A DNA stretch of 64,000 nucleotides from Constantimarinum furrinae (GTDB taxonomy: Bacteria > Bacteroidota > Bacteroidia > Flavobacteriales > Flavobacteriaceae). The notes under the pieces were generated by a model. That model did no database searches. It worked only from the letters and a program-made list of their open reading frames with translations, and was not told where the DNA came from. Positions 1 through 64,000 of this stretch are shown here, piece by piece. The stretch is from assembly GCF_014295415.1 (NCBI RefSeq), contig NZ_CP052909.1:434001-498000 (forward strand). Reading direction: 5' to 3'. Made by a program: the position numbers and the translations under genes. The first letter of the stretch is position 1. Each line of letters starts with the position of its first letter.

Positions 1-386
<386 letters not shown>

Positions 387-445
387 TCACGTTTGTTTTG
401 TATTAACACTACCTTTCAACGAGCAAAAATAAGTTTTTTTAACGT

Positions 446-1423
446 ATGTCTAAGGTTAAATATTACTACGATAGCGAAACCCTTTCCTATCGGAAAATAG
501 AAAAGAAAAAAGGACGCAAACTGGGAATATTCCTTTTGAGCCTTATGGGAATGCTCTTAAGCGGGTTCCTTCTGCTTGTTGTGTACCTTAACCTTCCTTA
601 TGTAGAAACTCCGAAAGAAAAAGCCCTAAAGCGGGAACTGAGTAATATGGAGTTACAATTCGAACTGTTAAATAAAAAAATGTCTCTGGCCGAATCCGTT
701 CTTAACGAAATTGCGGATCGGGATAATAACCTCTACCGAGTCTATTTTGAAGCCAATCCCATTCCCGAATCTCAGCGAAAAGCCGGTTTTGGAGGGGTAA
801 ACCGATACAAGGATCTGGAAGGATTTGACAACTCGAAACTCATTGTGGCTTCCAGCCGACGACTGGACATACTTACCAAACAAATAGTAGTGCAATCGCG
901 TTCCTTAGATGAAATTGCCCGACTTGCCGAAGAAAAAGAACAGCTGTTGTCGGCTATACCAGCCATACAGCCGGTAAAGAATGAAGATCTTACGCGTATG
1001 GCTTCCGGATTTGGTTACAGAACCGACCCGTTTACCAAAGCCACCAAGTTTCATTTTGGAATGGATTTCACCGCCCCCAGAGGAACTCCTATCTATGCAT
1101 CGGGTGATGGTGTTGTGACCCGTGCAGATAATACCGCTTCCGGCTACGGAAATCATATTAGAATTGATCATGGCTACGGCTATGAAAGTCTGTATGCCCA
1201 TTTGTATAAATACAATGTAAGACGCGGTCAAAAGGTAAAACGCGGAGACTTAATTGGATTTGTTGGGAGTACCGGCCGATCTGAAGCGCCTCACTTGCAC
1301 TATGAAATTTTTAAGGATGGTGAACGTATTAATCCTATCAATTTCTATTACGGAAACTTAAGTCCGCAGGAATTTGCCGAAATGCTCCAAAAGGCACAGC
1401 AGGAAAACCAATCTCTCGACTAA
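446..1423 (+). CDS. M23 family metallopeptidase (murein endopeptidase-like), membrane anchored
   Basis: This 325-residue protein has one membrane segment near residues 27-48, a coiled-coil-like stretch around residues 60-90 and a C-terminal LytM/M23 domain from about residue 185 to 300. The zinc-site motifs are HFGMDFTAP (H and D ligands) and HLHYEIF (final H), with YAHL between them, so the peptidase looks catalytically complete. Such enzymes cut peptide cross-links of peptidoglycan in the periplasm. It lies divergent to alaS, and its stop overlaps the ATG of the MerR gene by one base (TAATG), which suggests translational coupling. Confidence 0.93.
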   Translation: MSKVKYYYDSETLSYRKIEKKKGRKLGIFLLSLMGMLLSGFLLLVVYLNLPYVETPKEKALKRELSNMELQFELLNKKMSLAESVLNEIADRDNNLYRVYFEANPIPESQRKAGFGGVNRYKDLEGFDNSKLIVASSRRLDILTKQIVVQSRSLDEIARLAEEKEQLLSAIPAIQPVKNEDLTRMASGFGYRTDPFTKATKFHFGMDFTAPRGTPIYASGDGVVTRADNTASGYGNHIRIDHGYGYESLYAHLYKYNVRRGQKVKRGDLIGFVGSTGRSEAPHLHYEIFKDGERINPINFYYGNLSPQEFAEMLQKAQQENQSLD

Positions 1424-1752
1424 TGCATATAGAGCTTCCTGAAAAACTGTACTATAGCATTGGCGAAGTTGCCGAAGCCTTCGACGTAAATACTTCGCTC
1501 ATCCGTTTTTGGGAAAAGGAATTCGATGTTCTAAAACCTAAAAAGAATGCCAAGGGCAATCGGAAGTTTACTCCTACCGATATTAAGAATCTTGAATTGA
1601 TCTACCACTTGGTGAAGGAACGCGGATTTACATTAGAAGGTGCTAAAATTCATCTAAAAGAGAATAAGCAAAAGACACTCAATAAATTTGAGATCATCCG
1701 AAAATTAGAAACTATTAAATCTGAATTGCTCAAAATAAAGGATCATCTTTAA
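1423..1752 (+). CDS. MerR family transcriptional regulator
   Basis: This 109-residue protein starts with a MerR-type winged helix: YYSIGEVAEAFDVNTSLIRFWEKEF, then FTPTDIKNLELIYHLVKERGFTLEGAKIHL. The remaining 35 residues form the dimerisation helix, and there is no effector domain or cysteine-rich metal site. It overlaps the M23 gene by one base and is very probably in the same operon. Short stand-alone MerR proteins next to an M23 peptidase and alaS are typical of Flavobacteriaceae. The target is unknown; a link to cell-envelope control is inference from position only. Confidence 0.92.
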   Translation: MHIELPEKLYYSIGEVAEAFDVNTSLIRFWEKEFDVLKPKKNAKGNRKFTPTDIKNLELIYHLVKERGFTLEGAKIHLKENKQKTLNKFEIIRKLETIKSELLKIKDHL

Positions 1753-1818
1753 GATCTCTTATTCAGAAAGAAATGTCGTCGTTTACGCTTTTATTCGCAT
1801 CGACGTAAGACTTCGTCA

Positions 1819-2742
1819 TTAATTATACAAATTCTTACAGGTACATCTTGGTTTTGGAAACTCAAATTCGTAGTTCAGCATTAACTCGTGTGACCCTGCC
1901 GTGGCATAATTTAAATTCGAAGTAATATAATCGTAAGCATAACCCACCGAAAAGCCTTCAGTTAATTTAAAATTTAGCAGAGCTCCCAGTGAATCTCCCA
2001 AGCGGTAATTAGCCCCAATCCAGAGATTTTCATTGATAAGCATCATCGAAGAAATGTCGACCGAAATAGGGGCCCCATCGGTGTATTTAACGATAAATGC
2101 AGGCTTGATCTTTATATGCCTGTCAACATCAAGCAAATACCCCCCATTCAGGAAATAGGTCATCCGATCTAAAGAAAAATATTCGGTGTTATTTTTATAT
2201 CTGAAAATTTTTGGCGCCGATAATCCCAGGTAAAATGAATCTCCTCTAAAATAAAGCCCCACTCCAAAATTGGGGTCCCATTTGTAATCGACATTGGCAA
2301 GTTCGGGATCGTTATTGTATAGCGGGTCATTCAGCAATTCGTCATCCAGGCTGTATTTTCTGAAGCCGGCCTTTATTCCGAAGGTTAATTTATACTCATC
2401 GTAGGCATCCAGATCGATCTTGTATGAAATATCTGAATAGACATAGGTCATACGCTCAAATCCGAGTTTGTCGTTAATTACAGATAATCCAACTCCCAGG
2501 TTCGATTTCGGGATGGAAGTATGAGCCGACAGGGTTTGTGTTACCGGAGCTCCTTCTATACCCACCCACTGATTGCGATTCAGGACATTGATCACCATGA
2601 TCTCCCTCGATCCCGCATAGGCAGGATTAATGGAAATAGTATTATACATATATTGGGAAAACTGTGGTGTCTGCTGACACAGTCCCAATAGCGGAAACAG
2701 TATAAAATGGATCGTAACGAATATGTTCTTTACTTCTTTCAT
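1819..2742 (-). CDS. PorP/SprF family type IX secretion membrane protein
   Basis: This 307-residue protein has a signal peptide (residues 1-22, ending LGLCQQ) and then the family start QTPQFSQYMYNTISINPAYAGSR, typical of PorP/SprF outer-membrane proteins, followed by repeated amphipathic strands of a beta-barrel. In the family, SprF-like proteins work with T9SS to secrete or anchor one particular large surface protein encoded beside them. Here the ATG directly abuts the stop of the 1350-residue repeat protein (0-base gap), so the two are probably one operon in which this is the dedicated partner. Confidence 0.93.
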   Translation of the reverse strand: MKEVKNIFVTIHFILFPLLGLCQQTPQFSQYMYNTISINPAYAGSREIMVINVLNRNQWVGIEGAPVTQTLSAHTSIPKSNLGVGLSVINDKLGFERMTYVYSDISYKIDLDAYDEYKLTFGIKAGFRKYSLDDELLNDPLYNNDPELANVDYKWDPNFGVGLYFRGDSFYLGLSAPKIFRYKNNTEYFSLDRMTYFLNGGYLLDVDRHIKIKPAFIVKYTDGAPISVDISSMMLINENLWIGANYRLGDSLGALLNFKLTEGFSVGYAYDYITSNLNYATAGSHELMLNYEFEFPKPRCTCKNLYN

Positions 2743-5700
2743 TTAATCGGTTGTTAACAGTATAAATCCCTGAATTGGATCGATCTCACTATTCTTAAGG
2801 GTAACTACATAATAATACGTGCCTGAGGGTAAAAATTCTGAAGACCCAAAGGCTGTTGATGGTGACAGTCCGTTCCAATCATTTTCGTAATTATCCTGCC
2901 TAAAAACATTAACACCCCAACGGTTAAAAAGATCCACATGCACCGAAACTGCACATTCTGAATTTCGCTCGGGGTTTACGACATAGGTCACCTTAAAAAA
3001 ATCATTATAGCCATCATTATTGGCAGTCACGAGCTTCGAAATGGTAACATCATCCCTGGAAGTGATGCAGGGAATATTCGCACAATTATCGTTTACTACG
3101 AGGGTTACATGGGTAAGCCAGTAACATTCATTCTCGGTATATCGATAGGTGAAATTATAAGTTCCAACTCCCGAAAATAGTGGATTAAAGAGAGTTCCGT
3201 TTAGAAGATGCATGGATTCGCTTTCCCATTCTCCGTTAAGAGCGGATGTATTTGAGATCATATTATTGAGGTCAACCGGGGCGTCCAGGGTACAGAGAAC
3301 AAGGGTTTCTTCGGTTTCTTCAAATTCGGGTCTCACATGTATGGTCTGCCGCACGGTTTCACTGTTGTTACAATCGTCGGTAACCAACCATTCACGAATA
3401 AGGTCATAATTTAACGGATCGATCTCAACGATGTCTTCTGTAAAATGAATATCCAACACTTGGGAACAATTATCTGTAAAATCCAACAACGGAATATCGG
3501 GTATCGCTTCACAGTTTATTGTAATTTCGGGCTCATAGAAAGTGATCAATTCTGGCTTGATATCATCCTTTACGATAATTAGCTGAGTGACCTCAACCGA
3601 ATTTCCGCAGGCATCCGTAACACTATAGGTACGGGTAATGGTTTCAGGGCAGGTATTATTGTCAGACACATCCGAAACAAAGGCCACCACAGGCACCGAA
3701 CAGTTATCGGCTTCATCGGTTACCACATTGATATCGGGTGCAGGCACATCGGCGATACACTGTACGTTGATGGGTGCCGGATTTGATGCTGTGGGTAGAA
3801 TATCATCGTTCACAATGATGAATTGGTCTACCGTGATCGAATTTCCGCAGGCATCTGTAACGCTGTAAGTTCGGGTAATGGTTTGAGGACAAGTGTTATT
3901 GTCGGATACGTCCGAAACAAAAGCCACCACAGGCACCGAACAGTTATCGGCTTCATCGGTTACCACATTGATATCGGGAGCGGGTACATCGGCGATACAT
4001 TGTACATTGATGGGTCCAGGGTTTGTGGCTGTAGGCAAAATATCGTCGTTCACGATGATCAATTGGTCTACCGTGATCGAATTTCCGCAGGCATCCGTAA
4101 CACTATAAGTTCGGGTAATGGTTTGAGGACAAGTGTTATTGTCGGATACGTCCGAAACAAAAGCCACCACAGGCACCGAACAGTTATCGGCTTCATCGGT
4201 CACTACAGTAATATCGGGGGCAGGCACATCGGCGATACATTGTTCATTGATGGGAGCCGGATTTGATGCTGTGGGTAGAATATCATCATTCACAATGATC
4301 AATTGGTCTACCGTGATCGAATTTCCGCAGGCATCCGTAACGCTATAGGTACGGGTAATGGTTTCAGGGCAGGTATTATTGTCGGAAACGTCCGAAACAA
4401 AAGCCACCACAGGTACCGAACAGTTATCGGCTTCATCGGTCACTACAGTAATATCGGGAGCGGGTACATCGGCGATACACTGTACGTTGATGGGAGCCGG
4501 ATTTGATGCCGTGGGCAGTATATCATCATTCACAATGATCAATTGGTCTACCGTGATCAAATTTCCGCAGGCATCCGTTATGCTGTATGTACGGGTAATG
4601 GTTTCAGGGCAGGTATTATTGTCGGATACGTCCGAAACAAAAGCCACCACAGGTACCGAACAGTTATCGGATTCATCGGTCACTACAGTAATATCGGGTG
4701 AAGGCACATCGGCAATACATTGTACATTGATGGGAGCCGGATTTGATGCCGTGGGCAGTATATCATCATTCACAATGATCAATTGGTCTACCGTGATCGA
4801 ATTTCCGCAAGCATCCGTAACGCTATAGGTACGGGTAATGGTTTCAGGACAGGTATTGTTGTCAGATACATCCGAAACAAAGGCCACCACAGGCACCGAA
4901 CAGTTATCGGCTTCATCGGTCACTACAGTAATATCGGGTACAGGCACATCAGCAATACATTGTACGTAGATGGGAGCCGGATTTGATGCCGTGGGCGGAA
5001 TGACATCGGTTATGGTTATGACCTGAACATAATCGGCAATGGTGACACCACAGGCATCAGTAAAATTCCATGTATTGGTATAAGTACCGGTACCCGGACA
5101 GCTACCCTGTACAAAAGGGCCGGAAGTTTTTTGCAAAGTAAACGTACATTTATCGGGTTCAGGTTCTAGATTTTGAGCATTCTGAAGGGCCGTAGAATCT
5201 TCACAGCTCACGGTGGCATCAAGAGCTCCCGGCGCTGTTAGCCAATTTACCACAGGCTGATTTACCAGTACCGCATATGGTAGGGGCGTACAGGAATTAG
5301 GATCTGAAGTACTCGTAGAGATCACAGGGTCCGGATTCTCATCCCCTATATAACTGGCTGTAAACTGAAGGTCGAATGACAAGTCGCAGTTCTGTTCCAG
5401 AAAATAACATTCGTCATTAACCTCAAGTTCAATAGGAATGTTTATTGGAGGATCACCGACGTCCAGCAGACCGTTATTGATCGAAAAGTCCAGAGCACCG
5501 GTTCCGGCATTATAAGTATATGTAACTCCCGGCGGCAAATTTGTAATAGGAAGCAAGGTTGCCTGCGGGGGTATGATAGTAGACAGATTTACGTTCAAGG
5601 CATTGTCATTCCCTGTATTTTCAATACTGAAATTAAAGCCAATAATATCCCCGGGGTTTGCAGGATTTGAGCCCGAAGTTTGGGTAATGACCATTGGATT

Positions 5701-6795
5701 CAGGCTTGGCTGATATACCTCAACAGCAAGTCCCAGTAGATATAAGCCGTATACTTCTTGGGTCGATGTTAGTCTTAATGTAGCGCTTGTTTGGTTGTTT
5801 GTAATGATCGAATTTCCCGGATTATCCAGTTGAAATACAGCGGCATCGAAGCCCAGTGTGTTGGTACTTGCGGGGTTCCGGTCTGTATAATTTCCGCCTC
5901 CTGTGGTGATCCGGCTATTAAAGAAATTATTTGCATTCCGAAGTGGTGCTGTGATATCCACAAAATTATTCGCAACATCCAGGATTTGAAGTCGATCTCC
6001 GGTTAGGTTTCTGTCTCCTTCCAGCACTCCCATAACGATGTTTGCATTTACGTTTCCAACGGGTGTGGTTTGAAAACCATTAAAATTGATATCAAAATCA
6101 TTCACCTGAGCTGTAACGTGGGCATAACCATCGAAAAGAGTGATATTTTTTGGGGGTAGCTCCGGACTCTCATACACAAAAACGATCTGCCATCCACCCG
6201 AGGTTCCAACATTGGCATGACTCAACTCCCCTTCGGCTGCTTCCACATTGGCAACTTGATACCTTCCATATTTATCGGGGAGTGACATCACCTGTTGTGT
6301 GATGTCCTTTACACAGATATAAGGATCATTACTAAAGTGCGTTGTTCTTCCTCTAAAGATCACATCGTCTGCCGTAAGGGTTGTATAGGCCGTCTCACCC
6401 GGCAGCATGAGCTTAATATCGTTAAAATTCCAACTGGGCTGATTGTCGTTCCCATTTGGCAATTCGGTATCGGCAGCGGCCCAATACAGATAGGCTTTAA
6501 ACACTGTAATACAATTTACCGACAGGTTTGGATTGGTAAAATTGGCGCTACTGGAATTGAAAGTTGATGGGTCATTGTCTATATCGACATAGACATTATC
6601 ATCAAAATTGTGGTTATCACTATTTCCATTATAGTTCCCGGTTGCAGTACGGGAGAGCATATTATTGGCTATAATGGTAAAATCTCCATTGAGTGATTCG
6701 CTAAAACGAACACTAAAAGGTTCCTGGACCTGAGCCCAAAGACCAATGTTCATTAGTGAAATACACAACCATAAAATAGTAGTTCTTTTGATCAT
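2743..6795 (-). CDS. Large secreted repeat protein with gliding-motility-associated (T9SS type B) C-terminal domain
   Basis: This 1350-residue surface protein has a signal peptide (about residues 1-21, ending LWAQ). A long adhesin-like N-terminal region follows, with a DUF11-like segment near residues 375-450. Residues from about 602 to 1081 are six tandem 80-residue repeats of HYR type (motifs VQCIADVP, NCSVPVVAFVSD, YSVTDACGN). The last 90 residues are a CHU_C/type B sorting domain (NDGYNDFF, FNRWGVNVF, NDWNG, SGTYYYVVTL). Type B cargo is exported by T9SS and held at the surface with the help of a PorP/SprF partner, which is the next gene. The role could be adhesion or gliding; the sequence does not decide this. 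Confidence 0.9.
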   Translation of the reverse strand: MIKRTTILWLCISLMNIGLWAQVQEPFSVRFSESLNGDFTIIANNMLSRTATGNYNGNSDNHNFDDNVYVDIDNDPSTFNSSSANFTNPNLSVNCITVFKAYLYWAAADTELPNGNDNQPSWNFNDIKLMLPGETAYTTLTADDVIFRGRTTHFSNDPYICVKDITQQVMSLPDKYGRYQVANVEAAEGELSHANVGTSGGWQIVFVYESPELPPKNITLFDGYAHVTAQVNDFDINFNGFQTTPVGNVNANIVMGVLEGDRNLTGDRLQILDVANNFVDITAPLRNANNFFNSRITTGGGNYTDRNPASTNTLGFDAAVFQLDNPGNSIITNNQTSATLRLTSTQEVYGLYLLGLAVEVYQPSLNPMVITQTSGSNPANPGDIIGFNFSIENTGNDNALNVNLSTIIPPQATLLPITNLPPGVTYTYNAGTGALDFSINNGLLDVGDPPINIPIELEVNDECYFLEQNCDLSFDLQFTASYIGDENPDPVISTSTSDPNSCTPLPYAVLVNQPVVNWLTAPGALDATVSCEDSTALQNAQNLEPEPDKCTFTLQKTSGPFVQGSCPGTGTYTNTWNFTDACGVTIADYVQVITITDVIPPTASNPAPIYVQCIADVPVPDITVVTDEADNCSVPVVAFVSDVSDNNTCPETITRTYSVTDACGNSITVDQLIIVNDDILPTASNPAPINVQCIADVPSPDITVVTDESDNCSVPVVAFVSDVSDNNTCPETITRTYSITDACGNLITVDQLIIVNDDILPTASNPAPINVQCIADVPAPDITVVTDEADNCSVPVVAFVSDVSDNNTCPETITRTYSVTDACGNSITVDQLIIVNDDILPTASNPAPINEQCIADVPAPDITVVTDEADNCSVPVVAFVSDVSDNNTCPQTITRTYSVTDACGNSITVDQLIIVNDDILPTATNPGPINVQCIADVPAPDINVVTDEADNCSVPVVAFVSDVSDNNTCPQTITRTYSVTDACGNSITVDQFIIVNDDILPTASNPAPINVQCIADVPAPDINVVTDEADNCSVPVVAFVSDVSDNNTCPETITRTYSVTDACGNSVEVTQLIIVKDDIKPELITFYEPEITINCEAIPDIPLLDFTDNCSQVLDIHFTEDIVEIDPLNYDLIREWLVTDDCNNSETVRQTIHVRPEFEETEETLVLCTLDAPVDLNNMISNTSALNGEWESESMHLLNGTLFNPLFSGVGTYNFTYRYTENECYWLTHVTLVVNDNCANIPCITSRDDVTISKLVTANNDGYNDFFKVTYVVNPERNSECAVSVHVDLFNRWGVNVFRQDNYENDWNGLSPSTAFGSSEFLPSGTYYYVVTLKNSEIDPIQGFILLTTD
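3553..4992 (-). repeat. Six in-frame 240-bp tandem repeats (HYR-like domains)
   Basis: Six copies of 240 bp lie exactly in register (for example atttccgca at 3601, 3841, 4081, 4321, 4561 and 4801). Each encodes 80 residues from TASNPAPIN to NDDILP. The copies differ by only a few bases, showing recent duplication or gene conversion. Changes include ESDNC for EADNC in copy 2, PQTIT for PETIT in copies 4 and 5, and a diverged end (VTQLIIVKDDIKP) in copy 6. Confidence 0.93.
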
Positions 6796-7227
6796 AAAAA
6801 TTCCTTACAAAAGGGTTACTTCAGTATTTACTTTGTAACTAATAACTATTGTGAGGTAATTTTCTTCGGAAGGAAATCTTCCGTTTTTCAGAGTAATATG
6901 GCAGTATAGATGTGTGTGAGATACTATGCTGCGGTAACAAGTATAGTGGATAAATCAGTTTAAATGCAATTATTTCAGATGAAATACATTATTTTTTAAC
7001 ATAAAATGTTAAAATTTAACATATTTAAGGAAATATCTTACACTTTTTGGAAGTAATTGCGCATTAATATTTTCGATTTTACCGAATTAAAATACTTATT
7101 TACAGCCCTTTGAAGAATTATTTTATAGCGTAAATGATAGCTAACGTCTGGTTTCTGAAACTTCAGGAATTAAAAATCGCGTAGCCTCCTTCGGCTGACT
7201 TGCATTTAGAAAGAATTAAATTCATAA
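6796..7227. other. 432-base intergenic region, AT-rich
   Basis: This gap lies between the start of the repeat protein gene and the stop of the TonB-type receptor gene. It is strongly AT-rich (run of A/T around 6955-7130) and has no open frame with a recognisable product. It presumably holds the promoter of the large secreted protein gene and the 3' end signals of the receptor gene, but no clear -7 element or strong terminator stem was found. Confidence 0.5.
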
Positions 7228-10002
7228 TCACTGGAACATAAATCCGCCGCCACCGGTTTCGCCCTTTTTTCCCAACGTATTGAATTTGTAACTAAAGCCC
7301 ACCATAAAATAACGCTGTAATACGGTACTCTGAATATCCTGAATATAATCGGAATTAGAGGTCCGTCTTGCATTGGTATTCTGATCGAGCAGATCGTACA
7401 CTTTTAAAGTAATCAAGCCCTTATCCTGCATAATAGAATACGCCAGCGAACTGTTCCAGAACACCGAACTCTTCTGAAAGCCATCGGCTACATTGGGATT
7501 GTAATTATAATTTACATCGTTATTCCATTCCAGCTTTTCGGGAAAGTTGGTGGTGGTTCTTAAGCGAAATTCGTGTTCTATGTAATTTCTATCTTCAAAC
7601 AGCGAGAGATCAAAGGTATTTTCACTGTACAAAATATTATAGGACGGATCAATTTCAAGGAGTCCGTCCCATGAAAAACCAACTCCGATGCTCGGTCCGT
7701 AGGTGATCGTCTCACTGGCATACTGCCGGTCATTATTAAAATTGATCGTACGATTCCCGTTTACACTCATACTTAAATTATAGCGAATGCTTCTAATACT
7801 GTCCAGTTTCTTGCTCTTGTTGTACCCGGCGTTGGTATTAAATCGGAAGTTCCCTTTTACGTTAGCATAGGTGGTATTGCGCACAAAATTTTCATCGATG
7901 GTAGTTTTAGAAACCACTTCATCGTTAGTGATATTTAAATTGCCATGACTATAGAAGCCCGATCTGGTTTGAAAATCGTAGTTATTAAGTCCGAAGTACA
8001 CATTATGACTATTGGACGGACTCAAGTTGGGATTTCCCTGAATGATGTTCAGCGGATCTGAAACGTCGATATAAGGGGATAACTGAGACACCGAAGGAGC
8101 ATTATTATTGAGATAATATCCTGAGTACATGCTGAATTTCTGACTGAACCTGTAGCTTAAATTCGCTCCAAGTTCTACGGCATTAAAATCACTTGTAAAA
8201 TTAATATTGCGAAGCGCATCATTACTTTCGAGGGTTCGAAGCACATATCCTGTTCTGAATCCAATCCGCAATTTTTCATCGTTGTAACGAATCCCAACTT
8301 CGGGCCTGGAACTATTGTTAGTATTGGTAAAATTGGTGCTTTGGTCGATATTAAAACTAGAATAGGATGCACTGCTCTCATCGAAATCGAAAACACTTTG
8401 AAGATCCCTTCTCCGATCGGTGTTGTAGGCATACTCCAGATCGACAAAGAGTTTCTTGGTGATTATCGGGATGCGAAATTCTCCCGAGACCTTGTATTGA
8501 TCCGATCCCTGTTCACCGTTGGTCAATTGATCTCTAACCACCGATTGAGGATCATCACCAAATATCTGCGTATTGGATTGCAACAAGGCATCGTTAGTAG
8601 ATTTCTCATTGTCATTATCGAACTCGAATCTAAAGAAACCACCTCCGGCACCAAACTTCTTTGTCACCGTGAGATCGTTGCTGAATACTTTGCGATCGCT
8701 ATCGGAGTTTCTATAGGTAGTAGAACTGTTGGAAAGCTGGCCATTTAATTGACGGGTTTCCTCATTGTTCTCAAACCGCGAATTCCCGATGGAATAGCGA
8801 ATTTGTGGTCTGATGTTGATGAGAAAGGTGGAGTCTACCTCGGTTTTAAACGCCATATTTGCTGTGTGCCCATCCGAATTGCTTCGGGTGGTGGACACTG
8901 TGTTAGAAAAATAGCGATCGTCCGGAAGTATATTCTCCCGACTTCTTATTTCGTCGTTAAAGGAATTTGATGCCGAGTAAAAATAATCGGTTGTGATATC
9001 AGTCTTCTCACCCAGATCATCGGCATAGTTTGCGCCGGCCGTTCTGGAATTTGTTATACCGTCACCTCCCCCAAAAGAACGTCCGTCGATATTGAAGGTC
9101 CCATTGTCGCTTACGCTCATATAACGTGCATTGCCAAACATTTTTTGAATCTCTCCAAAACTGAAGCCCGGAGAGTTTATGTTATTTCCACCGGCCAGGA
9201 CACTGAGGCGAACATCGTTGTCGAAATAGTTAAAGAGGCCTGCATATTCAAAACGCTCATCGGTACCCGCTCCGGCCGCGACCCTGCCAAAGATCCCTTT
9301 GTTCTTTTCTTCATCTATGGTGATATTGATCGTTTTATTCTCATCGTCTCCCGTTTCGCCTGTAAAGGCTTCCGACTCGGTTTTGGTGTCGGTCACCTGA
9401 ATTTTATCTACGATCTCTTTGGTAAGGTTACGTGTAGCAATGGTAGGATCGTCTCCAAAAAACGGTTTCCCGTTCACCAGGATCTTATTTACTGGTTTTC
9501 CGTTTACGGTGATCTGCCCTTCGGCATCTACTTCCACCCCCGGTAATTCTTTTAAGAGGTCCTCCACATTGGCCCCTTTTTTTGTTTTAAATGAGGCCAC
9601 ATTAAATTCAAGTGTATCCTTTTTAATGGTGACGGGAGCTCTGCTTGCAGTTACCACTACATCTTTGAGACTTTCGGCTTGTTGTCCCATTTCAATGGTA
9701 CCCAGATCAATGGAAGCTTGTTTAAGATCGATCCTTTTATAATAAGCGCTGTAACCGGTATATGAAATGTTTAAATTAACAGCAGGAGAAGCGGTTTCAA
9801 ATTTAAGTTGAAATTCTCCCTTTTTATTGCTAATAGTGTACGTGAGTAGGGTGGTATCTTTTACGCTTTCGGCATAAATCGTCGCCGATTCCAACGGATC
9901 GCCTTGAGCGAGATCTATTATTTTTCCTGAAAGCGTGTATTCCTGAGAATAACTGAAAAACGACAAAAAGCCAAATAGCACCAATAAGAAAAGATTTCGC
10001 AT
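7228..10002 (-). CDS. TonB-dependent receptor-like outer membrane beta-barrel protein
   Basis: Translation from the ATG at 10002 gives 924 residues beginning MRNLFLLVLFGFLSFFSYSQ, a clean signal peptide; an in-frame ATG at 10032 would add ten residues without a better signal. A carboxypeptidase-regulatory-like domain (YTLSGKIIDLAQGDPLESATIYAE) comes first, then a plug-like region (LEFNVASFKTKKGANVEDLLKELPGV, with GQITVNGKPVNKILVNGKPFFG) and a long barrel ending in VGFSYKFNTLGKKGETGGGGFMFQ. The family resembles SusC-type receptors but belongs to the 'outer membrane beta-barrel' group without a nearby SusD. The substrate is unknown. It is monocistronic as far as can be seen. Confidence 0.9.
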   Translation of the reverse strand: MRNLFLLVLFGFLSFFSYSQEYTLSGKIIDLAQGDPLESATIYAESVKDTTLLTYTISNKKGEFQLKFETASPAVNLNISYTGYSAYYKRIDLKQASIDLGTIEMGQQAESLKDVVVTASRAPVTIKKDTLEFNVASFKTKKGANVEDLLKELPGVEVDAEGQITVNGKPVNKILVNGKPFFGDDPTIATRNLTKEIVDKIQVTDTKTESEAFTGETGDDENKTINITIDEEKNKGIFGRVAAGAGTDERFEYAGLFNYFDNDVRLSVLAGGNNINSPGFSFGEIQKMFGNARYMSVSDNGTFNIDGRSFGGGDGITNSRTAGANYADDLGEKTDITTDYFYSASNSFNDEIRSRENILPDDRYFSNTVSTTRSNSDGHTANMAFKTEVDSTFLINIRPQIRYSIGNSRFENNEETRQLNGQLSNSSTTYRNSDSDRKVFSNDLTVTKKFGAGGGFFRFEFDNDNEKSTNDALLQSNTQIFGDDPQSVVRDQLTNGEQGSDQYKVSGEFRIPIITKKLFVDLEYAYNTDRRRDLQSVFDFDESSASYSSFNIDQSTNFTNTNNSSRPEVGIRYNDEKLRIGFRTGYVLRTLESNDALRNINFTSDFNAVELGANLSYRFSQKFSMYSGYYLNNNAPSVSQLSPYIDVSDPLNIIQGNPNLSPSNSHNVYFGLNNYDFQTRSGFYSHGNLNITNDEVVSKTTIDENFVRNTTYANVKGNFRFNTNAGYNKSKKLDSIRSIRYNLSMSVNGNRTINFNNDRQYASETITYGPSIGVGFSWDGLLEIDPSYNILYSENTFDLSLFEDRNYIEHEFRLRTTTNFPEKLEWNNDVNYNYNPNVADGFQKSSVFWNSSLAYSIMQDKGLITLKVYDLLDQNTNARRTSNSDYIQDIQSTVLQRYFMVGFSYKFNTLGKKGETGGGGFMFQ

Positions 10003-10037
10003 GCGTTTTGTTAGTAGTTGATCGTTGAACAAAACGT

Positions 10038-10045
10038 CAAATATA
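10038..10045 (-). promoter_or_regulatory. -7 promoter element of the TonB-type receptor gene
   Basis: Read on the minus strand this is TATATTTG, a perfect TAnnTTTG element, about 35 bases before the ATG at 10002. Its position would place the transcript start inside or just before the upstream in-frame ATG at 10032, which favours the shorter start. Confidence 0.45.
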
Positions 10046-10123
10046 GCAGAGTGATGCGAATGGTATCATGTTACCGGTGTACCTTAACATATTCTTAACG
10101 TTGAGGGGTTTACCACGGCAAAT

Positions 10124-10152
10124 AAAAAAAGCCCCGCAACAGCGGAGCTTTT
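10124..10152 (-). terminator. Rho-independent terminator after the T9SS cargo gene
   Basis: On the minus strand AGCTCCGC-TGTT-GCGGGGCT forms an 8-bp stem with one mismatch, followed by seven T. It lies about 25 bases past the stop of the gene ending at 10173. Confidence 0.8.
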
Positions 10153-10172
10153 AATATAAAGATATTCAATGA

Positions 10173-11012
10173 TTATCTTACGATCAACTTCTTGCTTGAA
10201 GAAGCCGTTGCAGAATTTACTTTTACAAAGTAAACACCTGAAACAAGAGCGTCTGTGCTTACGTTGTAGTTCGCAGCACCGTCAACTTCATTAGACTGAA
10301 CCAATTTTCCGGTTACATCGTAAATTTGAACAGAAGTTACTTCAGCAGAAGCAGGGAATGTTAAGTTAACATTTCCACTTGCTGGGTTTGGAGACATTAC
10401 AAAAGCATCAAGCTCGTTAGAACTAACACCTAATTGCTCCTCACAGTAGATCATTGCTTCCGGTACAGTAAAGCTGAAATCACAGTTGTCTGCAGATGCA
10501 GTATTTGTGAATACTACCTGGAAAAATCCTGGCTCAACTTCAACATTAAATGGCTGAGATGCAGAAGATCCTACATCACCAACAAAGTTATCTCCTTGAT
10601 TCATTGGATCGTAAGGCTCCATATTGGCTCCACCGGCTTCCTGAAATACATGTGCATGACCGTTAGTTCCACAAGGGGTAACACCAGAGTCAACATCAAC
10701 CTGAATGGTAATACAAGTTGCAGCAGCATTTTGATTGTAAAGTGTGATACCGGTCCAGTTATACGTAGTACCTACGTTAAAATTTCCGGGATATACTTTG
10801 CCTGGACAAACCGTTGCAATACCATCTCTAAAGATACGTCCGTCCTGGTTTCCAGCAACAACGTTAAAAGTAGAAGGTTCTCCATCCAGTCCCATCTGCG
10901 CCATAACAGGAACTGTTAGATCGGCACAATCTCCCTGTGCAAAAGCAGGACTTGCAAATACAGCAAGAATCAGGGCCATTACTAAATTTTTTAAAGTGTA
11001 CATTTTTTTCAT
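10173..11012 (-). CDS. Secreted protein with T9SS type A sorting domain
   Basis: This 279-residue protein has a signal peptide (residues 1-25, ending SPAFAQ), a beta-rich middle of unknown function with several cysteines, and a C-terminal Por secretion tail of about 75 residues (FVMSPNPASGNVNLTFP, VQIYDVTGKLVQS, SGVYFVKV, SSKKLIVR). The tail marks export through the outer membrane by the type IX system and removal or anchoring at the surface. The middle domain is not recognised. A terminator directly follows it, and a 277-base AT-rich gap separates it from der, so it looks like a single-gene unit. Confidence 0.88.
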   Translation of the reverse strand: MKKMYTLKNLVMALILAVFASPAFAQGDCADLTVPVMAQMGLDGEPSTFNVVAGNQDGRIFRDGIATVCPGKVYPGNFNVGTTYNWTGITLYNQNAAATCITIQVDVDSGVTPCGTNGHAHVFQEAGGANMEPYDPMNQGDNFVGDVGSSASQPFNVEVEPGFFQVVFTNTASADNCDFSFTVPEAMIYCEEQLGVSSNELDAFVMSPNPASGNVNLTFPASAEVTSVQIYDVTGKLVQSNEVDGAANYNVSTDALVSGVYFVKVNSATASSSKKLIVR

Positions 11013-11289
11013 AAAATTAGTTTTAAAGGATTAGTCAATATTACAACTGATGATTTCACCAATTATATCATAAAAATAGTACTTTTTTTGAATAAATTAA
11101 TAATTATAGTATTAATTCTGAAATTTCATCGTGAAAAAACTTTTCCATAATTTACTGGAAATCATAGGAATCAAACAACAGAAATAAAGAATTTTCGCAC
11201 AAAATTGAAGGTTAACCTTCTGGCATACAGCAGGTTATAAAGCAACAGTATACATTGTAACTTAGTGATTTACAGTAGTTTATTAGCAG

Positions 11290-12591
11290 TTATTTCTTTC
11301 GGAAAAAAACTGTGACCGGGACCCCGGTAAAATCGAAATGCTTTCTCAATTGATTCTCTACAAAGCGTTTATAAGGCTCTTTTACATACTGAGGCAGATT
11401 ACAAAAGAAGGCAAAACTGGGGAAGGGAGTAGGTAGCTGAGTACAAAACTTGATTTTTACATATTTTCCTTTATACTGAGGCGGAGGTGTAATTTGAATT
11501 ATGGGAAGCATGGTATCGTTCAACACGCTGGTCTTTACCTTTTTACTTCGGTTCTTATAAACCTCCACGGCCGTCTCAATGGCTTTAAAAATTCGTTGCT
11601 TGGTAAGTACCGACATGAACACGATAGGAACATCGGTAAAGGGTTCACATTCCTTTTTGATATATTTTTCAAAATCCTTGACACTTTGGTTGTCTTTTTC
11701 AACCAGGTCCCATTTGTTTGCAAGGATTACAATTCCTTTATTGTTGCGTTGCGCGAGCCAGAAAATGTTCTGTACCTGACCGTCGAATCCCCGGGTAGCG
11801 TCAAAAACCAAAATAACCACATCGCAGTGCTCTATGGCCCGAACACTTCGCATTACCGAATAGAATTCGAGATCTTCCTTGACCTTACTTTTTTTACGAA
11901 TACCGGCAGTATCTACCAGATTAAATTCAAATCCGAAGCGATTGTAACGCGTATCGATACTATCACGAGTGGTTCCTGCCACATCGGTTACGATATAGCG
12001 CTCCTTCCCGATCAGGGCATTGATAAATGACGATTTACCTGCATTGGGCCTCCCTACCACGGCAAAACGCGGAAGTTCAGAATCGTCACGTTCTGTGGTT
12101 TCGGGTAATACCTTAATAAGATCGTCGAGTAATTCGCCGGTACCGCTTCCATTAATGCTGGAGAGGTTGTAGTAGGTTTCGAAGCCTAAGGAATAAAACT
12201 CTACGGCATCGTTGATACGGTTGGCACTATCTACTTTATTTACCGCAAGAAAGACCGGTTTCTTCGATCTCCGAAGCAATTGCGCAACTTCTTCATCCAT
12301 GCCGGTCACCCCGTTCTCCACATCTACCATAAAAATGATGGCATCGGCTTCATCGATGGCAAGTTCTACCTGCTTGTCGATCTCGGCTTCAAATATATCG
12401 TCACTCCCTTTCACATACCCTCCGGTGTCGATGAGTGAGAATTCCTTGCCATTCCAGTCACTTTTTCCGTAGTGACGATCACGGGTAACACCACTTACAG
12501 CATCTACAATAGCTTCGCGACGCTGAATTAAACGGTTAAAAAAGGTAGACTTACCCACATTGGGCCGTCCTACAATGGCAACAATACTCAT
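11290..12591 (-). CDS. der: Ribosome biogenesis GTPase Der (EngA)
   Basis: This 433-residue protein has two tandem GTPase domains and a C-terminal KH-like domain, the full Der layout. Domain 1 has [13 protein letters not shown] and NKVD; domain 2 has [14 protein letters not shown] and NKWD. The KH-like end carries [19 protein letters not shown] and the final [10 protein letters not shown]. Der binds the 50S subunit and is needed for its maturation. The length is the usual one for the family. It lies upstream, in the same direction, of the gene for the T9SS cargo and downstream of era, an often seen pairing in Bacteroidota. Confidence 0.98.
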
Positions 12592-12610
12592 CTTTTATTA
12601 TTTTGAAGTG

Positions 12611-12618
12611 CAAAAATA
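12611..12618 (-). promoter_or_regulatory. -7 promoter element of der
   Basis: On the minus strand TATTTTTG fits TAnnTTTG and ends about 20 bases before the der ATG. Confidence 0.4.
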
Positions 12619-12880
12619 CTGCTTTTTAACGGATCTATACACTTAGAATTGACTGTGCTTTTTAATTAATTCTGAAGGGCTTGCGTTCAGGACCCGCCGT
12701 CGTTGCGTCCGCAAATATGGCGGGCTTGTTGAAGCGATGTGGGAACTCTTATCCGGGACCTGAAAGGTTAAAAGAGATAGCGCCTCCTAAAAACCTGTCC
12801 TCACCGGCAGGCAGACCTGACCCTCCAAGGCTCCCATAGGAGCTACAGAGGGAAACGCCCTAAAAAAGTATCGCATTATT

Positions 12881-13774
12881 TTATTTCTGATTATAGCCGA
12901 AACGCCGTAATTGGCGGTCGTCGTTACGCCAGTTCTTGTTGACCTTTACATAGAGTTCGAGATGCACCTGCTTGCCAAAAAACTGTTCCAGATCCTTACG
13001 CGCCTCAATTCCCACTCGTTTTAGTGCAGCGCCTTTATGACCAATGATAATACCTTTCTGCGTTTCCCGCTCTACCATGATTACGCTGCGCATACGGATG
13101 ATATGCTCCTCCTCGAAAAATTCTTCTGTATCGATCTCTACCGAATAGGGAATCTCTTTTTTGTAATGAATGAGGATCTTTTCTCGTATGGTTTCATTGA
13201 CGAAAAACCGTTCGGGTTTATCGGTTAACTGGTCCTTCGGATAAAAGGGCGGGGATTCGGGAAGCAGTTCTAAAATTCGGTTGAAGACTTCAGCCACCCC
13301 AAAATTCTTCAGTGCAGAGATGGCAAAGATCTCGGCGTTGGGAACTTTTTCCTGCCAAAATTGGAGCGCTTCTGAAAGTTTTTTCTCATTCCCCATATCG
13401 ATCTTATTAAGCAAAAGTAACACAGGGATCTTCGCATTGGTGATCTTACTAAAAAAAGCATCGTCCTTAAGATCCTTTTCGCCAAGCTCGACTAGATAAA
13501 GGAGTACATCGGCATCTTCGAAAGCCGATTTTACAAAGTCCATCATGCTGGCCTGCAACTGATAGGCGGGTTTGATGATCCCTGGGGTGTCGCTAAGGAT
13601 CACCTGAAAATCTTCTCCATTCACGATCCCTAAGATACGGTGGCGGGTAGTTTGTGCCTTGGAGGTTATGATGGACAGTCGCTCGCCAACAAAGGCGTTC
13701 ATAAGGGTGCTTTTTCCTACATTGGGGTTTCCGATGATGTTTACAAAGCCGGCTTTGTGTTTTTTATCTAACAT
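12881..13774 (-). CDS. era: GTPase Era
   Basis: This 297-residue protein has the GTPase motifs GNPNVGKST (about residues 16-24), DTPG and NKID, followed by a KH RNA-binding domain (RETQKGIIIGHKGAALKRVG and LELYVKVNKNWR). Era binds the 3' end of 16S rRNA and helps assemble the 30S subunit. The length is typical. The 289-base gap to der contains no gene. Confidence 0.98.
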   Translation of the reverse strand: MLDKKHKAGFVNIIGNPNVGKSTLMNAFVGERLSIITSKAQTTRHRILGIVNGEDFQVILSDTPGIIKPAYQLQASMMDFVKSAFEDADVLLYLVELGEKDLKDDAFFSKITNAKIPVLLLLNKIDMGNEKKLSEALQFWQEKVPNAEIFAISALKNFGVAEVFNRILELLPESPPFYPKDQLTDKPERFFVNETIREKILIHYKKEIPYSVEIDTEEFFEEEHIIRMRSVIMVERETQKGIIIGHKGAALKRVGIEARKDLEQFFGKQVHLELYVKVNKNWRNDDRQLRRFGYNQK

Positions 13775-13779
13775 GCGGC

Positions 13780-13787
13780 AAAGGTAC
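13780..13787 (-). promoter_or_regulatory. -7 promoter element of era
   Basis: On the minus strand TACCTTTG fits TAnnTTTG exactly, and it ends six bases before the era ATG. A transcript from here would have a very short leader, which is common in this phylum. Confidence 0.4.
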
Positions 13788-13868
13788 GACCAAGCTTGGT
13801 ATTTGTGCCGTTCCTTTTCTAAATTTTAACGTTAGAAGACAGATGGTCGTTGGGCTTTAGGCCGTAGG

Positions 13869-13926
13869 CTTCCGACTTCCGACTTCCGACTTCCGACTTC
13901 TGACTTCTGACTTCTGACTCCTAACT
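13869..13926. repeat. Degenerate heptamer array (GACTTCC)n
   Basis: About eight units of a 7-base motif (cttccga / cttctga) stand in the gap between era and the SUMF-like gene. A second array of the same unit lies at 16417-16468. Neither is within a gene. Confidence 0.8.
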
Positions 13927-13953
13927 TTTCATGCCTTACTGTTTCTTATATCC

Positions 13954-14907
13954 CTAGTCGATAAAGATTGACAAATCTCTGTTGTTAATCAAGGACACCA
14001 GTTGTTGAGCGGTTGGAAGTTTATCTTCATCAAAACTGAAATTTATCGCCTGTTTTGTGATCATTTCCATAACCCCATCAATGGCGTCTATACAACAGAA
14101 GGCCAGACTCTTTTCTGTAGTATCTATTGTGATAATTGGAAAGTCCTGCTCTCCCCAGGCAATTTCGAAATCGTCTATGTACAAAGCGTAGGGTTCTACA
14201 CGTAAGTTGGTATATTCGGGAAAAAGTTGATATAATAACTCACGAACTTCGTAAGAGAATAGATATTTTTTCATTCCCTTATCGGTCAACAGCAACCTAA
14301 AACCTACATCGGAAAGTTGCAGCTCCGGACTTATGGTGCTCGATCTGGTAACATTTAATTCGGTTGAATTCTCGAGAAAACTACCGCCACGAATAATATG
14401 GAATTCATTATCGATAAGGGTAGAGGTCCACTCCCATACATTTCCATTCAGTCCGTATATCCCCGATTCTCCCGGACTAAAACAGTCACTACACATTGGA
14501 CGGTTTAGATCGCTTTCAAGATTGTCTTGAGTAGTTCCGGCAGCCAATTTCCATTGCGCTTCGGAAGGTACTGTAAATTGAACCTGATAGCTATCGGTTA
14601 ACCAGTTGCAATAATTTTGAACTTCGGCAAAAGACAGGCCCACCATGGGTAAATTATCATCCCAGCCGTATTCCGGAGGTTCTGGGAATGGTTCACCCAA
14701 GGCGTTCAGAAATAAACGATATTCTGATACCCGGATTTCATATTTGCCCATATAAAAAGTAGGGATTACATTGTCGTTAGAGGCTTGTACCTCCACGAAT
14801 TGAGCTCTTAAATCTCCCAACTGTGCGGTGAGGGTATAGCCCGTACATAGTGCGATGGCCAATACGATATGAAGTAGACCCGGCCTTATTAGTTTAATGT
14901 TTCGCAT
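13954..14907 (-). CDS. SUMF1/formylglycine-generating-enzyme-like secreted protein
   Basis: This 317-residue protein has an N-terminal signal peptide (residues 1-29). The central region, about residues 50-215, matches the FGE-sulfatase fold: FYMGKYEIRVSEYRLFLNALG, SEAQWKLAAG, YGLNGNVWEWTS, RGGSFLEN and VGFRLL. In Flavobacteriaceae such domains occur both in enzymes and in structural gliding proteins (GldJ, GldK), which use the fold without catalysis. No obvious active-site cysteine pair is seen, so a structural role is possible. The last 100 residues are not recognised. Its coding start at 14907 gives a good signal peptide. Confidence 0.75.
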   Translation of the reverse strand: MRNIKLIRPGLLHIVLAIALCTGYTLTAQLGDLRAQFVEVQASNDNVIPTFYMGKYEIRVSEYRLFLNALGEPFPEPPEYGWDDNLPMVGLSFAEVQNYCNWLTDSYQVQFTVPSEAQWKLAAGTTQDNLESDLNRPMCSDCFSPGESGIYGLNGNVWEWTSTLIDNEFHIIRGGSFLENSTELNVTRSSTISPELQLSDVGFRLLLTDKGMKKYLFSYEVRELLYQLFPEYTNLRVEPYALYIDDFEIAWGEQDFPIITIDTTEKSLAFCCIDAIDGVMEMITKQAINFSFDEDKLPTAQQLVSLINNRDLSIFID

Positions 14908-15059
14908 GTTTTTTCTAATCGATTTAGTTTAGTTACTATAAGGTCCCGGTTCTTAGCCGATTTAATCGGGTTTTAATGAATTGGCGATTTGCTGGGCAAA
15001 GGTGGTCGAAGGAAACAGTAAAATAGCCAGAATAATATTAAGTATTTGTCCCATACGGC

Positions 15060-16202
15060 TTAATTGACAGATAAACCCTCTTTATAGGTAAGCACTTTAG
15101 TGACATTCCCATTGTTGTCATAAACCAGCCAGGTTCCATTACCGTTTTTCAGTGTTCCGGCATCTCTGGGCGTCCCATCCTTATGAAAAGAAGAAATAAT
15201 TTCCCACCTGTATCCCGAAATATCATCACGGTTATACTTATAGATCGCAGATTCCATTAATTGTCCATTCTCGTAATACCAGTTTGCAACTCCCGATCTT
15301 TTACCTCCCGAGTGTTCGGCTTCGTAGCTTTTTCTACCGTTCTCATAGAATGTCATATAGACGCCATTGCCATCCTTGAGAATTTGTGTCCCATCGGGCA
15401 AGAACTGATCAACAAATGCAACCCGTTTACCATTTTCCCAAAGTTCGATTAATCTTTTTTCACCAGAATCAAAATAAAACGTACTGTAGCCGTGTTTCGC
15501 TCCGTAGAATAGCTGTATTTCTGAAGTGGTTTTCCTGTTAGCACCGTAGGTGAATTCGATATCTCTATTAGAATTGGAGTATTTAGCGAATAGTTGCTTT
15601 AACCCATTGAGAAACCAATCTGAATCTACAGCGGCCGCCTTTAAGGGTATTGAAATGGTTGTTGTGGTGGTTGATTTAATTTTCGATTCGGCGAGGGGGT
15701 CGTTAAAAAAGGCCTGATAAACTTCATTAGTATTAAACCCTTTAACCACCTTGCTTTTTTCATTCGGGTTATTTCTCTTATAGATCGTTCCTTCATAAAA
15801 GGATTTAAAGCTTGCAGTCTTCAGGTTTAAAACAAGTAAAGTTTTTCCGTTAACGAATTGCATTAAAGAGAAATCTACCGTACCGTCCTTTTTTAATTTC
15901 ATATCGGTGAGGTTAAAAGTATAGCGTTTAACTTCCATAGCAGATTCTACAAGGCTGTTGAAGGCATCCACACCACCTATACTTTTAATCACATTGGGTT
16001 CACCGCTGTGGACCAACAGGATCTCTACAACTCCGTTATTAAAGGTAACCGTACATTGTTTCTGTTCACCCCCAGCGGATCCTTCCACTATAAAAGTTCC
16101 GTACTCGCCCAAGAGGGCTTTTATCTGACCTTCCGTTTGCTGTCTGCTTTGTGCTAAGACCATATTTCCGACCAGTAGAAAGAGTATTGTTATTTTTTTC
16201 AT
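15060..16202 (-). CDS. Secreted protein with MORN-like (YwqK-type) C-terminal repeats
   Basis: This 380-residue protein has a signal peptide (MKKITILFLLVGNMVLAQ). The N-terminal half (residues 25-190) is unrecognised. The C-terminal half has repeats of the toxin-antitoxin YwqK / MORN-variant kind: GVYMTFYENGRKSYEAEH, GVANWYYENGQLMES and GTWLVYDNNGNVTKVLTYKEG. These repeats are common in Bacteroidota envelope proteins of unknown role, and the family name does not show that it is an antitoxin. It lies between the SUMF-like and antiporter genes on the same strand with wide gaps. Confidence 0.7.
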   Translation of the reverse strand: MKKITILFLLVGNMVLAQSRQQTEGQIKALLGEYGTFIVEGSAGGEQKQCTVTFNNGVVEILLVHSGEPNVIKSIGGVDAFNSLVESAMEVKRYTFNLTDMKLKKDGTVDFSLMQFVNGKTLLVLNLKTASFKSFYEGTIYKRNNPNEKSKVVKGFNTNEVYQAFFNDPLAESKIKSTTTTTISIPLKAAAVDSDWFLNGLKQLFAKYSNSNRDIEFTYGANRKTTSEIQLFYGAKHGYSTFYFDSGEKRLIELWENGKRVAFVDQFLPDGTQILKDGNGVYMTFYENGRKSYEAEHSGGKRSGVANWYYENGQLMESAIYKYNRDDISGYRWEIISSFHKDGTPRDAGTLKNGNGTWLVYDNNGNVTKVLTYKEGLSVN

Positions 16203-16416
16203 GGGAGTGCGGTTGTGTTATAGAATTAAAAGTAGCACAATTTTTCTGATATCTTATACGAGTCGGCTTACTTATCGCTATTCTGCACGCTAGGGAATTT
16301 AGGTTTTCAGAACGGATATGGATTATTAGATTTTTGGATGTTGGATGCTTGGGAGTTTAATACCTAGCCACGAATGCACAAATGCGGGTTAAATCCTAGT
16401 TTAACATTTCATCCCA

Positions 16417-16468
16417 GACTTCCGACTTCTGACTTCCGACTTCCAACTTCCAACTCCCGTCTCCTGAC
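16417..16468. repeat. Second degenerate heptamer array (GACTTCC)n
   Basis: Units gacttcc, gacttct, gacttcc, gacttcc, aacttcc, aactccc form a short array between the antiporter stop and the upstream gap. The unit is that of 13869-13926, 2.5 kb away. Confidence 0.75.
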
Positions 16469-16478
16469 ATTATACTCC

Positions 16479-17744
16479 TTACAATTCCTTGGGACTTTCG
16501 GGGTATTTGGTGGTGACTTTTTTAATGAGATTCCCCACCGTTAACCCTTGAACAATGATAGAGAATACCACCACCACGTACGTGATCACCAGAAACAGGT
16601 CGCGATGCATTTCCTGTGTGAGTCCGAGTGCGAGTGCGATGGAGATTCCGCCACGGAGTCCGCCCCAGGTCATTATAAGATTGGTTTTTGGCACAAAATC
16701 GAGACGTTTTTTAAAGAAATTGATGGGAAGTAATAAGGAACTGTAGCGGCACACCAACACTATGGGAATCGCGAGTATCCCTGCCACGATATAGTTTCCT
16801 TCGAAAGTAAGCACCAGCATTTCCATTCCTATAAGGACAAATAAGATGGTATTGAGTAAAATATCTATAAGTTCCCAGAATTTATCGACGTAGGTTTCGG
16901 TGATCTCAGACATGGTGGAAGCGCGTACCGTGTCGTTCCCAACAAAAAGGCCGGCAGTTACCATAGCCAATGGTGCCGAAAGGTGGAATTTCTGAGCAAT
17001 GACGGTTCCCATCATCACGGCGGCCAGTGTTATGATCACCTCGATATCGTAATCGTCTATGGATTTCATAAGACGATAGGTCACGAATCCAAGGGCGAGA
17101 CCCAATAGTATCCCACCGCCTACTTCAAGACCGAATAAGGCGGCCACATCACCGGGAGTTACAGTATCGGCTCCTAATCTGGCAATTTCGAATATGGTAA
17201 GAAAAATAACCACGCCTACCCCATCATTAAAGAGGGATTCCCCTACGATCTTGGTCTCCAGTTTTTTGGGTGCCCCCGATTTTTTTAGGATTCCAAGCAC
17301 AGCGATGGGATCGGTTGGGGAGATAAGTGCTCCAAAGAGAAGGCAGTAGATATAGGCTATTTCCATACCCAGAAGCTGAAGTACAAAAAACATGGCCGTT
17401 CCTACCAGAAACGTTGAAATTAGCACCCCAAAAGTTGCAAAGACGAGAATGGGCCAGCGTTGTACTTTTAGTTGCTGGAAGTTGGTATGCAGAGCCCCGG
17501 CGAACAGCAGAAAACTCAGCATTACATCGAGGAGCAGACTTTTAAAATCGATTTGCGTGATGATATATTTTTCGGCGTCGAGCAGGGTATCATCAACAAA
17601 GCTGATGGCAAAAATAGCCAGTGTGAACACTATGGTAATGAGCATGAGCCCTATGGTGTTCGGCATTTTCAAAAATCGAACATTGATATAGCCGAAAAGT
17701 GCTGCGATGGTCACCAGAATTGCGATAATAAGGAAGTAGTCCAT
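16479..17744 (-). CDS. Na+/H+ antiporter, CPA1 (NhaP) family
   Basis: This 421-residue integral membrane protein has about twelve hydrophobic segments. Family motifs are GALISPTDPIAVLGIL, GESLFNDGVGVVIFL (the ND/FNDG ion-binding core) and TWGGLRGGISIALAL. It would exchange sodium for protons across the inner membrane in pH and salt balance. There is no cytoplasmic regulatory tail. It is a single gene, not in an mrp-type cluster. Confidence 0.93.
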   Translation of the reverse strand: MDYFLIIAILVTIAALFGYINVRFLKMPNTIGLMLITIVFTLAIFAISFVDDTLLDAEKYIITQIDFKSLLLDVMLSFLLFAGALHTNFQQLKVQRWPILVFATFGVLISTFLVGTAMFFVLQLLGMEIAYIYCLLFGALISPTDPIAVLGILKKSGAPKKLETKIVGESLFNDGVGVVIFLTIFEIARLGADTVTPGDVAALFGLEVGGGILLGLALGFVTYRLMKSIDDYDIEVIITLAAVMMGTVIAQKFHLSAPLAMVTAGLFVGNDTVRASTMSEITETYVDKFWELIDILLNTILFVLIGMEMLVLTFEGNYIVAGILAIPIVLVCRYSSLLLPINFFKKRLDFVPKTNLIMTWGGLRGGISIALALGLTQEMHRDLFLVITYVVVVFSIIVQGLTVGNLIKKVTTKYPESPKEL

Positions 17745-17842
17745 GTGCTGTCTGCCGGAGTTTGGTTTTAGGTTATAAACAGAAATTATGTAATTACGAA
17801 AGTAAAGAAATAAAAATTTCGAAAAACGCTTTGCAATATTCT

Positions 17843-18532
17843 TTACCTGGGCGTTATGCTGTCGTTAACATAAGCCGAGAATACCCAACCTTGTTCTCCA
17901 TTCTTTCGCTGCACGTATTTCCATTCTTTCACCAACGTATCGGGGGTTAATCGCTGAACGCGTTCGCCTTCTTCCTCAAAAACTGAAATGATCGCAGCTG
18001 CTGTGGAAGGGTTTTTCCGCAAACGCACACTACTTCCGGTGATAATAGCATCACCAAACACAGTATCCATATCGGAAATCTTGGTCGGGATTTCGGTAGT
18101 ATCGGGACTATTGTGATCGACCCGTTGCTCCTCAGTATCATTCCAACTGTACACAGCAAAGATCAATAATACCAATAGTACCACGGCTATTACGAAGATT
18201 AGAACTTTAGGCTTCTTCGTGGGCTTGGTTTCTAGGGAACTATTTTTTTCTTCCTCCCTTTTTCTATCAGCCAAAACCTCTTGTCTTTCTGCTTCAGCCT
18301 TACGTTGTTTTTCAGCTCTTATATCTTGAGTTTCCCTGTACAATTTACGGAGCTCTTCTTCCCAGGCTACAGCAGTGTAGAATTTTCCTTCGCTATCCTG
18401 AAAATAACCGGTAAAAACGTCCTCACCATCTTCGGTTCGCTCCATCATACGGCCGTCCTCAGTTCTGAAGAATTTTGGGTCATTGTTCGTATACCCTTCA
18501 ATAAGTTCGCGCAATTTTTCAGACATAAGCAT
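17843..18532 (-). CDS. Membrane protein with C-terminal bacterial SH3 domain
   Basis: This protein has 229 residues (227 if the second ATG at 18526 is used). The N-terminal 90 residues are charged and partly coiled coil (YRETQDIRAEKQRKAEAERQ). One membrane helix follows (VLIFVIAVVLLVLLIFAVYSW, residues about 109-129 from the first ATG), then an SH3_3-type domain near the end (SSVRLRKNPSTAAAIISVFEEGE-like stretch, WKYVQRKNGEQGWVFSAYV). Such domains bind peptidoglycan or other envelope ligands in the periplasm. The function is otherwise unknown. Confidence 0.75.
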   Translation of the reverse strand: MLMSEKLRELIEGYTNNDPKFFRTEDGRMMERTEDGEDVFTGYFQDSEGKFYTAVAWEEELRKLYRETQDIRAEKQRKAEAERQEVLADRKREEEKNSSLETKPTKKPKVLIFVIAVVLLVLLIFAVYSWNDTEEQRVDHNSPDTTEIPTKISDMDTVFGDAIITGSSVRLRKNPSTAAAIISVFEEEGERVQRLTPDTLVKEWKYVQRKNGEQGWVFSAYVNDSITPR

Positions 18533-18706
18533 TTATAATTTCCGAAACTATTCGTTTCGTACCGGGAAGGTACAAAAATGAACCGCAAAAGTGATTTTTA
18601 AGTACCATGGGGCTAACCGAAAAACCTTAACACTGTGTACTTCGTTTTCCGAAGACATCATTTTAAACCAAATACCTATTACCCTGCCGTGCGGTATAGC
18701 TTCGAA

Positions 18707-19120
18707 TCAATGCGGCAATCGTTTCTCGAATACCCCATAGATAAAAGTACCCAGAATAGCCCCTAAAATCACGATCCAAATAGAAAAATATCCTGCTCCG
18801 GCCAGGACATACATAGGTCCCGGACAGGCTCCGGCCAGCGCCCATCCGAGTCCGAAAATGATCCCACCCACTATGTAACGGGTAAAACTCTTCTTTTTCG
18901 GATTCAGACTCATATCACTGCCATCTGCAGGTTTCAGGTCTTTTATCTTTATGAGTTGAACACCCAAGATTCCTAACAATAAGGCCGAACCTATTATTCC
19001 ATACATATGAAAACTACCCAGGTGGAACATTTCGTAAATTCGGAACCATGAAGCAGCTTCCGATTTAAACATTACGATTCCGAAAAAAATACCGATCGCT
19101 AAATATACCAGATGTCTCAT
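18707..19120 (-). CDS. YeeE/YedE-like half-transporter (DUF6691 family)
   Basis: This 137-residue protein has four hydrophobic helices and the conserved GWALAGACPGPMYVLAGAG segment with a membrane-embedded cysteine. It is the C-terminal half of a thiosulfate/sulfur-compound importer that is one chain in TsuA-type proteins. The partner half is the gene directly upstream, three bases away, and together they would form the pore. It belongs with the rhodanese, TauE and Crp genes upstream in a sulfur module. Confidence 0.88.
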   Translation of the reverse strand: MRHLVYLAIGIFFGIVMFKSEAASWFRIYEMFHLGSFHMYGIIGSALLLGILGVQLIKIKDLKPADGSDMSLNPKKKSFTRYIVGGIIFGLGWALAGACPGPMYVLAGAGYFSIWIVILGAILGTFIYGVFEKRLPH

Positions 19121-19123
19121 GGC

Positions 19124-19681
19124 TTAAAATATTAGGGGAAAAATTAAATGCACCATCACCAGACCACCTATAAAAAACCCAATAACAGCAATAAGGGAGG
19201 GCAGCTGAAGATTGCTCAATCCGGATATGGCATGTCCCGAAGTGCATCCACCGGCATATCTGGCACCGAAACCTACAAAAAGTCCGCCCAGCAACAATAA
19301 AATCACAGGGAGGGGCTGTGTTATGGCATCGATGGAATATAATTCTGGCGGGAGGTACGCATTGCCGGCACTATGGATATTGTGATCTGCGGCAAGCTGT
19401 TGTGCGACATCAGCATTGATTTGCACGGTATTATCACTCATAAAATTTGAAGCAATAAAACCCCCTATCATAGCCCCTGCAACCACGATGAGGTTCCAGC
19501 GCTCCGATTTCCAATCGAATTTAAAATATTCGGCTTTCTTTCCTCCTCCGGCTGCGGCACATACGGTTCGAAGGTTTGATGACATTCCAAATTGTTTACC
19601 CGCAAACAGCAACATAAACATCACAAGAGCGATAAGAGGGCCAGCAACATACCAGGGCCAGGGTGAAGTAATCCAATTCAT
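19124..19681 (-). CDS. YeeE/YedE family sulfur transporter half
   Basis: This 185-residue membrane protein has the signature GARYAGGCTSGHAISGLS, whose cysteine is thought to relay sulfur across the membrane in YeeE-family proteins, followed by a helical end GFFIGGLVMVHLIFPLIF. It is the first half of a split transporter completed by the next gene. A half-palindrome CAGGTTACA stands just before its start, shared with the tauE promoter region. Confidence 0.9.
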   Translation of the reverse strand: MNWITSPWPWYVAGPLIALVMFMLLFAGKQFGMSSNLRTVCAAAGGGKKAEYFKFDWKSERWNLIVVAGAMIGGFIASNFMSDNTVQINADVAQQLAADHNIHSAGNAYLPPELYSIDAITQPLPVILLLLGGLFVGFGARYAGGCTSGHAISGLSNLQLPSLIAVIGFFIGGLVMVHLIFPLIF

Positions 19682-19693
19682 CTTTTTTTATTT

Positions 19694-19705
19694 TAACAGG
19701 TTACA
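19694..19705. promoter_or_regulatory. Candidate Crp-like half site before the YeeE gene
   Basis: The sequence ...CAGGTTACA matches the right half of the perfect palindrome at 22110-22125; the left half is degenerate. It lies about 15-25 bases before the ATG at 19681. Assignment to the local Crp-like protein is inference. Confidence 0.35.
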
Positions 19706-19726
19706 GTGATGGGTATATTTCTGAAA

Positions 19727-21058
19727 TTATTTCTGAAATTGTTTAATCTCATCACTCAGATCATATACCGTGACACCTTCAAGTTCATTTTGTAGTATAC
19801 TGCTGCCGGCTGCACTGCGATAGCCCCCGGCACAATGGACTACAATGGGTTTATTCGTGGGAATTTCTTTAGCCGAATCGCGTAATTCATTTAACGGATG
19901 GGCCATAGCATTTTCGAAAATCTTCCCCTCTTCAATTTCACTCCGGTTGCGAATGTCGACGATGGTGTAATGTTCGGGATTATTCTTAAAATCGACGATA
20001 TCGAGGGTATCCACAGATTCCAGGTCATGATCGGGTAAGGTAATCACCTGACTAATTTGTTTCTCATAACCGATCTTAGCAACGCGATGCAGCAGTTTTT
20101 CTTTATTTTCTTCCTGATCTATGACCAGCGTAAAGGATTCTTCAGGTTGGATGATGGCTCCCAACCAGGTTTCAAATTTTGAGTTATCAGACACCGCCTG
20201 AATGTTGATACTCCCCTTTAGATGTCCTTTTTTAAACTCACTTTCCTGTCGTATATCGACGATACTTCCGGAGTAATTGTCATTGCGATTGTACGGAATG
20301 GCTGAAACTGCGATTCCTACATTTTCGGCTCCTGTCTTGTTGACATCCACATCGTACCCAAAGTAAGAAGGAATAAAGGGTTGCCCCTCCAATAAGGTGT
20401 CTATAAATTCCTTTTTGGATTGTGATTTAAAAGCCCAGTTTCCAACCCGCTCATTTCCAAGGGTGGAGCTTTTGGCGTCGCTCATACTCTTTCCGCATAA
20501 GGAACCGGCACCGTGGGCAGGATAAATAAGGGCGCTGTCCGGAAGATCGGTGAACTTGTTCTGAATTGTCTCGTACATCATTTCGGCTAGTTCTTCACGT
20601 TTGGCCTTCATATTACCCGCTTTTTCTCTTAAATCTGGACGTCCCACATCGCCTATAAACAGCGTGTCCCCTGTAAAAAGTACTGTGTTGTCTCCATCAA
20701 CTGCCACGATGGTAATACTGTCGGGCGAGTGACCCGGAGTGTTTATTGCAGTTAAGGTTACCGCTCCAATGGTGATCTTATCTCCTTCATCAAAAGTTTG
20801 GTGGGGATAATCGGCACCCGTTCTTTCACTGTTATAAATTGTGGCGCCTGTTTCTTTGTGAATCTGAAGGTGTGAACTTACGAAATCGGCATGCGGATGG
20901 GTTTCAAGTACAGCTACGATCTTTGCATCATAGGTTTTTGCCAAATCGTAATATTGCTGCGGATTTCGTTCGGGATCGATCACCGCCATTTCACCCTGAC
21001 TTATTATGGCATAAGAGTAATGAGAAAGGGGTTTGTATTCAAATTGTTTGATCTGCAT
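19727..21058 (-). CDS. Metallo-beta-lactamase/rhodanese fusion, persulfide dioxygenase-like
   Basis: This 443-residue protein has an N-terminal MBL domain (THPHADFVSSH metal motif, LFTGDTLFIGDVGRPDL, YPAHGAGSLCGKSMS). Two rhodanese domains follow. The first (about residues 265-350) lacks a catalytic cysteine; the second carries HCAGGYRSAAG, an active-site loop with its cysteine. Family members oxidise persulfide/glutathione persulfide to sulfite and move sulfane sulfur. With the YeeE pair and TauE it forms a coherent path: uptake, oxidation, and sulfite export. It is cytoplasmic, as there is no signal peptide. Confidence 0.9.
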   Translation of the reverse strand: MQIKQFEYKPLSHYSYAIISQGEMAVIDPERNPQQYYDLAKTYDAKIVAVLETHPHADFVSSHLQIHKETGATIYNSERTGADYPHQTFDEGDKITIGAVTLTAINTPGHSPDSITIVAVDGDNTVLFTGDTLFIGDVGRPDLREKAGNMKAKREELAEMMYETIQNKFTDLPDSALIYPAHGAGSLCGKSMSDAKSSTLGNERVGNWAFKSQSKKEFIDTLLEGQPFIPSYFGYDVDVNKTGAENVGIAVSAIPYNRNDNYSGSIVDIRQESEFKKGHLKGSINIQAVSDNSKFETWLGAIIQPEESFTLVIDQEENKEKLLHRVAKIGYEKQISQVITLPDHDLESVDTLDIVDFKNNPEHYTIVDIRNRSEIEEGKIFENAMAHPLNELRDSAKEIPTNKPIVVHCAGGYRSAAGSSILQNELEGVTVYDLSDEIKQFQK

Positions 21059-21259
21059 ATCTTGTTTTTATTAAAATTAAAAATAAAGTTGTAATTCAAT
21101 GGTTTGTAAAGGCTATACTACTTTTGTTTTATAGATAGATTAACGAACTTTTGCAATCTGCTAACAATTTTTATGAATAGAGCGGTGGTTTAGTGGCCCT
21201 ATTCTTTTCAGCATCCTGAACACCCTGCTGTTTTTTCCGGCATTCCACTTATACCTACA

Positions 21260-22060
21260 TCAAGCGGATAGTTCTCTGTAAATAATATAGACCCCCATAA
21301 TGAGTACGAACCAGCCAAATAATTTTTTAAGTTTTTTCCCGTCTATAAAACTATTGAGTCGGATACCAATAAAGATTCCCAAAACTGAAATTGCGGTAAA
21401 TATTAGGAGAAAGACCCAATCAATATCAAGATTCTGTATATCGCCCAGGAATCCAATTAACGATTTTACAGCTATGATCAACAGTGAGGTTGCTACGGCT
21501 TTTTTCATGGGCAACTTCGCCAATAACACCAGGGCCGGAATTATTAAAAATCCGCCACCGGCTCCCACTATTCCGGTCACAACACCAACCACGAATCCTT
21601 CCACAACAATAAGTGGGTAATTATAAGTAATTCTCTCATCCGGCCGGGATTCTTTATTTTTATTCCGAATCATAGACACGGACGATAACAGCATGATCAC
21701 CGCAAAGAATAGCATGATCGCCAAATTCTTTGTGACCATGAGATTTCCTAATTCGAACAGTTGATCGGGAATTGCCGGGATGAGGTAGGCTCTGGTGAGG
21801 TACACGGCTATAAAGGCCGGAATGGCAAAAATGATGGCCGTTTTAATATCCACCAATCCTTTCATCATATTCTTCACTGCCCCCACAAGTGAAGTAGCGC
21901 CTACCACAAATAATGAATATGCGGTAGCTACCACGGGATTGAGGGTGAGGGCATACACAAGTATGGGCACCGTTAAAATGGAACCTCCTCCACCTATGAT
22001 CCCCAACACGATCCCAATAAAGAGTGATCCAACGTAACCTAGTACTTCAATAATTTCCAT
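21260..22060 (-). CDS. TauE/SafE family sulfite exporter
   Basis: This 266-residue membrane protein has two related halves beginning GIVLGIIGGGGSILTVPILVY and GVVTGIVGAGGGFLIIPALVL, the repeat typical of TauE/SafE anion exporters. It would remove sulfite or another sulfonate made by the MBL-rhodanese enzyme. It sits between the rhodanese gene and the Crp-like gene, and a perfect palindrome lies about 50 bases before its start. A 201-base gap separates it from the next gene. Confidence 0.9.
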   Translation of the reverse strand: MEIIEVLGYVGSLFIGIVLGIIGGGGSILTVPILVYALTLNPVVATAYSLFVVGATSLVGAVKNMMKGLVDIKTAIIFAIPAFIAVYLTRAYLIPAIPDQLFELGNLMVTKNLAIMLFFAVIMLLSSVSMIRNKNKESRPDERITYNYPLIVVEGFVVGVVTGIVGAGGGFLIIPALVLLAKLPMKKAVATSLLIIAVKSLIGFLGDIQNLDIDWVFLLIFTAISVLGIFIGIRLNSFIDGKKLKKLFGWFVLIMGVYIIYRELSA

Positions 22061-22109
22061 GCGGTTGTGTAACTATGTGACAAAAGTAATTGGTATACTT
22101 TACTTTTTG

Positions 22110-22125
22110 TGTAACCCAGGTTACA
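22110..22125. promoter_or_regulatory. Perfect 16-bp palindrome before tauE, likely Crp-family operator
   Basis: TGTAACCCAGGTTACA has 7-bp arms around CA. It sits between the Crp-like gene, whose stop codon it overlaps, and tauE. The form and size fit a Crp/Fnr dimer site, and the obvious candidate is the adjacent regulator. Confidence 0.6.
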
Positions 22126-22747
22126 GAACTTCAATAAAACTTCGATGCAATTTAATTTTTTTGTTGTTTTCCATTTTCTTCAAAAGGCGAGAGACGACAA
22201 CCCGGCTGCTGTGCAAATCGGAAGCAATTTGCTGATGCGTAACTTCAACATATTTACTATTGCTTATTTCCACCTTATCATTAATATAGCTTTCCAGTCT
22301 ATCGTCCAAATTATTAAACGCTATTTTGTCTATGCTTTCCAGAAGTTCCTGTATGCGGGCATGGTAACTGGCAAAAACAAAGGTTCTCCAGGTCTTGAAT
22401 TTTCCAGACCATTCTTCCATCTTCTGTATGGGTATCAATAACAAGGTAACGGGAGTTTCGGCCACGGCGCGAATTTCACTTTTTGTATTTCCCAAACAGC
22501 AACTCATCGTCATGGCACAGGTATCTCCTTTTTCCAGATGATATAACAAAAGTTCTCCGTCTTCTGCATCGGGACGTAAGATCTTTATAGTACCCGATAT
22601 CACCAAAGGCATCGAATTTATATATTGTCCCGGTGTTAAAAGATCCTGTCCTTCCTTAACTTCTATAAAGGAAGCCACATGGGCGATTTCCTTTAACAAT
22701 GCCGGTTCAAATTGTGTTCCAAAATCACTGTGCAGTTCCTTTAACAT
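22121..22747 (-). CDS. Crp/Fnr family transcriptional regulator
   Basis: This 208-residue protein has an N-terminal cyclic-nucleotide-fold domain and a C-terminal winged helix (VEVTHQQIASDLHSSRVVVSRLLKKME). The sensory half has a cysteine group CAMTMSCCLG near residues 77-86, which could react with thiols or persulfides; that is inference. Its place at the head of the sulfur genes and the palindromic sites near tauE, yeeE and the DUF2188 gene suggest that it controls them. No Fe-S ligand pattern of classic Fnr is seen. Confidence 0.88.
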   Translation of the reverse strand: MLKELHSDFGTQFEPALLKEIAHVASFIEVKEGQDLLTPGQYINSMPLVISGTIKILRPDAEDGELLLYHLEKGDTCAMTMSCCLGNTKSEIRAVAETPVTLLLIPIQKMEEWSGKFKTWRTFVFASYHARIQELLESIDKIAFNNLDDRLESYINDKVEISNSKYVEVTHQQIASDLHSSRVVVSRLLKKMENNKKIKLHRSFIEVL

Positions 22748-22810
22748 GACTCGTTGATATATTTTTTTCTAAAAATAGCTATTCTTTTTCTGAACTGTCC
22801 ATTTAGAATC

Positions 22811-23098
22811 TTATGTTTCAGCATAGCTTATCCGGTCGCGGATGGTACCGTCTTCCCTGTGAATGATCACATCGGATTTCCTTTTTCGGGCAATGCTTTT
22901 GGCTTTTCGCAAGGCAGTACTTTGTTTTCTGTGTTTTGAAGTGATGCGTTTATTGCCTTCCCGGCGTACGGCCCAACCATCTTTATACGGCACCACATGC
23001 TGATGCCAGGTTCGGGGAGTTGCATTTTTCCGAGATCCTTCAAAAATAATCTTGATGATTTCCAACAGGGCTTTTAACCAGGATTTTCCTTGAGACAT
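22811..23098 (-). CDS. DUF2188 domain protein
   Basis: This 95-residue basic protein ends with the DUF2188 pattern: PYKDGWAVRREGNKRITSKHRKQSTALRKAKSIARKRKSDVIIHREDGTIRDRISY. The family has no established function. The first 30 residues (KSWLKALLEIIKIIFEGSRKN) form a helix. A CACAGGTTACA half-palindrome 80-100 bases upstream links it loosely to the Crp-like regulon of the neighbouring sulfur genes. Confidence 0.8.
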   Translation of the reverse strand: MSQGKSWLKALLEIIKIIFEGSRKNATPRTWHQHVVPYKDGWAVRREGNKRITSKHRKQSTALRKAKSIARKRKSDVIIHREDGTIRDRISYAET

Positions 23099-23178
23099 GG
23101 TATAGGGTAGTTTTTCGTGAAGATACTGAATTTGGTGAAAAAGGCTCTGAGAGAAGTAATCCGTGATTCGTGAATAAT

Positions 23179-23194
23179 TTGGACACAGGTTACA
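23179..23194. promoter_or_regulatory. Candidate Crp-like site before the DUF2188 gene
   Basis: TTGGACACAGGTTACA matches 12 of 16 bases of the palindrome at 22110-22125, with the right half exact. It stands 81-96 bases before the ATG at 23098. Confidence 0.35.
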
Positions 23195-23332
23195 ATGGAA
23201 AATAGTTTATCAATTCTTTTTCCTTTCTTTTTTCCATTAATAATAAAAGGAACAAAAAATCTAGCCTTAAAGATTCTTGTTCACCCGATACGCCCTCCAT
23301 TCCGAAGGAAAGAGTAAAAGTGATTTTGAAAA

Positions 23333-24217
23333 TTATTCTAATTTTGCTCTAAAAAAATCCATGGTACGTTGCCAGGCCAGTTCGGCGGCTTCTTTATCGT
23401 AACGCGGGGTGGTGGTGTTGTGAAATCCGTGGTTGACATCGGGATAGGTATAGGCCACATAGTCCTTACTGTGTTTTTTTAATTCGGCTTCATAGTCGGG
23501 CCATCCGGCGTTTACCCGCTCGTCCAGACCCGCAAACTGCAGCATAAGCGGCGCATTTATCTTGTCGATATCGTCTTTGGGCTGACCCCCGTAAAAGGGA
23601 ACTGCAGCAGCCAAAGTTGGCACTTTAACAGCCATCATATTGGAAATCCAGCCGCCGAAGCAAAAGCCTACCACACCTATCTTTCCGTTACAATCCTTAT
23701 GCTCCTTCAAATAGTTATAGGCCGCAATAAAATCCTCCAGCATCTCGTCTCTATCGCGTTGTCGCTGCATCGTTCTACCGTCATCGTCATTTCCCGGATA
23801 ACCTCCCAGCGGCGATAACGCATCAGGCGCTAAAGTGATAAACCCCTCCAGTGCTGCCCTTCGTGCCGTGTCTTCTATGTAGGGGTTGAGTCCGCGATTC
23901 TCGTGAACCACCACGATACCTCCCAGTTTTTCGGTAGAATTCTTTAGTTTAGACAACAGTCCTTTAATGGTTCCCCCTCCTTTGGGTGAATCGTAGGTTA
24001 TATAATCGCTTTCCAGATCTGGATCGTTGGGTGATACCAACATGGTATCTGCATAATTGGGCATTAGGAAGCTCATTAATGAGGCCACGGTGATCCCACC
24101 TACGGCATAGAGCGATAGTTTTTCAATAAATTCACGACGCTGCATCTTGTTATGAGCGTAGTCGTCGTAGAGGTCGAATACCTCTTGCTTGATCTGATCT
24201 TTTTGTAGTTTCTTCAT
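23333..24217 (-). CDS. Dienelactone hydrolase family protein with twin-arginine-type signal
   Basis: This 294-residue alpha/beta hydrolase has nucleophile GFCFGG (cysteine, near residue 187), acid in FAGLDERVNAGW and histidine in DVNHGFHN, so the Cys-Asp-His triad of dienelactone hydrolase is complete. The N-terminus holds MQRREFIEKLSLYAVGGITVASLMSFLMP, a Tat-like signal preceded by about 24 extra residues, so export in folded form is likely. The natural substrate is unknown; many family members are general esterases. It precedes the receiver/histidine kinase genes but is separated from them by a gap. Confidence 0.85.
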   Translation of the reverse strand: MKKLQKDQIKQEVFDLYDDYAHNKMQRREFIEKLSLYAVGGITVASLMSFLMPNYADTMLVSPNDPDLESDYITYDSPKGGGTIKGLLSKLKNSTEKLGGIVVVHENRGLNPYIEDTARRAALEGFITLAPDALSPLGGYPGNDDDGRTMQRQRDRDEMLEDFIAAYNYLKEHKDCNGKIGVVGFCFGGWISNMMAVKVPTLAAAVPFYGGQPKDDIDKINAPLMLQFAGLDERVNAGWPDYEAELKKHSKDYVAYTYPDVNHGFHNTTTPRYDKEAAELAWQRTMDFFRAKLE

Positions 24218-24273
24218 ATCGACTGGATTTTCAGAATAACACTAATAGTATGCCCCGGAATGATGTTTTCTGC

Positions 24274-24657
24274 TTAGGCGAGTCCTTGTGAGGATAGTCC
24301 TTCAGAAATAACAGCAATTAGCTCATTCATCTCGAACGGTTTTCCAATAAAATAATCGGCACCGGCACCTATGCATTCCAATTTTCCGGCTGGGTGTGCA
24401 GACATCATTACAATAGGAATGCGTCTTGTGGCCGGTGTGGATTTTATAAGCTTGCATGCGTCGCAACCGTTGGCTCCGGAAAGCAGCATGTCCATTAGGA
24501 TAAGGTTAGGATTCATTTGCTGCAGATCGGAAATAATATTGTTTACATTATCCCGTCCCGAAATTTGCCAGCCTTTTATTTCGAGCATTAATTGTAATAG
24601 TGATAAAATGTTTTCAGAATCTTCAATGATAAGAATATGCGCAGTACTTTTTTTCAT
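24274..24657 (-). CDS. Single-domain response regulator
   Basis: Translation from the ATG at 24657 gives about 127 residues starting MKKSTAHILIIEDSENILSLL; an upstream in-frame ATG would overlap the kinase gene and adds nothing recognisable. It is a lone receiver with the acidic pocket (IIED), the phosphoacceptor aspartate in PNLILMDMLLSG and the lysine in GKPFEM. There is no output domain. It lies four bases after the histidine kinase gene and is surely its partner or a phosphorelay branch. Confidence 0.9.
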   Translation of the reverse strand: MKKSTAHILIIEDSENILSLLQLMLEIKGWQISGRDNVNNIISDLQQMNPNLILMDMLLSGANGCDACKLIKSTPATRRIPIVMMSAHPAGKLECIGAGADYFIGKPFEMNELIAVISEGLSSQGLA

Positions 24658-24661
24658 ATTG

Positions 24662-27013
24662 TCAGGTTTTAGGTTGTTGAAGGGGGAGTGTAAAATAAAA
24701 GTCGGAACCTTCACCCTTGGTACTGTTTACGCCAATAGTTCCGTTGTGCTTTTTAATAATATCTGAAGTTATGTAAAGTCCGATTCCAAAACCCGGGAAA
24801 GTGGTTTCGTCCTTGCCTTCTTCCCTGAAAAACCTGTTAAAGATCTTCTTCTGGTTTTCCTTATTGATGCCGATACCATAATCGCGGACGTTCACTTTTA
24901 CCTTTTTGGCAGTAAAGGCAGATTCAATTTCGATCCTTCGCGATCTGGGAGAATATTTTACAGCGTTGTTAAGTAAGTTAATAAGCACCTGCCCAATGCG
25001 TTCCCGGTCTGCAAAAACGTTTTTCCCTTTTCCCTCCGAAAATTTGATCTCGAATTCAGGGTTGATAAGAGTGATTTCCTGTACAATATTTTTAATCAGT
25101 TCGTTGAGATCGAATATTTCCATATTGAGTTCCAGACCGCCGGTTTTCATTTTAGAAAGATCCAGCAAGTCTGAAATGAGACTGGTAAGCACCCGTATTT
25201 GTTTGTCTATGATCTCCAGAGAATTCTTCAGCAGCTCATCTTCACTCTCCTCATATCTGGCTTTAAGGACTTGGGTATAGCCTTTAATGGAGGTCACAGG
25301 CGTTTTTAATTCGTGGCTGGCCATACCGATAAACAGATCCTTTTGATGCTCCTGCATTTTAATATCGTGTATATCCATGGCAGCATTGATATAACCTTCA
25401 AAGTGTCCGTCTTCGGTAAAGCGGGGAACGCCAATTTCGGAGATCCATCGATAATTTCCATCAAAACGCCGCACCCGGTACTCGACGCGGTATTCTTCTT
25501 TTCTGGCAAAGGCCGGCGTGCATATAAAATTATACGCATCCTCATCTTCGGGATGCATATTCTTTAGGGTATCGCTTCCCAGATATTGTTTTAGACTGGT
25601 GCCAATAAAATCGATCCACAGCTTGTTCACAAAGCGTATCTTCCCTTCATCATCGGTCATCATAATTAAAACCGGCGCGTGATCTGCCACCTTGCGAAAG
25701 CGCTTTTCGCTTTCTTCAACTTTGCTAAACGCCTCGCGCAACTGGGCTTCGGCATGTTTGTGCTCTTCGATATTAGGGCTGGTGGTTGCAAGGCCCGAGA
25801 TCTTATTCGTTTTTTCATCCCGAATGGAAATACCGTTCCATTGCAGCCAGAAAGGCTCTCCTGTTTTTTCATTCAAAAAGCGCATTTCCTGAGAAAAGTA
25901 GTCCTGTTTTAGGAGTTTCTTGATTAGTTTTTTTGCCTTCGGAAGGTCCTCGGGATACACACATTCTTCTATTTTTCTATTTTTATAATCGTCCCATCCC
26001 AGCATTTTCATAGCTGCGGGATTGAGGTATTTTACATAGTTATCGGGTGATGCCATGCCTATAAACTCATTACTTTGCGCTACTATGGTGCTTAGGAGTT
26101 TGTTTTCCTTTTCGGCCAGCACCTGATCGGTTACATCCTGAAGGATCCCGTTAAAGCGGTACACTTCCTTGTTCTCGTTAAACCACGATCTGCCAATGGC
26201 CCGTATGGTTCTTTTTTCATCAGAATCCAGACGAATTATTTTATAGGTAATGTCGTATTCGCCGCCGGATTCGTATTGCATGGACCATTCGATCGCCTTG
26301 CGCACCCTATCCCTGTCGGGTTCGTCCACCATTTGGTAGGCGATATTGGGATCCACATCGGGACCCGGAAGATTAAACCATTGCTGTAGGCGTTTGTTGG
26401 CTCTAAACACATTGGTTTGTGGCTGATAATCCCAGGTGCCCAGCTTTGCCGCTTCCACGGCAAAATGCAACTGATCCTTGCTGTCTTCCAATTTTTGTTT
26501 AGAGAGGATATTCTGGGTGGTTTCTATGCAAGTGACCCATACTCCGGCCACGGTATTCGTCTCATCAGAAATGGGGCTATAACTAAAGGTCCAGTATACA
26601 TTTTCAATGGCACCATTGCGATAAATGGGAATAAGCTGGTCTTCGCTCCAGGTGGCTTCACCATCAGTCAAGACTTGATCGATTAGCGGTTTTATGATAT
26701 GCCAGATCTCCCCCCAGTAGTCTTCCCCCTTTTCTCCCAGCATGGCGGGGTGTTTCCCGTCCTTTCCCAAACTGGGTCGGAAGGCATCGTTATAAAAGCA
26801 AATTAGATCGGGCCCCCAAAATAGAAACTTAGGGAATTTGGAGTGCAGTAAGATGCTAAGTGCGGTTTTAAGGCTTTGCGGCCAGTCGTCTATGGGCCCC
26901 ACGAGGGTATTAGCCCAGTTTTTGGCACGAATAAGTTCGCCCATTTCCCCTCCTTTTTTAAGAAAGGGGTATTGGCCACCTACTTTGGTATGATTCATAC
27001 GGGCATTCCCCAT
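24662..27013 (-). CDS. PAS-domain sensor histidine kinase
   Basis: This 783-residue cytoplasmic-looking kinase has no clear membrane helix. Four PAS/PAC units (residues about 20-550; for example FLFWGPDLICFYNDAF, IEECVYPEDLPKAKKLI, GKIRFVNKLWIDFIGTS) precede a HisKA domain with FIGMASHELKTPVTS (histidine near residue 567) and an HATPase domain (NLLNNAVKYSP, VRDYGIGINKENQ, PGFGIGLYI). It would sense an internal cue and phosphorylate the adjacent receiver. A start at the second ATG (26998) is equally possible. Confidence 0.92.
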   Translation of the reverse strand: MGNARMNHTKVGGQYPFLKKGGEMGELIRAKNWANTLVGPIDDWPQSLKTALSILLHSKFPKFLFWGPDLICFYNDAFRPSLGKDGKHPAMLGEKGEDYWGEIWHIIKPLIDQVLTDGEATWSEDQLIPIYRNGAIENVYWTFSYSPISDETNTVAGVWVTCIETTQNILSKQKLEDSKDQLHFAVEAAKLGTWDYQPQTNVFRANKRLQQWFNLPGPDVDPNIAYQMVDEPDRDRVRKAIEWSMQYESGGEYDITYKIIRLDSDEKRTIRAIGRSWFNENKEVYRFNGILQDVTDQVLAEKENKLLSTIVAQSNEFIGMASPDNYVKYLNPAAMKMLGWDDYKNRKIEECVYPEDLPKAKKLIKKLLKQDYFSQEMRFLNEKTGEPFWLQWNGISIRDEKTNKISGLATTSPNIEEHKHAEAQLREAFSKVEESEKRFRKVADHAPVLIMMTDDEGKIRFVNKLWIDFIGTSLKQYLGSDTLKNMHPEDEDAYNFICTPAFARKEEYRVEYRVRRFDGNYRWISEIGVPRFTEDGHFEGYINAAMDIHDIKMQEHQKDLFIGMASHELKTPVTSIKGYTQVLKARYEESEDELLKNSLEIIDKQIRVLTSLISDLLDLSKMKTGGLELNMEIFDLNELIKNIVQEITLINPEFEIKFSEGKGKNVFADRERIGQVLINLLNNAVKYSPRSRRIEIESAFTAKKVKVNVRDYGIGINKENQKKIFNRFFREEGKDETTFPGFGIGLYITSDIIKKHNGTIGVNSTKGEGSDFYFTLPLQQPKT

Positions 27014-27193
27014 ATTACGGTTGGTATTAGCCTACTAAAGATAGGGATAAAAAATTATATTTTGTGTAGGGAGTGAAATTGAAAGTATTGGGAATGCTTG
27101 AAGCGATTTCTAAATTTCTTAACGGGGTAAAAAAAAATTAAATCTTAAAACAATTCTTCAATATTTAAACTATTAAATATAGGCCTTAAAATA

Positions 27194-27355
27194 CTATTGT
27201 AACTTATTGCAAAGGTGCTTGTAAATCATATATTCCCTAATGTCATCTAAAGTTTTTTCCCTTTTTAAAGGATGAGTTTCTGGCGTACTGTAAAGCTCTA
27301 ATTCGTTCTTTTTTACTTTATAGTGCAGCACATGTAGGTTTCCAATATCTTCAAA
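27194..27355 (-). pseudogene. C-terminal remnant of a relative of the 28261-28995 gene
   Basis: The minus strand reads 53 codons between stops, without a start, ending THPLKREKTLDDIREYMIYKH then LCNKLQ. This matches the end of the protein encoded at 28261-28995 (HGLHPVNGKTLKEATEGMV, EKYGKVC) at the same relative spacing: HP, then a basic residue, KTL, an acidic helix, then a lysine and cysteine. The N-terminal 190 residues are missing, so it is a decayed copy. Confidence 0.5.
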
Positions 27356-27428
27356 TTAGGAATCCCAATCACCTTCTCTATATAAAGAAAAATGGCAGTT
27401 TTAAACAAAAGAAAAAATAATTTTAGGG

Positions 27429-27444
27429 ATGCGGGAATCCGTAA
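27429..27444. promoter_or_regulatory. Palindrome-like element, family TTACGGATTTCCGTAA
   Basis: ATGCGGGAATCCGTAA matches 11 of 16 bases of the perfect palindrome at 32609-32624 and keeps the TCCGTAA arm. It ends 45 bases before the ATG at 27490. It is the weakest of the four copies. Confidence 0.3.
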
Positions 27445-27489
27445 TTCGGTCAGAATAAATCTTCTTATTTTGTATATAAATCTTTGAAT

Positions 27490-27903
27490 ATGCCTAAAAA
27501 GTTTCTTTTATTTTTTATACCCCTATTCCTTAGTCCTTTTATTATATCGGCCCAAATGAACATTTCTACTGATCTTAGAAAAGATGGGATTTGGGATGAT
27601 GTGAGTGAAGAATGGTCACTAATCTCAGAAAACAATGAGGAATTAACTTTCTTCGTATTCAATACTGATTTAACTATGTTTAAGCATACAACTTCTTCGG
27701 TAACTTCTGCCTATCTAATTAAATCTCAAGAAAAAGACGAAGAAAATGATCAATTTGAATTATCTATAGTAAGCGATGTAGGAAATAAATATATTATGAT
27801 TATTGATTTTAAGAATGATAATTTAAGATTTATATATGATAATGATGGCGAGTCAAGAATGGTTTGGCACAGAATAAAGAGCGTATGGTTCGAGGATGAA
27901 TAA
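27490..27903 (+). CDS. Small secreted protein of unknown function
   Basis: The ATG at 27490 gives 137 residues with a signal peptide MPKKFLLFFIPLFLSPFIISAQ; a TTG two codons earlier is a less likely start. The mature part is acidic and beta-rich (LRKDGIWDDVSEEWSLISEN, FNTDLTMFKHTTSSVTSAYL, VWHRIKSVWFEDE). No family is recognised. The HNH gene follows 12 bases later, so they may share a transcript. Confidence 0.6.
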   Translation: MPKKFLLFFIPLFLSPFIISAQMNISTDLRKDGIWDDVSEEWSLISENNEELTFFVFNTDLTMFKHTTSSVTSAYLIKSQEKDEENDQFELSIVSDVGNKYIMIIDFKNDNLRFIYDNDGESRMVWHRIKSVWFEDE

Positions 27904-27915
27904 TTGTTTAGCTGG

Positions 27916-28251
27916 ATGAAGAAAAAAACATACATTGACGAAAGAGGATATCGCAGGTATTCTGGCAGTGAAAAGCTAGTACATAGACATCAAGCCGAAA
28001 AAATGTTAGGCCGAAAACTCCGAAAAAGTGAGGTGGTACATCATAAGGATCGAAATAAGTTAAATAATAATCCAAATAATTTATGGGTTTTCCCTAACCA
28101 AGCAGCCCATGATAGAGTGCATAAAATTGATGCTCGAAGACACGGTAAAAAGATTAGTTATAAAGGATTTGATCAGAAAGAAGAAAGCGGTTGCTTAATA
28201 ACTATTTGTTTATTAATTGGAATTTTAGGTGTGACTTTTCTTCTTATTTAA
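27916..28251 (+). CDS. HNH-type endonuclease domain protein with C-terminal membrane helix
   Basis: The start at ATG 27916 gives 111 residues; a TTG at 27904 would add four residues. The central part is an HNH/AP2-like homing-type nuclease motif: LVHRHQAEKMLGRKLRKSEVVHHKDRNKLNNNPNNLWVFPNQAAHDRVHK, with HH, N and H ligand positions. Free-standing HNH domains of this type are often phage-borne nucleases. Unusually the protein ends with a hydrophobic helix CLITICLLIGILGVTFLLI, which would tether it to the inner membrane. Confidence 0.7.
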   Translation: MKKKTYIDERGYRRYSGSEKLVHRHQAEKMLGRKLRKSEVVHHKDRNKLNNNPNNLWVFPNQAAHDRVHKIDARRHGKKISYKGFDQKEESGCLITICLLIGILGVTFLLI

Positions 28252-28260
28252 GACTAAAAT

Positions 28261-28995
28261 TTACTCACATACCTTACCATACTTCTCTACCATACCTTCA
28301 GTTGCTTCTTTTAAAGTTTTTCCATTTACCGGATGTAAACCATGATATGTAAAAAATGTCACAACATTATCGGTTTTATCGTACCATAGAATTTGCTGAC
28401 CGTCTTTTTTAAATGGTGCGTTTTTACATACCTCAACCAATCTCATTTTCTCAAGCGTATTCGGTTCGCATTCACGTTCTAATTTTTTTCCACTGCAATC
28501 CGTTTCTTCCCAATGATCTTCTATCCAGAGCATACAACACTCATCACCGGTACCAAAAAAATTCCAGGACACGGAAACTCCTAAGGCAATAATCAAAAAC
28601 CATAATAAATACTTTTTAATTATACTACCCTGAGTGCCTTGATTTTGAAAATCTCGAAAATTACGGTATCCCAAATATCTAGCTAAAGAATCTCTTATTT
28701 CAAATGCTATTGTAATATCATTTCCCGCCCCAAAATTTTTTAAATAATTTGTAATTGACTTACTGGAAATTGAAATATCTGTTCTCCCCGAGACATGCTC
28801 GGCAACTCCATTCTTGCTATCTGGAGCACCTTCTTTCAGTGCTTTCATTTTAACAGCTTGGATTAGTTCTCTTTCCATAAATAATTCATTATAAGACCGT
28901 TGAAAATTACAATTTCTTTTTGGAAAGTGATTGGAAAATAAGTTTCCAAAAGCTTTCCAACTACTTTCCAACTGATCTTTAAAAAGCTTTCTCAT
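28261..28995 (-). CDS. Single-pass membrane protein with N-terminal HTH-like region
   Basis: The start at ATG 28995 (MRKLFKDQLESSWKAFGNLF) gives 244 residues; an upstream ATG at 29070 would add 25 uninformative residues. An N-terminal cytoplasmic part contains a pattern frequent in flavobacterial proteins (SISSKSITNYLKNFGA, SLARYLGYRNFRDFQN) that resembles a helix-turn-helix. One membrane helix (KYLLWFLIIALGVSVSWNFF) follows, then a short outer part with four cysteines (CCMLW, DCSGKKLERECEP) and the tail HGLHPVNGKTLKEATEGMV. No function is known. A decayed relative lies 1 kb away at 27194. Confidence 0.6.
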   Translation of the reverse strand: MRKLFKDQLESSWKAFGNLFSNHFPKRNCNFQRSYNELFMERELIQAVKMKALKEGAPDSKNGVAEHVSGRTDISISSKSITNYLKNFGAGNDITIAFEIRDSLARYLGYRNFRDFQNQGTQGSIIKKYLLWFLIIALGVSVSWNFFGTGDECCMLWIEDHWEETDCSGKKLERECEPNTLEKMRLVEVCKNAPFKKDGQQILWYDKTDNVVTFFTYHGLHPVNGKTLKEATEGMVEKYGKVCE

Positions 28996-29244
28996 ATTTG
29001 TCTTCGTATTGCTGAACGCCCTATCGTAAAAGGGAATACGACTTTCAGTTTTACATAAACGGAGCTGCAAAGTAGAGTGGCTAGACCATTTTGAGAAGTA
29101 ATCGAATCACTTTACTTCTGCACTCCACACTTCTCAAACCGAAGCGTGCACGCTTCAAAATTTCACGGTGTTGCCCGGCAACTCAATTGAACCGAACTCA
29201 ACCTCGGTGGGCCACTCCTATGTTCAATTTCAAATTTTAGAAAC

Positions 29245-29406
29245 ATGCATAAAATCAAATATATTTTTTCGTTTATACTGTTATTTGCAGCTCTGGCTTC
29301 TTGTTCTCCGGAACGATTAGCCGGCACCAATGATGCGTACGGGTGTTGCTCTGATGATGAGCCTTATCCGCCGCCACCTCCTCCACCGCCACCAGGAGGA
29401 GATTAA
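29245..29406 (+). CDS. Short polyproline lipoprotein (53 residues)
   Basis: ATG at 29245 to TAA at 29404-29406 encodes MHKIKYIFSFILLFAALASC, a lipoprotein signal with lipobox LASC. It is followed by SPERLAGTNDAYGCCSDDE and then a tail of nine prolines ending GGD. A lipobox plus a low-complexity tail argues that it is translated and exported. It stands 31 bases before the TPR histidine kinase gene and may be co-transcribed with it. The function is unknown; a small sensor or stress-signal role near the kinase is only a guess. Confidence 0.6.
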   Translation: MHKIKYIFSFILLFAALASCSPERLAGTNDAYGCCSDDEPYPPPPPPPPPGGD

Positions 29407-29437
29407 TTATTAAGTTAAATGTTAGTACTTTAGAGGA

Positions 29438-31069
29438 ATGAAGACCATATTGTTTTTATTCCTCTTTTGTATTTCAGGTTTGTTGACTTTCGGTCAAGAA
29501 GAATCGGACAGTCTTTCTTATTATTATTATAGCATTGTAAGACCAAATGAAAAATCTAATACCCCTGCCGCAATTCGTTTTTTCAGAAAACGTAAGTACA
29601 ATAGTCTTAAAAATAATGATACACTTAATGCGATTTATGCAAGCCGAATGATTGCACAAGGTGTTTATTTTGAAGGCCATGTGTATGAAAGTGAGCAAGA
29701 AGCAGTTACTGGTCTACAATTGATAGGAGATAAGGAAGGAGAAATATATGATGAACACAGACTGGGGTTTTTTACGCAGCTGGGTATGGTGTATCGAAAT
29801 ATAAGGGATTTCAAACAAGCTATTACTATTTATGACCAAGCTTTGGCTTTAAAACCAAATCCTGATGCACATGTTATATTATTAAATAATAAAGCAAATG
29901 CCTATAAATCATTAGAGGAATTTAATAAGGCTGAGGAAATACTTTTAACAGGATTAGAGATTGTTGAGAAGATGCAAGATACCATCAAACAAGCACTCCT
30001 TTTAGATAATTTGGGAGAAGTTCAGCATCGTCTTAAAGATCCTAAAGCGCTTAATACATTACATAAAGCCCTGCGACTTCGCTTGAATTTTAAAAATCTA
30101 AAGCATCGATTCACCTCTTATATGAGTTTAGCAGATTTTTATTTAGCTACAAACTCTGACTCTTCTAACTATTATATCCAAAAGGCATTATCTACAGCCA
30201 AATCTCTTAAAAATAGTGCTTATAAGCACGAGGCATTCAATCTTTTATTGAAGGATCATGTCGATCCTGATGTTCGGGAATTTATGGCTTTGACTGATAG
30301 TATTAATACTGCTGCCCAACTTGAAGATAACAAATATGCTTATCGGAAATGGAATGTTGCCGAAGCAAAAAAGAGACAAGAGTTAGCAGAAATAGGAAGA
30401 GAATCAGAAAAAGGTAAACGTATCTTATATCAATGGATCGGACTCTTAGTGGTTGTTATAGCCATTCTTCTATTTTTCCTCTTCAGAATAAAACATAAGC
30501 GTGATCGAATAAGACAGGTGTATGAGACCGAAACACGAATTTCTAAAAAAGTACATGATGAAGTGGCGAATGACATCTACCATCTAATGAACAACCTACA
30601 ACAGCAAAAAGATGTAGACGCGCGTACTGTAGATTCGCTTGACAGCCTTTATAATAAGACGCGAGATATTTCAAAAGAGATCAGCTCTATATCCCTAGAC
30701 AAAGAATTTGACCTTGAACTAACGGATATGTTGGAAAGCTTTCAGAATGATGAAGTTAATATTATCACCCGAAATTTATCTTCCATTACGTGGTCTGATT
30801 TCAGCAAGGAAAAAAAACTGACCATCTACCGTGTATTACAGGAACTGTTGACCAATATGAAAAAGCATAGTAATGCCAGTCTGGTAGCTTTACAATTTGA
30901 ACAAAAAGGAAAAAAATGTAGAATCGAATATACCGATAACGGTAAGGGAACAGTCCTTGAAAAAGGAAATGGTATACGGAATACGGAAAACCGTATGGAT
31001 TCCATAAACGGGTCTATTAGTTTTGAATCTAGTCCGGGAAAAGGGTTCAAAGCGATAATAGCGATTTAG
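29438..31069 (+). CDS. TPR-containing sensor histidine kinase (HisKA_3/NarX type)
   Basis: This 543-residue protein has a signal peptide (MKTILFLFLFCISGLLTFGQ), a periplasmic set of TPR repeats (YDQALALKPNPDAHVILLNN, NKAEEILLTGLEIVEKM and others, residues about 95-270) and one membrane helix (YQWIGLLVVVIAILLFFLF, near 330-348). The HisKA_3 box KKVHDEVANDIYHLMNNL has its histidine near residue 373, and a short HATPase domain follows (LQELLTNMKKHSNAS, DNGKG, GNGIRNTENRM). This is the common flavobacterial TPR kinase type. The cognate regulator starts directly after its stop. Confidence 0.92.
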   Translation: MKTILFLFLFCISGLLTFGQEESDSLSYYYYSIVRPNEKSNTPAAIRFFRKRKYNSLKNNDTLNAIYASRMIAQGVYFEGHVYESEQEAVTGLQLIGDKEGEIYDEHRLGFFTQLGMVYRNIRDFKQAITIYDQALALKPNPDAHVILLNNKANAYKSLEEFNKAEEILLTGLEIVEKMQDTIKQALLLDNLGEVQHRLKDPKALNTLHKALRLRLNFKNLKHRFTSYMSLADFYLATNSDSSNYYIQKALSTAKSLKNSAYKHEAFNLLLKDHVDPDVREFMALTDSINTAAQLEDNKYAYRKWNVAEAKKRQELAEIGRESEKGKRILYQWIGLLVVVIAILLFFLFRIKHKRDRIRQVYETETRISKKVHDEVANDIYHLMNNLQQQKDVDARTVDSLDSLYNKTRDISKEISSISLDKEFDLELTDMLESFQNDEVNIITRNLSSITWSDFSKEKKLTIYRVLQELLTNMKKHSNASLVALQFEQKGKKCRIEYTDNGKGTVLEKGNGIRNTENRMDSINGSISFESSPGKGFKAIIAI

Positions 31070-31070
31070 T

Positions 31071-31736
31071 ATGTATAAAAAGGTTCTCATTTCAGATGAT
31101 CTGGATTCTATCAATCATGGAGTTGTTTCCGTTACCAATTCATTGGGAATAGCTGATGCCCATCAAGTACAATACTGCGATGATGCCTATTTGAAAATAA
31201 AAAAAGGCGTCCAAGACGAAGATCCATTTGAACTGTTAATTACCGATCTGTCCTATAAATCGGATCATAGAGCCCAAAAAATAAGTTCTGGTGAAGCACT
31301 CATTCAAGTGCTGCATAAAGAGTTCCCTGAACTTCATATCATTGTGTATTCTATCGAAGACAGAAATCAAAAAGTTCGACATCTAATGAACAGTTACAAT
31401 GTTGCGGGATTCGTGTGTAAAGGCAGACAAGGAATGGTTGAATTGGAAAAAGCTATAAAAACTACTGCAGAAGGTGGGCGGTATTTATCACCTCAAATTC
31501 AGAATGCCTTGCGTAGTTCTGAAACTATGGAGATCGATGATTATGACATTGAGCTTTTGCGTTTACTTAGTCAGGGAAAATCTCAGGATGAGATAAGTAC
31601 ACATTTTAAGGAATGGGAGATCTCTCCCAGCAGTTTAAGTTCTATAGAAAAGCGGTTAAATAAATTGCGCATCGAACTGCAGGCCAAGAACGCGATTCAA
31701 TTGGTAGCGGTCGCTAAGGATCTGGGGATCATTTAA
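31071..31736 (+). CDS. NarL-like response regulator
   Basis: This 221-residue regulator has a receiver domain with the acidic pair ISDDLD, phosphoacceptor Asp59 in LLITDLSYKSD and VCKGRQG at the lysine position. Its C-terminal DNA-binding region is IDDYDIELLRLLSQGKSQDEI... ISPSSLSSIEKRLNKLRIELQAKNAIQLVAVAKDLGII, which is LuxR-like. It is paired with the TPR kinase (one-base gap). It may bind the TTACGGATTTCCGTAA family of palindromes in this region; that link is inference. Confidence 0.9.
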   Translation: MYKKVLISDDLDSINHGVVSVTNSLGIADAHQVQYCDDAYLKIKKGVQDEDPFELLITDLSYKSDHRAQKISSGEALIQVLHKEFPELHIIVYSIEDRNQKVRHLMNSYNVAGFVCKGRQGMVELEKAIKTTAEGGRYLSPQIQNALRSSETMEIDDYDIELLRLLSQGKSQDEISTHFKEWEISPSSLSSIEKRLNKLRIELQAKNAIQLVAVAKDLGII

Positions 31737-31800
31737 GCATTAAATTTTTCGAATTCTATTTTTGTAAATCACTATTTAATAATAAGCTAACTCTAACCAA

Positions 31801-32520
31801 ATGAAGAAAATTATTCTACTAGGTACTATCTGTCTCTTACTATTTCAAAATTCAATTGCTCAGGACAAGGGCTCGGGTCTTGTTGCCGCAGCTGTGGGTC
31901 TGGCCGCAATAGGTGGGGCTATTGTTGCTGTTGAGCAAATGAAAGAACAAGCTGAGCTAAAAGCAACTGAATATGTGCTGAACACACATCCCGACATGAA
32001 TAGTTTTTCATTAAAGACCCTCGATTTTGATGGAAAAAAATCTAAGGATATGGCAAATGCCACATTGATCACCTACAAAATTCAGGAATTTTCCTTGGCT
32101 GAAAAACCGGAACTGGATGGGAAAAAATTCGTCCTCTTCGGATTTACAAGTTATGGTTGGGTTAACGAATACGGAGTCGATTTTTCAAAAGTCCGTTGGA
32201 TGATGATCGACGATAGAGAATGGCTTAACATGATGGTAGCATATGTAAAAACAGCCTCTTCAGAACGCAATGATTCGAATATTGAAGGAACATTAAAATC
32301 AGGTAAGATCGTAAATAGAGGTGTAAAAGGGGGGTCAGGAATTGCGATTCCGTTTTACAAGATGGATGGTGATATGTATACGGTTCGAGACTACAATGAT
32401 ATGATGCGCTTGGTGTATAACGAACGTTCATTAGGCATCTACTTGAAAGAAACATCCAATTTAATTCAAATAGGAAGAGATGATATAATCAAGATCCATG
32501 AGTTCTTTTTTGAGGAATAA
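31801..32520 (+). CDS. Secreted or envelope protein of unknown function
   Basis: This 239-residue protein has a signal peptide (MKKIILLGTICLLLFQNSIAQ) and a small-residue stretch GLVAAAVGLAAIGGAIVAVEQ just after it that could be a second membrane helix. The rest is mixed alpha/beta (SLKTLDFDGKKSKDMANATL, FSKVRWMMIDDREWLNM). No family is recognised. It follows the kinase/regulator pair by 64 bases and is closed by a strong terminator. Confidence 0.6.
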   Translation: MKKIILLGTICLLLFQNSIAQDKGSGLVAAAVGLAAIGGAIVAVEQMKEQAELKATEYVLNTHPDMNSFSLKTLDFDGKKSKDMANATLITYKIQEFSLAEKPELDGKKFVLFGFTSYGWVNEYGVDFSKVRWMMIDDREWLNMMVAYVKTASSERNDSNIEGTLKSGKIVNRGVKGGSGIAIPFYKMDGDMYTVRDYNDMMRLVYNERSLGIYLKETSNLIQIGRDDIIKIHEFFFEE

Positions 32521-32568
32521 CAATTAATAAAAATAGCAAGATGATTCCACTGGATCATCCGGGAAGAG

Positions 32569-32603
32569 ACAGACGTGCCTTAATAGGCGCGTCTGTTTTG
32601 TTT
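32569..32603 (+). terminator. Strong Rho-independent terminator
   Basis: ACAGACGTGCC-TTAATA-GGCGCGTCTGT forms an 11-bp stem with one G-T wobble, followed by TTTGTTT. It ends the transcript of the gene at 31801-32520 and insulates the TerB cluster. Confidence 0.85.
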
Positions 32604-32608
32604 ATAGG

Positions 32609-32624
32609 TTACGGATTTCCGTAA
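32609..32624. promoter_or_regulatory. Perfect palindrome TTACGGATTTCCGTAA before the TerB cluster
   Basis: It has seven-base arms (TTACGGA / TCCGTAA) around TT and lies 49-64 bases before the ATG at 32673. Related elements stand at 27429, 35839 and 36985. This is a likely operator. Confidence 0.5.
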
Positions 32625-32672
32625 GGAATTGAGAATTAGAGGGTGTAGGTTTGAGTAATTACTCTAGGACAT

Positions 32673-33065
32673 ATGGATAAATCTAGAATTAGAGCGCTAC
32701 TAATTACCGCATATTCAGATGGCTTCTTTGATAGTCGGGAACTTTATATAATTAATGAGCGAGCGAAGGACCTAGGGCTTTCTGGTGAGGATATTCTTGA
32801 ACTAATTAGAAACCCGGCACCCCAATTAATTATTTATCCAGTAACCGTCGAAGAACGAATACATTTTCTATACGACTTAATGCGTGTTATCCTCGCCGAC
32901 GGGAAAGTAGATGAAAATGAGGAGCAAATCTTTTATAAATATTTGAAGGAATTAAATTTCGACTCTACTCTATACGATGACCTATATATTTCTATGATAA
33001 AGTCAGTCAAAGCACAAGAGGATTTAGAAACATATTTTAAAAAATACTTTGAAGATGAAATTTAA
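32673..33065 (+). CDS. TerB-like protein
   Basis: This 130-residue all-helical protein has the twofold acidic pattern of TerB-like proteins: AYSDGFFDSRELYIINERAKDLGLS near the start and ILADGKVDENEEQIFYKYLKEL near residue 73, both DG-x(3-4)-E type metal-binding motifs. TerB domains are linked to tellurite and stress resistance and to membrane-tethered defence-type complexes. There is no signal peptide, so it is cytoplasmic. It overlaps the next gene by 11 bases, and with that gene and the VWA-like gene it forms a compact operon. Confidence 0.7.
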   Translation: MDKSRIRALLITAYSDGFFDSRELYIINERAKDLGLSGEDILELIRNPAPQLIIYPVTVEERIHFLYDLMRVILADGKVDENEEQIFYKYLKELNFDSTLYDDLYISMIKSVKAQEDLETYFKKYFEDEI

Positions 33066-34395
33066 TAGGAGTCAATTACTAAATTCAGATTCAAAACCCT
33101 CTATAGACAATAGTATTGTTGCCAAATTTGTTGCATCCTTTACAAAATTTGGCAGGGATTCCTCTGAGGAATGTAAAGCATCTTCAGAAATGTATACCAT
33201 ACATTTAAGACAAATTGAAAGTGGACATATTGTCAAAAAAGAAGAAGACACTCAAGAACAACGTAATGATATTTCTGAAAAAGAACAAAAAATTGATCGC
33301 ATTCAAAATGAAATAAATGATAAAACTGCAGAAATAAAACAAATTAAAGAGGAGAAGGTTAGAGATAAAGACGTGGAGATTATCAATTTAAAGAAAGAAC
33401 GCGATGATCTTGCTGCTCAGGATCCACGAGATGTAATTGATACCGGCCCCAAATTTAAACCTTGGCTTTTTTATACCGGTGTTTTTATTTCAACGCTATT
33501 AATCCTATTCATATATTATTTTTATGTTAATCTCGGCTATGTATTATTCGACCTACCAGTTGTATTTTCACCTGACATTGCTTTTACTTGTAATCCAGAA
33601 GTTTTGAATTCATTGGACCAGCTAAATGGAAACGGGGGGTGCAAAGTCGCTATTAGTATTGGACCATTATTGTTGCCGATTTTATTTCTTGCCATAGCCA
33701 TATTAATCCATTTTAAATTAGAAAACCTAATTTATGAAGAAGGAAAAAAATATAAAGCCTGGATTGGTATTTTCTTTTTTCTTGTTTTGGTATTAGGTTT
33801 GGATATTATTCTGGCTATTAAATTCGAGGAGCGATTATTTAATTGGAAAGGTGTTGGCGGTGTCTTTGGAGATCAATTTCCAACAGGATTACTTGAACAA
33901 CTAAAATATAGTTATAAAGAGCCGGCTTTCCTTTTAATTCTAGGCTTGGGTTTTGTTGGATATATTATCTGGAGTTTTATAACGCATGAAACAAGTAAAG
34001 AATACGAAAAGAAAGATCCTGAAAATCGATGGCGTAGAAAATTGAGAAGATTTGAAAAACAAATTGACAGAGTTCAAGGAGAAAAAAGTTATCTTCTGAA
34101 AAAAGCAAATCATTTATTACCTGACGAAATTAGAGAGCTTGAAAAAGAAATCGGCAGCATTAAACAATCGATTAGACTCATACGCATTGGCGGAAAGGAT
34201 AAATTAAGAAACGCGTTAATTCAATTTACAATTGGGTGGAATCAATATATTCAATTCAAATATGGTGATTCAAGTGCATCAGAAAAAATAATCATTGTAA
34301 AAAATGAGCTTAATTCATTTATAAGTTCTTCCTCTACATTACGGGACATCGACCAAGTTAAAAATGAAGAAATCACCACAATGTCTCTCAATTAA
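33055..34395 (+). CDS. Coiled-coil membrane protein of the TerB/VWA cluster
   Basis: The ATG at 33055 gives 446 residues; a TTG two codons earlier is less likely. Residues about 55-125 are a long charged coiled coil (KEQKIDRIQNEINDKTAEIK). Four membrane helices follow near 136-160, 198-220, 236-255 and 290-309 (PWLFYTGVFISTLLILFIYY; VAISIGPLLLPILFLAIAIL; WIGIFFFLVLVLGLDIILAI; FLLILGLGFVGYIIWSFI), then a second coiled coil (EIRELEKEIGSIKQSIRLIR). No family is recognised. It overlaps the TerB-like gene and ends 11 bases before the VWA-like gene, so it is likely the membrane scaffold of the trio. Confidence 0.65.
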   Translation: MKFNRSQLLNSDSKPSIDNSIVAKFVASFTKFGRDSSEECKASSEMYTIHLRQIESGHIVKKEEDTQEQRNDISEKEQKIDRIQNEINDKTAEIKQIKEEKVRDKDVEIINLKKERDDLAAQDPRDVIDTGPKFKPWLFYTGVFISTLLILFIYYFYVNLGYVLFDLPVVFSPDIAFTCNPEVLNSLDQLNGNGGCKVAISIGPLLLPILFLAIAILIHFKLENLIYEEGKKYKAWIGIFFFLVLVLGLDIILAIKFEERLFNWKGVGGVFGDQFPTGLLEQLKYSYKEPAFLLILGLGFVGYIIWSFITHETSKEYEKKDPENRWRRKLRRFEKQIDRVQGEKSYLLKKANHLLPDEIRELEKEIGSIKQSIRLIRIGGKDKLRNALIQFTIGWNQYIQFKYGDSSASEKIIIVKNELNSFISSSSTLRDIDQVKNEEITTMSLN

Positions 34396-34406
34396 ACTAA
34401 ATAAAT

Positions 34407-35315
34407 ATGAAAAAAACACTTCTTTTTCTTTTACTTTTTTCTAATTTAACCATTCGTGGCTTCGGACAAACTCCAACTCCGTCCAATTATATTATTTTCT
34501 TTGATTTTTCATCTAGAATTGAAAATCCTTATCAACCTCAAAAGGATAAAGAATTGATAAAACACCTAGTAACTAATTTTCGACAAAAAGTGGAAGGCCT
34601 GTATAAGAGTGGGTATATTTATTCTGAAGATAAACTCAACATTCTTTTTTATCCAGATTTGGATGATGAGAATATTTTGTCCTTAACAAGTTCTATGAGT
34701 ATTGATTTTGGCAGCAGAGATTTTAAGACAAGACTTAATTACTTTATAAATCAATTTCCTAAGCAGGGAACTCCAAAAATACTAACAACATTTGATAAAA
34801 TTTATGACATCGCATTAAAACAAAACCCAAATTATTTTGGTTCAAACATTTACGATTTTTTTAGTTATAGTATAGATTATTATCTAAAAGAAAACTATAA
34901 TAACCATATAATTATTTTCACAGACGGATATATGTATATGGCAGGGGAAAACCCCGAAAGAGTTGGGAATACGCTTGGACATATAGAGGGCTCAATTTTA
35001 GACCCTTTAAGATCTAGTGCAAATTGGCAAAAAGAATTTAAATTAGGTGAATGGAAAATAGTTAGTTCTGGTAATAAATTAAAAAATAAGACAACTGTCA
35101 CTCTTTTGGAGGTAACTCCAGATTGCATACAAAACTCATCGACACCGAGAACTAGACTTCGACCATTAAAACAATGCCCTAACGAGTTTAAAATACTCGA
35201 AAGATTATGGACAAATTGGTTTTTAGATATGGGCGTTGAAAATAATGATATTCAAATAATTAGAACATCAAATGATCTAAATGGAATTAAATCAGCCCTA
35301 AACCATTTATTTTGA
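34407..35315 (+). CDS. Secreted VWA-like domain protein
   Basis: This 302-residue protein has a signal peptide (residues 1-20). The strand NYIIFFDFSSRIE carries Asp33-x-Ser35, the start of a MIDAS-like site, though the third position is Arg instead of Ser. A later strand NHIIIFTDGYMYM gives the usual VWA TDG. So it is a VWA-like fold with a partly altered metal site, facing the periplasm. It ends overlapping the TTG start of the nuclease gene by four bases. VWA and TerB domains recur together in stress systems; this grouping supports a joint function but does not say which. Confidence 0.6.
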   Translation: MKKTLLFLLLFSNLTIRGFGQTPTPSNYIIFFDFSSRIENPYQPQKDKELIKHLVTNFRQKVEGLYKSGYIYSEDKLNILFYPDLDDENILSLTSSMSIDFGSRDFKTRLNYFINQFPKQGTPKILTTFDKIYDIALKQNPNYFGSNIYDFFSYSIDYYLKENYNNHIIIFTDGYMYMAGENPERVGNTLGHIEGSILDPLRSSANWQKEFKLGEWKIVSSGNKLKNKTTVTLLEVTPDCIQNSSTPRTRLRPLKQCPNEFKILERLWTNWFLDMGVENNDIQIIRTSNDLNGIKSALNHLF

Positions 35316-35818
35316 CACAAAACGTTATAATTCTATATAGAATTACTGGCCTATTCATTTTTTTTCTGTCTATATTCATTTCTATTGGTTGTCACTCTCA
35401 AACCCTTTCGGGCAAAGCCGTCTCCATCACAGACGGCGACACCTTTAAACTACTCACAACAGATTCCTCATTAGTCAGGGTTCGCCTGGCAAGCATCGAT
35501 TGCCCCGAGCGGAAGCAACCTTTTTCGCAACGAGCGAAGCAATTTACATTGGACGCTATTGCGGGTAAACAGGTAACTGTAGAACAGCAGAGCACCGACA
35601 GAAACGGCAGGATCATAGGCATTATATACTATGACAATGGCTTGATCTTAAATGAGGAACTGCTAAAAGCGGGTCTGGCATGGCACTATCTAAAATATTC
35701 TTCGGATGTAGCCCTCCAATCCCTGCAGGACACTGCAAAACGCGAGCAACTGGGGCTATGGGCAGATGCACATGCCATTCCACCTTGGGAATGGCGGAAA
35801 AACAGAAGGAAAGGGTGA
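35312..35818 (+). CDS. Thermonuclease (SNase-like) lipoprotein
   Basis: This 168-residue protein, probably from a TTG start overlapping the previous stop by four bases, has a lipoprotein signal ending ISIGC. The SNase fold shows SITDGDTFKLL, VRVRLASIDCPERKQPF and DRNGRIIGIIYYDNGLILNEELLKAGLAWHYLKYS, with the catalytic Arg, Asp and Glu positions present. It would degrade DNA or RNA on the outer face of a membrane. Translational coupling to the VWA-like gene puts it in the TerB/VWA operon, which is unusual for this nuclease family. Confidence 0.85.
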   Translation: MTQNVIILYRITGLFIFFLSIFISIGCHSQTLSGKAVSITDGDTFKLLTTDSSLVRVRLASIDCPERKQPFSQRAKQFTLDAIAGKQVTVEQQSTDRNGRIIGIIYYDNGLILNEELLKAGLAWHYLKYSSDVALQSLQDTAKREQLGLWADAHAIPPWEWRKNRRKG

Positions 35819-35838
35819 TCACCTAAGATCAATGCTGA

Positions 35839-35854
35839 TTACGGGTTTCCGTAA
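35839..35854. promoter_or_regulatory. Palindrome TTACGGGTTTCCGTAA
   Basis: It differs from the copy at 32609 by one base. It lies 54-69 bases before the ATG of the small secreted protein at 35908. Confidence 0.5.
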
Positions 35855-35907
35855 TTTTTTTTAATAAAATTTTATACCTTTAAGCTTCCCCGTTAATATG
35901 AGACAGC

Positions 35908-36129
35908 ATGAAGCTCCCAACAATCGGCCTATTGGTCATGGTCTTTTTGGCCACTTCTTCGTTCAGTAGCTCCTTGACCGATGTCTATATCTGCAAGGGA
36001 AAATACAGCAAGAAATATCATTACAAGAAAAACTGCCGGGGTCTCTCTAACTGCTCAACAGATATCTATAAAGTTACTCTATCGGAAGCGAAAAAAATTG
36101 GGAGGTCACTTTGTGGATGGGAGGATTAA
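35908..36129 (+). CDS. Small secreted cysteine-containing protein
   Basis: This 73-residue protein has a signal peptide (about residues 1-22). The mature part VYICKGKYSKKYHYKKNCRG and LSNCSTDIYKVTLSEAKKIG, with four cysteines (C29, C44, C50, C69 by count), is a known kind of small flavobacterial protein without assigned role. It resembles the short metal- or DNA-binding 'Ada-like' Cys motif (VYICKG...YH...C.GL), but this is only a resemblance. It precedes another small secreted protein by ten bases. Confidence 0.6.
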   Translation: MKLPTIGLLVMVFLATSSFSSSLTDVYICKGKYSKKYHYKKNCRGLSNCSTDIYKVTLSEAKKIGRSLCGWED

Positions 36130-36139
36130 CTATAAACAC

Positions 36140-36499
36140 ATGAAAATATATCTAATCTTAGTATTTGTCATTATAATTTCTATTTCAAATGGGGTAATTG
36201 CTCAGAAAATTAGTTGTCAAGAACTATTTAGAATAGTAACAGAAAATTACGACTCCAAAAATACCGCGACTTGTTATGGTTCTTCAATGCTGGTTAAAGC
36301 AAATTATTATCGTCTGGAAGGGATGGGGTTTGTAGTTGCTTATATAAAAAGCAGTGATTACGATTTCAAGGGTAAACCTTATATATTTTGTGGAATATCA
36401 ACACAGCGATGGAATACTTTCAAAAACAACGGGATGTTAGGATCATGGGGTGAATCTTTTCATGAGTATATTCGGGATTTCACTTGTGATTGTTATTAG
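36140..36499 (+). CDS. Small secreted protein of unknown function
   Basis: The ATG at 36140 gives 119 residues beginning MKIYLILVFVIIISISNGVIAQ, a clear signal peptide; the longer open frame upstream overlaps the preceding gene and is ignored. The mature part has five cysteines and motifs SCQELFRIVTENYDSKNTA, GMGFVVAYIKSSDYDFKGKP and a CDCY end. No family is recognised with confidence. It is probably co-transcribed with the 73-residue gene. Confidence 0.6.
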   Translation: MKIYLILVFVIIISISNGVIAQKISCQELFRIVTENYDSKNTATCYGSSMLVKANYYRLEGMGFVVAYIKSSDYDFKGKPYIFCGISTQRWNTFKNNGMLGSWGESFHEYIRDFTCDCY

Positions 36500-36554
36500 A
36501 ATTTAATGGTTTAACAATAAAACCGAACAAACAATTGTAATATTAGTAACAGAA

Positions 36555-36974
36555 ATGTCTCAAACCCCATCAAAAAAACAACATCTTAATTACATAAAAA
36601 AGTGCGGTCCTTTTAAAATTGACTGTAACCGAATCATCTTTTCAAATGAAGAAATTGAGATTCTCGAAAAATACGGTCATTGGTTCACAGCCCTAGAAGA
36701 TGGAACACTGAAACCACTAAGTGAACGCCAAAAATTATTTATTGACGTGGCAAAGGGACTTAAAAAGCCCGTTTCTTCAGAAGAAACGGCATGGTTTAAA
36801 TATACACGGCGTAGACAAATAGAAAAGGAAAGTGGAAATAGTCTGTACAATACACCGGTACTTGAAAACAACGAGTTCTACAGCCGCCAAGATTATTTAA
36901 AACAAAAACAAATAATGCAAAAAACTAATTGGGAGAATAGCGGCAAAGCAGTGCAATTAAAATTTTTGAAATAA
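36555..36974 (+). CDS. DUF413 (MaoP-like) domain protein
   Basis: This 139-residue cytoplasmic protein has FKIDCNRIIFSNEEIEILEK then YGHWFTALEDGTLKPLSERQ and KLFIDVAKG, which fits the DUF413 pattern (F..G..F...E...L..YG..L..L..G...P....E..F). In enterobacteria one member, MaoP, helps order the Ter macrodomain; what it does in Bacteroidota is unknown. The remainder (TRRRQIEKESGN and beyond) is unrecognised. It stands directly before the first hsd operon but is separated by the palindrome at 36985. Confidence 0.6.
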   Translation: MSQTPSKKQHLNYIKKCGPFKIDCNRIIFSNEEIEILEKYGHWFTALEDGTLKPLSERQKLFIDVAKGLKKPVSSEETAWFKYTRRRQIEKESGNSLYNTPVLENNEFYSRQDYLKQKQIMQKTNWENSGKAVQLKFLK

Positions 36975-36984
36975 GTGTTCCATC

Positions 36985-37000
36985 TACGCGGTTTCCCGTA
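36985..37000. promoter_or_regulatory. Palindrome-like element TACGCGGTTTCCCGTA before hsdM
   Basis: This variant of the TTACGGATTTCCGTAA family has one extra base per arm. It ends 51 bases before the hsdM ATG at 37052, so the restriction operon may share control with the upstream accessory genes. Confidence 0.35.
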
Positions 37001-37051
37001 TTGCCAATGCCTTACGTTTCTACTATATTTACAAAAACACCTAGCTTCCCT

Positions 37052-38611
37052 ATGACCGAACAAACCCAGCAATTACAAACCCAACTCTGGAACATCGCTA
37101 ATACCCTGAGAGGCAAGATGGATGCCGACGATTTTCGGGACTATATCCTGGGGTTTATCTTCTATAAATATCTTAGCCGCAAGATGAATCTCTATGCGGA
37201 TAAGATCTTAGAGCCTGACGGATTTACCTACAAAAACATTCAAGCTCATCCAAAAAGCAGTGAATACCTCAGCGCAATTCGTGATGAAGCCTTAGACAAA
37301 TTGGGCTACTTTCTGCATCCGGATGAACTTTTTAGTGAATTGGCTCGCCGCGGCAATGCGGGAGGCAAAAATAAATTCATTCTCGACGACCTCGCCAAGG
37401 TGCTTACCAATATTGAACAAAGCACCATGGGTTCCGAAAGCGAAGATGACTTTGGTAACCTTTTTGAAGATCTGGATCTTACCAGCAGCAAACTGGGGAA
37501 GTCTGAAAACCAGAAAAACGAACTTATCGTAAAAGTGCTGTCGCATCTGGAGGAAATCGATTTCGACCTTGAAAATACCGAGAGCGACCTGCTAGGTGAT
37601 GCATACGAATACCTTATCGGACAGTTTGCCAGTGGTGCCGGCAAGAAAGCCGGGGAGTTCTATACCCCTCAACAAGTTTCTAAAGTGTTGGCGCAACTGG
37701 TCACCACCGGCAAGGAAAAACTTAAAAGCGTGTACGATCCCACCTGCGGTTCCGGCTCCTTGCTTTTACGGGTTGCAAGAGAGGTAAAGGAAGTAGGAGC
37801 GTTTTACGGGCAGGAGATGAACCCAACTACCTACAACCTCTGCCGTATGAACATGATTATGCACGATGTGCATTACAAGCGGTTCGACGTAAAGAATGAA
37901 GACACTTTAACCCATCCGCAGCATGCCGATATGCGTTTTGAGGCTATAGTTGCCAATCCGCCCTTCTCTGCCAAATGGAGTGCGAGCCCGCTTTTTATGA
38001 GTGACGACCGCTTCTCGGCCTACGGCAAACTGGCACCAAAGAGTAAAGCCGACTTCGCCTTTGTACAGCACATGATTTACCAGCTGGAGGATAACGGTAC
38101 CATGGCCTGTGTATTGCCACACGGCGTATTGTTTAGAGGAGCTGCCGAAGGACATATCCGTAAATACCTTATTAAAGAAAAAAACTATCTGGATGCGGTG
38201 ATTGGGTTACCGGCCAATATCTTTTATGGTACAAGCATACTTACCTGTATTTTAGTTTTGAAGAAAAAGCGGGAGCATACTAAGGACGTCCTGTTTATAG
38301 ACGCCAGCCAGCAGTTTGAAAAGGTAAAAACCCAGAACATACTGCGGGATGAAGACATTGAGAAGATTATAAGTACCTATCGCAACCGAACAACAGAGGA
38401 TAAGTTTAGTTATGTGGCACCATTAAGCGAGATTGCCGAAAACGACTACAACCTGAACATCCCGCGTTATGTGGATACTTTTGAAGAAGAAGAACCGGTA
38501 GATCTGGCAGCGGTTTCCAAAGAGTTAAAAGCTTTGGAAAAAGAGATAAAAGAAACCGACGCTACCATAGCCGACTATTGTAACCAACTGGGCATAGATA
38601 CGCCTTTTTAA
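37052..38611 (+). CDS. hsdM: Type I restriction-modification methyltransferase subunit HsdM
   Basis: The ATG at 37052 (MTEQTQQLQTQLWNIANTLR) gives 519 residues; longer in-frame starts lie inside the palindrome region and add nothing of the family. An N-terminal HsdM helical domain precedes an N6-adenine methylase: AdoMet motif I in YDPTCGSGSLLLRV (residue about 229) and catalytic motif IV NPPF (about 302). A C-terminal helix (LAAVSKELKALEKEIKETDA) contacts HsdS. It methylates adenine in the site read by HsdS, protecting host DNA. It is the first gene of a five-gene hsd operon. Confidence 0.97.
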   Translation: MTEQTQQLQTQLWNIANTLRGKMDADDFRDYILGFIFYKYLSRKMNLYADKILEPDGFTYKNIQAHPKSSEYLSAIRDEALDKLGYFLHPDELFSELARRGNAGGKNKFILDDLAKVLTNIEQSTMGSESEDDFGNLFEDLDLTSSKLGKSENQKNELIVKVLSHLEEIDFDLENTESDLLGDAYEYLIGQFASGAGKKAGEFYTPQQVSKVLAQLVTTGKEKLKSVYDPTCGSGSLLLRVAREVKEVGAFYGQEMNPTTYNLCRMNMIMHDVHYKRFDVKNEDTLTHPQHADMRFEAIVANPPFSAKWSASPLFMSDDRFSAYGKLAPKSKADFAFVQHMIYQLEDNGTMACVLPHGVLFRGAAEGHIRKYLIKEKNYLDAVIGLPANIFYGTSILTCILVLKKKREHTKDVLFIDASQQFEKVKTQNILRDEDIEKIISTYRNRTTEDKFSYVAPLSEIAENDYNLNIPRYVDTFEEEEPVDLAAVSKELKALEKEIKETDATIADYCNQLGIDTPF

Positions 38612-38630
38612 TAAAAATGTCACTTCGCAT

Positions 38631-38650
38631 GATTCCGATGTATCGGAATC
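38631..38650. repeat. Perfect hairpin between hsdM and hsdS
   Basis: GATTCCGA-TGTA-TCGGAATC has 8-bp arms. It lies in the 63-base gap between hsdM and hsdS, with flanking bases of the cacttcgc... type often seen in dispersed flavobacterial intergenic repeats. No T run follows, so it is not a normal terminator. Confidence 0.6.
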
Positions 38651-38674
38651 GTATCGAGAAGCACTATTAACTAA

Positions 38675-39997
38675 ATGATAAATACCACCGCTACAAATAT
38701 AGAAACCGAAAAAGAAGTTAGTAATGAGCGAAACATAAAGGTTCCGGCATTGCGATTTAATGAATTTGAGGAGATAATTGAGGAATCCTTATTTGGAAAC
38801 CATTATACGTTTCATAGTACAAATTCTCTTTCTAGAGATAAATTGAATTATAATCATGGAGAAGTTAGAAATATTCATTATGGTGATATTCATACAAAAT
38901 TTCAAACCCATTTTTACTTAGTAAAAGAACACGTTCCATTTATCAATGATGATGTTGATTTAGCAAGAATAAAGGAAGATTCATACTGTAAAGTTGGTGA
39001 TTTGGTTATAGCAGATGCCTCGGAAGATTATGCCGATATAGGAAAGTGTATCGAACTCATCGATATAAATAATGAGAGGTTATTAGCCGGACTACACACA
39101 TTTTTGGCAAGACCTTCGCAAGAAAGTACATCGCTTGGATATATGAGTTTTTTACTTAAATCATGGAAATTAAGAAGGCAGATAATGACAATTGCTCAAG
39201 GGACAAAAGTATTGAGTTTGTCTACCGGTAGAGTTTCAAAATTAAAACTTAATCTCCCCTCCCTCCCCGAACAACAAAAAATAGCCTCTTTTCTTTCTTC
39301 TGTCGATCAAAAAATACAACAACTCACCACAAAGAAAGAACTACTGGAGCAGTATAAAAAAGGGGTGATGCAAAAACTGTTTTCCCGGGAGCTACGGTTT
39401 AAGGATAAGGATGGGAAGGCGTTTCCGGAGTGGGAGGAGAAGTACTTTAAAGATATTGTTATTAAATACCGATTGGGAGGCAATTATACAAATACTGAAG
39501 AAGAAACTATTTACCCATTGATAAAAATGGGAAATCTTGGTCGAGGTACAATGAATACGAAAAAGTTAGATTATATACCGATTGATGAAGAAATAGATCC
39601 AAAAGATAAAATTCGATATGGAGATTTATTTTTCAATACTAGAAATACATTAGAATTAGTTGGAAAGGTCTCTATCTGGAGAAACGAATTACCAATTGCG
39701 TACTATAATTCAAATTTGATGTATTTGAAATTTGATGACAATTTTTTTATGAATTATAGATTGAATTCATACGAAGGAATTAAAGGATTGAAAAGATTTG
39801 CAACGGGAACTACTAGTGTAGCTGCAATTTATACCAAGGACTTACTTAAGCTAAAATTAAATATACCCTGCCTTGAAGAACAAAAAAAAATCGCTACCTA
39901 TTTGTCAAGTATCGATTCCAAAATAGAAAATGTAAATAATCAAATAACCCTAACTCAAACCTTTAAAAAAGGGTTGTTGCAGCAGATGTTTGTGTAA
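38675..39997 (+). CDS. hsdS: Type I restriction specificity subunit HsdS
   Basis: This 440-residue protein has two target-recognition domains separated by conserved helices. TRD1 covers about residues 20-190. The first conserved coiled coil is LPEQQKIASFLSSVDQKIQQ with LLEQYKKGVMQKLFS (about 195-240). TRD2 covers about 255-395, and the second coil is LEEQKKIATYLSSIDSKIEN with FKKGLLQQMFV at the end. HsdS chooses the bipartite DNA sequence for HsdM and HsdR. The TRDs are visibly more AT-rich than the conserved coil (39240-39440), as expected if TRDs are exchanged between systems. Confidence 0.95.
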   Translation: MINTTATNIETEKEVSNERNIKVPALRFNEFEEIIEESLFGNHYTFHSTNSLSRDKLNYNHGEVRNIHYGDIHTKFQTHFYLVKEHVPFINDDVDLARIKEDSYCKVGDLVIADASEDYADIGKCIELIDINNERLLAGLHTFLARPSQESTSLGYMSFLLKSWKLRRQIMTIAQGTKVLSLSTGRVSKLKLNLPSLPEQQKIASFLSSVDQKIQQLTTKKELLEQYKKGVMQKLFSRELRFKDKDGKAFPEWEEKYFKDIVIKYRLGGNYTNTEEETIYPLIKMGNLGRGTMNTKKLDYIPIDEEIDPKDKIRYGDLFFNTRNTLELVGKVSIWRNELPIAYYNSNLMYLKFDDNFFMNYRLNSYEGIKGLKRFATGTTSVAAIYTKDLLKLKLNIPCLEEQKKIATYLSSIDSKIENVNNQITLTQTFKKGLLQQMFV

Positions 39998-40008
39998 ATT
40001 ATTAGATT

Positions 40009-41181
40009 ATGACGGATGAGTTACTAAAAATAAAGTCCATAGAGGAATTAGTCCTGCAACTAAATACTCAAAGGCAAGTTGGTAACAAACTTGTTGGGCA
40101 ATTAGAACATCTGGATATTGATTTTGACATTAATCTTCCTTTGGCGAAACAAACGGTTAAAAATCGATTACCGGCCGCAAGTAGTAATGATTTTGTTTTT
40201 CTTAATTGTCGATTTACAAAAACTGTAACTTTCAAAAGCAGCCATATTAATTTCTATTTTCTAAATTGTACTTTTCATGATATAAATGCTAATGACAAAG
40301 AGTTTATCGGCAAAGTCAGATTCCGAGAATGTGAATTTAAGTCGGAAGTTCTATTAGATAATGCCTCTTTTCGTGAATTGGTGGATTTCTGGCATTCAAA
40401 ATTTTATAAGAAAACGATATTTCACAAAGTAGATTTTGACAAAACCGTTGTCTTTTCGGGATCCACGTTTTATGAAAATGTGCTATTTACCTACACTCTG
40501 TTCGCAAAATTAGGAATATTTAGAGGTACTGTTTGTAAAAAAGGTTATGATATTTCCCTTGCGATATTAGAAGGTAACCTTTCGATGTTTGACTTTGAAT
40601 TGAAAGATTTTGATGTTGTTATGGGACCTTTAGAGGAAATGGAGTATGAATCTTTAGTTCATGACAAAGGAGATATTCCGATTAAAAATAAACGTGAAAC
40701 ATTTAGAATTCTTAAAAACATATTTGAGAAGAATTCGGACCATATAATTTCTCTGTATTACCGCCGTCTAGAATTGAGTACTTACGATGTTTTACTGAAG
40801 GATAAAATCAATCAGAAGATTAAGCCATGGACTAACAGATTAAACAGAGCAATCCTATGGTTAAATTATAATTCCAATATACATGGCACAAGTTTTTTTC
40901 GCGGTTTAATTTTTACTGGTTGTATAGGGTGGCTGTTTTTTTACTTTTCTTTAATCGCAACATCAGACTACTATATGACATTTAATCCTTGCAACTGGTC
41001 GTTAAAAGCCCTAACCGATTCTTTGAAATATTATTTTATCTCGATATCTCCAGTGCATAAACATACTTATATGGATGAGCTAGGACCGACATGGTCATTT
41101 TATCTTGCCGATTTCATGGGACGAATTTTCGTCTCCTACGGAATCTATCAAACGGTGCAGGCTTTTAGAAAATTTAGATGA
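40009..41181 (+). CDS. Pentapeptide-repeat-like protein with C-terminal membrane helices, inside hsd operon
   Basis: This 390-residue protein has, at residues about 55-200, a run of pentapeptide-like turns (FVFLNCRFTKTVTF, FYFLNCTFHDI, VRFRECEFKSEVLLDNASF, TVVFSGSTFYENVLF) that should form a right-handed beta-helix. A linker follows, then at least two hydrophobic segments (FFRGLIFTGCIGWLFFYFSL near 302-322, and the final FYLADFMGRIFVSYGIYQTV). The C-terminus resembles the helix pair of small ion channels. It starts 11 bases after hsdS and ends three bases before the next gene, so it belongs to the operon. Its role is unknown; a membrane effector or sensor tied to the restriction complex is an inference. 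Confidence 0.65.
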   Translation: MTDELLKIKSIEELVLQLNTQRQVGNKLVGQLEHLDIDFDINLPLAKQTVKNRLPAASSNDFVFLNCRFTKTVTFKSSHINFYFLNCTFHDINANDKEFIGKVRFRECEFKSEVLLDNASFRELVDFWHSKFYKKTIFHKVDFDKTVVFSGSTFYENVLFTYTLFAKLGIFRGTVCKKGYDISLAILEGNLSMFDFELKDFDVVMGPLEEMEYESLVHDKGDIPIKNKRETFRILKNIFEKNSDHIISLYYRRLELSTYDVLLKDKINQKIKPWTNRLNRAILWLNYNSNIHGTSFFRGLIFTGCIGWLFFYFSLIATSDYYMTFNPCNWSLKALTDSLKYYFISISPVHKHTYMDELGPTWSFYLADFMGRIFVSYGIYQTVQAFRKFR

Positions 41182-41184
41182 AAT

Positions 41185-41745
41185 ATGAAGGAGTTAATAA
41201 ATGGACAGACAATAGATTTTGATCTTCACAAAGCCGGTGATGGCAGTGCTACTAGTATTGATGGTTTGCACATGCATAAAAGAATGAATGGAAAAAGGTT
41301 TAAAGGTATTGATGTCCTTTTTCCATTAGATGAAAAAGAGGATGTGGTTTTTAGACCTTCTAAGACGCATAATTTATTAAGAAGACAATTATTAAATGAA
41401 GTTAGGCGAGCAGTAAGCAAAGACAAGTCCAAAAGGCAATACCTTGTTGATACTATTGTTGATGAAATAAGCAGATATACAGGTTATATGCCCCAGGTTA
41501 ATCAAGTAGAATCTATAAAACGAGGAGCCGAAAGAATTGCAAAAATCTTTTCTAAGAACACAAAAATCGAAGAAGAAATGAAACAACAAATTCGCTCAAG
41601 ATTGGATTTTTATGTAACAAAACATGAAAATGAGGATAAATCTTCATTTTATGTAAAGCAAGATTTTTTGCGAAATCGCATTAAAATAAGTGATGATTTG
41701 GAATCACTTTTTAAGGGTAACGAGAAAAGAAAAGTCGATAGATGA
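41185..41745 (+). CDS. Unknown protein encoded between hsdS and hsdR
   Basis: This 186-residue soluble protein has no signal peptide or membrane helix. The N-terminal 60 residues look beta-rich (INGQTIDFDLHKAGDGSATS, GIDVLFPLDEKEDVVFRPSK). The rest is basic and helical (NLLRRQLLNEVRRAVSKDKS, SIKRGAERIAKIFSKNTKIE). No family is recognised. Its stop overlaps the hsdR ATG by four bases (ATGA), so its translation is coupled to HsdR. It could be an accessory factor of the R subunit or the soluble partner of the upstream pentapeptide membrane protein. Confidence 0.6.
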   Translation: MKELINGQTIDFDLHKAGDGSATSIDGLHMHKRMNGKRFKGIDVLFPLDEKEDVVFRPSKTHNLLRRQLLNEVRRAVSKDKSKRQYLVDTIVDEISRYTGYMPQVNQVESIKRGAERIAKIFSKNTKIEEEMKQQIRSRLDFYVTKHENEDKSSFYVKQDFLRNRIKISDDLESLFKGNEKRKVDR

Positions 41746-44615
41746 AAGCCCATGAACCCGAAGCCATACTAGAGAATAATTTAATCCGGCAACTCGAGAG
41801 CCTGGGTTTTGCACCTGTGAAAGTGCAGGATAGGGATGCGCTTTTGCACAATCTTAAAGGTCAGTTAGAAGCCTTCAACAAGGCAACCTATTCAGCAAAT
41901 GAGTTCGATGCCATCCTCAATCATTTGGCCAAAGGCAATGTTTTTGAAAAGGCCAAGACCTTAAAAGATCGCTTTAGTTTTACCCGGCAAAATGGGGATA
42001 CGGTCTATGTGCGTTTTTTTAATACTGAAAGCTGGAATGAGAATTTGTTTCAGGTAACCCATCAAATCGCACAGGAAGGATCCTACAAAAACCGTTACGA
42101 TATCACTCTCTTAATAAACGGTCTGCCATTGGTACAAATTGAATTAAAGCGCCGCGGACTTGAGATAAAAGAAGCATTTAACCAAATTAATCGGTACCAA
42201 AAACATTCCTTTTGGAGCAATCATGGTCTCTTTCAATACGTGCAATTATTTGTGATAAGCAATGGGGTAAACACCAAATATTTGGCCAATAACCGCCGGC
42301 AATCTGTAAAACAGACTTTTTATTGGGCAGACGAGCACAACAAAAACATTCGGGAACTCCCGGATTTTGCAGAGGCCTTTCTAAATCCTGATCATCTGGG
42401 AAAAATGATATCCAACTATATTGTTCATAACGAAACCCATAAAATTTTAATGGTGTTACGTCCCTACCAGTACTATGCTGTAGAAAATATTGTACGACAG
42501 GTGGCGGAACGAAATGAGAACGGCTATATCTGGCATACTACCGGTTCGGGGAAGACCTTGACCTCCTTTAAGGCGAGTCAGATAGCGATGGACCTCCCCA
42601 ATGTGTTTAAGGTAGTTTTTGTGGTGGACCGAAAGGATTTGGACTATCAGACCATGAACGAGTTTAACAGCTTTAAGAAGGATAGCGTAGATGTAACCGA
42701 TAACACGCGCTCCCTGGTTAGACAATTGACCGATGATACCAAGTTGGTGCTTACCACGATACAAAAGCTAAATAATGCCATTAGCAAAGCACGGTACGAG
42801 AAGAACTTAACTCATCTTCAGGATAAAAAAGTGATTTTTATTTTCGATGAGTGTCATCGATCACAGTTTGGAGATACCCATAAACGCATCACCGAGTATT
42901 TTCAGAAGGCACAGTTATTTGGATTTACGGGTACGCCCATTTTTGCTGAGAACGCTTCAAAAAATGATTTGGGAAAACGAACCACCAAAGATCTCTTCGG
43001 TAAATGTCTCCATAAATACGTCATCACCGACGCCATTAGAGATCAGAATGTCTTAAAATTCGGAATCGAGTACATCGGGAAATACAAACGAAAGAGTAAC
43101 ACCTTCGTAGATATTGAAGTGGAAGATATCGATAAAGCGGAAGTTTACAGAGATCCCAAAAGACTGGAGAAGATAGTGGATTACATACTAGCCTATCACA
43201 ATCAAAAGACTTTTTCAAGGGATTACTCCGCCTTGTTTGCAGTAAATAATATTGATACCCTTATTGCCTATTACGACATCTTGCAACGCAAAAAAGAAGC
43301 GGGGGAGCACGACTTACGTATCGCCACGATTTTTACTTTTGGCGTAAATGAGGAAGACGAAGACGCGCAAGATTATATTCCGGGAGATACCGTTCAGGAA
43401 GCCGCAGAACCGGGAGTGAAGTATATCTCGAGTCATACGCGAGATAAACTGGACTCATATATTAGTGATTATAACAAAATGTATCAGACCAGTTTTTCAA
43501 CTAAGGATGGCCAGCAATTTGAAAACTATTTTAAAGACATCAGTAAGCGCTTAAAGGATCGTGAAAAGGAATCCTTTAATGAGGAAAAAGACCGTCTGGA
43601 TATCGTATTGGTGGTCAATATGATGCTTACCGGTTTCGATGCAAAAAAGGTGAATACGCTCTATGTAGATAAAAATCTAAAGCATCACGGTTTAATCCAG
43701 GCATACTCACGAACCAACAGAATCCTGGGTGAGAAGAAATCGCAGGGAAATATTTTGTGTTTCAGAAATTTGAAAAAGGCCACCGATGATGCCATCGCTT
43801 TGTTTTCTAATAAGGATGCAATTGAAGATATTTTTATACCGCCCTATGAGGTAATCACTAAAAAATTTGATGAAGCCTTGGCGAGTGTGCTAAAAATCAC
43901 TCCGAATTATCAGTATGTTGATGACCTACTAAGCGAAGAAGATGAACTGGCCTTTGTGCAGGCATTCAGAAGTTTACTGCGAGCGAAGAATGTTTTGGAA
44001 TCTTACGTCGATTTTGATTGGGACGATTTGGAAATTGACGAACAAACCTTCGAAAATTATAAAAGTAAATATCTGGATTTATATGACAAGGTGAAGAATG
44101 ACAATCAGAAGCACAAGGATTCCATTCTTGATGATATCGATTTTGAGGTGGAATTGATACATAGGGATCAGATTAACGTTGCTTATATTTTAAAGCTGCT
44201 GGCTAAGATGAAGCAGGGTACCGAATCTGAACGGGAAAAGCAGAAGAAGGCAATCAAGGAATTACTGAGCGGCGAAATAGAATTGCGCAGTAAGCGTGAA
44301 TTAATAGAAAAGTTTATTGAAGAAAACCTGCCACATATAGTGGATCCGGATGATATACCGGACGAATTTGAAAAGTACTGGCAGGAGCAGAAAGTACTGG
44401 CATTAGCAAAACTCTGTGAAGAAGAAAATCTAGACAAACAGCAGTTCAGTGGTTTGGTAGAAGCATATATTTACACTACTCAGGAACCCCTGCGAGATGA
44501 TGTTTTTAAATGTCTTGACAACCGACCTAGTGTTTTAAAAGTACGTGAAATAGGTGAGCGTATTATAAACAAGATGAAGGAGTTTGTTGAGGTATTTGTA
44601 AGGGGGGTTGGATAA
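41742..44615 (+). CDS. hsdR: Type I restriction endonuclease/translocase subunit HsdR
   Basis: This 957-residue protein has an N-terminal HSDR_N nuclease domain with the PD-(D/E)xK set YDITLL and VQIELKRRG (residues about 118-137). A superfamily 2 motor follows: Walker A HTTGSGKTL (about 265), DECH in FIFDECHRSQFG (about 368), FTGTPIF and later RTNRILG. The C-terminal helical region (about 700-957) contacts HsdM/HsdS. It pulls unmethylated DNA and cuts it. All catalytic residues seem intact, so this system is probably active. The gene after it, mcrB, starts 53 bases on. Confidence 0.97.
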   Translation: MKAHEPEAILENNLIRQLESLGFAPVKVQDRDALLHNLKGQLEAFNKATYSANEFDAILNHLAKGNVFEKAKTLKDRFSFTRQNGDTVYVRFFNTESWNENLFQVTHQIAQEGSYKNRYDITLLINGLPLVQIELKRRGLEIKEAFNQINRYQKHSFWSNHGLFQYVQLFVISNGVNTKYLANNRRQSVKQTFYWADEHNKNIRELPDFAEAFLNPDHLGKMISNYIVHNETHKILMVLRPYQYYAVENIVRQVAERNENGYIWHTTGSGKTLTSFKASQIAMDLPNVFKVVFVVDRKDLDYQTMNEFNSFKKDSVDVTDNTRSLVRQLTDDTKLVLTTIQKLNNAISKARYEKNLTHLQDKKVIFIFDECHRSQFGDTHKRITEYFQKAQLFGFTGTPIFAENASKNDLGKRTTKDLFGKCLHKYVITDAIRDQNVLKFGIEYIGKYKRKSNTFVDIEVEDIDKAEVYRDPKRLEKIVDYILAYHNQKTFSRDYSALFAVNNIDTLIAYYDILQRKKEAGEHDLRIATIFTFGVNEEDEDAQDYIPGDTVQEAAEPGVKYISSHTRDKLDSYISDYNKMYQTSFSTKDGQQFENYFKDISKRLKDREKESFNEEKDRLDIVLVVNMMLTGFDAKKVNTLYVDKNLKHHGLIQAYSRTNRILGEKKSQGNILCFRNLKKATDDAIALFSNKDAIEDIFIPPYEVITKKFDEALASVLKITPNYQYVDDLLSEEDELAFVQAFRSLLRAKNVLESYVDFDWDDLEIDEQTFENYKSKYLDLYDKVKNDNQKHKDSILDDIDFEVELIHRDQINVAYILKLLAKMKQGTESEREKQKKAIKELLSGEIELRSKRELIEKFIEENLPHIVDPDDIPDEFEKYWQEQKVLALAKLCEEENLDKQQFSGLVEAYIYTTQEPLRDDVFKCLDNRPSVLKVREIGERIINKMKEFVEVFVRGVG

Positions 44616-44668
44616 AATCGATTGATTAAGGATAACCGCAATGTTAAATCGAATTTGATTAATACTTT

Positions 44669-47500
44669 TTGTCAATGACACAAGAGGAAATAAAACTATG
44701 GCGCGATGTGATGGAAAGAGTTATCACAGAGTTCAATCCAGACGATGAATACCCCAAGGGTACGAAGTATTTCGTTAAAGTTGGCGAAAAGGAAATTCCC
44801 CCAAAAGTTCTATATGGCAGGACATATAGGATAATTGAAAAAGAATACCCATCTGCTACACTTTATGATCGTTCTGGCGGCGTGAAGACGAATCAATTTA
44901 TCGAAACCTGTGGATTCCAGATTGGAGAAAAGCTAAACTATTCTGTTGTTGAAGCAAACACTTTTGAACATCATTATAACAAAAAGGTTAAGAATGCTAG
45001 GGATTTTCAGAATTTCATTGATTTTGGATTTGAGATGCTGCAAAAACTGAATATAGATATGTATAAAGTGAGAATGGCTATTGATTCAGGAGGTGATATT
45101 TCCGTGATCATTGGTATGCGTGCGGCTTATACCTATAATGAAAAAAGTGGCAAATCGTTGATCGGGTTTTTAGTAAGTAAAGACTTTAAAGAAAAGAATA
45201 AAACGCGACTAAATTTTACTTCTGAATATAATTATGGCGGATATCCAGATCAATCTTTTGTTAAGGTGGAAATCACATCTTGGGCCGATCTGGATTCTGA
45301 TTTACTTGATCATCATATCAGCCAAATAAAGCTGCAATACGATTATATTAAAGATTCAAAACAGACGCAGTGGAATGTAAAAGCGAATACCACCAATAGC
45401 GTTATTAAATATTTAATGTTTAGGAATGAAAATGTCGAGAATTGGGTAACCGCACTACATGAAGAAAAATATGATCTTCGTTATTGGGCCTTAGGATTCA
45501 ACTCTAACTACGAGAGATTAGATCGCTTTAAAAATGAAAACTTTTGGCAAGCAATCGATTTCGATAAAAATGATACAAGTCCTACTGCTAGAACTACGCG
45601 AGCTAAGTTCGTCCAGATAAGTAAAGGGGATTTAGTTGTAATAAAGGGATATGGTGGCTCTCATGATTTAATCGTGCATTATTTAGGGAAAGTGAATGAT
45701 ATCAATTTGGAGGATGAAACATTGATGTTGGAGAAATTACCAGGAGAACTATATAGAGGGAAAGCACCTCGTGGTAAGGGAGCAGGTAATTGGCATGATA
45801 CCATTATCGAGATAACACGAAAAAGGGATATAGAATTACTTTTTTATAATAAAGTCGGGACTGAGATGGAAAACGTAAAAGATGAGTTCATAAAATGGTT
45901 AATTGATAATCCTCGGTCTAATTATTTCAATAATGATTATGATACATTAAACAAATATTTAGATACTTATAATTCATATTTTGATCTAGACATTTTTCTT
46001 TGTAATCAGTCAAATTACATGACTGTCATTGGTGAAATTGAAAAGGTGGCATATCTTGACTCTAACAGCGAATTTTACAAATATAGTGATAGAGAAAGTA
46101 CACATAGACCCAGAGCTATATTGGGTAAGACAAATTATTACCAATTTCTAAAAAATAAATTTCAATCCGACCAAGTAGTAATTGATAAAGCAGCCCATGC
46201 ATTAAATAATAATACTATGGACTTAAATAAAATTTTATATGGTCCTCCCGGAACCGGGAAGACTTATAAACTGCAGCGTGAATATTTCGATAAATTCACT
46301 AAGAAAGAAACATCGTTGAATCGGAGTCAATTCATTGAAAATATAGTTTCTGAATTGTCTTGGTGGCAGGTCGTCGCTATTGCCGTATTGGATTTAAAAA
46401 CTCCCAAAGTTTCTGAAATATATGCACATGAAATCATTCAGAAAAAAGCGCAATTGTCAAATTCCAAAACAGTTCGCCAGACAATATGGGGCCAATTACA
46501 GAGTCATACAGTCATGGAGTGTGAAAACGTGAATGTTCAGCGCCGAATGGAACCCTTATTATTCTATAAGAGAAAAAATTCTACCTGGACTATTAATCAT
46601 GAATTTCTTGAGGAAAGCTTTCCGGAGGCGTTCGAAATCCTCACAAGCACTAAAAATTTTAGGCCCAATCCGGATAAATTAATTAGAAATTATGAATTTG
46701 TGACATTTCATCAGTCATTTGGATATGAAGATTTTATTGAAGGAATTAAACCTGTGATGGAAGAGGGTAGTCCTGAATTGACTTACGAGATTCAGGACGG
46801 TGTTTTTAAAAAACTCTGTATGCGAGCTCAGGGAGATCCAGATAATCAATACGCAATATTTATAGATGAGATAAACCGTGGAAATGTTTCAAGCATCTTC
46901 GGGGAACTTATCACATTGGTTGAGAACGACAAACGGATTGGCGAAGAAAATGAAATGACAGCTATACTCCCATACTCCAAACAAAGCTTTGGTGTACCAA
47001 GGAATATTCACATTATTGGCACTATGAACACTGCCGACCGCTCTGTTGAAGCTTTAGATACAGCGCTTAGACGAAGATTCGTATTTGAAGAAATCATGCC
47101 AAATCCGTCATTGCTAAATCAAATAGTCTTCGACGGTTTTAACATGGAGGAAGTCTTGAGAACAATTAACGAACGAATTGAAGTTCTGTTGGATCGGGAT
47201 CATACCATAGGTCATTCTTATTTTATCAGTCTGAATTCGGGTGATACTATAAAACTCAAATCGATTTTCGCCAATAACATAATTCCTCTGTTACAGGAAT
47301 ATTTCTATCACGATTATGAAAAAATAGCCTTGATCCTGGGCGAGGGATTTGTTACGCCGAATAAACTAAAAATAAATTTTGCGACTTTTAAAGAGATTGA
47401 TACCCCGGAATCGGAAACAAAATATCAACTCAGAACTCAAATTACTGATATTGAGAAAGCAGTTCGCATATTATTAAATCAGGATGAGCAGGACCAATAA
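44669..47500 (+). CDS. mcrB: McrB-type modification-dependent restriction GTPase with N-terminal EVE-like domain
   Basis: This 943-residue protein has an unrecognised N-terminal 90 residues, an MrcB-N (DUF3578)-like segment (DISVIIGMRAAYTYNEKSGK), an EVE/PUA-like reader near residues 265-390 (WALGFNSNYERLDRFKNENF, ISKGDLVVIKGYGG, VHYLGKVNDI), and the McrB AAA+ motor. Motor motifs are Walker A LYGPPGTGKTY (about 524), Walker B IFIDEINRGNVSSIFGE (about 729) and MNTADRSVEALDTALRRRF (about 786). EVE domains read modified bases, so this would detect foreign methylated or hydroxymethylated DNA and drive McrC. It overlaps mcrC by 17 bases. Confidence 0.93.
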   Translation: MSMTQEEIKLWRDVMERVITEFNPDDEYPKGTKYFVKVGEKEIPPKVLYGRTYRIIEKEYPSATLYDRSGGVKTNQFIETCGFQIGEKLNYSVVEANTFEHHYNKKVKNARDFQNFIDFGFEMLQKLNIDMYKVRMAIDSGGDISVIIGMRAAYTYNEKSGKSLIGFLVSKDFKEKNKTRLNFTSEYNYGGYPDQSFVKVEITSWADLDSDLLDHHISQIKLQYDYIKDSKQTQWNVKANTTNSVIKYLMFRNENVENWVTALHEEKYDLRYWALGFNSNYERLDRFKNENFWQAIDFDKNDTSPTARTTRAKFVQISKGDLVVIKGYGGSHDLIVHYLGKVNDINLEDETLMLEKLPGELYRGKAPRGKGAGNWHDTIIEITRKRDIELLFYNKVGTEMENVKDEFIKWLIDNPRSNYFNNDYDTLNKYLDTYNSYFDLDIFLCNQSNYMTVIGEIEKVAYLDSNSEFYKYSDRESTHRPRAILGKTNYYQFLKNKFQSDQVVIDKAAHALNNNTMDLNKILYGPPGTGKTYKLQREYFDKFTKKETSLNRSQFIENIVSELSWWQVVAIAVLDLKTPKVSEIYAHEIIQKKAQLSNSKTVRQTIWGQLQSHTVMECENVNVQRRMEPLLFYKRKNSTWTINHEFLEESFPEAFEILTSTKNFRPNPDKLIRNYEFVTFHQSFGYEDFIEGIKPVMEEGSPELTYEIQDGVFKKLCMRAQGDPDNQYAIFIDEINRGNVSSIFGELITLVENDKRIGEENEMTAILPYSKQSFGVPRNIHIIGTMNTADRSVEALDTALRRRFVFEEIMPNPSLLNQIVFDGFNMEEVLRTINERIEVLLDRDHTIGHSYFISLNSGDTIKLKSIFANNIIPLLQEYFYHDYEKIALILGEGFVTPNKLKINFATFKEIDTPESETKYQLRTQITDIEKAVRILLNQDEQDQ

Positions 47501-48779
47501 AATACAGGTTTTTGAACATAAAGTATTGAAAATTGGCCATCGGTATAATGATATTAGGTTCGAAAATAGACATTTCGATGCCCTGGCAAAACTAAATCAG
47601 TATCACGACAATAGATACTTCACACTGTTGCATAAAGCAATTAAATTTTCGGAGTATGTCGGGGTAATACAAGTTGATGACTTAGTCATCGAAATTCTTC
47701 CGAAAGTGGACAATACAGGCGGTAAAGAAGGTCTATGGCAGAAGGTATTAATCGATATGCTAAAAGCAACAAAAAAGTTGAAAGTTCAAAATGTTGGTGA
47801 AGCTAAAATCTCAAAGCAAAATATTCATTTGCTCGATATTTATTTCGAGTGGTATTTAAATGAAATTCAGGATTTAATTCGAAAAGGTCTAATTAAAAAG
47901 TATTATTTAAATACCGAAAACGTAAAAGCATTGAAGGGCAAACTGGAGTTTGCGGGACATATACAACAAAATTTAATCCATAAAGAACGTTTTTACACGT
48001 CGCATCAGATTTATGATAAAGATCATCTTATACATCAAATACTAAACCGGGCATTATCGATAATCGAGAATTTATCCAAGGGAGATTACTTGTATTCCAA
48101 ATGTAAAACGGTGCAATTAGATTTTCCTGAAACTTCGTACCTCACTTGTTCTGCACAAACATTTCAAAAAATTAAGTTCAATCGGAAAAACGCACCATAT
48201 AGGACTGCCATTGAAATTGCCAGAATTATAATTCTAAATTATGCCCCAAATGTTACATCCGGATCCGAACAATTGTTGGCTTTATTATTCGATATGAACA
48301 GGCTATGGGAAGATTATGTCTTAATTCAATTAAAAAAGAAACTTTCAGATTCCATTTATCAAGTGTTTGGACAAAATACCAAACCATTTATTAACTCAAA
48401 TTATCTCAAACCGGATATTGTGATCCAGAATATACATGATGCTTCAGACGTTTATATTATAGATACTAAATGGAAAGTACCCGGTAAGAGTACTGCCAAG
48501 AATGAAGACTTGCGACAATTGTATACATATGGTCGCTTCTGGAAAGCAAAAAAAGTCTTGCTCCTTTATCCGGGTGATATTAAGAAAGGAATGTATGAAT
48601 TCTTCTTAACCGATGATTATATTCGGCTTAGCGGTTCAGACACAGCAGAGTATTCCTTTCTTGAAATAAAACATCAATGCAAAATGGGATCTGTTTCTAT
48701 TATAGATGAAAACAATTTAGGTCTAGATCAAAATATAGGTGAAAAAATACTTGAGATTTTGGAACTACCTGTATCTTAA
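47484..48779 (+). CDS. mcrC: McrC nuclease subunit
   Basis: This 431-residue partner of McrB has an N-terminal beta-rich domain (YVGVIQVDDLVIEILPKVD), the middle family motif NTENVKALKGKLEFAGHI, and a C-terminal PD-(D/E)xK nuclease with LKPDIVI (about residue 308) and VYIIDTKWKV (D-T-K, about 327). The start overlaps mcrB by 17 bases. Together they cut DNA with modified bases, which complements the hsd system that cuts unmodified DNA. Confidence 0.93.
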   Translation: MSRTNKIQVFEHKVLKIGHRYNDIRFENRHFDALAKLNQYHDNRYFTLLHKAIKFSEYVGVIQVDDLVIEILPKVDNTGGKEGLWQKVLIDMLKATKKLKVQNVGEAKISKQNIHLLDIYFEWYLNEIQDLIRKGLIKKYYLNTENVKALKGKLEFAGHIQQNLIHKERFYTSHQIYDKDHLIHQILNRALSIIENLSKGDYLYSKCKTVQLDFPETSYLTCSAQTFQKIKFNRKNAPYRTAIEIARIIILNYAPNVTSGSEQLLALLFDMNRLWEDYVLIQLKKKLSDSIYQVFGQNTKPFINSNYLKPDIVIQNIHDASDVYIIDTKWKVPGKSTAKNEDLRQLYTYGRFWKAKKVLLLYPGDIKKGMYEFFLTDDYIRLSGSDTAEYSFLEIKHQCKMGSVSIIDENNLGLDQNIGEKILEILELPVS

Positions 48780-49487
48780 AAAACACATCCAAGAAAGTGA
48801 AATTAATCGTAGTTATTCCTCTATCTCAATATCCTATTCCCTAAGTATGACATCATAATCTTAACGCTGTTGCCGCGTTTAAAGATTCCTAACAAAAGGT
48901 GCCCTTTCTTTTGGTTCGTTTTAGCTCGCACCCTAATGTTTGATAAATAGGTGCTCGTGAATCTACGATTTCTTTGGGTATGCAAAGAAAATGAACATGG
49001 AATCTTTTATTCCTTTACATTCTTTTTTGCTTCTCCAAAAAAGAATCAAAAAAAGAGACCTCTTCGAAGGTATTTTCAAAATCGCTGTCGCGTTTTGAAA
49101 CCGGCTCCAAAACTCCGCGTCACTACGCTCCTGGATCCCCGCCTTGACAGTCGGGGAGGTCGGAGCTTTTGTTCACCTATACTGGACGAAGAGGGGTTTT
49201 CCTGCTTCGCAGGAATGCAATTTTTTCCACAAAAAAACCAGAAAATCGTCCAGAATATGGGGAGCAGCTCAAAGAAAACCAAAAAATGCTCCGCACTTTT
49301 CCGGGTTTTTTATGCCCTTCACACTTTGAAGCAAGCTTCCAGTGCTCATGGCATAAAAAAACCTCTTGGTTTCCCAAGAGGTTTTCTTTGTAGCGGGGAG
49401 GGTCGAATTATCGAACCGATTCTTGAACGATTTTCTGTCGGTTAGTGAGTTTGAAATTGTGCAGGCTGCGAACTCAAATTCAACACA
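48780..49487. other. 708-base region without convincing gene; terminator and tRNA-like tail
   Basis: It lies between mcrC and the minus-strand gene at 49488. It has a GC-richer middle (49075-49200) unlike its neighbours, with short inverted pieces (for example ccgccttgac, cggggaggtc). It also holds the terminator at 49358-49385 and, to its right, bases 49391-49450 that look like a decayed tRNA 3' half on the minus strand. An open frame from 48951 to 49445 exists but has repetitive basic composition and no family features. The segment may be an island boundary. Confidence 0.5.
49358..49385 (-). terminator. Rho-independent terminator, symmetrical
   Basis: AAAACCTCTTGG-TTTC-CCAAGAGGTTTT has a perfect 12-bp stem with an A tract before it and T after it, so it works in both directions. 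On the minus strand it would end the tRNA-like remnant or the gene at 49488-49877. Confidence 0.85.
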
Positions 49488-49877
49488 CTAATCATCGTCC
49501 TCTGTTTCGTGAAAATCCGAGAAGCGTACTTCCTCATCATAATCTATTTCAGGATACTTCTTATCATACTTGTCATGCAGAACTATGTGTAGTCGCTTGA
49601 ACAAAACTGGCAGAATGTTCTTCTCCTCGATATGTACTGACATGCTGACGATATGCTCCTTCTCATCTGTGCTTTGTTTTTTATCAACGCAGTATAGTGA
49701 TACGTGGGGGTCTTCGGTACCATAGATAGAAATACCAACAATTTTAAATCGTGTCGTATCCAGCTTGAAGAATTTTGCCATCCTTGCTAAATCATCACCA
49801 CCTCCACTTCCTAAATAATCAGATATGTCGGCTGCTGCATACCCTGTAAAGTCTGTATATTGGGTGCTTGCTTTCAT
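49488..49877 (-). CDS. Unknown small acidic protein
   Basis: The ATG at 49877 (MKASTQYTDFTGYAAADISD) gives 129 residues; a longer frame back to 50075 runs through the operator array and is unlikely. The protein is soluble and acidic, ending YPEIDYDEEVRFSDFHETED and DD, with IVGISIYGTEDPHVSLYCVD in the middle. No family is recognised. It is divergent from the mobile mystery A gene, and the shared gap has the four-operator array, so both may be regulated together. Confidence 0.55.
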   Translation of the reverse strand: MKASTQYTDFTGYAAADISDYLGSGGGDDLARMAKFFKLDTTRFKIVGISIYGTEDPHVSLYCVDKKQSTDEKEHIVSMSVHIEEKNILPVLFKRLHIVLHDKYDKKYPEIDYDEEVRFSDFHETEDDD

Positions 49878-50005
49878 TTTTTTAGTTTTTAGAATTAATA
49901 ATGTCATGCTAGGAGTCAAAAAGCACGCCAGAGGTTCGTTTACCGCAAGAAGTTTGTACGTATAGTGTGATTTCGGACGAAATGGCAGGAGAACGAATGA
50001 CATAT

Positions 50006-50119
50006 GTTCACATATAAGTGAACATTTTCTATTTTTTGTTAGCGTATATACTAACATTTTTATATTTTTGTTCACATATATGTGAATTTTTTATAATATT
50101 TGTTAGCATATACGTGAAC
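50006..50119. promoter_or_regulatory. Four 18-bp palindromic operators at exact 32-bp spacing
   Basis: Copies lie at 50006-50023 (GTTCACATATAAGTGAAC), 50038-50055 (GTTAGCGTATATACTAAC), 50070-50087 (GTTCACATATATGTGAAT) and 50102-50119 (GTTAGCATATACGTGAAC). Starts are 32 bases apart, about three helical turns, so all sites face one side of the DNA. They end 24 bases before the HTH gene start. Autoregulation by that HTH protein is the likely role. Confidence 0.8.
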
Positions 50120-50143
50120 AATATGCATAAATCAGTATGACTT

Positions 50144-50605
50144 ATGAGAAACAAGAAGTTACTAGCTTTAAAACAGTTAGACAGAAAAATCGAACCATTT
50201 ATGGACACGGAACGTGTCGAAATTCCTAGTGGTGGATGGATAAGAGTAATTCGCAACTCCTTAAACATTACCCTCGAACAGCTGGGGAGTAAACTCGGAA
50301 TGGGGCGAACTGGAGTAAAAAATCTTGAAGAACGAGAAGCGAATGGAACAATAACGCTCAAGTATCTTCAAGAATTTGCTATGGCTTTAGAACTTAAGTT
50401 TGTGTATGGTTTCGTCCCTATCAAAGGTACGTTCGAAGACTTGGTCGAGGCTAAATCCAGAAATTTAGCGAGAGAAATAGTAATGAGAACAAGTCACAAT
50501 ATGGCACTTGAGAATCAAGCGATTGAAGATGAAAGATTGAAAGAAGCAGTAGAGGAACTTGCTGCTGAAATAAAAAATGAAGTCCGTAAATCGATATGGG
50601 ACTAG
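50144..50605 (+). CDS. Mobile mystery protein A (HTH regulator)
   Basis: This 153-residue protein matches the 'mobile mystery protein A' family. An N-terminal helix (MRNKKLLALKQLDRKIEPF) is followed by a Cro/C1-type HTH (WIRVIRNSLNITLEQLGSKL, GMGRTGVKNLEEREANGTIT) and a conserved acidic tail (NLAREIVMRTSHNMALENQA). The family always comes with protein B, a Fic protein, and is spread on mobile elements; the pair is thought to act as an antitoxin/toxin or self-regulated module. It overlaps protein B by ten bases and is preceded by the four operators. Confidence 0.9.
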   Translation: MRNKKLLALKQLDRKIEPFMDTERVEIPSGGWIRVIRNSLNITLEQLGSKLGMGRTGVKNLEEREANGTITLKYLQEFAMALELKFVYGFVPIKGTFEDLVEAKSRNLAREIVMRTSHNMALENQAIEDERLKEAVEELAAEIKNEVRKSIWD

Positions 50606-51192
50606 ATTTAGAGTATCAAGACGGTCAGACGACTTTAGAGGAAGAGGAAAAGGAAGGTCTTAAAATCCCCACCGTTACCTCGCACAAAGAATTAAATGAA
50701 CATGAACAGTTAAACATCCAAAACGCTCTTGAATGGGTAGTCACCAAAAAGTTCAAGGTTAATCAAGTTTTATCCGAAAACTTTATAAAACTACTTCATA
50801 AGAGAATGTATGGTGATGTGTGGAAGTGGGCGGGAAAATTTCGTCAATCCGAAAAGAACATTGGGGTTAAATGGATTCAAATCGGCATAGCCTTGAGAAC
50901 CTTGCTTGATGATACTAAGTTATGGATTGAAGAAGGAACGTTCCCGCCTGATGAGATAGCAATACGCTTTAAGCACAGGTTAGTTAGCATCCATTGCTTC
51001 CCAAATGGAAATGGCAGACATTCACGGCTAATGGCGGATATATTGATAGAAAGAATTCTTGGACAACCTCGATTTAGTTGGGGCAATAGTAATCTAGTTG
51101 AAGCTTCGGAAACTCGTTCAAACTATATCCAAGCCTTGAAAGAAGCTGACGTAAACAACTTCGAGCCATTAATAGCTTTCGCTAGAAGCTAA
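50596..51192 (+). CDS. Mobile mystery protein B (Fic domain)
   Basis: This 198-residue protein has a Fic domain with active loop HCFPNGNGRHSRL (residues about 133-145), close to the canonical HxFx(D/N)GNGR, so AMP- or other nucleotide transfer to a protein target is expected. Fic toxins of this size need an inhibitory helix; no clear (S/T)xxxE(G/N) inhibitory motif was found in the protein, so restraint may come from protein A. It is coupled to protein A by a ten-base overlap. The target is unknown. Confidence 0.9.
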   Translation: MGLDLEYQDGQTTLEEEEKEGLKIPTVTSHKELNEHEQLNIQNALEWVVTKKFKVNQVLSENFIKLLHKRMYGDVWKWAGKFRQSEKNIGVKWIQIGIALRTLLDDTKLWIEEGTFPPDEIAIRFKHRLVSIHCFPNGNGRHSRLMADILIERILGQPRFSWGNSNLVEASETRSNYIQALKEADVNNFEPLIAFARS

Positions 51193-51359
51193 GAACCAGT
51201 GGTACCGATATTACCAGTAAAAGTTACAGCGAACGGTTCCAAACAAAGGGTGCCGTTGGTACCACCAAACTTGACTTGGAACAAATTTTCTATCTCTGAC
51301 CGTTACCGTATATTTAACCATCGTCCTTGTGAGCCTCATCCATCCTTACAACTGAAAAT

Positions 51360-51515
51360 CTAATTCGAAGCCATGTGCCGCTGCCAACTCTTCACATCAT
51401 ACATGGACTCGATAATTCGCTTAGCAGCCGATGGTGAAGTCGCTTCACACGACACCGAAACATAATGTCCTCCTGATTTCAACCAAATAGCTCCCTTGTA
51501 GGTTTGTGTTGTCAT
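51360..51515 (-). CDS. Small unknown protein after the recombinase gene
   Basis: The ATG at 51515 gives 51 residues: MTTQTYKGAIWLKSGGHYVS then VSCEATSPSAAKRIIESMYD and VKSWQRHMASN. An earlier in-frame ATG would overlap the recombinase end. The sequence looks like a compact alpha/beta small protein of plasmid type, but no family is recognised. It is downstream of, and probably co-transcribed with, the serine recombinase. Confidence 0.5.
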   Translation of the reverse strand: MTTQTYKGAIWLKSGGHYVSVSCEATSPSAAKRIIESMYDVKSWQRHMASN

Positions 51516-51525
51516 TATAATCCTT

Positions 51526-52128
51526 TTACAGCAATTGTTCATTTAATGCTTTCTTCACCCGTTGAGCAACACCTAGACTTACGCCACCCAATGCCGCTGC
51601 ACGTCTCAAGGATTCACCGTTCTTAAGCTCAATGGTGACTTTCTTATACTTCTTTAGAAACTCTTCAGTTGTCATGCGAGAACCGTACAAGCGACCTTTA
51701 TAGACTCCTTTGGCTTTGGCTATCTCAATGCCTTGACGCTGTCGTTCGAGCATATTGTTCCGCTCCATCTCGCTCACATTACCCAGGACCGATACAATCA
51801 TCTTAAAGATTGGGTTCTGCGTTCCATCAACCATTGAATACATACCGATGTTCTCCACATAAAGGTTGACGTTCCTTTCGGTCAGGAATTCACAGACGGT
51901 AAGGATGTCCAGTATGTTCCTTCCAATACGGTCAATTGATAACACATGAACCTCAGTGATTATCCCTATGTTAACGCCGTCAACCAATTTTTTACCTTGA
52001 GGTCTTTCGAAAAACGAAACGGCACCGCTTATCTTGTCTACAAACACCTTATCGAATTCGGATTCATTCTTCACCTGTCTAGCCGTATTTTGTTCGAGTG
52101 ATGAAATGCGCACGTACTTTACTTTCAT
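51526..52128 (-). CDS. Serine recombinase (resolvase/invertase family)
   Basis: This 200-residue protein has the resolvase N-terminal domain with catalytic serine in MKVKYVRISSLEQNTARQ, then SIDRIGRNILDILTVCEFL, GTQNPIFKMIVSVLGNVSEMERNNMLERQRQGIEIAKAKG, and a short C-terminal HTH (SLRRAAALGGVSLGVAQRVKKAL). This small size fits a resolvase/invertase that resolves cointegrates or inverts DNA, not a large integrase. Candidate crossover or binding sites lie upstream at 52181-52331. It marks the middle of the island as mobile. Confidence 0.93.
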   Translation of the reverse strand: MKVKYVRISSLEQNTARQVKNESEFDKVFVDKISGAVSFFERPQGKKLVDGVNIGIITEVHVLSIDRIGRNILDILTVCEFLTERNVNLYVENIGMYSMVDGTQNPIFKMIVSVLGNVSEMERNNMLERQRQGIEIAKAKGVYKGRLYGSRMTTEEFLKKYKKVTIELKNGESLRRAAALGGVSLGVAQRVKKALNEQLL

Positions 52129-52558
52129 GATTCCTTATTTATACATCAAATATAGCGTATTATTTTAGCCTGGCAAACATATACACCTGAAAACCAGGTA
52201 TTTATCCACTTCTGGTGTATCTAACATAAGCATGCTTCAACTAATACACTCTATGTATATACAGCATCTATTTGAAACTTTGAAATCTGTCAAAAAAAAA
52301 AATTTAACACCTCCGACCTGTTGTATATACACATCTTAATTCAGCCTATTTATAAGAGCGGATACGGGACCGAGAAATTCATTTATTTTTTTCGATATCG
52401 TTTGAAGACAGGTCGGACTAATATTCCCCTTTGGATTCAAAAACCGCAAGTTATTTCAAGTATAGACTATAACTAGCTTGCTATGGTAGTGCAGTTCGGT
52501 ACGATAAAAAAATGTTTTTTTGCTTGTTCATGCATAATTATATATAAACGAGTCAAAC
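52129..52558. other. 430-base region with candidate res/operator sites
   Basis: There is no gene here. An inverted repeat ATACACC/GGTGTAT (52181-52187 and 52214-52220) and two copies of the palindrome TGTATATACA (52254-52263 and 52322-52331) stand upstream of the recombinase gene, as expected of a res-like site. The right part (52350-52550) is AT-rich and probably holds the promoter of the small RHH-like gene. Confidence 0.45.
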
Positions 52559-52720
52559 ATGGCAAAACTACCAACAACTGAAAACACAGAGATTTTCACA
52601 ATGCGAATTTCTCCAAAATTAAAGGGTAAACTAAATCAACTTGCAAAGCAAAGCAAATATGGCGGGAGTGCATCCGCTGCAATTAGAATTTTAATTGAAA
52701 GAGCTTATTCGAATATCTAA
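52559..52720 (+). CDS. Small ribbon-helix-helix-like protein
   Basis: ATG at 52559 to TAA at 52718-52720 encodes 53 residues: MAKLPTTENTEIFTMRISPK, LKGKLNQLAKQSKYGGSASA, AIRILIERAYSNI. The strand FTMRISPKLKGKL followed by two helices (LNQLAKQS and SASAAIRILIERAY) is the MetJ/Arc/CopG arrangement. Such proteins repress toxin-antitoxin or mobilisation genes. It is not next to a clear toxin gene; the convergent gene is the Lit-like peptidase. Confidence 0.65.
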   Translation: MAKLPTTENTEIFTMRISPKLKGKLNQLAKQSKYGGSASAAIRILIERAYSNI

Positions 52721-52758
52721 GCATTGTCGTGATTAAACATAAGATGTCAATGCAAAGC

Positions 52759-53733
52759 CTAGAGTGCCTTTATTTGGCTAATGAAATCATCAAAAGCCTC
52801 TTTTTCCCGAAGTTCTGTCTTCCACTCAAGACCTAAATCAAATTGTTTCGCCCATAAATCCAAACCAATCAATGCTATACCCCAACATGGAGACTCATCG
52901 GTCAATTCCATTTGAACCAAAGCATCAACTAACCTGTCTTCTGTATTTGGATGTCTCGGAGCATCTGTGTTGGGTCTAAAGTAAAACATCGAAAGTATCC
53001 CAAGAGTAACACCTATATGAACCGCCAATTCATTTATTTTATTTGGAAAAATCCCCTTTTTTAACAATTCAATTGCATTATTGTCTGCTTCTCTTTCAAA
53101 CTCTTTGTAATGAGAACATTCATCGTCTCCAGCATTAATTTCATCAATATGCCTAATCGCATGAATGTATTCGTGACATAAAATGAATTTTATTGCCTCG
53201 GTATAAAATCCATTAGGTTGCTCAATAAAATCTCGCCTTTCAGCCAAGTACTTTTCAGGGTTTGGCATACTATCGACATCCCATTTGGAATATGCTGCTA
53301 TTAAAGATTTGGCATAACCAAACAAGTCTTCTGCGCTTTCAATTATTTCTGGATTAATTTCATATGCCTCGTTGCCGTTTATTTTATTACATCTTGGATA
53401 ATCAATCTTCTGAATGTAAAGAGTATAGATTGAATGGCATATACACCATAAATAAGAAAGAAATGTTTCATCCAGATAAATTGTTTTATTATCATTTCTT
53501 ATGTAAGGTGTATTCTCAATCCGTGTTTCACCATATACAATATTCACAGTTTTTGCAAAACCAAATTCTTCAAATGCAATATTCAGTTCTTTTGCAAAAT
53601 TCGGATGCGTGTTCTGAAACATAAACATATTCATATGATTTAGAACTCGTATTGGCTGAGTTCCTTCATGTATATCTGGATTATATTGATTAATCTCCCC
53701 AGTGCTTAGAAAAATCCATGACCAATCATTCAT
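52759..53733 (-). CDS. Lit-like metallopeptidase (peptidase U49), phage exclusion type
   Basis: This 324-residue protein has the zinc-binding helix FILCHEYIHAIRHIDE (HEYIH at residues 187-191) and a following EFEREADNNAIELL that would give the third ligand and the helix typical of U49/Lit proteases. E. coli Lit cuts elongation factor Tu when T4 Gol peptide is present and so aborts infection; this one is only a family match. It stands 38 bases after the SprT-like gene at the end of the second restriction operon, which supports a defence role. Confidence 0.7.
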   Translation of the reverse strand: MNDWSWIFLSTGEINQYNPDIHEGTQPIRVLNHMNMFMFQNTHPNFAKELNIAFEEFGFAKTVNIVYGETRIENTPYIRNDNKTIYLDETFLSYLWCICHSIYTLYIQKIDYPRCNKINGNEAYEINPEIIESAEDLFGYAKSLIAAYSKWDVDSMPNPEKYLAERRDFIEQPNGFYTEAIKFILCHEYIHAIRHIDEINAGDDECSHYKEFEREADNNAIELLKKGIFPNKINELAVHIGVTLGILSMFYFRPNTDAPRHPNTEDRLVDALVQMELTDESPCWGIALIGLDLWAKQFDLGLEWKTELREKEAFDDFISQIKAL

Positions 53734-53771
53734 ATTACTTTTAGTGTTTTTAGTTTATAGTTTGTCAATCA

Positions 53772-54485
53772 TTAATAATCCCAATCCACATGACTATAGG
53801 GCAATCGGTTTAACTCATCCCTATGAAATCGCCATTTCGGCATAAATTCATCCATCAATTTGACGAATCGTAGGTTATGGCTTCTCTCTAATAAATGGAC
53901 CAATTCATGCACAATAATGTATTCCAAACAGTCTTTTGGTTTCTTCGCTAGTTCCAGATTAAGCCAAATACGTTTTGCATTCGTATTACAGCTTCCCCAT
54001 TTGGTACGCATCCTTTTGATACCGTAGTCATTACTTTTTACACCAATGTGCTTTTCCCATTTAGTGATAAGCTTAGGAGCAATCTTTTTGAGTTCTGCTC
54101 TATGCCATTCATCCATCACCTCAGCCCGCTTTTCAGTTGATGCATTAGGTCTAACATAAAGGTGGATATATTTATGGTCCAATTCCACTTTTGGAGCAGC
54201 ATCCAATTGGTGGATTTTTAGCAAATACCGTTTACCAAAAAAATAATGACTCTCACGATTTAGATACTCTCTTTTGGGTTCACGTTCTTGCTGTTGGAGG
54301 ATTTCTTGCTGGTTTTTAATCCATTGTAACTTTGAAATAGCGAAAATCCTTACGGTGTCCAAATCCATTCTTTCTGGTGCTGCAATTCGAACCCTACCAT
54401 TTGGGGGGTACACACTCAGGTGGATATTTTTTATATCCTTCAGTTCTACTTCAATGTCAATATTTCCCAATCGCAAATGCTCCAT
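53772..54485 (-). CDS. SprT/YgjP-like zinc metallopeptidase
   Basis: This 237-residue protein has KWGSCNTNAKRIWLNLELAK and YIIVHELVHLLERSHNLRFV (HELVH near residues 193-197, third histidine 203), the pattern of the YgjP/WLM (DUF45, M48-like) family. These peptidases often accompany HsdR genes; a role in processing protein-DNA complexes has been proposed for related SprTN proteins. Its start overlaps the hsdR stop by one base, so it is translated from the same message. Confidence 0.9.
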   Translation of the reverse strand: MEHLRLGNIDIEVELKDIKNIHLSVYPPNGRVRIAAPERMDLDTVRIFAISKLQWIKNQQEILQQQEREPKREYLNRESHYFFGKRYLLKIHQLDAAPKVELDHKYIHLYVRPNASTEKRAEVMDEWHRAELKKIAPKLITKWEKHIGVKSNDYGIKRMRTKWGSCNTNAKRIWLNLELAKKPKDCLEYIIVHELVHLLERSHNLRFVKLMDEFMPKWRFHRDELNRLPYSHVDWDY

Positions 54486-57400
54486 TAATATTCCGATTGC
54501 TCTTTAATAAGTTTAAATATCATCTCCACTTTGGTTGGTATTCCATAACCTTCGGGAGGTTCAGAAACCAATTGAGAATGAGTTGGATTGTTGTCTTCAA
54601 TTGAATTCACTAGGGTTTCATAAATATTCCTTTTCACAACATTTTCTCTAGCCTTATTGCCTCTCCAATCGGCTGGACTTTCTGTTTTAACCACTTTATC
54701 AATCTGCACCACCAATTCTATGTTTTCATCCAGATTGTTGTATAACACTCTCATGCCAGGAGTGGTAATCTCATCGGGGGTATCTTCTGATTGACCAGTA
54801 TTCGCCTTTTTGGCGAGTTCAGCAATTCGCTTTAGATATTCTTCATATGCTATGGCTCCTTCTTTACGTAACTTGATTAATTCATCGAGTAACTTCGATA
54901 TTTTCTCAAAAAAAGCTGGGTCAATATGTTGCTCTTTTATAATCTTTTTCCTGACGTTATTCTCTATAGTCTCTGCAATCGCTCCCTGATTACTTTTAAT
55001 CCCTTTTGGCAATGCCCCAATAGCTTCGGCTACACCTTTATTTGAGATAATATCTAAAAGAGACATACCTTCAAATGGTGTAATGTCTTCTGGTTCTTCA
55101 GCTTGTATGTAAGCATCTAATAAATGGCGCATATCAGCCTCATAGGTCTTCATGTCCAATGTCTCCCCAGAAGCTTTTTTAATTTGCTCTCTAAGCTTCA
55201 CATAAAAATCGAGTTCTTTTTCGATGCCTCTAATGTCTTTGTCGGTGTAGCCCGCTTCTTGTAATTCATCTGCTATGTTGGCATAAGCACGAATAAATGC
55301 AACTGTTTTCTTGTATAACTGGGTACGTCTTAAAGCGGTATTTTTTAAATCGTCCTCATTTTCTGGATTACCGCAGAAATAACGAATGTATTCTAAGGTA
55401 CCTCTCGGTGGTTCCACTGGTTCACATAGCAGTGCTAATTCTTCTATGGTGTTATCCATTCGTTTTTTTCCTGCATCTATTCGGTCTTGAAGCATAACGG
55501 CTACATCTTCCTCTTCAAAATCATCCATATCCAATTCCGAGGTATAAACCGATATGGCTTGCCCAACACTATCAAATAATCCTCTATAGTCAACTATATA
55601 ACCATAGTCTTTATCTTCTCCATCAATACGGTTGGTACGACATATGGCTTGAAATAAGCCATGGTCCTGCATGCTTTTATCTAAATAGATATAAGCACAG
55701 CTTGGAGCATCAAAACCCGTTAGAAGCTTCGATACAACCACCAGCAATTTCATGTTGGCGGGTTCCTTCTTAAACTTATTTTTAGCCCAATCTTCGTAGG
55801 TTTCCGTTTTAGATTTATTGCCTTGGGGCACTACTTCCTTTAATATTTCTTCATACAGATTATAGATAGCTTCCTTTTGAGTTTCCGTGTTGGCACCTGT
55901 ATCTTCTGTGGTAACATCGCTGGTATTTGGACTATACGATGTTACCACCGCACACTTACCTTTAAATGAGGTTTTCTGAAATAATTTGTAATACTCACAA
56001 GCTTCATATATTGAGTTAGCTACTAATATCGCATTGCTACGAGAAGACATCAACAATCGTTTGGTGGCAAAGTCAAACTCTATATCGGTTACGATTTTCT
56101 CCATACGAGAACGACTGCTAAGTACATTTTGCATGGTTCCCCATTTTTTCTTTAGTTCTGCTTGCTGGAAGTCATTTAAGCCCCGTGTTTTAGCTTTAAA
56201 CCATTCATCTACCCTTTTCGGTGAAGTCAATTTTTGGTCGATGTCACGTGCCTCATACATTAAATCCAGAATAACACCATCCTCAACGCCTTCATTGAAC
56301 TTGTAGGTATGTATATACTTACCAAATACTTCTAAACTGGTTTTTTTATCCTTTTTCAGCAATGGGGTCCCAGTAAAGCCAATGAAAACTGCATTGGGCA
56401 ATATGGCTTTCATGGTTTTGTGAAGTTTATCACTCTGGGTTCTGTGACACTCATCTACAAACACGAATAATTCACCAGAAACCTGAACGGGGTTTTCCTT
56501 TAACTCTTGGATGTATTTCTCAAAGTTTGTTACATCTTTCTTTCCAAACTTATGGATTAACGAACAAAGCAGTCGTGGCGTATGCTGACCTAATTTACCC
56601 ATAAGGTCTTTACCACTCTTGGTTCTAAATATAGTTTCACCAGCATCCGTGAATACACCTTCAATCTGCTTGTCGAGTTCATCACGGTCTGTAACGATGG
56701 CAATACGAGCCTTGGGATTGCTCTCTAATATCCATATAGCCAGATATACCATGGTTAAGCTCTTACCGCTTCCTTGGGTGTGCCAAATAATACCACCTTC
56801 GTATCGATTTACATACTTCTGAGCTTCCTTAACCGCAAAATATTGGTGAACCCTAGGCAATTTTTTAATTCCTCCATCATAGAGTACAAAATCATTAAGT
56901 AACTCAATGATGCGCTTTTTAGAACACATTTTGATGAGGTATTTATCCAGCATTAATCTGCTGGTATCGCTCACATCTTCCTTCCAACTGAAATAGAATT
57001 TCTCTGAACTACTGATGGAGCCATAACGCAGACCTTCCGAATCATTACCTGCAAAGAGAATTTGGTTGGTAGCGAAAAATGTCTGGATAAAGCGGTCCTG
57101 CATATTGGTGATGTTCTGGCGTATACCTTCACCGATATCCACGATACCCCGTTTTAATTCCAATATACCTATTGCAATACCATTGATATATAATACAACA
57201 TCTGGACGCTTGTTTTTATAACCCTTTATCGTTACCTCTTCAGCGATATAAAAGTCATTATCTATAGGGTCTTCCCAGTTAATGAGCTTAATGGTTTCGT
57301 AGTTATCGCCAGCACTTATTTTTACCTGAATACCGTAACGTAGTTTTTTATAGACTTTTTTGTTGGTAGTATATAAGCTATCGTTAAAATTGGTGGCAAC

Positions 57401-57604
57401 TTCCTTAAGCTCAAAAATGGTTTTTTTGATTTGGGCTTCTGAATAGTCTTTTCGAAGAAGATATTTTTTGAGAAATTCTTCTTCAATGTTGCTATTGCCC
57501 TCTCGCTCTTCCCAATTGCCGAGATAAGTATATTGTAATTCGTCTTGGAATAACTCAACCACACGGTTCTGAGTTATACGTTCTATATCCGTGGGTTTAC
57601 TCAT
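54485..57604 (-). CDS. hsdR: Type I restriction endonuclease subunit HsdR (second system)
   Basis: This 1039-residue protein has an HSDR_N nuclease site RPDVVLYINGIAIGILELKRG (D135, E149, K151) and an SF2 motor with HTQGSGKSL (278-282), VDECHRTQSD (384-387), FTGTPLL and RTNRIDGEDKDYG. The C-terminal helical region is long (about 700-1039). It differs clearly in length and sequence from the HsdR at 41742, so the two systems are independent. Its start overlaps the DUF262/HNH gene by eight bases and its end the SprT-like gene by one. Confidence 0.96.
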   Translation of the reverse strand: MSKPTDIERITQNRVVELFQDELQYTYLGNWEEREGNSNIEEEFLKKYLLRKDYSEAQIKKTIFELKEVATNFNDSLYTTNKKVYKKLRYGIQVKISAGDNYETIKLINWEDPIDNDFYIAEEVTIKGYKNKRPDVVLYINGIAIGILELKRGIVDIGEGIRQNITNMQDRFIQTFFATNQILFAGNDSEGLRYGSISSSEKFYFSWKEDVSDTSRLMLDKYLIKMCSKKRIIELLNDFVLYDGGIKKLPRVHQYFAVKEAQKYVNRYEGGIIWHTQGSGKSLTMVYLAIWILESNPKARIAIVTDRDELDKQIEGVFTDAGETIFRTKSGKDLMGKLGQHTPRLLCSLIHKFGKKDVTNFEKYIQELKENPVQVSGELFVFVDECHRTQSDKLHKTMKAILPNAVFIGFTGTPLLKKDKKTSLEVFGKYIHTYKFNEGVEDGVILDLMYEARDIDQKLTSPKRVDEWFKAKTRGLNDFQQAELKKKWGTMQNVLSSRSRMEKIVTDIEFDFATKRLLMSSRSNAILVANSIYEACEYYKLFQKTSFKGKCAVVTSYSPNTSDVTTEDTGANTETQKEAIYNLYEEILKEVVPQGNKSKTETYEDWAKNKFKKEPANMKLLVVVSKLLTGFDAPSCAYIYLDKSMQDHGLFQAICRTNRIDGEDKDYGYIVDYRGLFDSVGQAISVYTSELDMDDFEEEDVAVMLQDRIDAGKKRMDNTIEELALLCEPVEPPRGTLEYIRYFCGNPENEDDLKNTALRRTQLYKKTVAFIRAYANIADELQEAGYTDKDIRGIEKELDFYVKLREQIKKASGETLDMKTYEADMRHLLDAYIQAEEPEDITPFEGMSLLDIISNKGVAEAIGALPKGIKSNQGAIAETIENNVRKKIIKEQHIDPAFFEKISKLLDELIKLRKEGAIAYEEYLKRIAELAKKANTGQSEDTPDEITTPGMRVLYNNLDENIELVVQIDKVVKTESPADWRGNKARENVVKRNIYETLVNSIEDNNPTHSQLVSEPPEGYGIPTKVEMIFKLIKEQSEY

Positions 57605-59531
57605 AGAAACTTTCTTTTAATATTTCTATCATGTCATTAGCATGCTGTTCGATTGATTTCTCATTCCATTCTCCATTATAATCCATCATTGCTTTCTGCT
57701 TTAAGCTATCAATACCAGCATTTATATAGTAGTCTTTTTTTGCTTCTGGTGAATGATTTGTCAATTTTGAGTTTTTGCTACTGCTAAGCAGGCACAGATT
57801 TCCAAAATTATCACACACCTCTTTTTCCATTCTCTTGATATTGGCTACTGGATTTTGCGGGTAGTAATGTTCTACACTGCTTCTGAATGCAAACTCAAAA
57901 TTATCAAAGCCTGAGTACTCTCTTTTCCATAGTTCAAAATCCAAATAGTTGAATATGTAGTTTTCAACTTGAGTTCCTTGATGCAATAACTCCCAATTGG
58001 CGTTAGACTCATCTTCTTGCGGTTCACCTTCATTTTTGTAAATAATATCGTAGTAATCCAAAGGTGAATTGGAAAGAAAACGGTCAAAAAGAAAGGCTCT
58101 ACTCAAGTCATTCAAATAATCCAGATATCCGTCTTCATTATAATTATACAAATAATAGAGTGCGGCATTAAGCCAATGCTTATAAATCTGTGTAGGTGCA
58201 GAAACATGAAACATTGACAAACGCATTATTATCTCCTGGTTTAAACCATTATCATTATCCTCATCACCAAAAGTATTTACGTAGCTAACTCTCTTTTTCT
58301 CATAAAGCTTTAAGCGTTTTAAGCTCCATTGTTCTTTATCATTCAAAAACTCACGTTTAATGATGAACCTATCAAACAGAAACCGTGATTCAAGCAAGGC
58401 ATAGCCAAATTCAACAACGAAATCCAATCCTTTATCCACGTACTTTCTAAAGGTGTCTAAAAGACGTTTATCGTCAAGTGGTATATCATCCTCTGTATAA
58501 ACTCTTAAAACGTGAAGTAAAAAATTTGGAAACGTTATAACTGAGGTAAACCTTTCAGCCTCTCTATAGGTTTCATTGTCTGCCTCTTTAATTTTCAACG
58601 AGGGCGTTATAATATCCCGAACCGACAATGCATCATGGTCTTTAGTATCTTCTTCATCATCCGTAAAGAGAGCATCAGCATAATCATATAAATCTTCATA
58701 TTGAAGAGTATTCCAATCATTGCCAAACACCACCTCACGTTCATTTACTTTCTTACTCCCTTTCGAGGTGGAGAAACCGTATTGCACATAACGCTCCATG
58801 TCAGAGCAAGCCTCCCAAATTAAGTTAAAGACGTATTTAAGCGCATTGTCATCCTTTAACACTTCAAGCATTTTAGCTTTTAAAATCTCATGCTTCTCTA
58901 ATTGTTCACCCCGATTATTCATTATCTCGAAATAATGATTCAAATCGGTGTCTTTTGGCACGCTTACCCTAAAAACCTTTACTTTCTGAACGAGGTAATT
59001 ATAAAATTGCAAAAGCTCTGTATCATCCTTAAAGCTTTTGAGCAGATACTTTTCGGCATCATTGTAACCCTGGACAATGTTAGGGTTGTAATCTACACCA
59101 TCATGGTATCTAATTTCCTTCCCTGTATAAATATCTGCTACCGCCTCAAGGGTTAAAGTCGATTTAACTCGACTATCGAAGGTAAGATTTAACTGAAAGT
59201 CGAAATCCTCAATTTCATTTATGTGAGAATAATTTCGTTTTAAAGCACTTATCAATAAATTAAGGGTGGTAAGTCTTTGCTGCCCATCTATAGTTTCATA
59301 AAAATTACGCCCATTGTGATTTCTTTCGTAAACGACTAAAGTTCCTATGTAATAGTTAGCTTCTGATTTATCCTCATCAAGAGCAAAGTCCAAAACATCT
59401 TGTATGAGCTGAGTTATTTCTTTTTCTTCCCATGCATAGTTTCTCTGGTATCGAGGTATAACGTACCTATCTGAATTAAACACATCGGCTATCGTTAGTT
59501 CTTTAATGTCCTGACTACTGTTCATAACCAA
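57597..59531 (-). CDS. DUF262-DUF1524 protein (GmrSD-like nuclease)
   Basis: This 644-residue protein has an N-terminal DUF262 (ParB-like) domain with VIPRYQRNYAWEEKEI and YETIDGQQRLTTLNLLI, and a C-terminal DUF1524/HNH-like domain with VEHYYPQNPVANIKRMEKE and NFGNLCLLSSSKNSKLTNHS. This is the layout of GmrSD-type, modification-dependent type IV restriction enzymes, where DUF262 uses NTP and the HNH part cuts. It lies between a second DUF262 gene (17-base overlap) and hsdR (8-base overlap), an operon place that suggests joint regulation with the type I system. Confidence 0.88.
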   Translation of the reverse strand: MVMNSSQDIKELTIADVFNSDRYVIPRYQRNYAWEEKEITQLIQDVLDFALDEDKSEANYYIGTLVVYERNHNGRNFYETIDGQQRLTTLNLLISALKRNYSHINEIEDFDFQLNLTFDSRVKSTLTLEAVADIYTGKEIRYHDGVDYNPNIVQGYNDAEKYLLKSFKDDTELLQFYNYLVQKVKVFRVSVPKDTDLNHYFEIMNNRGEQLEKHEILKAKMLEVLKDDNALKYVFNLIWEACSDMERYVQYGFSTSKGSKKVNEREVVFGNDWNTLQYEDLYDYADALFTDDEEDTKDHDALSVRDIITPSLKIKEADNETYREAERFTSVITFPNFLLHVLRVYTEDDIPLDDKRLLDTFRKYVDKGLDFVVEFGYALLESRFLFDRFIIKREFLNDKEQWSLKRLKLYEKKRVSYVNTFGDEDNDNGLNQEIIMRLSMFHVSAPTQIYKHWLNAALYYLYNYNEDGYLDYLNDLSRAFLFDRFLSNSPLDYYDIIYKNEGEPQEDESNANWELLHQGTQVENYIFNYLDFELWKREYSGFDNFEFAFRSSVEHYYPQNPVANIKRMEKEVCDNFGNLCLLSSSKNSKLTNHSPEAKKDYYINAGIDSLKQKAMMDYNGEWNEKSIEQHANDMIEILKESFYE

Positions 59532-60855
59532 ACTTTTTAAAGAGTTTTACAATAGGTTTGGTCTTAGCATTATCCAAAATGCGATAAGGTGCACTTATCG
59601 GAACAGATAAGACTTGATTGGGATGCGTAGCCTCCTTGATTCTTTTAAATAAGAAGGGTTCGCCTAAAGCATAATTATCGATAGTAGCTAACTGAACATT
59701 AAAATGTTCTACCCTCACCGTATAAGCCCAGATAAAGAATTTTTCTATAGCCCTGTCAATTTCTGCCTCACCAAACTTATCTAAATAGAAAAGCAAACAA
59801 CAATCAAACAGTGTTCTTACGTATTTGTCTCCCGTACGATTACGCCCATCATAAGCGTTAAGGATTCTAATAATCTTATGTTTTATAAAATTCTCCTTTA
59901 CCTCATCTATTTTTTGCTTGTAATAAGCGATAAACTCAAAAAACCTTTTCCCGTTTATCATGGTTTGGTCTAATTGAAACGGAAAAGGCATCTGGTTCAA
60001 GTCTATCTTTCGGTTGATATCTGCATTGTACCCATCAACATAAAAATTGGCAATTCGGTAAATTGAAGCAAATGGAAAGGTCTCAGTAATTTCTGGTGAA
60101 ATACCTTTAAATACGTCTACTTTACTTTTGGAAAAGAAGCGTGCAGGATAACCTTTAGACCAATTACGAACCCTGTACAAATACTTTTGAAACAATTGCT
60201 TTAAAGTGTCTTGGTCTAAGTCCTCCCAATTCTCTACTATTTTTGTACGCTCTTGTTCGGTAGTGGTAACTGCCATTTCACGCAAGTGAAAGGCTTTAAG
60301 CAAGTCGTGGGGGTAAAGGTCTTTCCCTCTGGCGTTTTGAGAATCGAAAAACTGAAAGGCTTCTGAGATGTCCGAAAGCTCTACCTTAACAAGCTGACAA
60401 CGCTCGTAAAAAAAACGTAGAGTATCAAAATCAAACTCTTTTACTCTACGTCTAATCTCACCATAATTTGCTTTAATGTTCTGTTGAGTAACAGGATTGC
60501 TAAAGCGAGTTTTAGAAAACAAATCTGGGCTTACCAATGGATACTTCTCTGTAGTAGCCACTTCATTAACCTGAGAACTTTCTTCAATTGCCAAAGCAAT
60601 AAGTAATAAGGTGATGCTTCTTTGTTGCCCATCCACTATATTTAACTCGTTCTGCTTTTGGTCCTTGTGAAAAACAATGGTTCCTATTCGGTAAGCTGAC
60701 TTGTCTTTATGCAGAATAATATCGTTTAAAAGCTGACTCACATTTTTAACCCCCCATTTATAAGGACGCTGGTAATCGGGTATTTGTAAGCTATCATTAC
60801 CCAGCAAATCCTTAACAGAGACAATACCTGTATTTAACTGGTTTACGCTACTCAT
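59515..60855 (-). CDS. DUF262 protein without HNH domain
   Basis: This 446-residue protein has DUF262 motifs LQIPDYQRPYKWGVKNVSQLL and LNIVDGQQRSITLLLIALA. Unlike its neighbour it ends without a recognisable DUF1524 nuclease, though the middle (EFDFDTLRFFYERCQLVKVE, FQFFDSQNARGKDLYPHDLL) is the usual DUF262 helical extension. It resembles the GmrS half of a split GmrS/GmrD pair. It overlaps hsdS by four bases and the next DUF262 gene by 17. A pair in which one member is nuclease-bearing and one nuclease-free could form a hetero-complex; this is inference. Confidence 0.85.
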   Translation of the reverse strand: MSSVNQLNTGIVSVKDLLGNDSLQIPDYQRPYKWGVKNVSQLLNDIILHKDKSAYRIGTIVFHKDQKQNELNIVDGQQRSITLLLIALAIEESSQVNEVATTEKYPLVSPDLFSKTRFSNPVTQQNIKANYGEIRRRVKEFDFDTLRFFYERCQLVKVELSDISEAFQFFDSQNARGKDLYPHDLLKAFHLREMAVTTTEQERTKIVENWEDLDQDTLKQLFQKYLYRVRNWSKGYPARFFSKSKVDVFKGISPEITETFPFASIYRIANFYVDGYNADINRKIDLNQMPFPFQLDQTMINGKRFFEFIAYYKQKIDEVKENFIKHKIIRILNAYDGRNRTGDKYVRTLFDCCLLFYLDKFGEAEIDRAIEKFFIWAYTVRVEHFNVQLATIDNYALGEPFLFKRIKEATHPNQVLSVPISAPYRILDNAKTKPIVKLFKKFGYEQ

Positions 60856-62087
60856 ACCAACCTTATTTTACCTGTAAGTAGTTGTTGCATCATACCTTGT
60901 TTAGCAAGTTGATATTTGAAAAGTTTTTGCTCTAAGTTATTTATCTCTTTATCCATATCAGATAGAATTTGAGCAATTTCCTTTTGTTCTTCTCGTTGCG
61001 GCAGATGTATTTTATAATCTCCGACTATTCCTTTATTCAAATTTGATTGAGTCCCCTGTTGTCCTTGACTTATCAGGTCTTCAACCTTAAAAATTAAATA
61101 ATAATAGAGGAACTCATTTATTAATTGATTTGAAGGGTTAATACCCAAAATTGCTTGACTAGTTGTAACTTCCGTTGTAGCAATACAACATTTACCGATA
61201 GAAGCATACATCGCTAGTAGAACCGTTCCAGATTTAAAAAGTCGTGCTGAACTATTGGTTAATCCATCTTCACTTATTCTCTTTGAAGAATTTGAAATAT
61301 ATTTACCTGCTTCAGATATGTCCGAAATAGAAATCCAAACAATATTGCCACCATAATATTTTTCATTGGTAGTTAGAGGTGTGCCTCCACTATTCATAGT
61401 AGATAAGTCTCCTAATCGGACGTAATCCCAGCCTTCCTTAGGCGTCAACAACCGCTGCATCACCCCTTTTTTAATGAGTTTTTTCTTGGCTATCTTTTTT
61501 TCTAGGGCTTGGATAAGGGCATCTGTATCGGATAGGACTTGGGTAATGGCTTTTTGTTCATTTATGGATGGCGGTAAATTGATTGGCAATCTTTTAGCAA
61601 TTCTACCCGTATAACTTTGTTGTTTGGTGCCTTGACAGTATTTAAACGCAAGCTCATTACCGTAATAGACGTAAAAATGGTAAAGATATTCTGTTATGGT
61701 TTTTCCTTTAATAGGAAAAAGTGCCATGCAAGACTGGTTGGTTGTCGCCCTTATCCCTGTTATGGCGCAACTTCCTCTTGTGCCAGCGGCTTCTAAACCA
61801 GTTATAGCCATTAAAAAAGTTCCAACTGGATGAACCTTAAGATTAGTCTTTGCAACTGCATCCTCAGTAATCTTCTCCCATGTATCAGTAATAATGTTAT
61901 AATTTAATTCTCCACTTGTTATCCACGGTATATTTCCCGTGTAATATTCTGGAATGCCTCTATAAGGTGTCATCCCGCTGCTGAAGCCTGTAAATGTTTC
62001 ACCAAAGGTTGATGCAATCCAATCTTCTGGAATTTTCCCTAATTCTGTCTGCTGTAAATTCAATTTTTCTACTTCAGTTAGTTCCAT
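60852..62087 (-). CDS. hsdS: Type I restriction specificity subunit HsdS (second system)
   Basis: This 411-residue protein has two TRDs. The first conserved region INEQKAITQVLSDTDALIQA with LIKKGVMQRLLTPKEGWDYV (about residues 184-225) separates TRD1 (NIPWITSGELNY) from TRD2 (GNIVWISISDISEAGKYIS), and REEQKEIAQILSDMDKEINN with LAKQGMMQQLLTGKIRLV ends the protein. It overlaps hsdM by ten bases and the DUF262 gene by four. TRD2 is unrelated at sight to TRDs of the HsdS at 38675, so the target should differ. Confidence 0.95.
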   Translation of the reverse strand: MELTEVEKLNLQQTELGKIPEDWIASTFGETFTGFSSGMTPYRGIPEYYTGNIPWITSGELNYNIITDTWEKITEDAVAKTNLKVHPVGTFLMAITGLEAAGTRGSCAITGIRATTNQSCMALFPIKGKTITEYLYHFYVYYGNELAFKYCQGTKQQSYTGRIAKRLPINLPPSINEQKAITQVLSDTDALIQALEKKIAKKKLIKKGVMQRLLTPKEGWDYVRLGDLSTMNSGGTPLTTNEKYYGGNIVWISISDISEAGKYISNSSKRISEDGLTNSSARLFKSGTVLLAMYASIGKCCIATTEVTTSQAILGINPSNQLINEFLYYYLIFKVEDLISQGQQGTQSNLNKGIVGDYKIHLPQREEQKEIAQILSDMDKEINNLEQKLFKYQLAKQGMMQQLLTGKIRLV

Positions 62088-64000
62088 GCAAATCCCATTT
62101 TTTCGAGGTGAGCGTTAACCGTATTTTCCAGTTCAGTTACCAATTGATTCGATTTAGGTAAGGGTGTATCATATCGCTCTGCCAGTTCTTTAATTCGGTT
62201 GGTTAGGAGTTGACTTATTTGGTCTATCTCTCCACCAATGGCATTTTTAATGGTGGTTAACCACTTATCATTAATTACCAATGCTTTTATCTCTTCTTCG
62301 GTCAAATCTGGATATTTAGCGTAAAGAGAATCATCGAGTACTTGCTCTTTTTCTTTTATCTGCTTTTTTATATCACTCTCGGCATCTCTAAAGGCAATGT
62401 ATTGGTTAATAATTGTAAGCTCAAAAATGTATTCTTGAGTTTTGTCCTTGTCTATTTTAGCTTGGATAGATTGCTCTACTTTTTCAGCTATGGTCTTTAA
62501 TGCTTTTTTGGTATCGGTGATGCTTTGGTTGGTATCCAACCATTGCTTTAAGGTCTTGGCATTTTCGGCATCTTCAACCATCGCCTTATAAGCTTTAGCA
62601 ACGGCTGTTTTGGTTAAATTACCCTTAGCATTCTTTAATCCATCAAACACTCGGTTAGCACTTTGCTCATTCAGTTGAGCAATGTTATCAGTCAATTGTT
62701 CATTGAACTGTTCTTGTTTTTTATGTAGGTCAGGAAAGTACTTACTCAAAGCTAAATCTGTAAACTCTTCAAGATTAGTAACAGCATCGGTTTTTTTACT
62801 AACCTCATACAATGCAGATTCTTCAGCGCCGTGCTCTTCCTCCAACTCTTGGTATTGTGAAACCGTATTTTCCAATTCGGTGTTCAGGATTTCAATCGCT
62901 AGTTTTTCAGCCTCGAAAAATCTGTTAATTACCAATTCTTTCGGGATAAGGTCACAGGTCCATCCTTTATCTACCATTTTCTTTTTACTGTTCTCCTTTA
63001 GTATGCGATAGGTTTCAGCTTTCCAGCCATCATAAGAAATGATATATGCATCATCTTGCATCGTCTCGTTCCAATAGCTTAATAAGTGCTGGTATACATT
63101 GTAATTGTCTACTAAAGGCTTGTTCTCATAGGCATTTAGTAAGCTTTCAGAAATCTCTGCAATAATTTGTTTGGGGTGACAGTCTTTACCCTGTGAATTT
63201 AAATAGGTATAAGTTTCTGTTTCCCATACCTTAAATATGGCATCCATTTCTTTCATGAATTTAACAAACTCTGGATGTTCGTATATAGATGAGTTCACTT
63301 GGTCTTTAGCCACTTTTAACGTTGAATAGCCTTCCCTTTCTGGACTGTATAAATCGGCTTTGAGCGTTGGGTATACTTTCCAATATTTATCTAACGCATC
63401 GATATCTACGTTTGGAATACCGCCATTAAGGTGTGCATCTATATCTTGAATGTCTTCTTTTTCTTGACCATCGATATAGCGAGGAATATTCAGATTATAT
63501 TCGTTTTCTTCAATACTGGCAATGGAAACTATTTTACTGTACCCTTCAATGATTTCCTGATTATTAAAGACATCAGTAATTCTGCGAATATCTTGTTCTC
63601 GTAGTCGGTTTTTAGGTCCATCTTTGATAAAGCCATCACTGGCATTAATCATAAAGATAGCCTTGCGGTTTTGAGCATTCTCTTTATCGATACAAACAAT
63701 ACACGCTGGAATACCAGTGCCAAAGAACAAGTTAGCAGGTAGACCAATAATACCTTTTATATAGCCTCGTTTGATGAGATTTTTTCTGATTTCTGCCTCA
63801 GCATTTCCTCTAAACAATACACCATGTGGTAAAATAACCGCTCCTTTACCGTTACGTTTTAAGGACCTAATGATATGTAAGAGATACGCAAAGTCACCAT
63901 TTTTGGAAGGTGGAATACCAAAGCCATCAAAACGGTTATATTTACCATCTTCTGGAAGCGATAATCCATTGCTCCAACGTTTATCACTAAATGGTGGATT
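62078..64000 (-). CDS. hsdM: Type I methyltransferase subunit HsdM with long C-terminal extension (cut by window edge)
   Basis: The minus strand is open from 64000 to the stop at 62078: 640 residues beginning at NPPFSDKRWSNG, the catalytic motif IV of N6-adenine methylases. The AdoMet motif I and N-terminal domain lie outside the window. LPHGVLFRGNAEAEIRKNLI and ANLFFGTGIPACIVCI are typical HsdM. The C-terminal region is unusually long (over 400 residues, helical and coiled coil: YQELEEEHGAEESALYEVSK, QAKIDKDKTQEYIFELTIIN), unlike the short tail of the HsdM at 37052. It is the upstream gene of the second operon. Confidence 0.95.
   Translation of the reverse strand, partial: NPPFSDKRWSNGLSLPEDGKYNRFDGFGIPPSKNGDFAYLLHIIRSLKRNGKGAVILPHGVLFRGNAEAEIRKNLIKRGYIKGIIGLPANLFFGTGIPACIVCIDKENAQNRKAIFMINASDGFIKDGPKNRLREQDIRRITDVFNNQEIIEGYSKIVSIASIEENEYNLNIPRYIDGQEKEDIQDIDAHLNGGIPNVDIDALDKYWKVYPTLKADLYSPEREGYSTLKVAKDQVNSSIYEHPEFVKFMKEMDAIFKVWETETYTYLNSQGKDCHPKQIIAEISESLLNAYENKPLVDNYNVYQHLLSYWNETMQDDAYIISYDGWKAETYRILKENSKKKMVDKGWTCDLIPKELVINRFFEAEKLAIEILNTELENTVSQYQELEEEHGAEESALYEVSKKTDAVTNLEEFTDLALSKYFPDLHKKQEQFNEQLTDNIAQLNEQSANRVFDGLKNAKGNLTKTAVAKAYKAMVEDAENAKTLKQWLDTNQSITDTKKALKTIAEKVEQSIQAKIDKDKTQEYIFELTIINQYIAFRDAESDIKKQIKEKEQVLDDSLYAKYPDLTEEEIKALVINDKWLTTIKNAIGGEIDQISQLLTNRIKELAERYDTPLPKSNQLVTELENTVNAHLEKMGFAWN

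What the first reader, a model, noticed from the sequence alone, without database searches (positions are those of the whole stretch)
32673..35818. TerB-like, coiled-coil membrane, VWA-like and nuclease lipoprotein genes in one tight operon
Gene overlaps of 11 and 4 bases and one 11-base gap bind four products: a cytoplasmic TerB-like protein, a four-helix membrane protein with coiled coils on both sides, a secreted VWA-like protein with an altered MIDAS, and an SNase lipoprotein. TerB and VWA domains recur in stress and defence complexes. A nuclease on the outer side coupled to an inner sensor could act on incoming DNA during phage or plasmid entry. I know of no described system with this content.
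Basis: partly seen in the sequence, partly recalled or inferred. Interest (0 to 1): 0.62.

Follow-up and report, generated by a model that had tools for sequence, protein, structure and literature searches.

The report
TerB–membrane–VWA cassette shared with CRISPR

Summary
In detail: four ORFs at 32673-35818, with an 11-base overlap, an 11-base gap and a 4-base overlap. The grouping needs correction. In 55 loci with the membrane gene (TM), the VWA-like gene follows in 53, is fused to it in one and is cut off by a contig end in one. TerB precedes TM in 41, but SNase adjoins VWA in only 9. SNase is cargo of a hotspot marked by a histidine kinase/response regulator pair, which also occurs with restriction and other genes instead of the cassette.

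Unexpected: the same TM-VWA pair, without TerB, lies beside CRISPR genes, mostly type III-linked, in 6 of 11 loci (Csx20, Csx3, Card1/NE0113 with Cas10, cas1/PrimPol/cas2). In a Runella plasmid it is one fused protein. Three further loci carry a PLD domain fused to TM. All VWA-like copies share an altered MIDAS motif, DxSxR.

A palindrome, TACGGNTTTCCGTA, sits 50 bp before TerB; its three exact matches in the 3-Mb genome all lie in this locus. I propose it as the regulator's operator.

Best reading: an envelope-acting immune module with exchangeable cytosolic inputs. The defence role is inferred; the direction of signalling and the mechanism are untested.

The parts
28261..29070 (-). c3: probable membrane protein (by eye) that marks the upstream edge of the hotspot
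   Evidence: own c3 profile 8e-44; c3 in 21 of 25 family loci
29438..31069 (+). sensor histidine kinase with TPR repeats (HK)
   Evidence: TPR hits over cut-off, HATPase_c 25.7 bits against 26.4; HK and RR both in the stretch read in 36 of 41 TerB-type loci, 1 of 14 others
31071..31736 (+). response regulator (RR), LuxR/NarL type as I judge it; candidate regulator of the cassette
   Evidence: Response_reg below cut-off; RcsB, UhpA, NarP and similar regulators, all below cut-off
30982..30995 (.). palindromic box TACGGN4CCGTA inside HK, 76 bp before RR
31801..32520 (+). P239, protein of unknown function with a signal-like start (by eye), hotspot cargo
   Evidence: no Pfam hit; also in 4 of 20 HK-RR loci chosen without a TM hit
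32610..32623 (.). palindromic box TACGGATTTCCGTA, 50 bp before TerB; proposed operator
   Evidence: 3 in the window, expected 0.05; all 3 exact genome matches of TACGGNTTTCCGTA lie in this locus
32673..33065 (+). TerB-like cytosolic protein, 130 aa
   Evidence: PF05099 2e-8; alignment A3
33055..34395 (+). TM: four-helix membrane protein with coiled coils, 446 aa
   Evidence: profile match to CRISPR-linked and other relatives E 6.8e-35 on disjoint sequence sets
34407..35315 (+). VWA-like exported protein with DxSxR motif, 302 aa
   Evidence: profile match to CRISPR-linked and other relatives E 9.4e-36
35312..35818 (+). SNase-family nuclease with a signal-like start (by eye); accessory cargo rather than core
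   Evidence: PF00565 6.6e-25; adjacent in 9 of 55 loci
35840..35853 (.). palindromic box TACGGGTTTCCGTA, 55 bp before c8; it overlaps a terminator-like hairpin
35908..36129 (+). c8: small protein with a signal-like start (by eye), hotspot cargo
   Evidence: own c8 profile 1e-40

Best explanation
TerB-TM-VWA is a three-gene envelope module. The four-helix membrane protein, with its coiled coils in the cytosol, and an exported VWA-like partner form a transmembrane core. TerB sits on the cytosolic side as an input or regulator. Homologous TM-VWA cores work with other inputs: a fused PLD domain, or a type III CRISPR system. I propose that a cytosolic infection signal acts through TerB (or through CRISPR signalling in relatives) on the coiled coils. 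This would change the membrane assembly and its VWA partner, and so breach or block the envelope and stop phage spread. The neighbouring HK-RR pair probably sets expression through TACGGN4CCGTA boxes, and SNase is an optional extra. Shown: gene content, conservation, homology, neighbourhoods and box statistics. Inferred: complex formation, direction of signal, effect on the envelope, defence role, RR binding to the box.
For: TM and VWA stay together: VWA follows within 700 bases in 53 of 55 loci (in L125 with one small gene between), is fused in a Runella plasmid, and the last locus is cut by a contig end. Homology of the window-type and the CRISPR-linked versions was tested on disjoint sequence sets: TM E 6.8e-35, VWA E 9.4e-36. 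Six of 11 TM-VWA loci without TerB or PLD lie beside CRISPR genes, mostly type III-linked. Single-sequence searches with those CRISPR proteins found no ring nuclease, CARF, csm or cmr gene in 41 of 41 TerB loci; they did find Cas1-like genes in two (L045, L050) and a WYL-like gene in one (L126) (the queries come from the positive loci, so these match by construction). Cas10 occurs in 6 of 10 such genomes, in 1 of 39 TerB genomes and in 17 of 119 genomes of a background class. The CRISPR-linked copies scatter over the TM tree, with at least 3 changes forced by well-supported branches. The TerB cassette sits in a hotspot with type I restriction genes in the window and in some other HK-RR loci. 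Boxes: gap 4 occurs 80 times, every other gap from 0 to 12 at most 3 times, in 60 hotspot loci; TACGGNTTTCCGTA occurs in 17 of 20 RR-positive genomes against 1 of 19 RR-negative.
Against: No known nucleotide-binding domain (CARF, SAVED) was found in TM or VWA, so how CRISPR signalling would reach them is unknown. Five of 11 TM-VWA-only loci show no CRISPR gene in the stretch read (L033, L093, L117, L118, L124), and two of the stretches, L090 and L118, are under 6 kb. Three of the six positive loci rest on Csx20 or Csx3 hits that are below or barely over a cut-off (L089, L090, L095), although L095 is annotated as a III-B locus; the genes in L125 are not type III-specific. TerB genomes almost never carry Cas10 (1 of 39). 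The tree has long branches, one origin of the TerB copies is not ruled out, and the Fisher tests ignore kinship. No phage or toxicity data exist. Only 21 of 40 TerB loci have an exact box within 3.5 kb upstream of TerB, and in other genomes many exact boxes lie away from the cassette.
Confidence: 0.5

Rival explanations
1. A signalling complex that works outside-in: the exported VWA-like protein senses damage or phage adsorption at the envelope and reports through TM to TerB in the cytosol, feeding a stress response rather than killing the cell.
For: VWA domains bind ligands (general knowledge); an HK-RR pair lies in the stretch in 36 of 41 TerB loci; DjlA is a weak NCBIfam relative of the TerB protein, far below its cut-off.
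Against: Relatives sit in or beside type III CRISPR loci, whose signal starts in the cytosol. HK-RR is found in many loci without the cassette, so it is not the dedicated output.
Confidence: 0.22
2. The four genes are one dedicated DNA-entry barrier: SNase outside cuts incoming DNA under control of the inner sensor.
For: 4-base overlap of VWA and SNase in the window; SNase adjacent in 8 of 41 TerB loci and in a PLD-type locus, L127; a second nuclease family, EEP, occurs in the stretch in 9 other TerB loci and never together with SNase.
Against: SNase was not seen beside TM-VWA in 46 of 55 loci, two of which end before that place. SNase and EEP also occur near HK-RR in 4 of the 19 fetched loci without the cassette.
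Confidence: 0.1
3. TM-VWA in CRISPR loci serves spacer acquisition or is a passenger, and the TerB version is an unrelated envelope maintenance complex.
For: In L125 the pair directly precedes cas1, PrimPol and cas2, and in L095 it lies close to them. A published survey notes transmembrane proteins linked with adaptation modules (PMC10910872, passage read).
Against: In L089, L090 and L091 the CRISPR genes identified near the pair are ring nuclease families, not adaptation genes. The pair is conserved as a unit across contexts.
Confidence: 0.13

Closest known systems
Membrane effectors of type III CRISPR (Cam1, Csx23, Cam2, Cap1)
   Same: Membrane protein encoded with type III loci; helical transmembrane part joined to a sensing part (passages of PMC11229360; abstract starts in the listing).
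   Different: No CARF, SAVED or REC domain was recognised in TM or VWA, and there is an exported VWA-like partner. The window version is not with CRISPR at all.
Shango (TerB, helicase and ATPase)
   Same: Uses a TerB-like protein, three genes, found in a chromosomal defence hotspot (passages of PMC10250203).
   Different: No helicase or ATPase in the window cassette; the passages describe no exported VWA-like protein in Shango.
TerY-P triad
   Same: VWA domain and Ter-linked biology, recurring with restriction systems (passages of PMC11090510).
   Different: TerY-P joins VWA to a phosphatase and a Ser/Thr kinase. Here VWA is exported, has DxSxR, and neither enzyme is in the cassette.
vWA and transmembrane genes at CRISPR loci in the FLSHclust survey (UAS-7, 87, 91, 100 and others)
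   Same: vWA-related systems with transmembrane proteins near CRISPR loci (passage of PMC10910872).
   Different: Cannot be compared: the supplements were not open to me, so some of these clusters may be the same pair. The passages seen do not mention TerB or hotspots.

Membership tests
TerB (PF05099) | match over the curated cut-off | tested here: met
   35 bits against 24.4
VWA domain | profile match to a VWA family | tested here: not met
   0 of 26 members hit a VWA family in Pfam at E<=1
VWA domain | VWA fold | tested here: inconclusive
   model of low confidence, no Foldseek match at E<=1e-3; VIA-align Z up to 10.0 with rows mostly VWA or I domains as I recognise them
VWA domain | canonical MIDAS DxSxS | tested here: not met
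   DxSxR in 53 of 53 separate genes and in the Runella fusion
Staphylococcal nuclease family | match over the curated cut-off | tested here: met
   88.1 bits against 21
Type III CRISPR membrane effector | encoded in a type III CRISPR locus | tested here: not met
   window genome has no Cas10 match; relatives without TerB or PLD: 6 of 11 loci beside CRISPR genes
Type III CRISPR membrane effector | nucleotide-sensing domain (CARF, SAVED or other) | tested here: inconclusive
   no such Pfam family among the 25 shown of 78 for 11 TM members nor among the 21 for 26 VWA members; a diverged sensor cannot be excluded
Type III CRISPR membrane effector | activation by cyclic oligoadenylate | not testable with these tools
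   needs biochemistry
TerY-P | Ser/Thr kinase and phosphatase genes with the VWA gene | tested here: not met
   neither among the ten window genes scanned; the kinase there is a histidine kinase
Shango | TerB with ATPase and helicase genes | tested here: not met
   partners are TM and VWA in 40 of 41 TerB loci; the VWA place of the other, L126, lies beyond the contig end

The most novel reading that the evidence does not exclude
TM-VWA is one exchangeable envelope effector that different immune sensors have adopted independently: type III CRISPR in several lineages, a TerB protein in Flavobacteriales and related Bacteroidota, and a PLD nuclease-like domain fused in others. In all of them a cytosolic alarm is passed outward through the inner membrane to an exported VWA-like protein, which would make it the first known immune effector with a dedicated exported subunit (first to my knowledge, not searched). 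In Flavobacteriaceae its expression is wired to a two-component system that governs a whole defence hotspot through TACGGN4CCGTA boxes.
Probability: 0.3. Interest if true: 0.85.

Novelty: new variant of a known kind. Interest (0 to 1): 0.66.

Why it matters
It would add an effector pair to type III CRISPR signalling, where loci with a ring nuclease but no known effector are on record (31 cases in PMC12409355, passage read). It would also link that pathway to a CRISPR-free TerB cassette and give a handle on what TerB proteins do in immunity. The proposed box offers a simple test of whether a two-component system switches on a defence hotspot, and a motif for finding more hotspot cargo in Bacteroidota.

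Tried and rejected
Four-gene system with SNase as a core part: rejected, since SNase is adjacent in only 9 of 55 loci and occurs near HK-RR without the cassette.

HK-RR as a dedicated partner of the cassette: rejected. RR relatives (E<=1e-35) occur in 73 of 199 family genomes, and of 20 such loci fetched from genomes without a TM hit only one (L148) held the cassette. That one shows that the single-sequence count of 26 of 397 genomes is a lower bound.

Phage or plasmid carriage: three viral-contig scans gave no relative; a phage search with the VWA of L048 gave none; of four plasmid searches one gave nothing and three gave only the Runella record (the last with the Runella protein itself).

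Known families for TM: only weak hits, mostly on coiled coils. The TM model has mean pLDDT 64 and its fold search gave nothing useful. A profile comparison of the VWA family with a VWA-domain protein of L033 aligned only 12 columns around the TDG motif.

Boxes as plain terminators: the copy after SNase has a T-run, but I see none after the copy before TerB, and copies recur inside HK genes 67-99 bp before RR, so a terminator does not explain them. Cassette-flanking recombination sites were considered and not tested.

Rows dropped or special: L128 (G1077), a low-complexity hit with stops, was dropped; L126 is cut by the contig end; L004 ends inside VWA; the TerB ORF of L088 is a short 79 aa; L005 duplicates L032; repeat hits on the window or on genomes already fetched were not counted; G193 was passed over when 20 RR loci were picked from the top of the list; the ten proteins scanned (nine near distal boxes, one window protein) were picked by eye, so they show no rate. 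The gene calls in scripts are longest non-overlapping ORFs, not a trained caller, so distances depend on the start codon taken. In checking this report I mended an earlier control: one search had covered 38 of the 41 TerB loci, and one search covers all 41.
Full report
OBSERVATION. The four ORFs, their overlaps and their products are as described. TerB and SNase are firm family matches. The membrane protein has four hydrophobic segments, with long helices, read as coiled coils, at its N and C ends; with four crossings these lie on one side of the membrane, which I take to be the cytosol. The third protein has no VWA match by profile. Its model is poor, but structural comparison points to a VWA fold. 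Its MIDAS-like motif is DxSxR; D, S and R are invariant in 26 of 26 aligned members.

CONSERVED CORE. Searches for the membrane protein covered 397 family genomes (26 matches, single sequence), 395 phylum genomes (21 matches, profile), 395 class genomes (15, one of them dropped as low-complexity), 98 and 119 genomes of two other classes (2 and 3) and 4 of a third (1). These samples overlap. I examined 55 distinct loci, the window included. VWA follows TM within 700 bases in 53; in L125 one small gene lies between. In the Runella plasmid both are one 704-residue protein. In L126 the contig ends inside TM. TerB precedes TM within 300 bases in 41. SNase is next to VWA in 9 (8 of the 41). A second nuclease family (EEP, PF03372 for one member) is in the fetched stretch in 9 of the 41, never with SNase. 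HK and RR are both in the stretch in 36 of the 41 and in 1 of the 14 loci without TerB.

HOTSPOT. RR relatives (E<=1e-35) occur in 73 of 199 family genomes. I fetched 20 of these loci from genomes without a TM hit, taken from the top of the list. One held the cassette after all (L148). The 20 showed HK-RR, 16 of them with c3 in the stretch, and varied genes beside: HsdM in 3, SNase in 2, EEP in 2, P239 in 4, c8 in 3. Nine large proteins chosen from these loci gave type I restriction enzymes in two loci (L132, L144), a QatA/PifA-like match in one (L132) and a PDC-M43B match in one (L136); five proteins had no PADLOC match at E<=1e-5. In the window HsdM and HsdS and a type I restriction subunit follow. 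The cassette is thus one cargo among many in a hotspot that often holds restriction genes, and P239, SNase and c8 are further cargo.

CRISPR LINK. Among 11 TM-VWA loci with neither TerB nor PLD, six lie beside CRISPR genes. L091 has Csx20 over its cut-off. L089 has a Csx20-like gene below the cut-off. L090 has a Csx3-like gene just over the Pfam cut-off and below that of NCBIfam. L092 has a Cas_NE0113 ring nuclease and a Card1-like CARF nuclease, and 15 kb further on the same contig Cas10 in what I read as a csm operon with a reverse-transcriptase-Cas1 fusion (by eye). L125 has Cas1, PrimPol type B and Cas2 directly after VWA, and upstream a sigma-54 regulator with RtcR among its below-cut-off matches; its genome has Cas10 on another contig. 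L095 is annotated as a III-B locus. L033, L093, L117, L118 and L124 showed none in the stretch read; L118 shares a three-gene set with L090. Single-sequence searches with the CRISPR proteins of the positive loci found no ring nuclease, CARF, csm or cmr gene in 41 of 41 TerB loci, but Cas1-like genes in L045 and L050 and a WYL-like gene in L126. The two Cas1 genes have Cas2- and Cas9-like ORFs nearby by eye (not scanned). Genome level: Cas10 in 6 of 10 TM-VWA-only genomes, 1 of 3 PLD genomes and 1 of 39 TerB genomes; in L117's genome both Cas10 genes lie far from TM-VWA. Background: 17 of 119 in the class of G405, 15 of 116 without its three TM-VWA genomes. Fisher tests gave 1e-4 against TerB genomes and 0.0015 against 15 of 116, without correction for kinship.

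PLD TYPE. In L094 a PLDc_2 domain (3.2e-23) is fused to the N-terminus of TM. L116 is 75% identical to L094 and L127 matches the PLD-type nuclease NucT below its cut-off. None of the three has a TerB gene, and each has a VWA gene behind.

HOMOLOGY AND TREE. Profiles built from disjoint sets match along most of their length: window-type TM against CRISPR-linked and other TM, E 6.8e-35; the same for VWA, E 9.4e-36; PLD-fused TM against that TM set, E 1.9e-30. In a 54-sequence TM tree the CRISPR-linked copies need 4 changes (3 forced by well-supported branches). TerB copies form two groups, but a single origin is not ruled out. Long branches make the deep order unsure.

REGULATORY BOX. TACGGNTTTCCGTA occurs three times in the window, against 0.05 expected (one mismatch allowed): inside HK 76 bp before RR, 50 bp before TerB, and 55 bp before c8. 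These are its only exact matches in the 3-Mb genome; the backward-read control gives none there. The wider form TACGG-N4-CCGTA was not searched genome-wide. In 60 hotspot loci it occurs 80 times, in 41 of the 60, while each other gap from 0 to 12 occurs at most 3 times; 20 other loci (0.32 Mb against 1.13 Mb) hold 2. Of 82 sites with gap 4 or 5, 17 lie 43-61 bp before a gene for which I had a profile. Exact TACGGNTTTCCGTA occurs in 29 of 39 TerB genomes, 17 of 20 chosen RR-positive genomes and 1 of 19 RR-negative genomes. In the 59 genomes this is 108 sites against 22 for the backward-read control; in the 19, 1 against 3. Many of these sites lie away from the cassette. Only 21 of 40 TerB loci have a box within 3.5 kb upstream of TerB, and 19 of 56 loci with an HK gene have one inside it, so the box is common but not universal in this exact form. 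Among 20 stretches with distal boxes, ten proteins scanned after selection by eye (nine near boxes) included NACHT, ThsB-type TIR, Schlafen AlbA_2, T5orf172 and an integrase. That RR binds the box is inference from location, symmetry and co-occurrence.

MECHANISM. The order cytosolic input, coiled coils, four helices, exported VWA is inferred from sequence. In type III loci the alarm arises in the cytosol (established knowledge), so I favour outward signalling; the sensor for it in TM is unknown. An effect on the envelope is proposed by analogy with Cam1, Csx23 and Cam2 (passages of PMC11229360).

LITERATURE. No title or abstract start in their listings names a TerB-TM-VWA system; two searches returned no paper. 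Passages were read in PMC12409355, PMC10910872, PMC11229360, PMC11090510 and PMC10250203; no paper was read whole. PMC10910872 reports vWA and transmembrane genes near CRISPR loci, so the CRISPR-linked branch may be partly known.

Noticed in passing
window 30982-30995, 32610-32623, 35840-35853: Palindrome TACGGN4CCGTA, found nowhere else in the window, tied to HK-RR hotspots and to RR-positive genomes; candidate operator of a defence regulon.
   Followed up: yes
L154: 4304, 6693, 8412: Three consecutive cargo genes (AAA_16, DUF4041/T5orf172, Schlafen AlbA_2) each preceded by a box at 131-137 bp, as if each were a separate cassette.
   Followed up: partly
L163: 4970-5814: Box 50 bp before a ThsB-type TIR gene followed by a small, probably membrane, protein; looks like a defence pair under the same control.
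   Followed up: partly
L094 9086-10972, L116 2614-4512, L127 1848-3842: PLD domain fused to the N-terminus of TM, with a VWA gene behind and no TerB gene; an HSDR_N-like gene (own profile) lies before it in L094 and L127.
   Followed up: partly
L090 435-2996 and L118 1-2870: A shared three-gene set, with a sigma-70-like match below cut-off in L118, next to TM-VWA; L091 10700-13528 has three genes of like size whose kinship was not shown.
   Followed up: no
L045 12071-19927, L050 195-3338: Cas1-like genes with Cas2- and Cas9-like ORFs (by eye) near two TerB-type cassettes.
   Followed up: no
L044 7640-8155 and 10803-11174: Small DUF4236 proteins, here with an Excalibur domain, and DUF6804 proteins recur around the cassette.
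   Followed up: partly
window 36555-48779: Type I restriction system (HsdM, HsdS, HsdR) with a DUF413 gene before it and a type II-restriction-like gene after it.
   Followed up: partly
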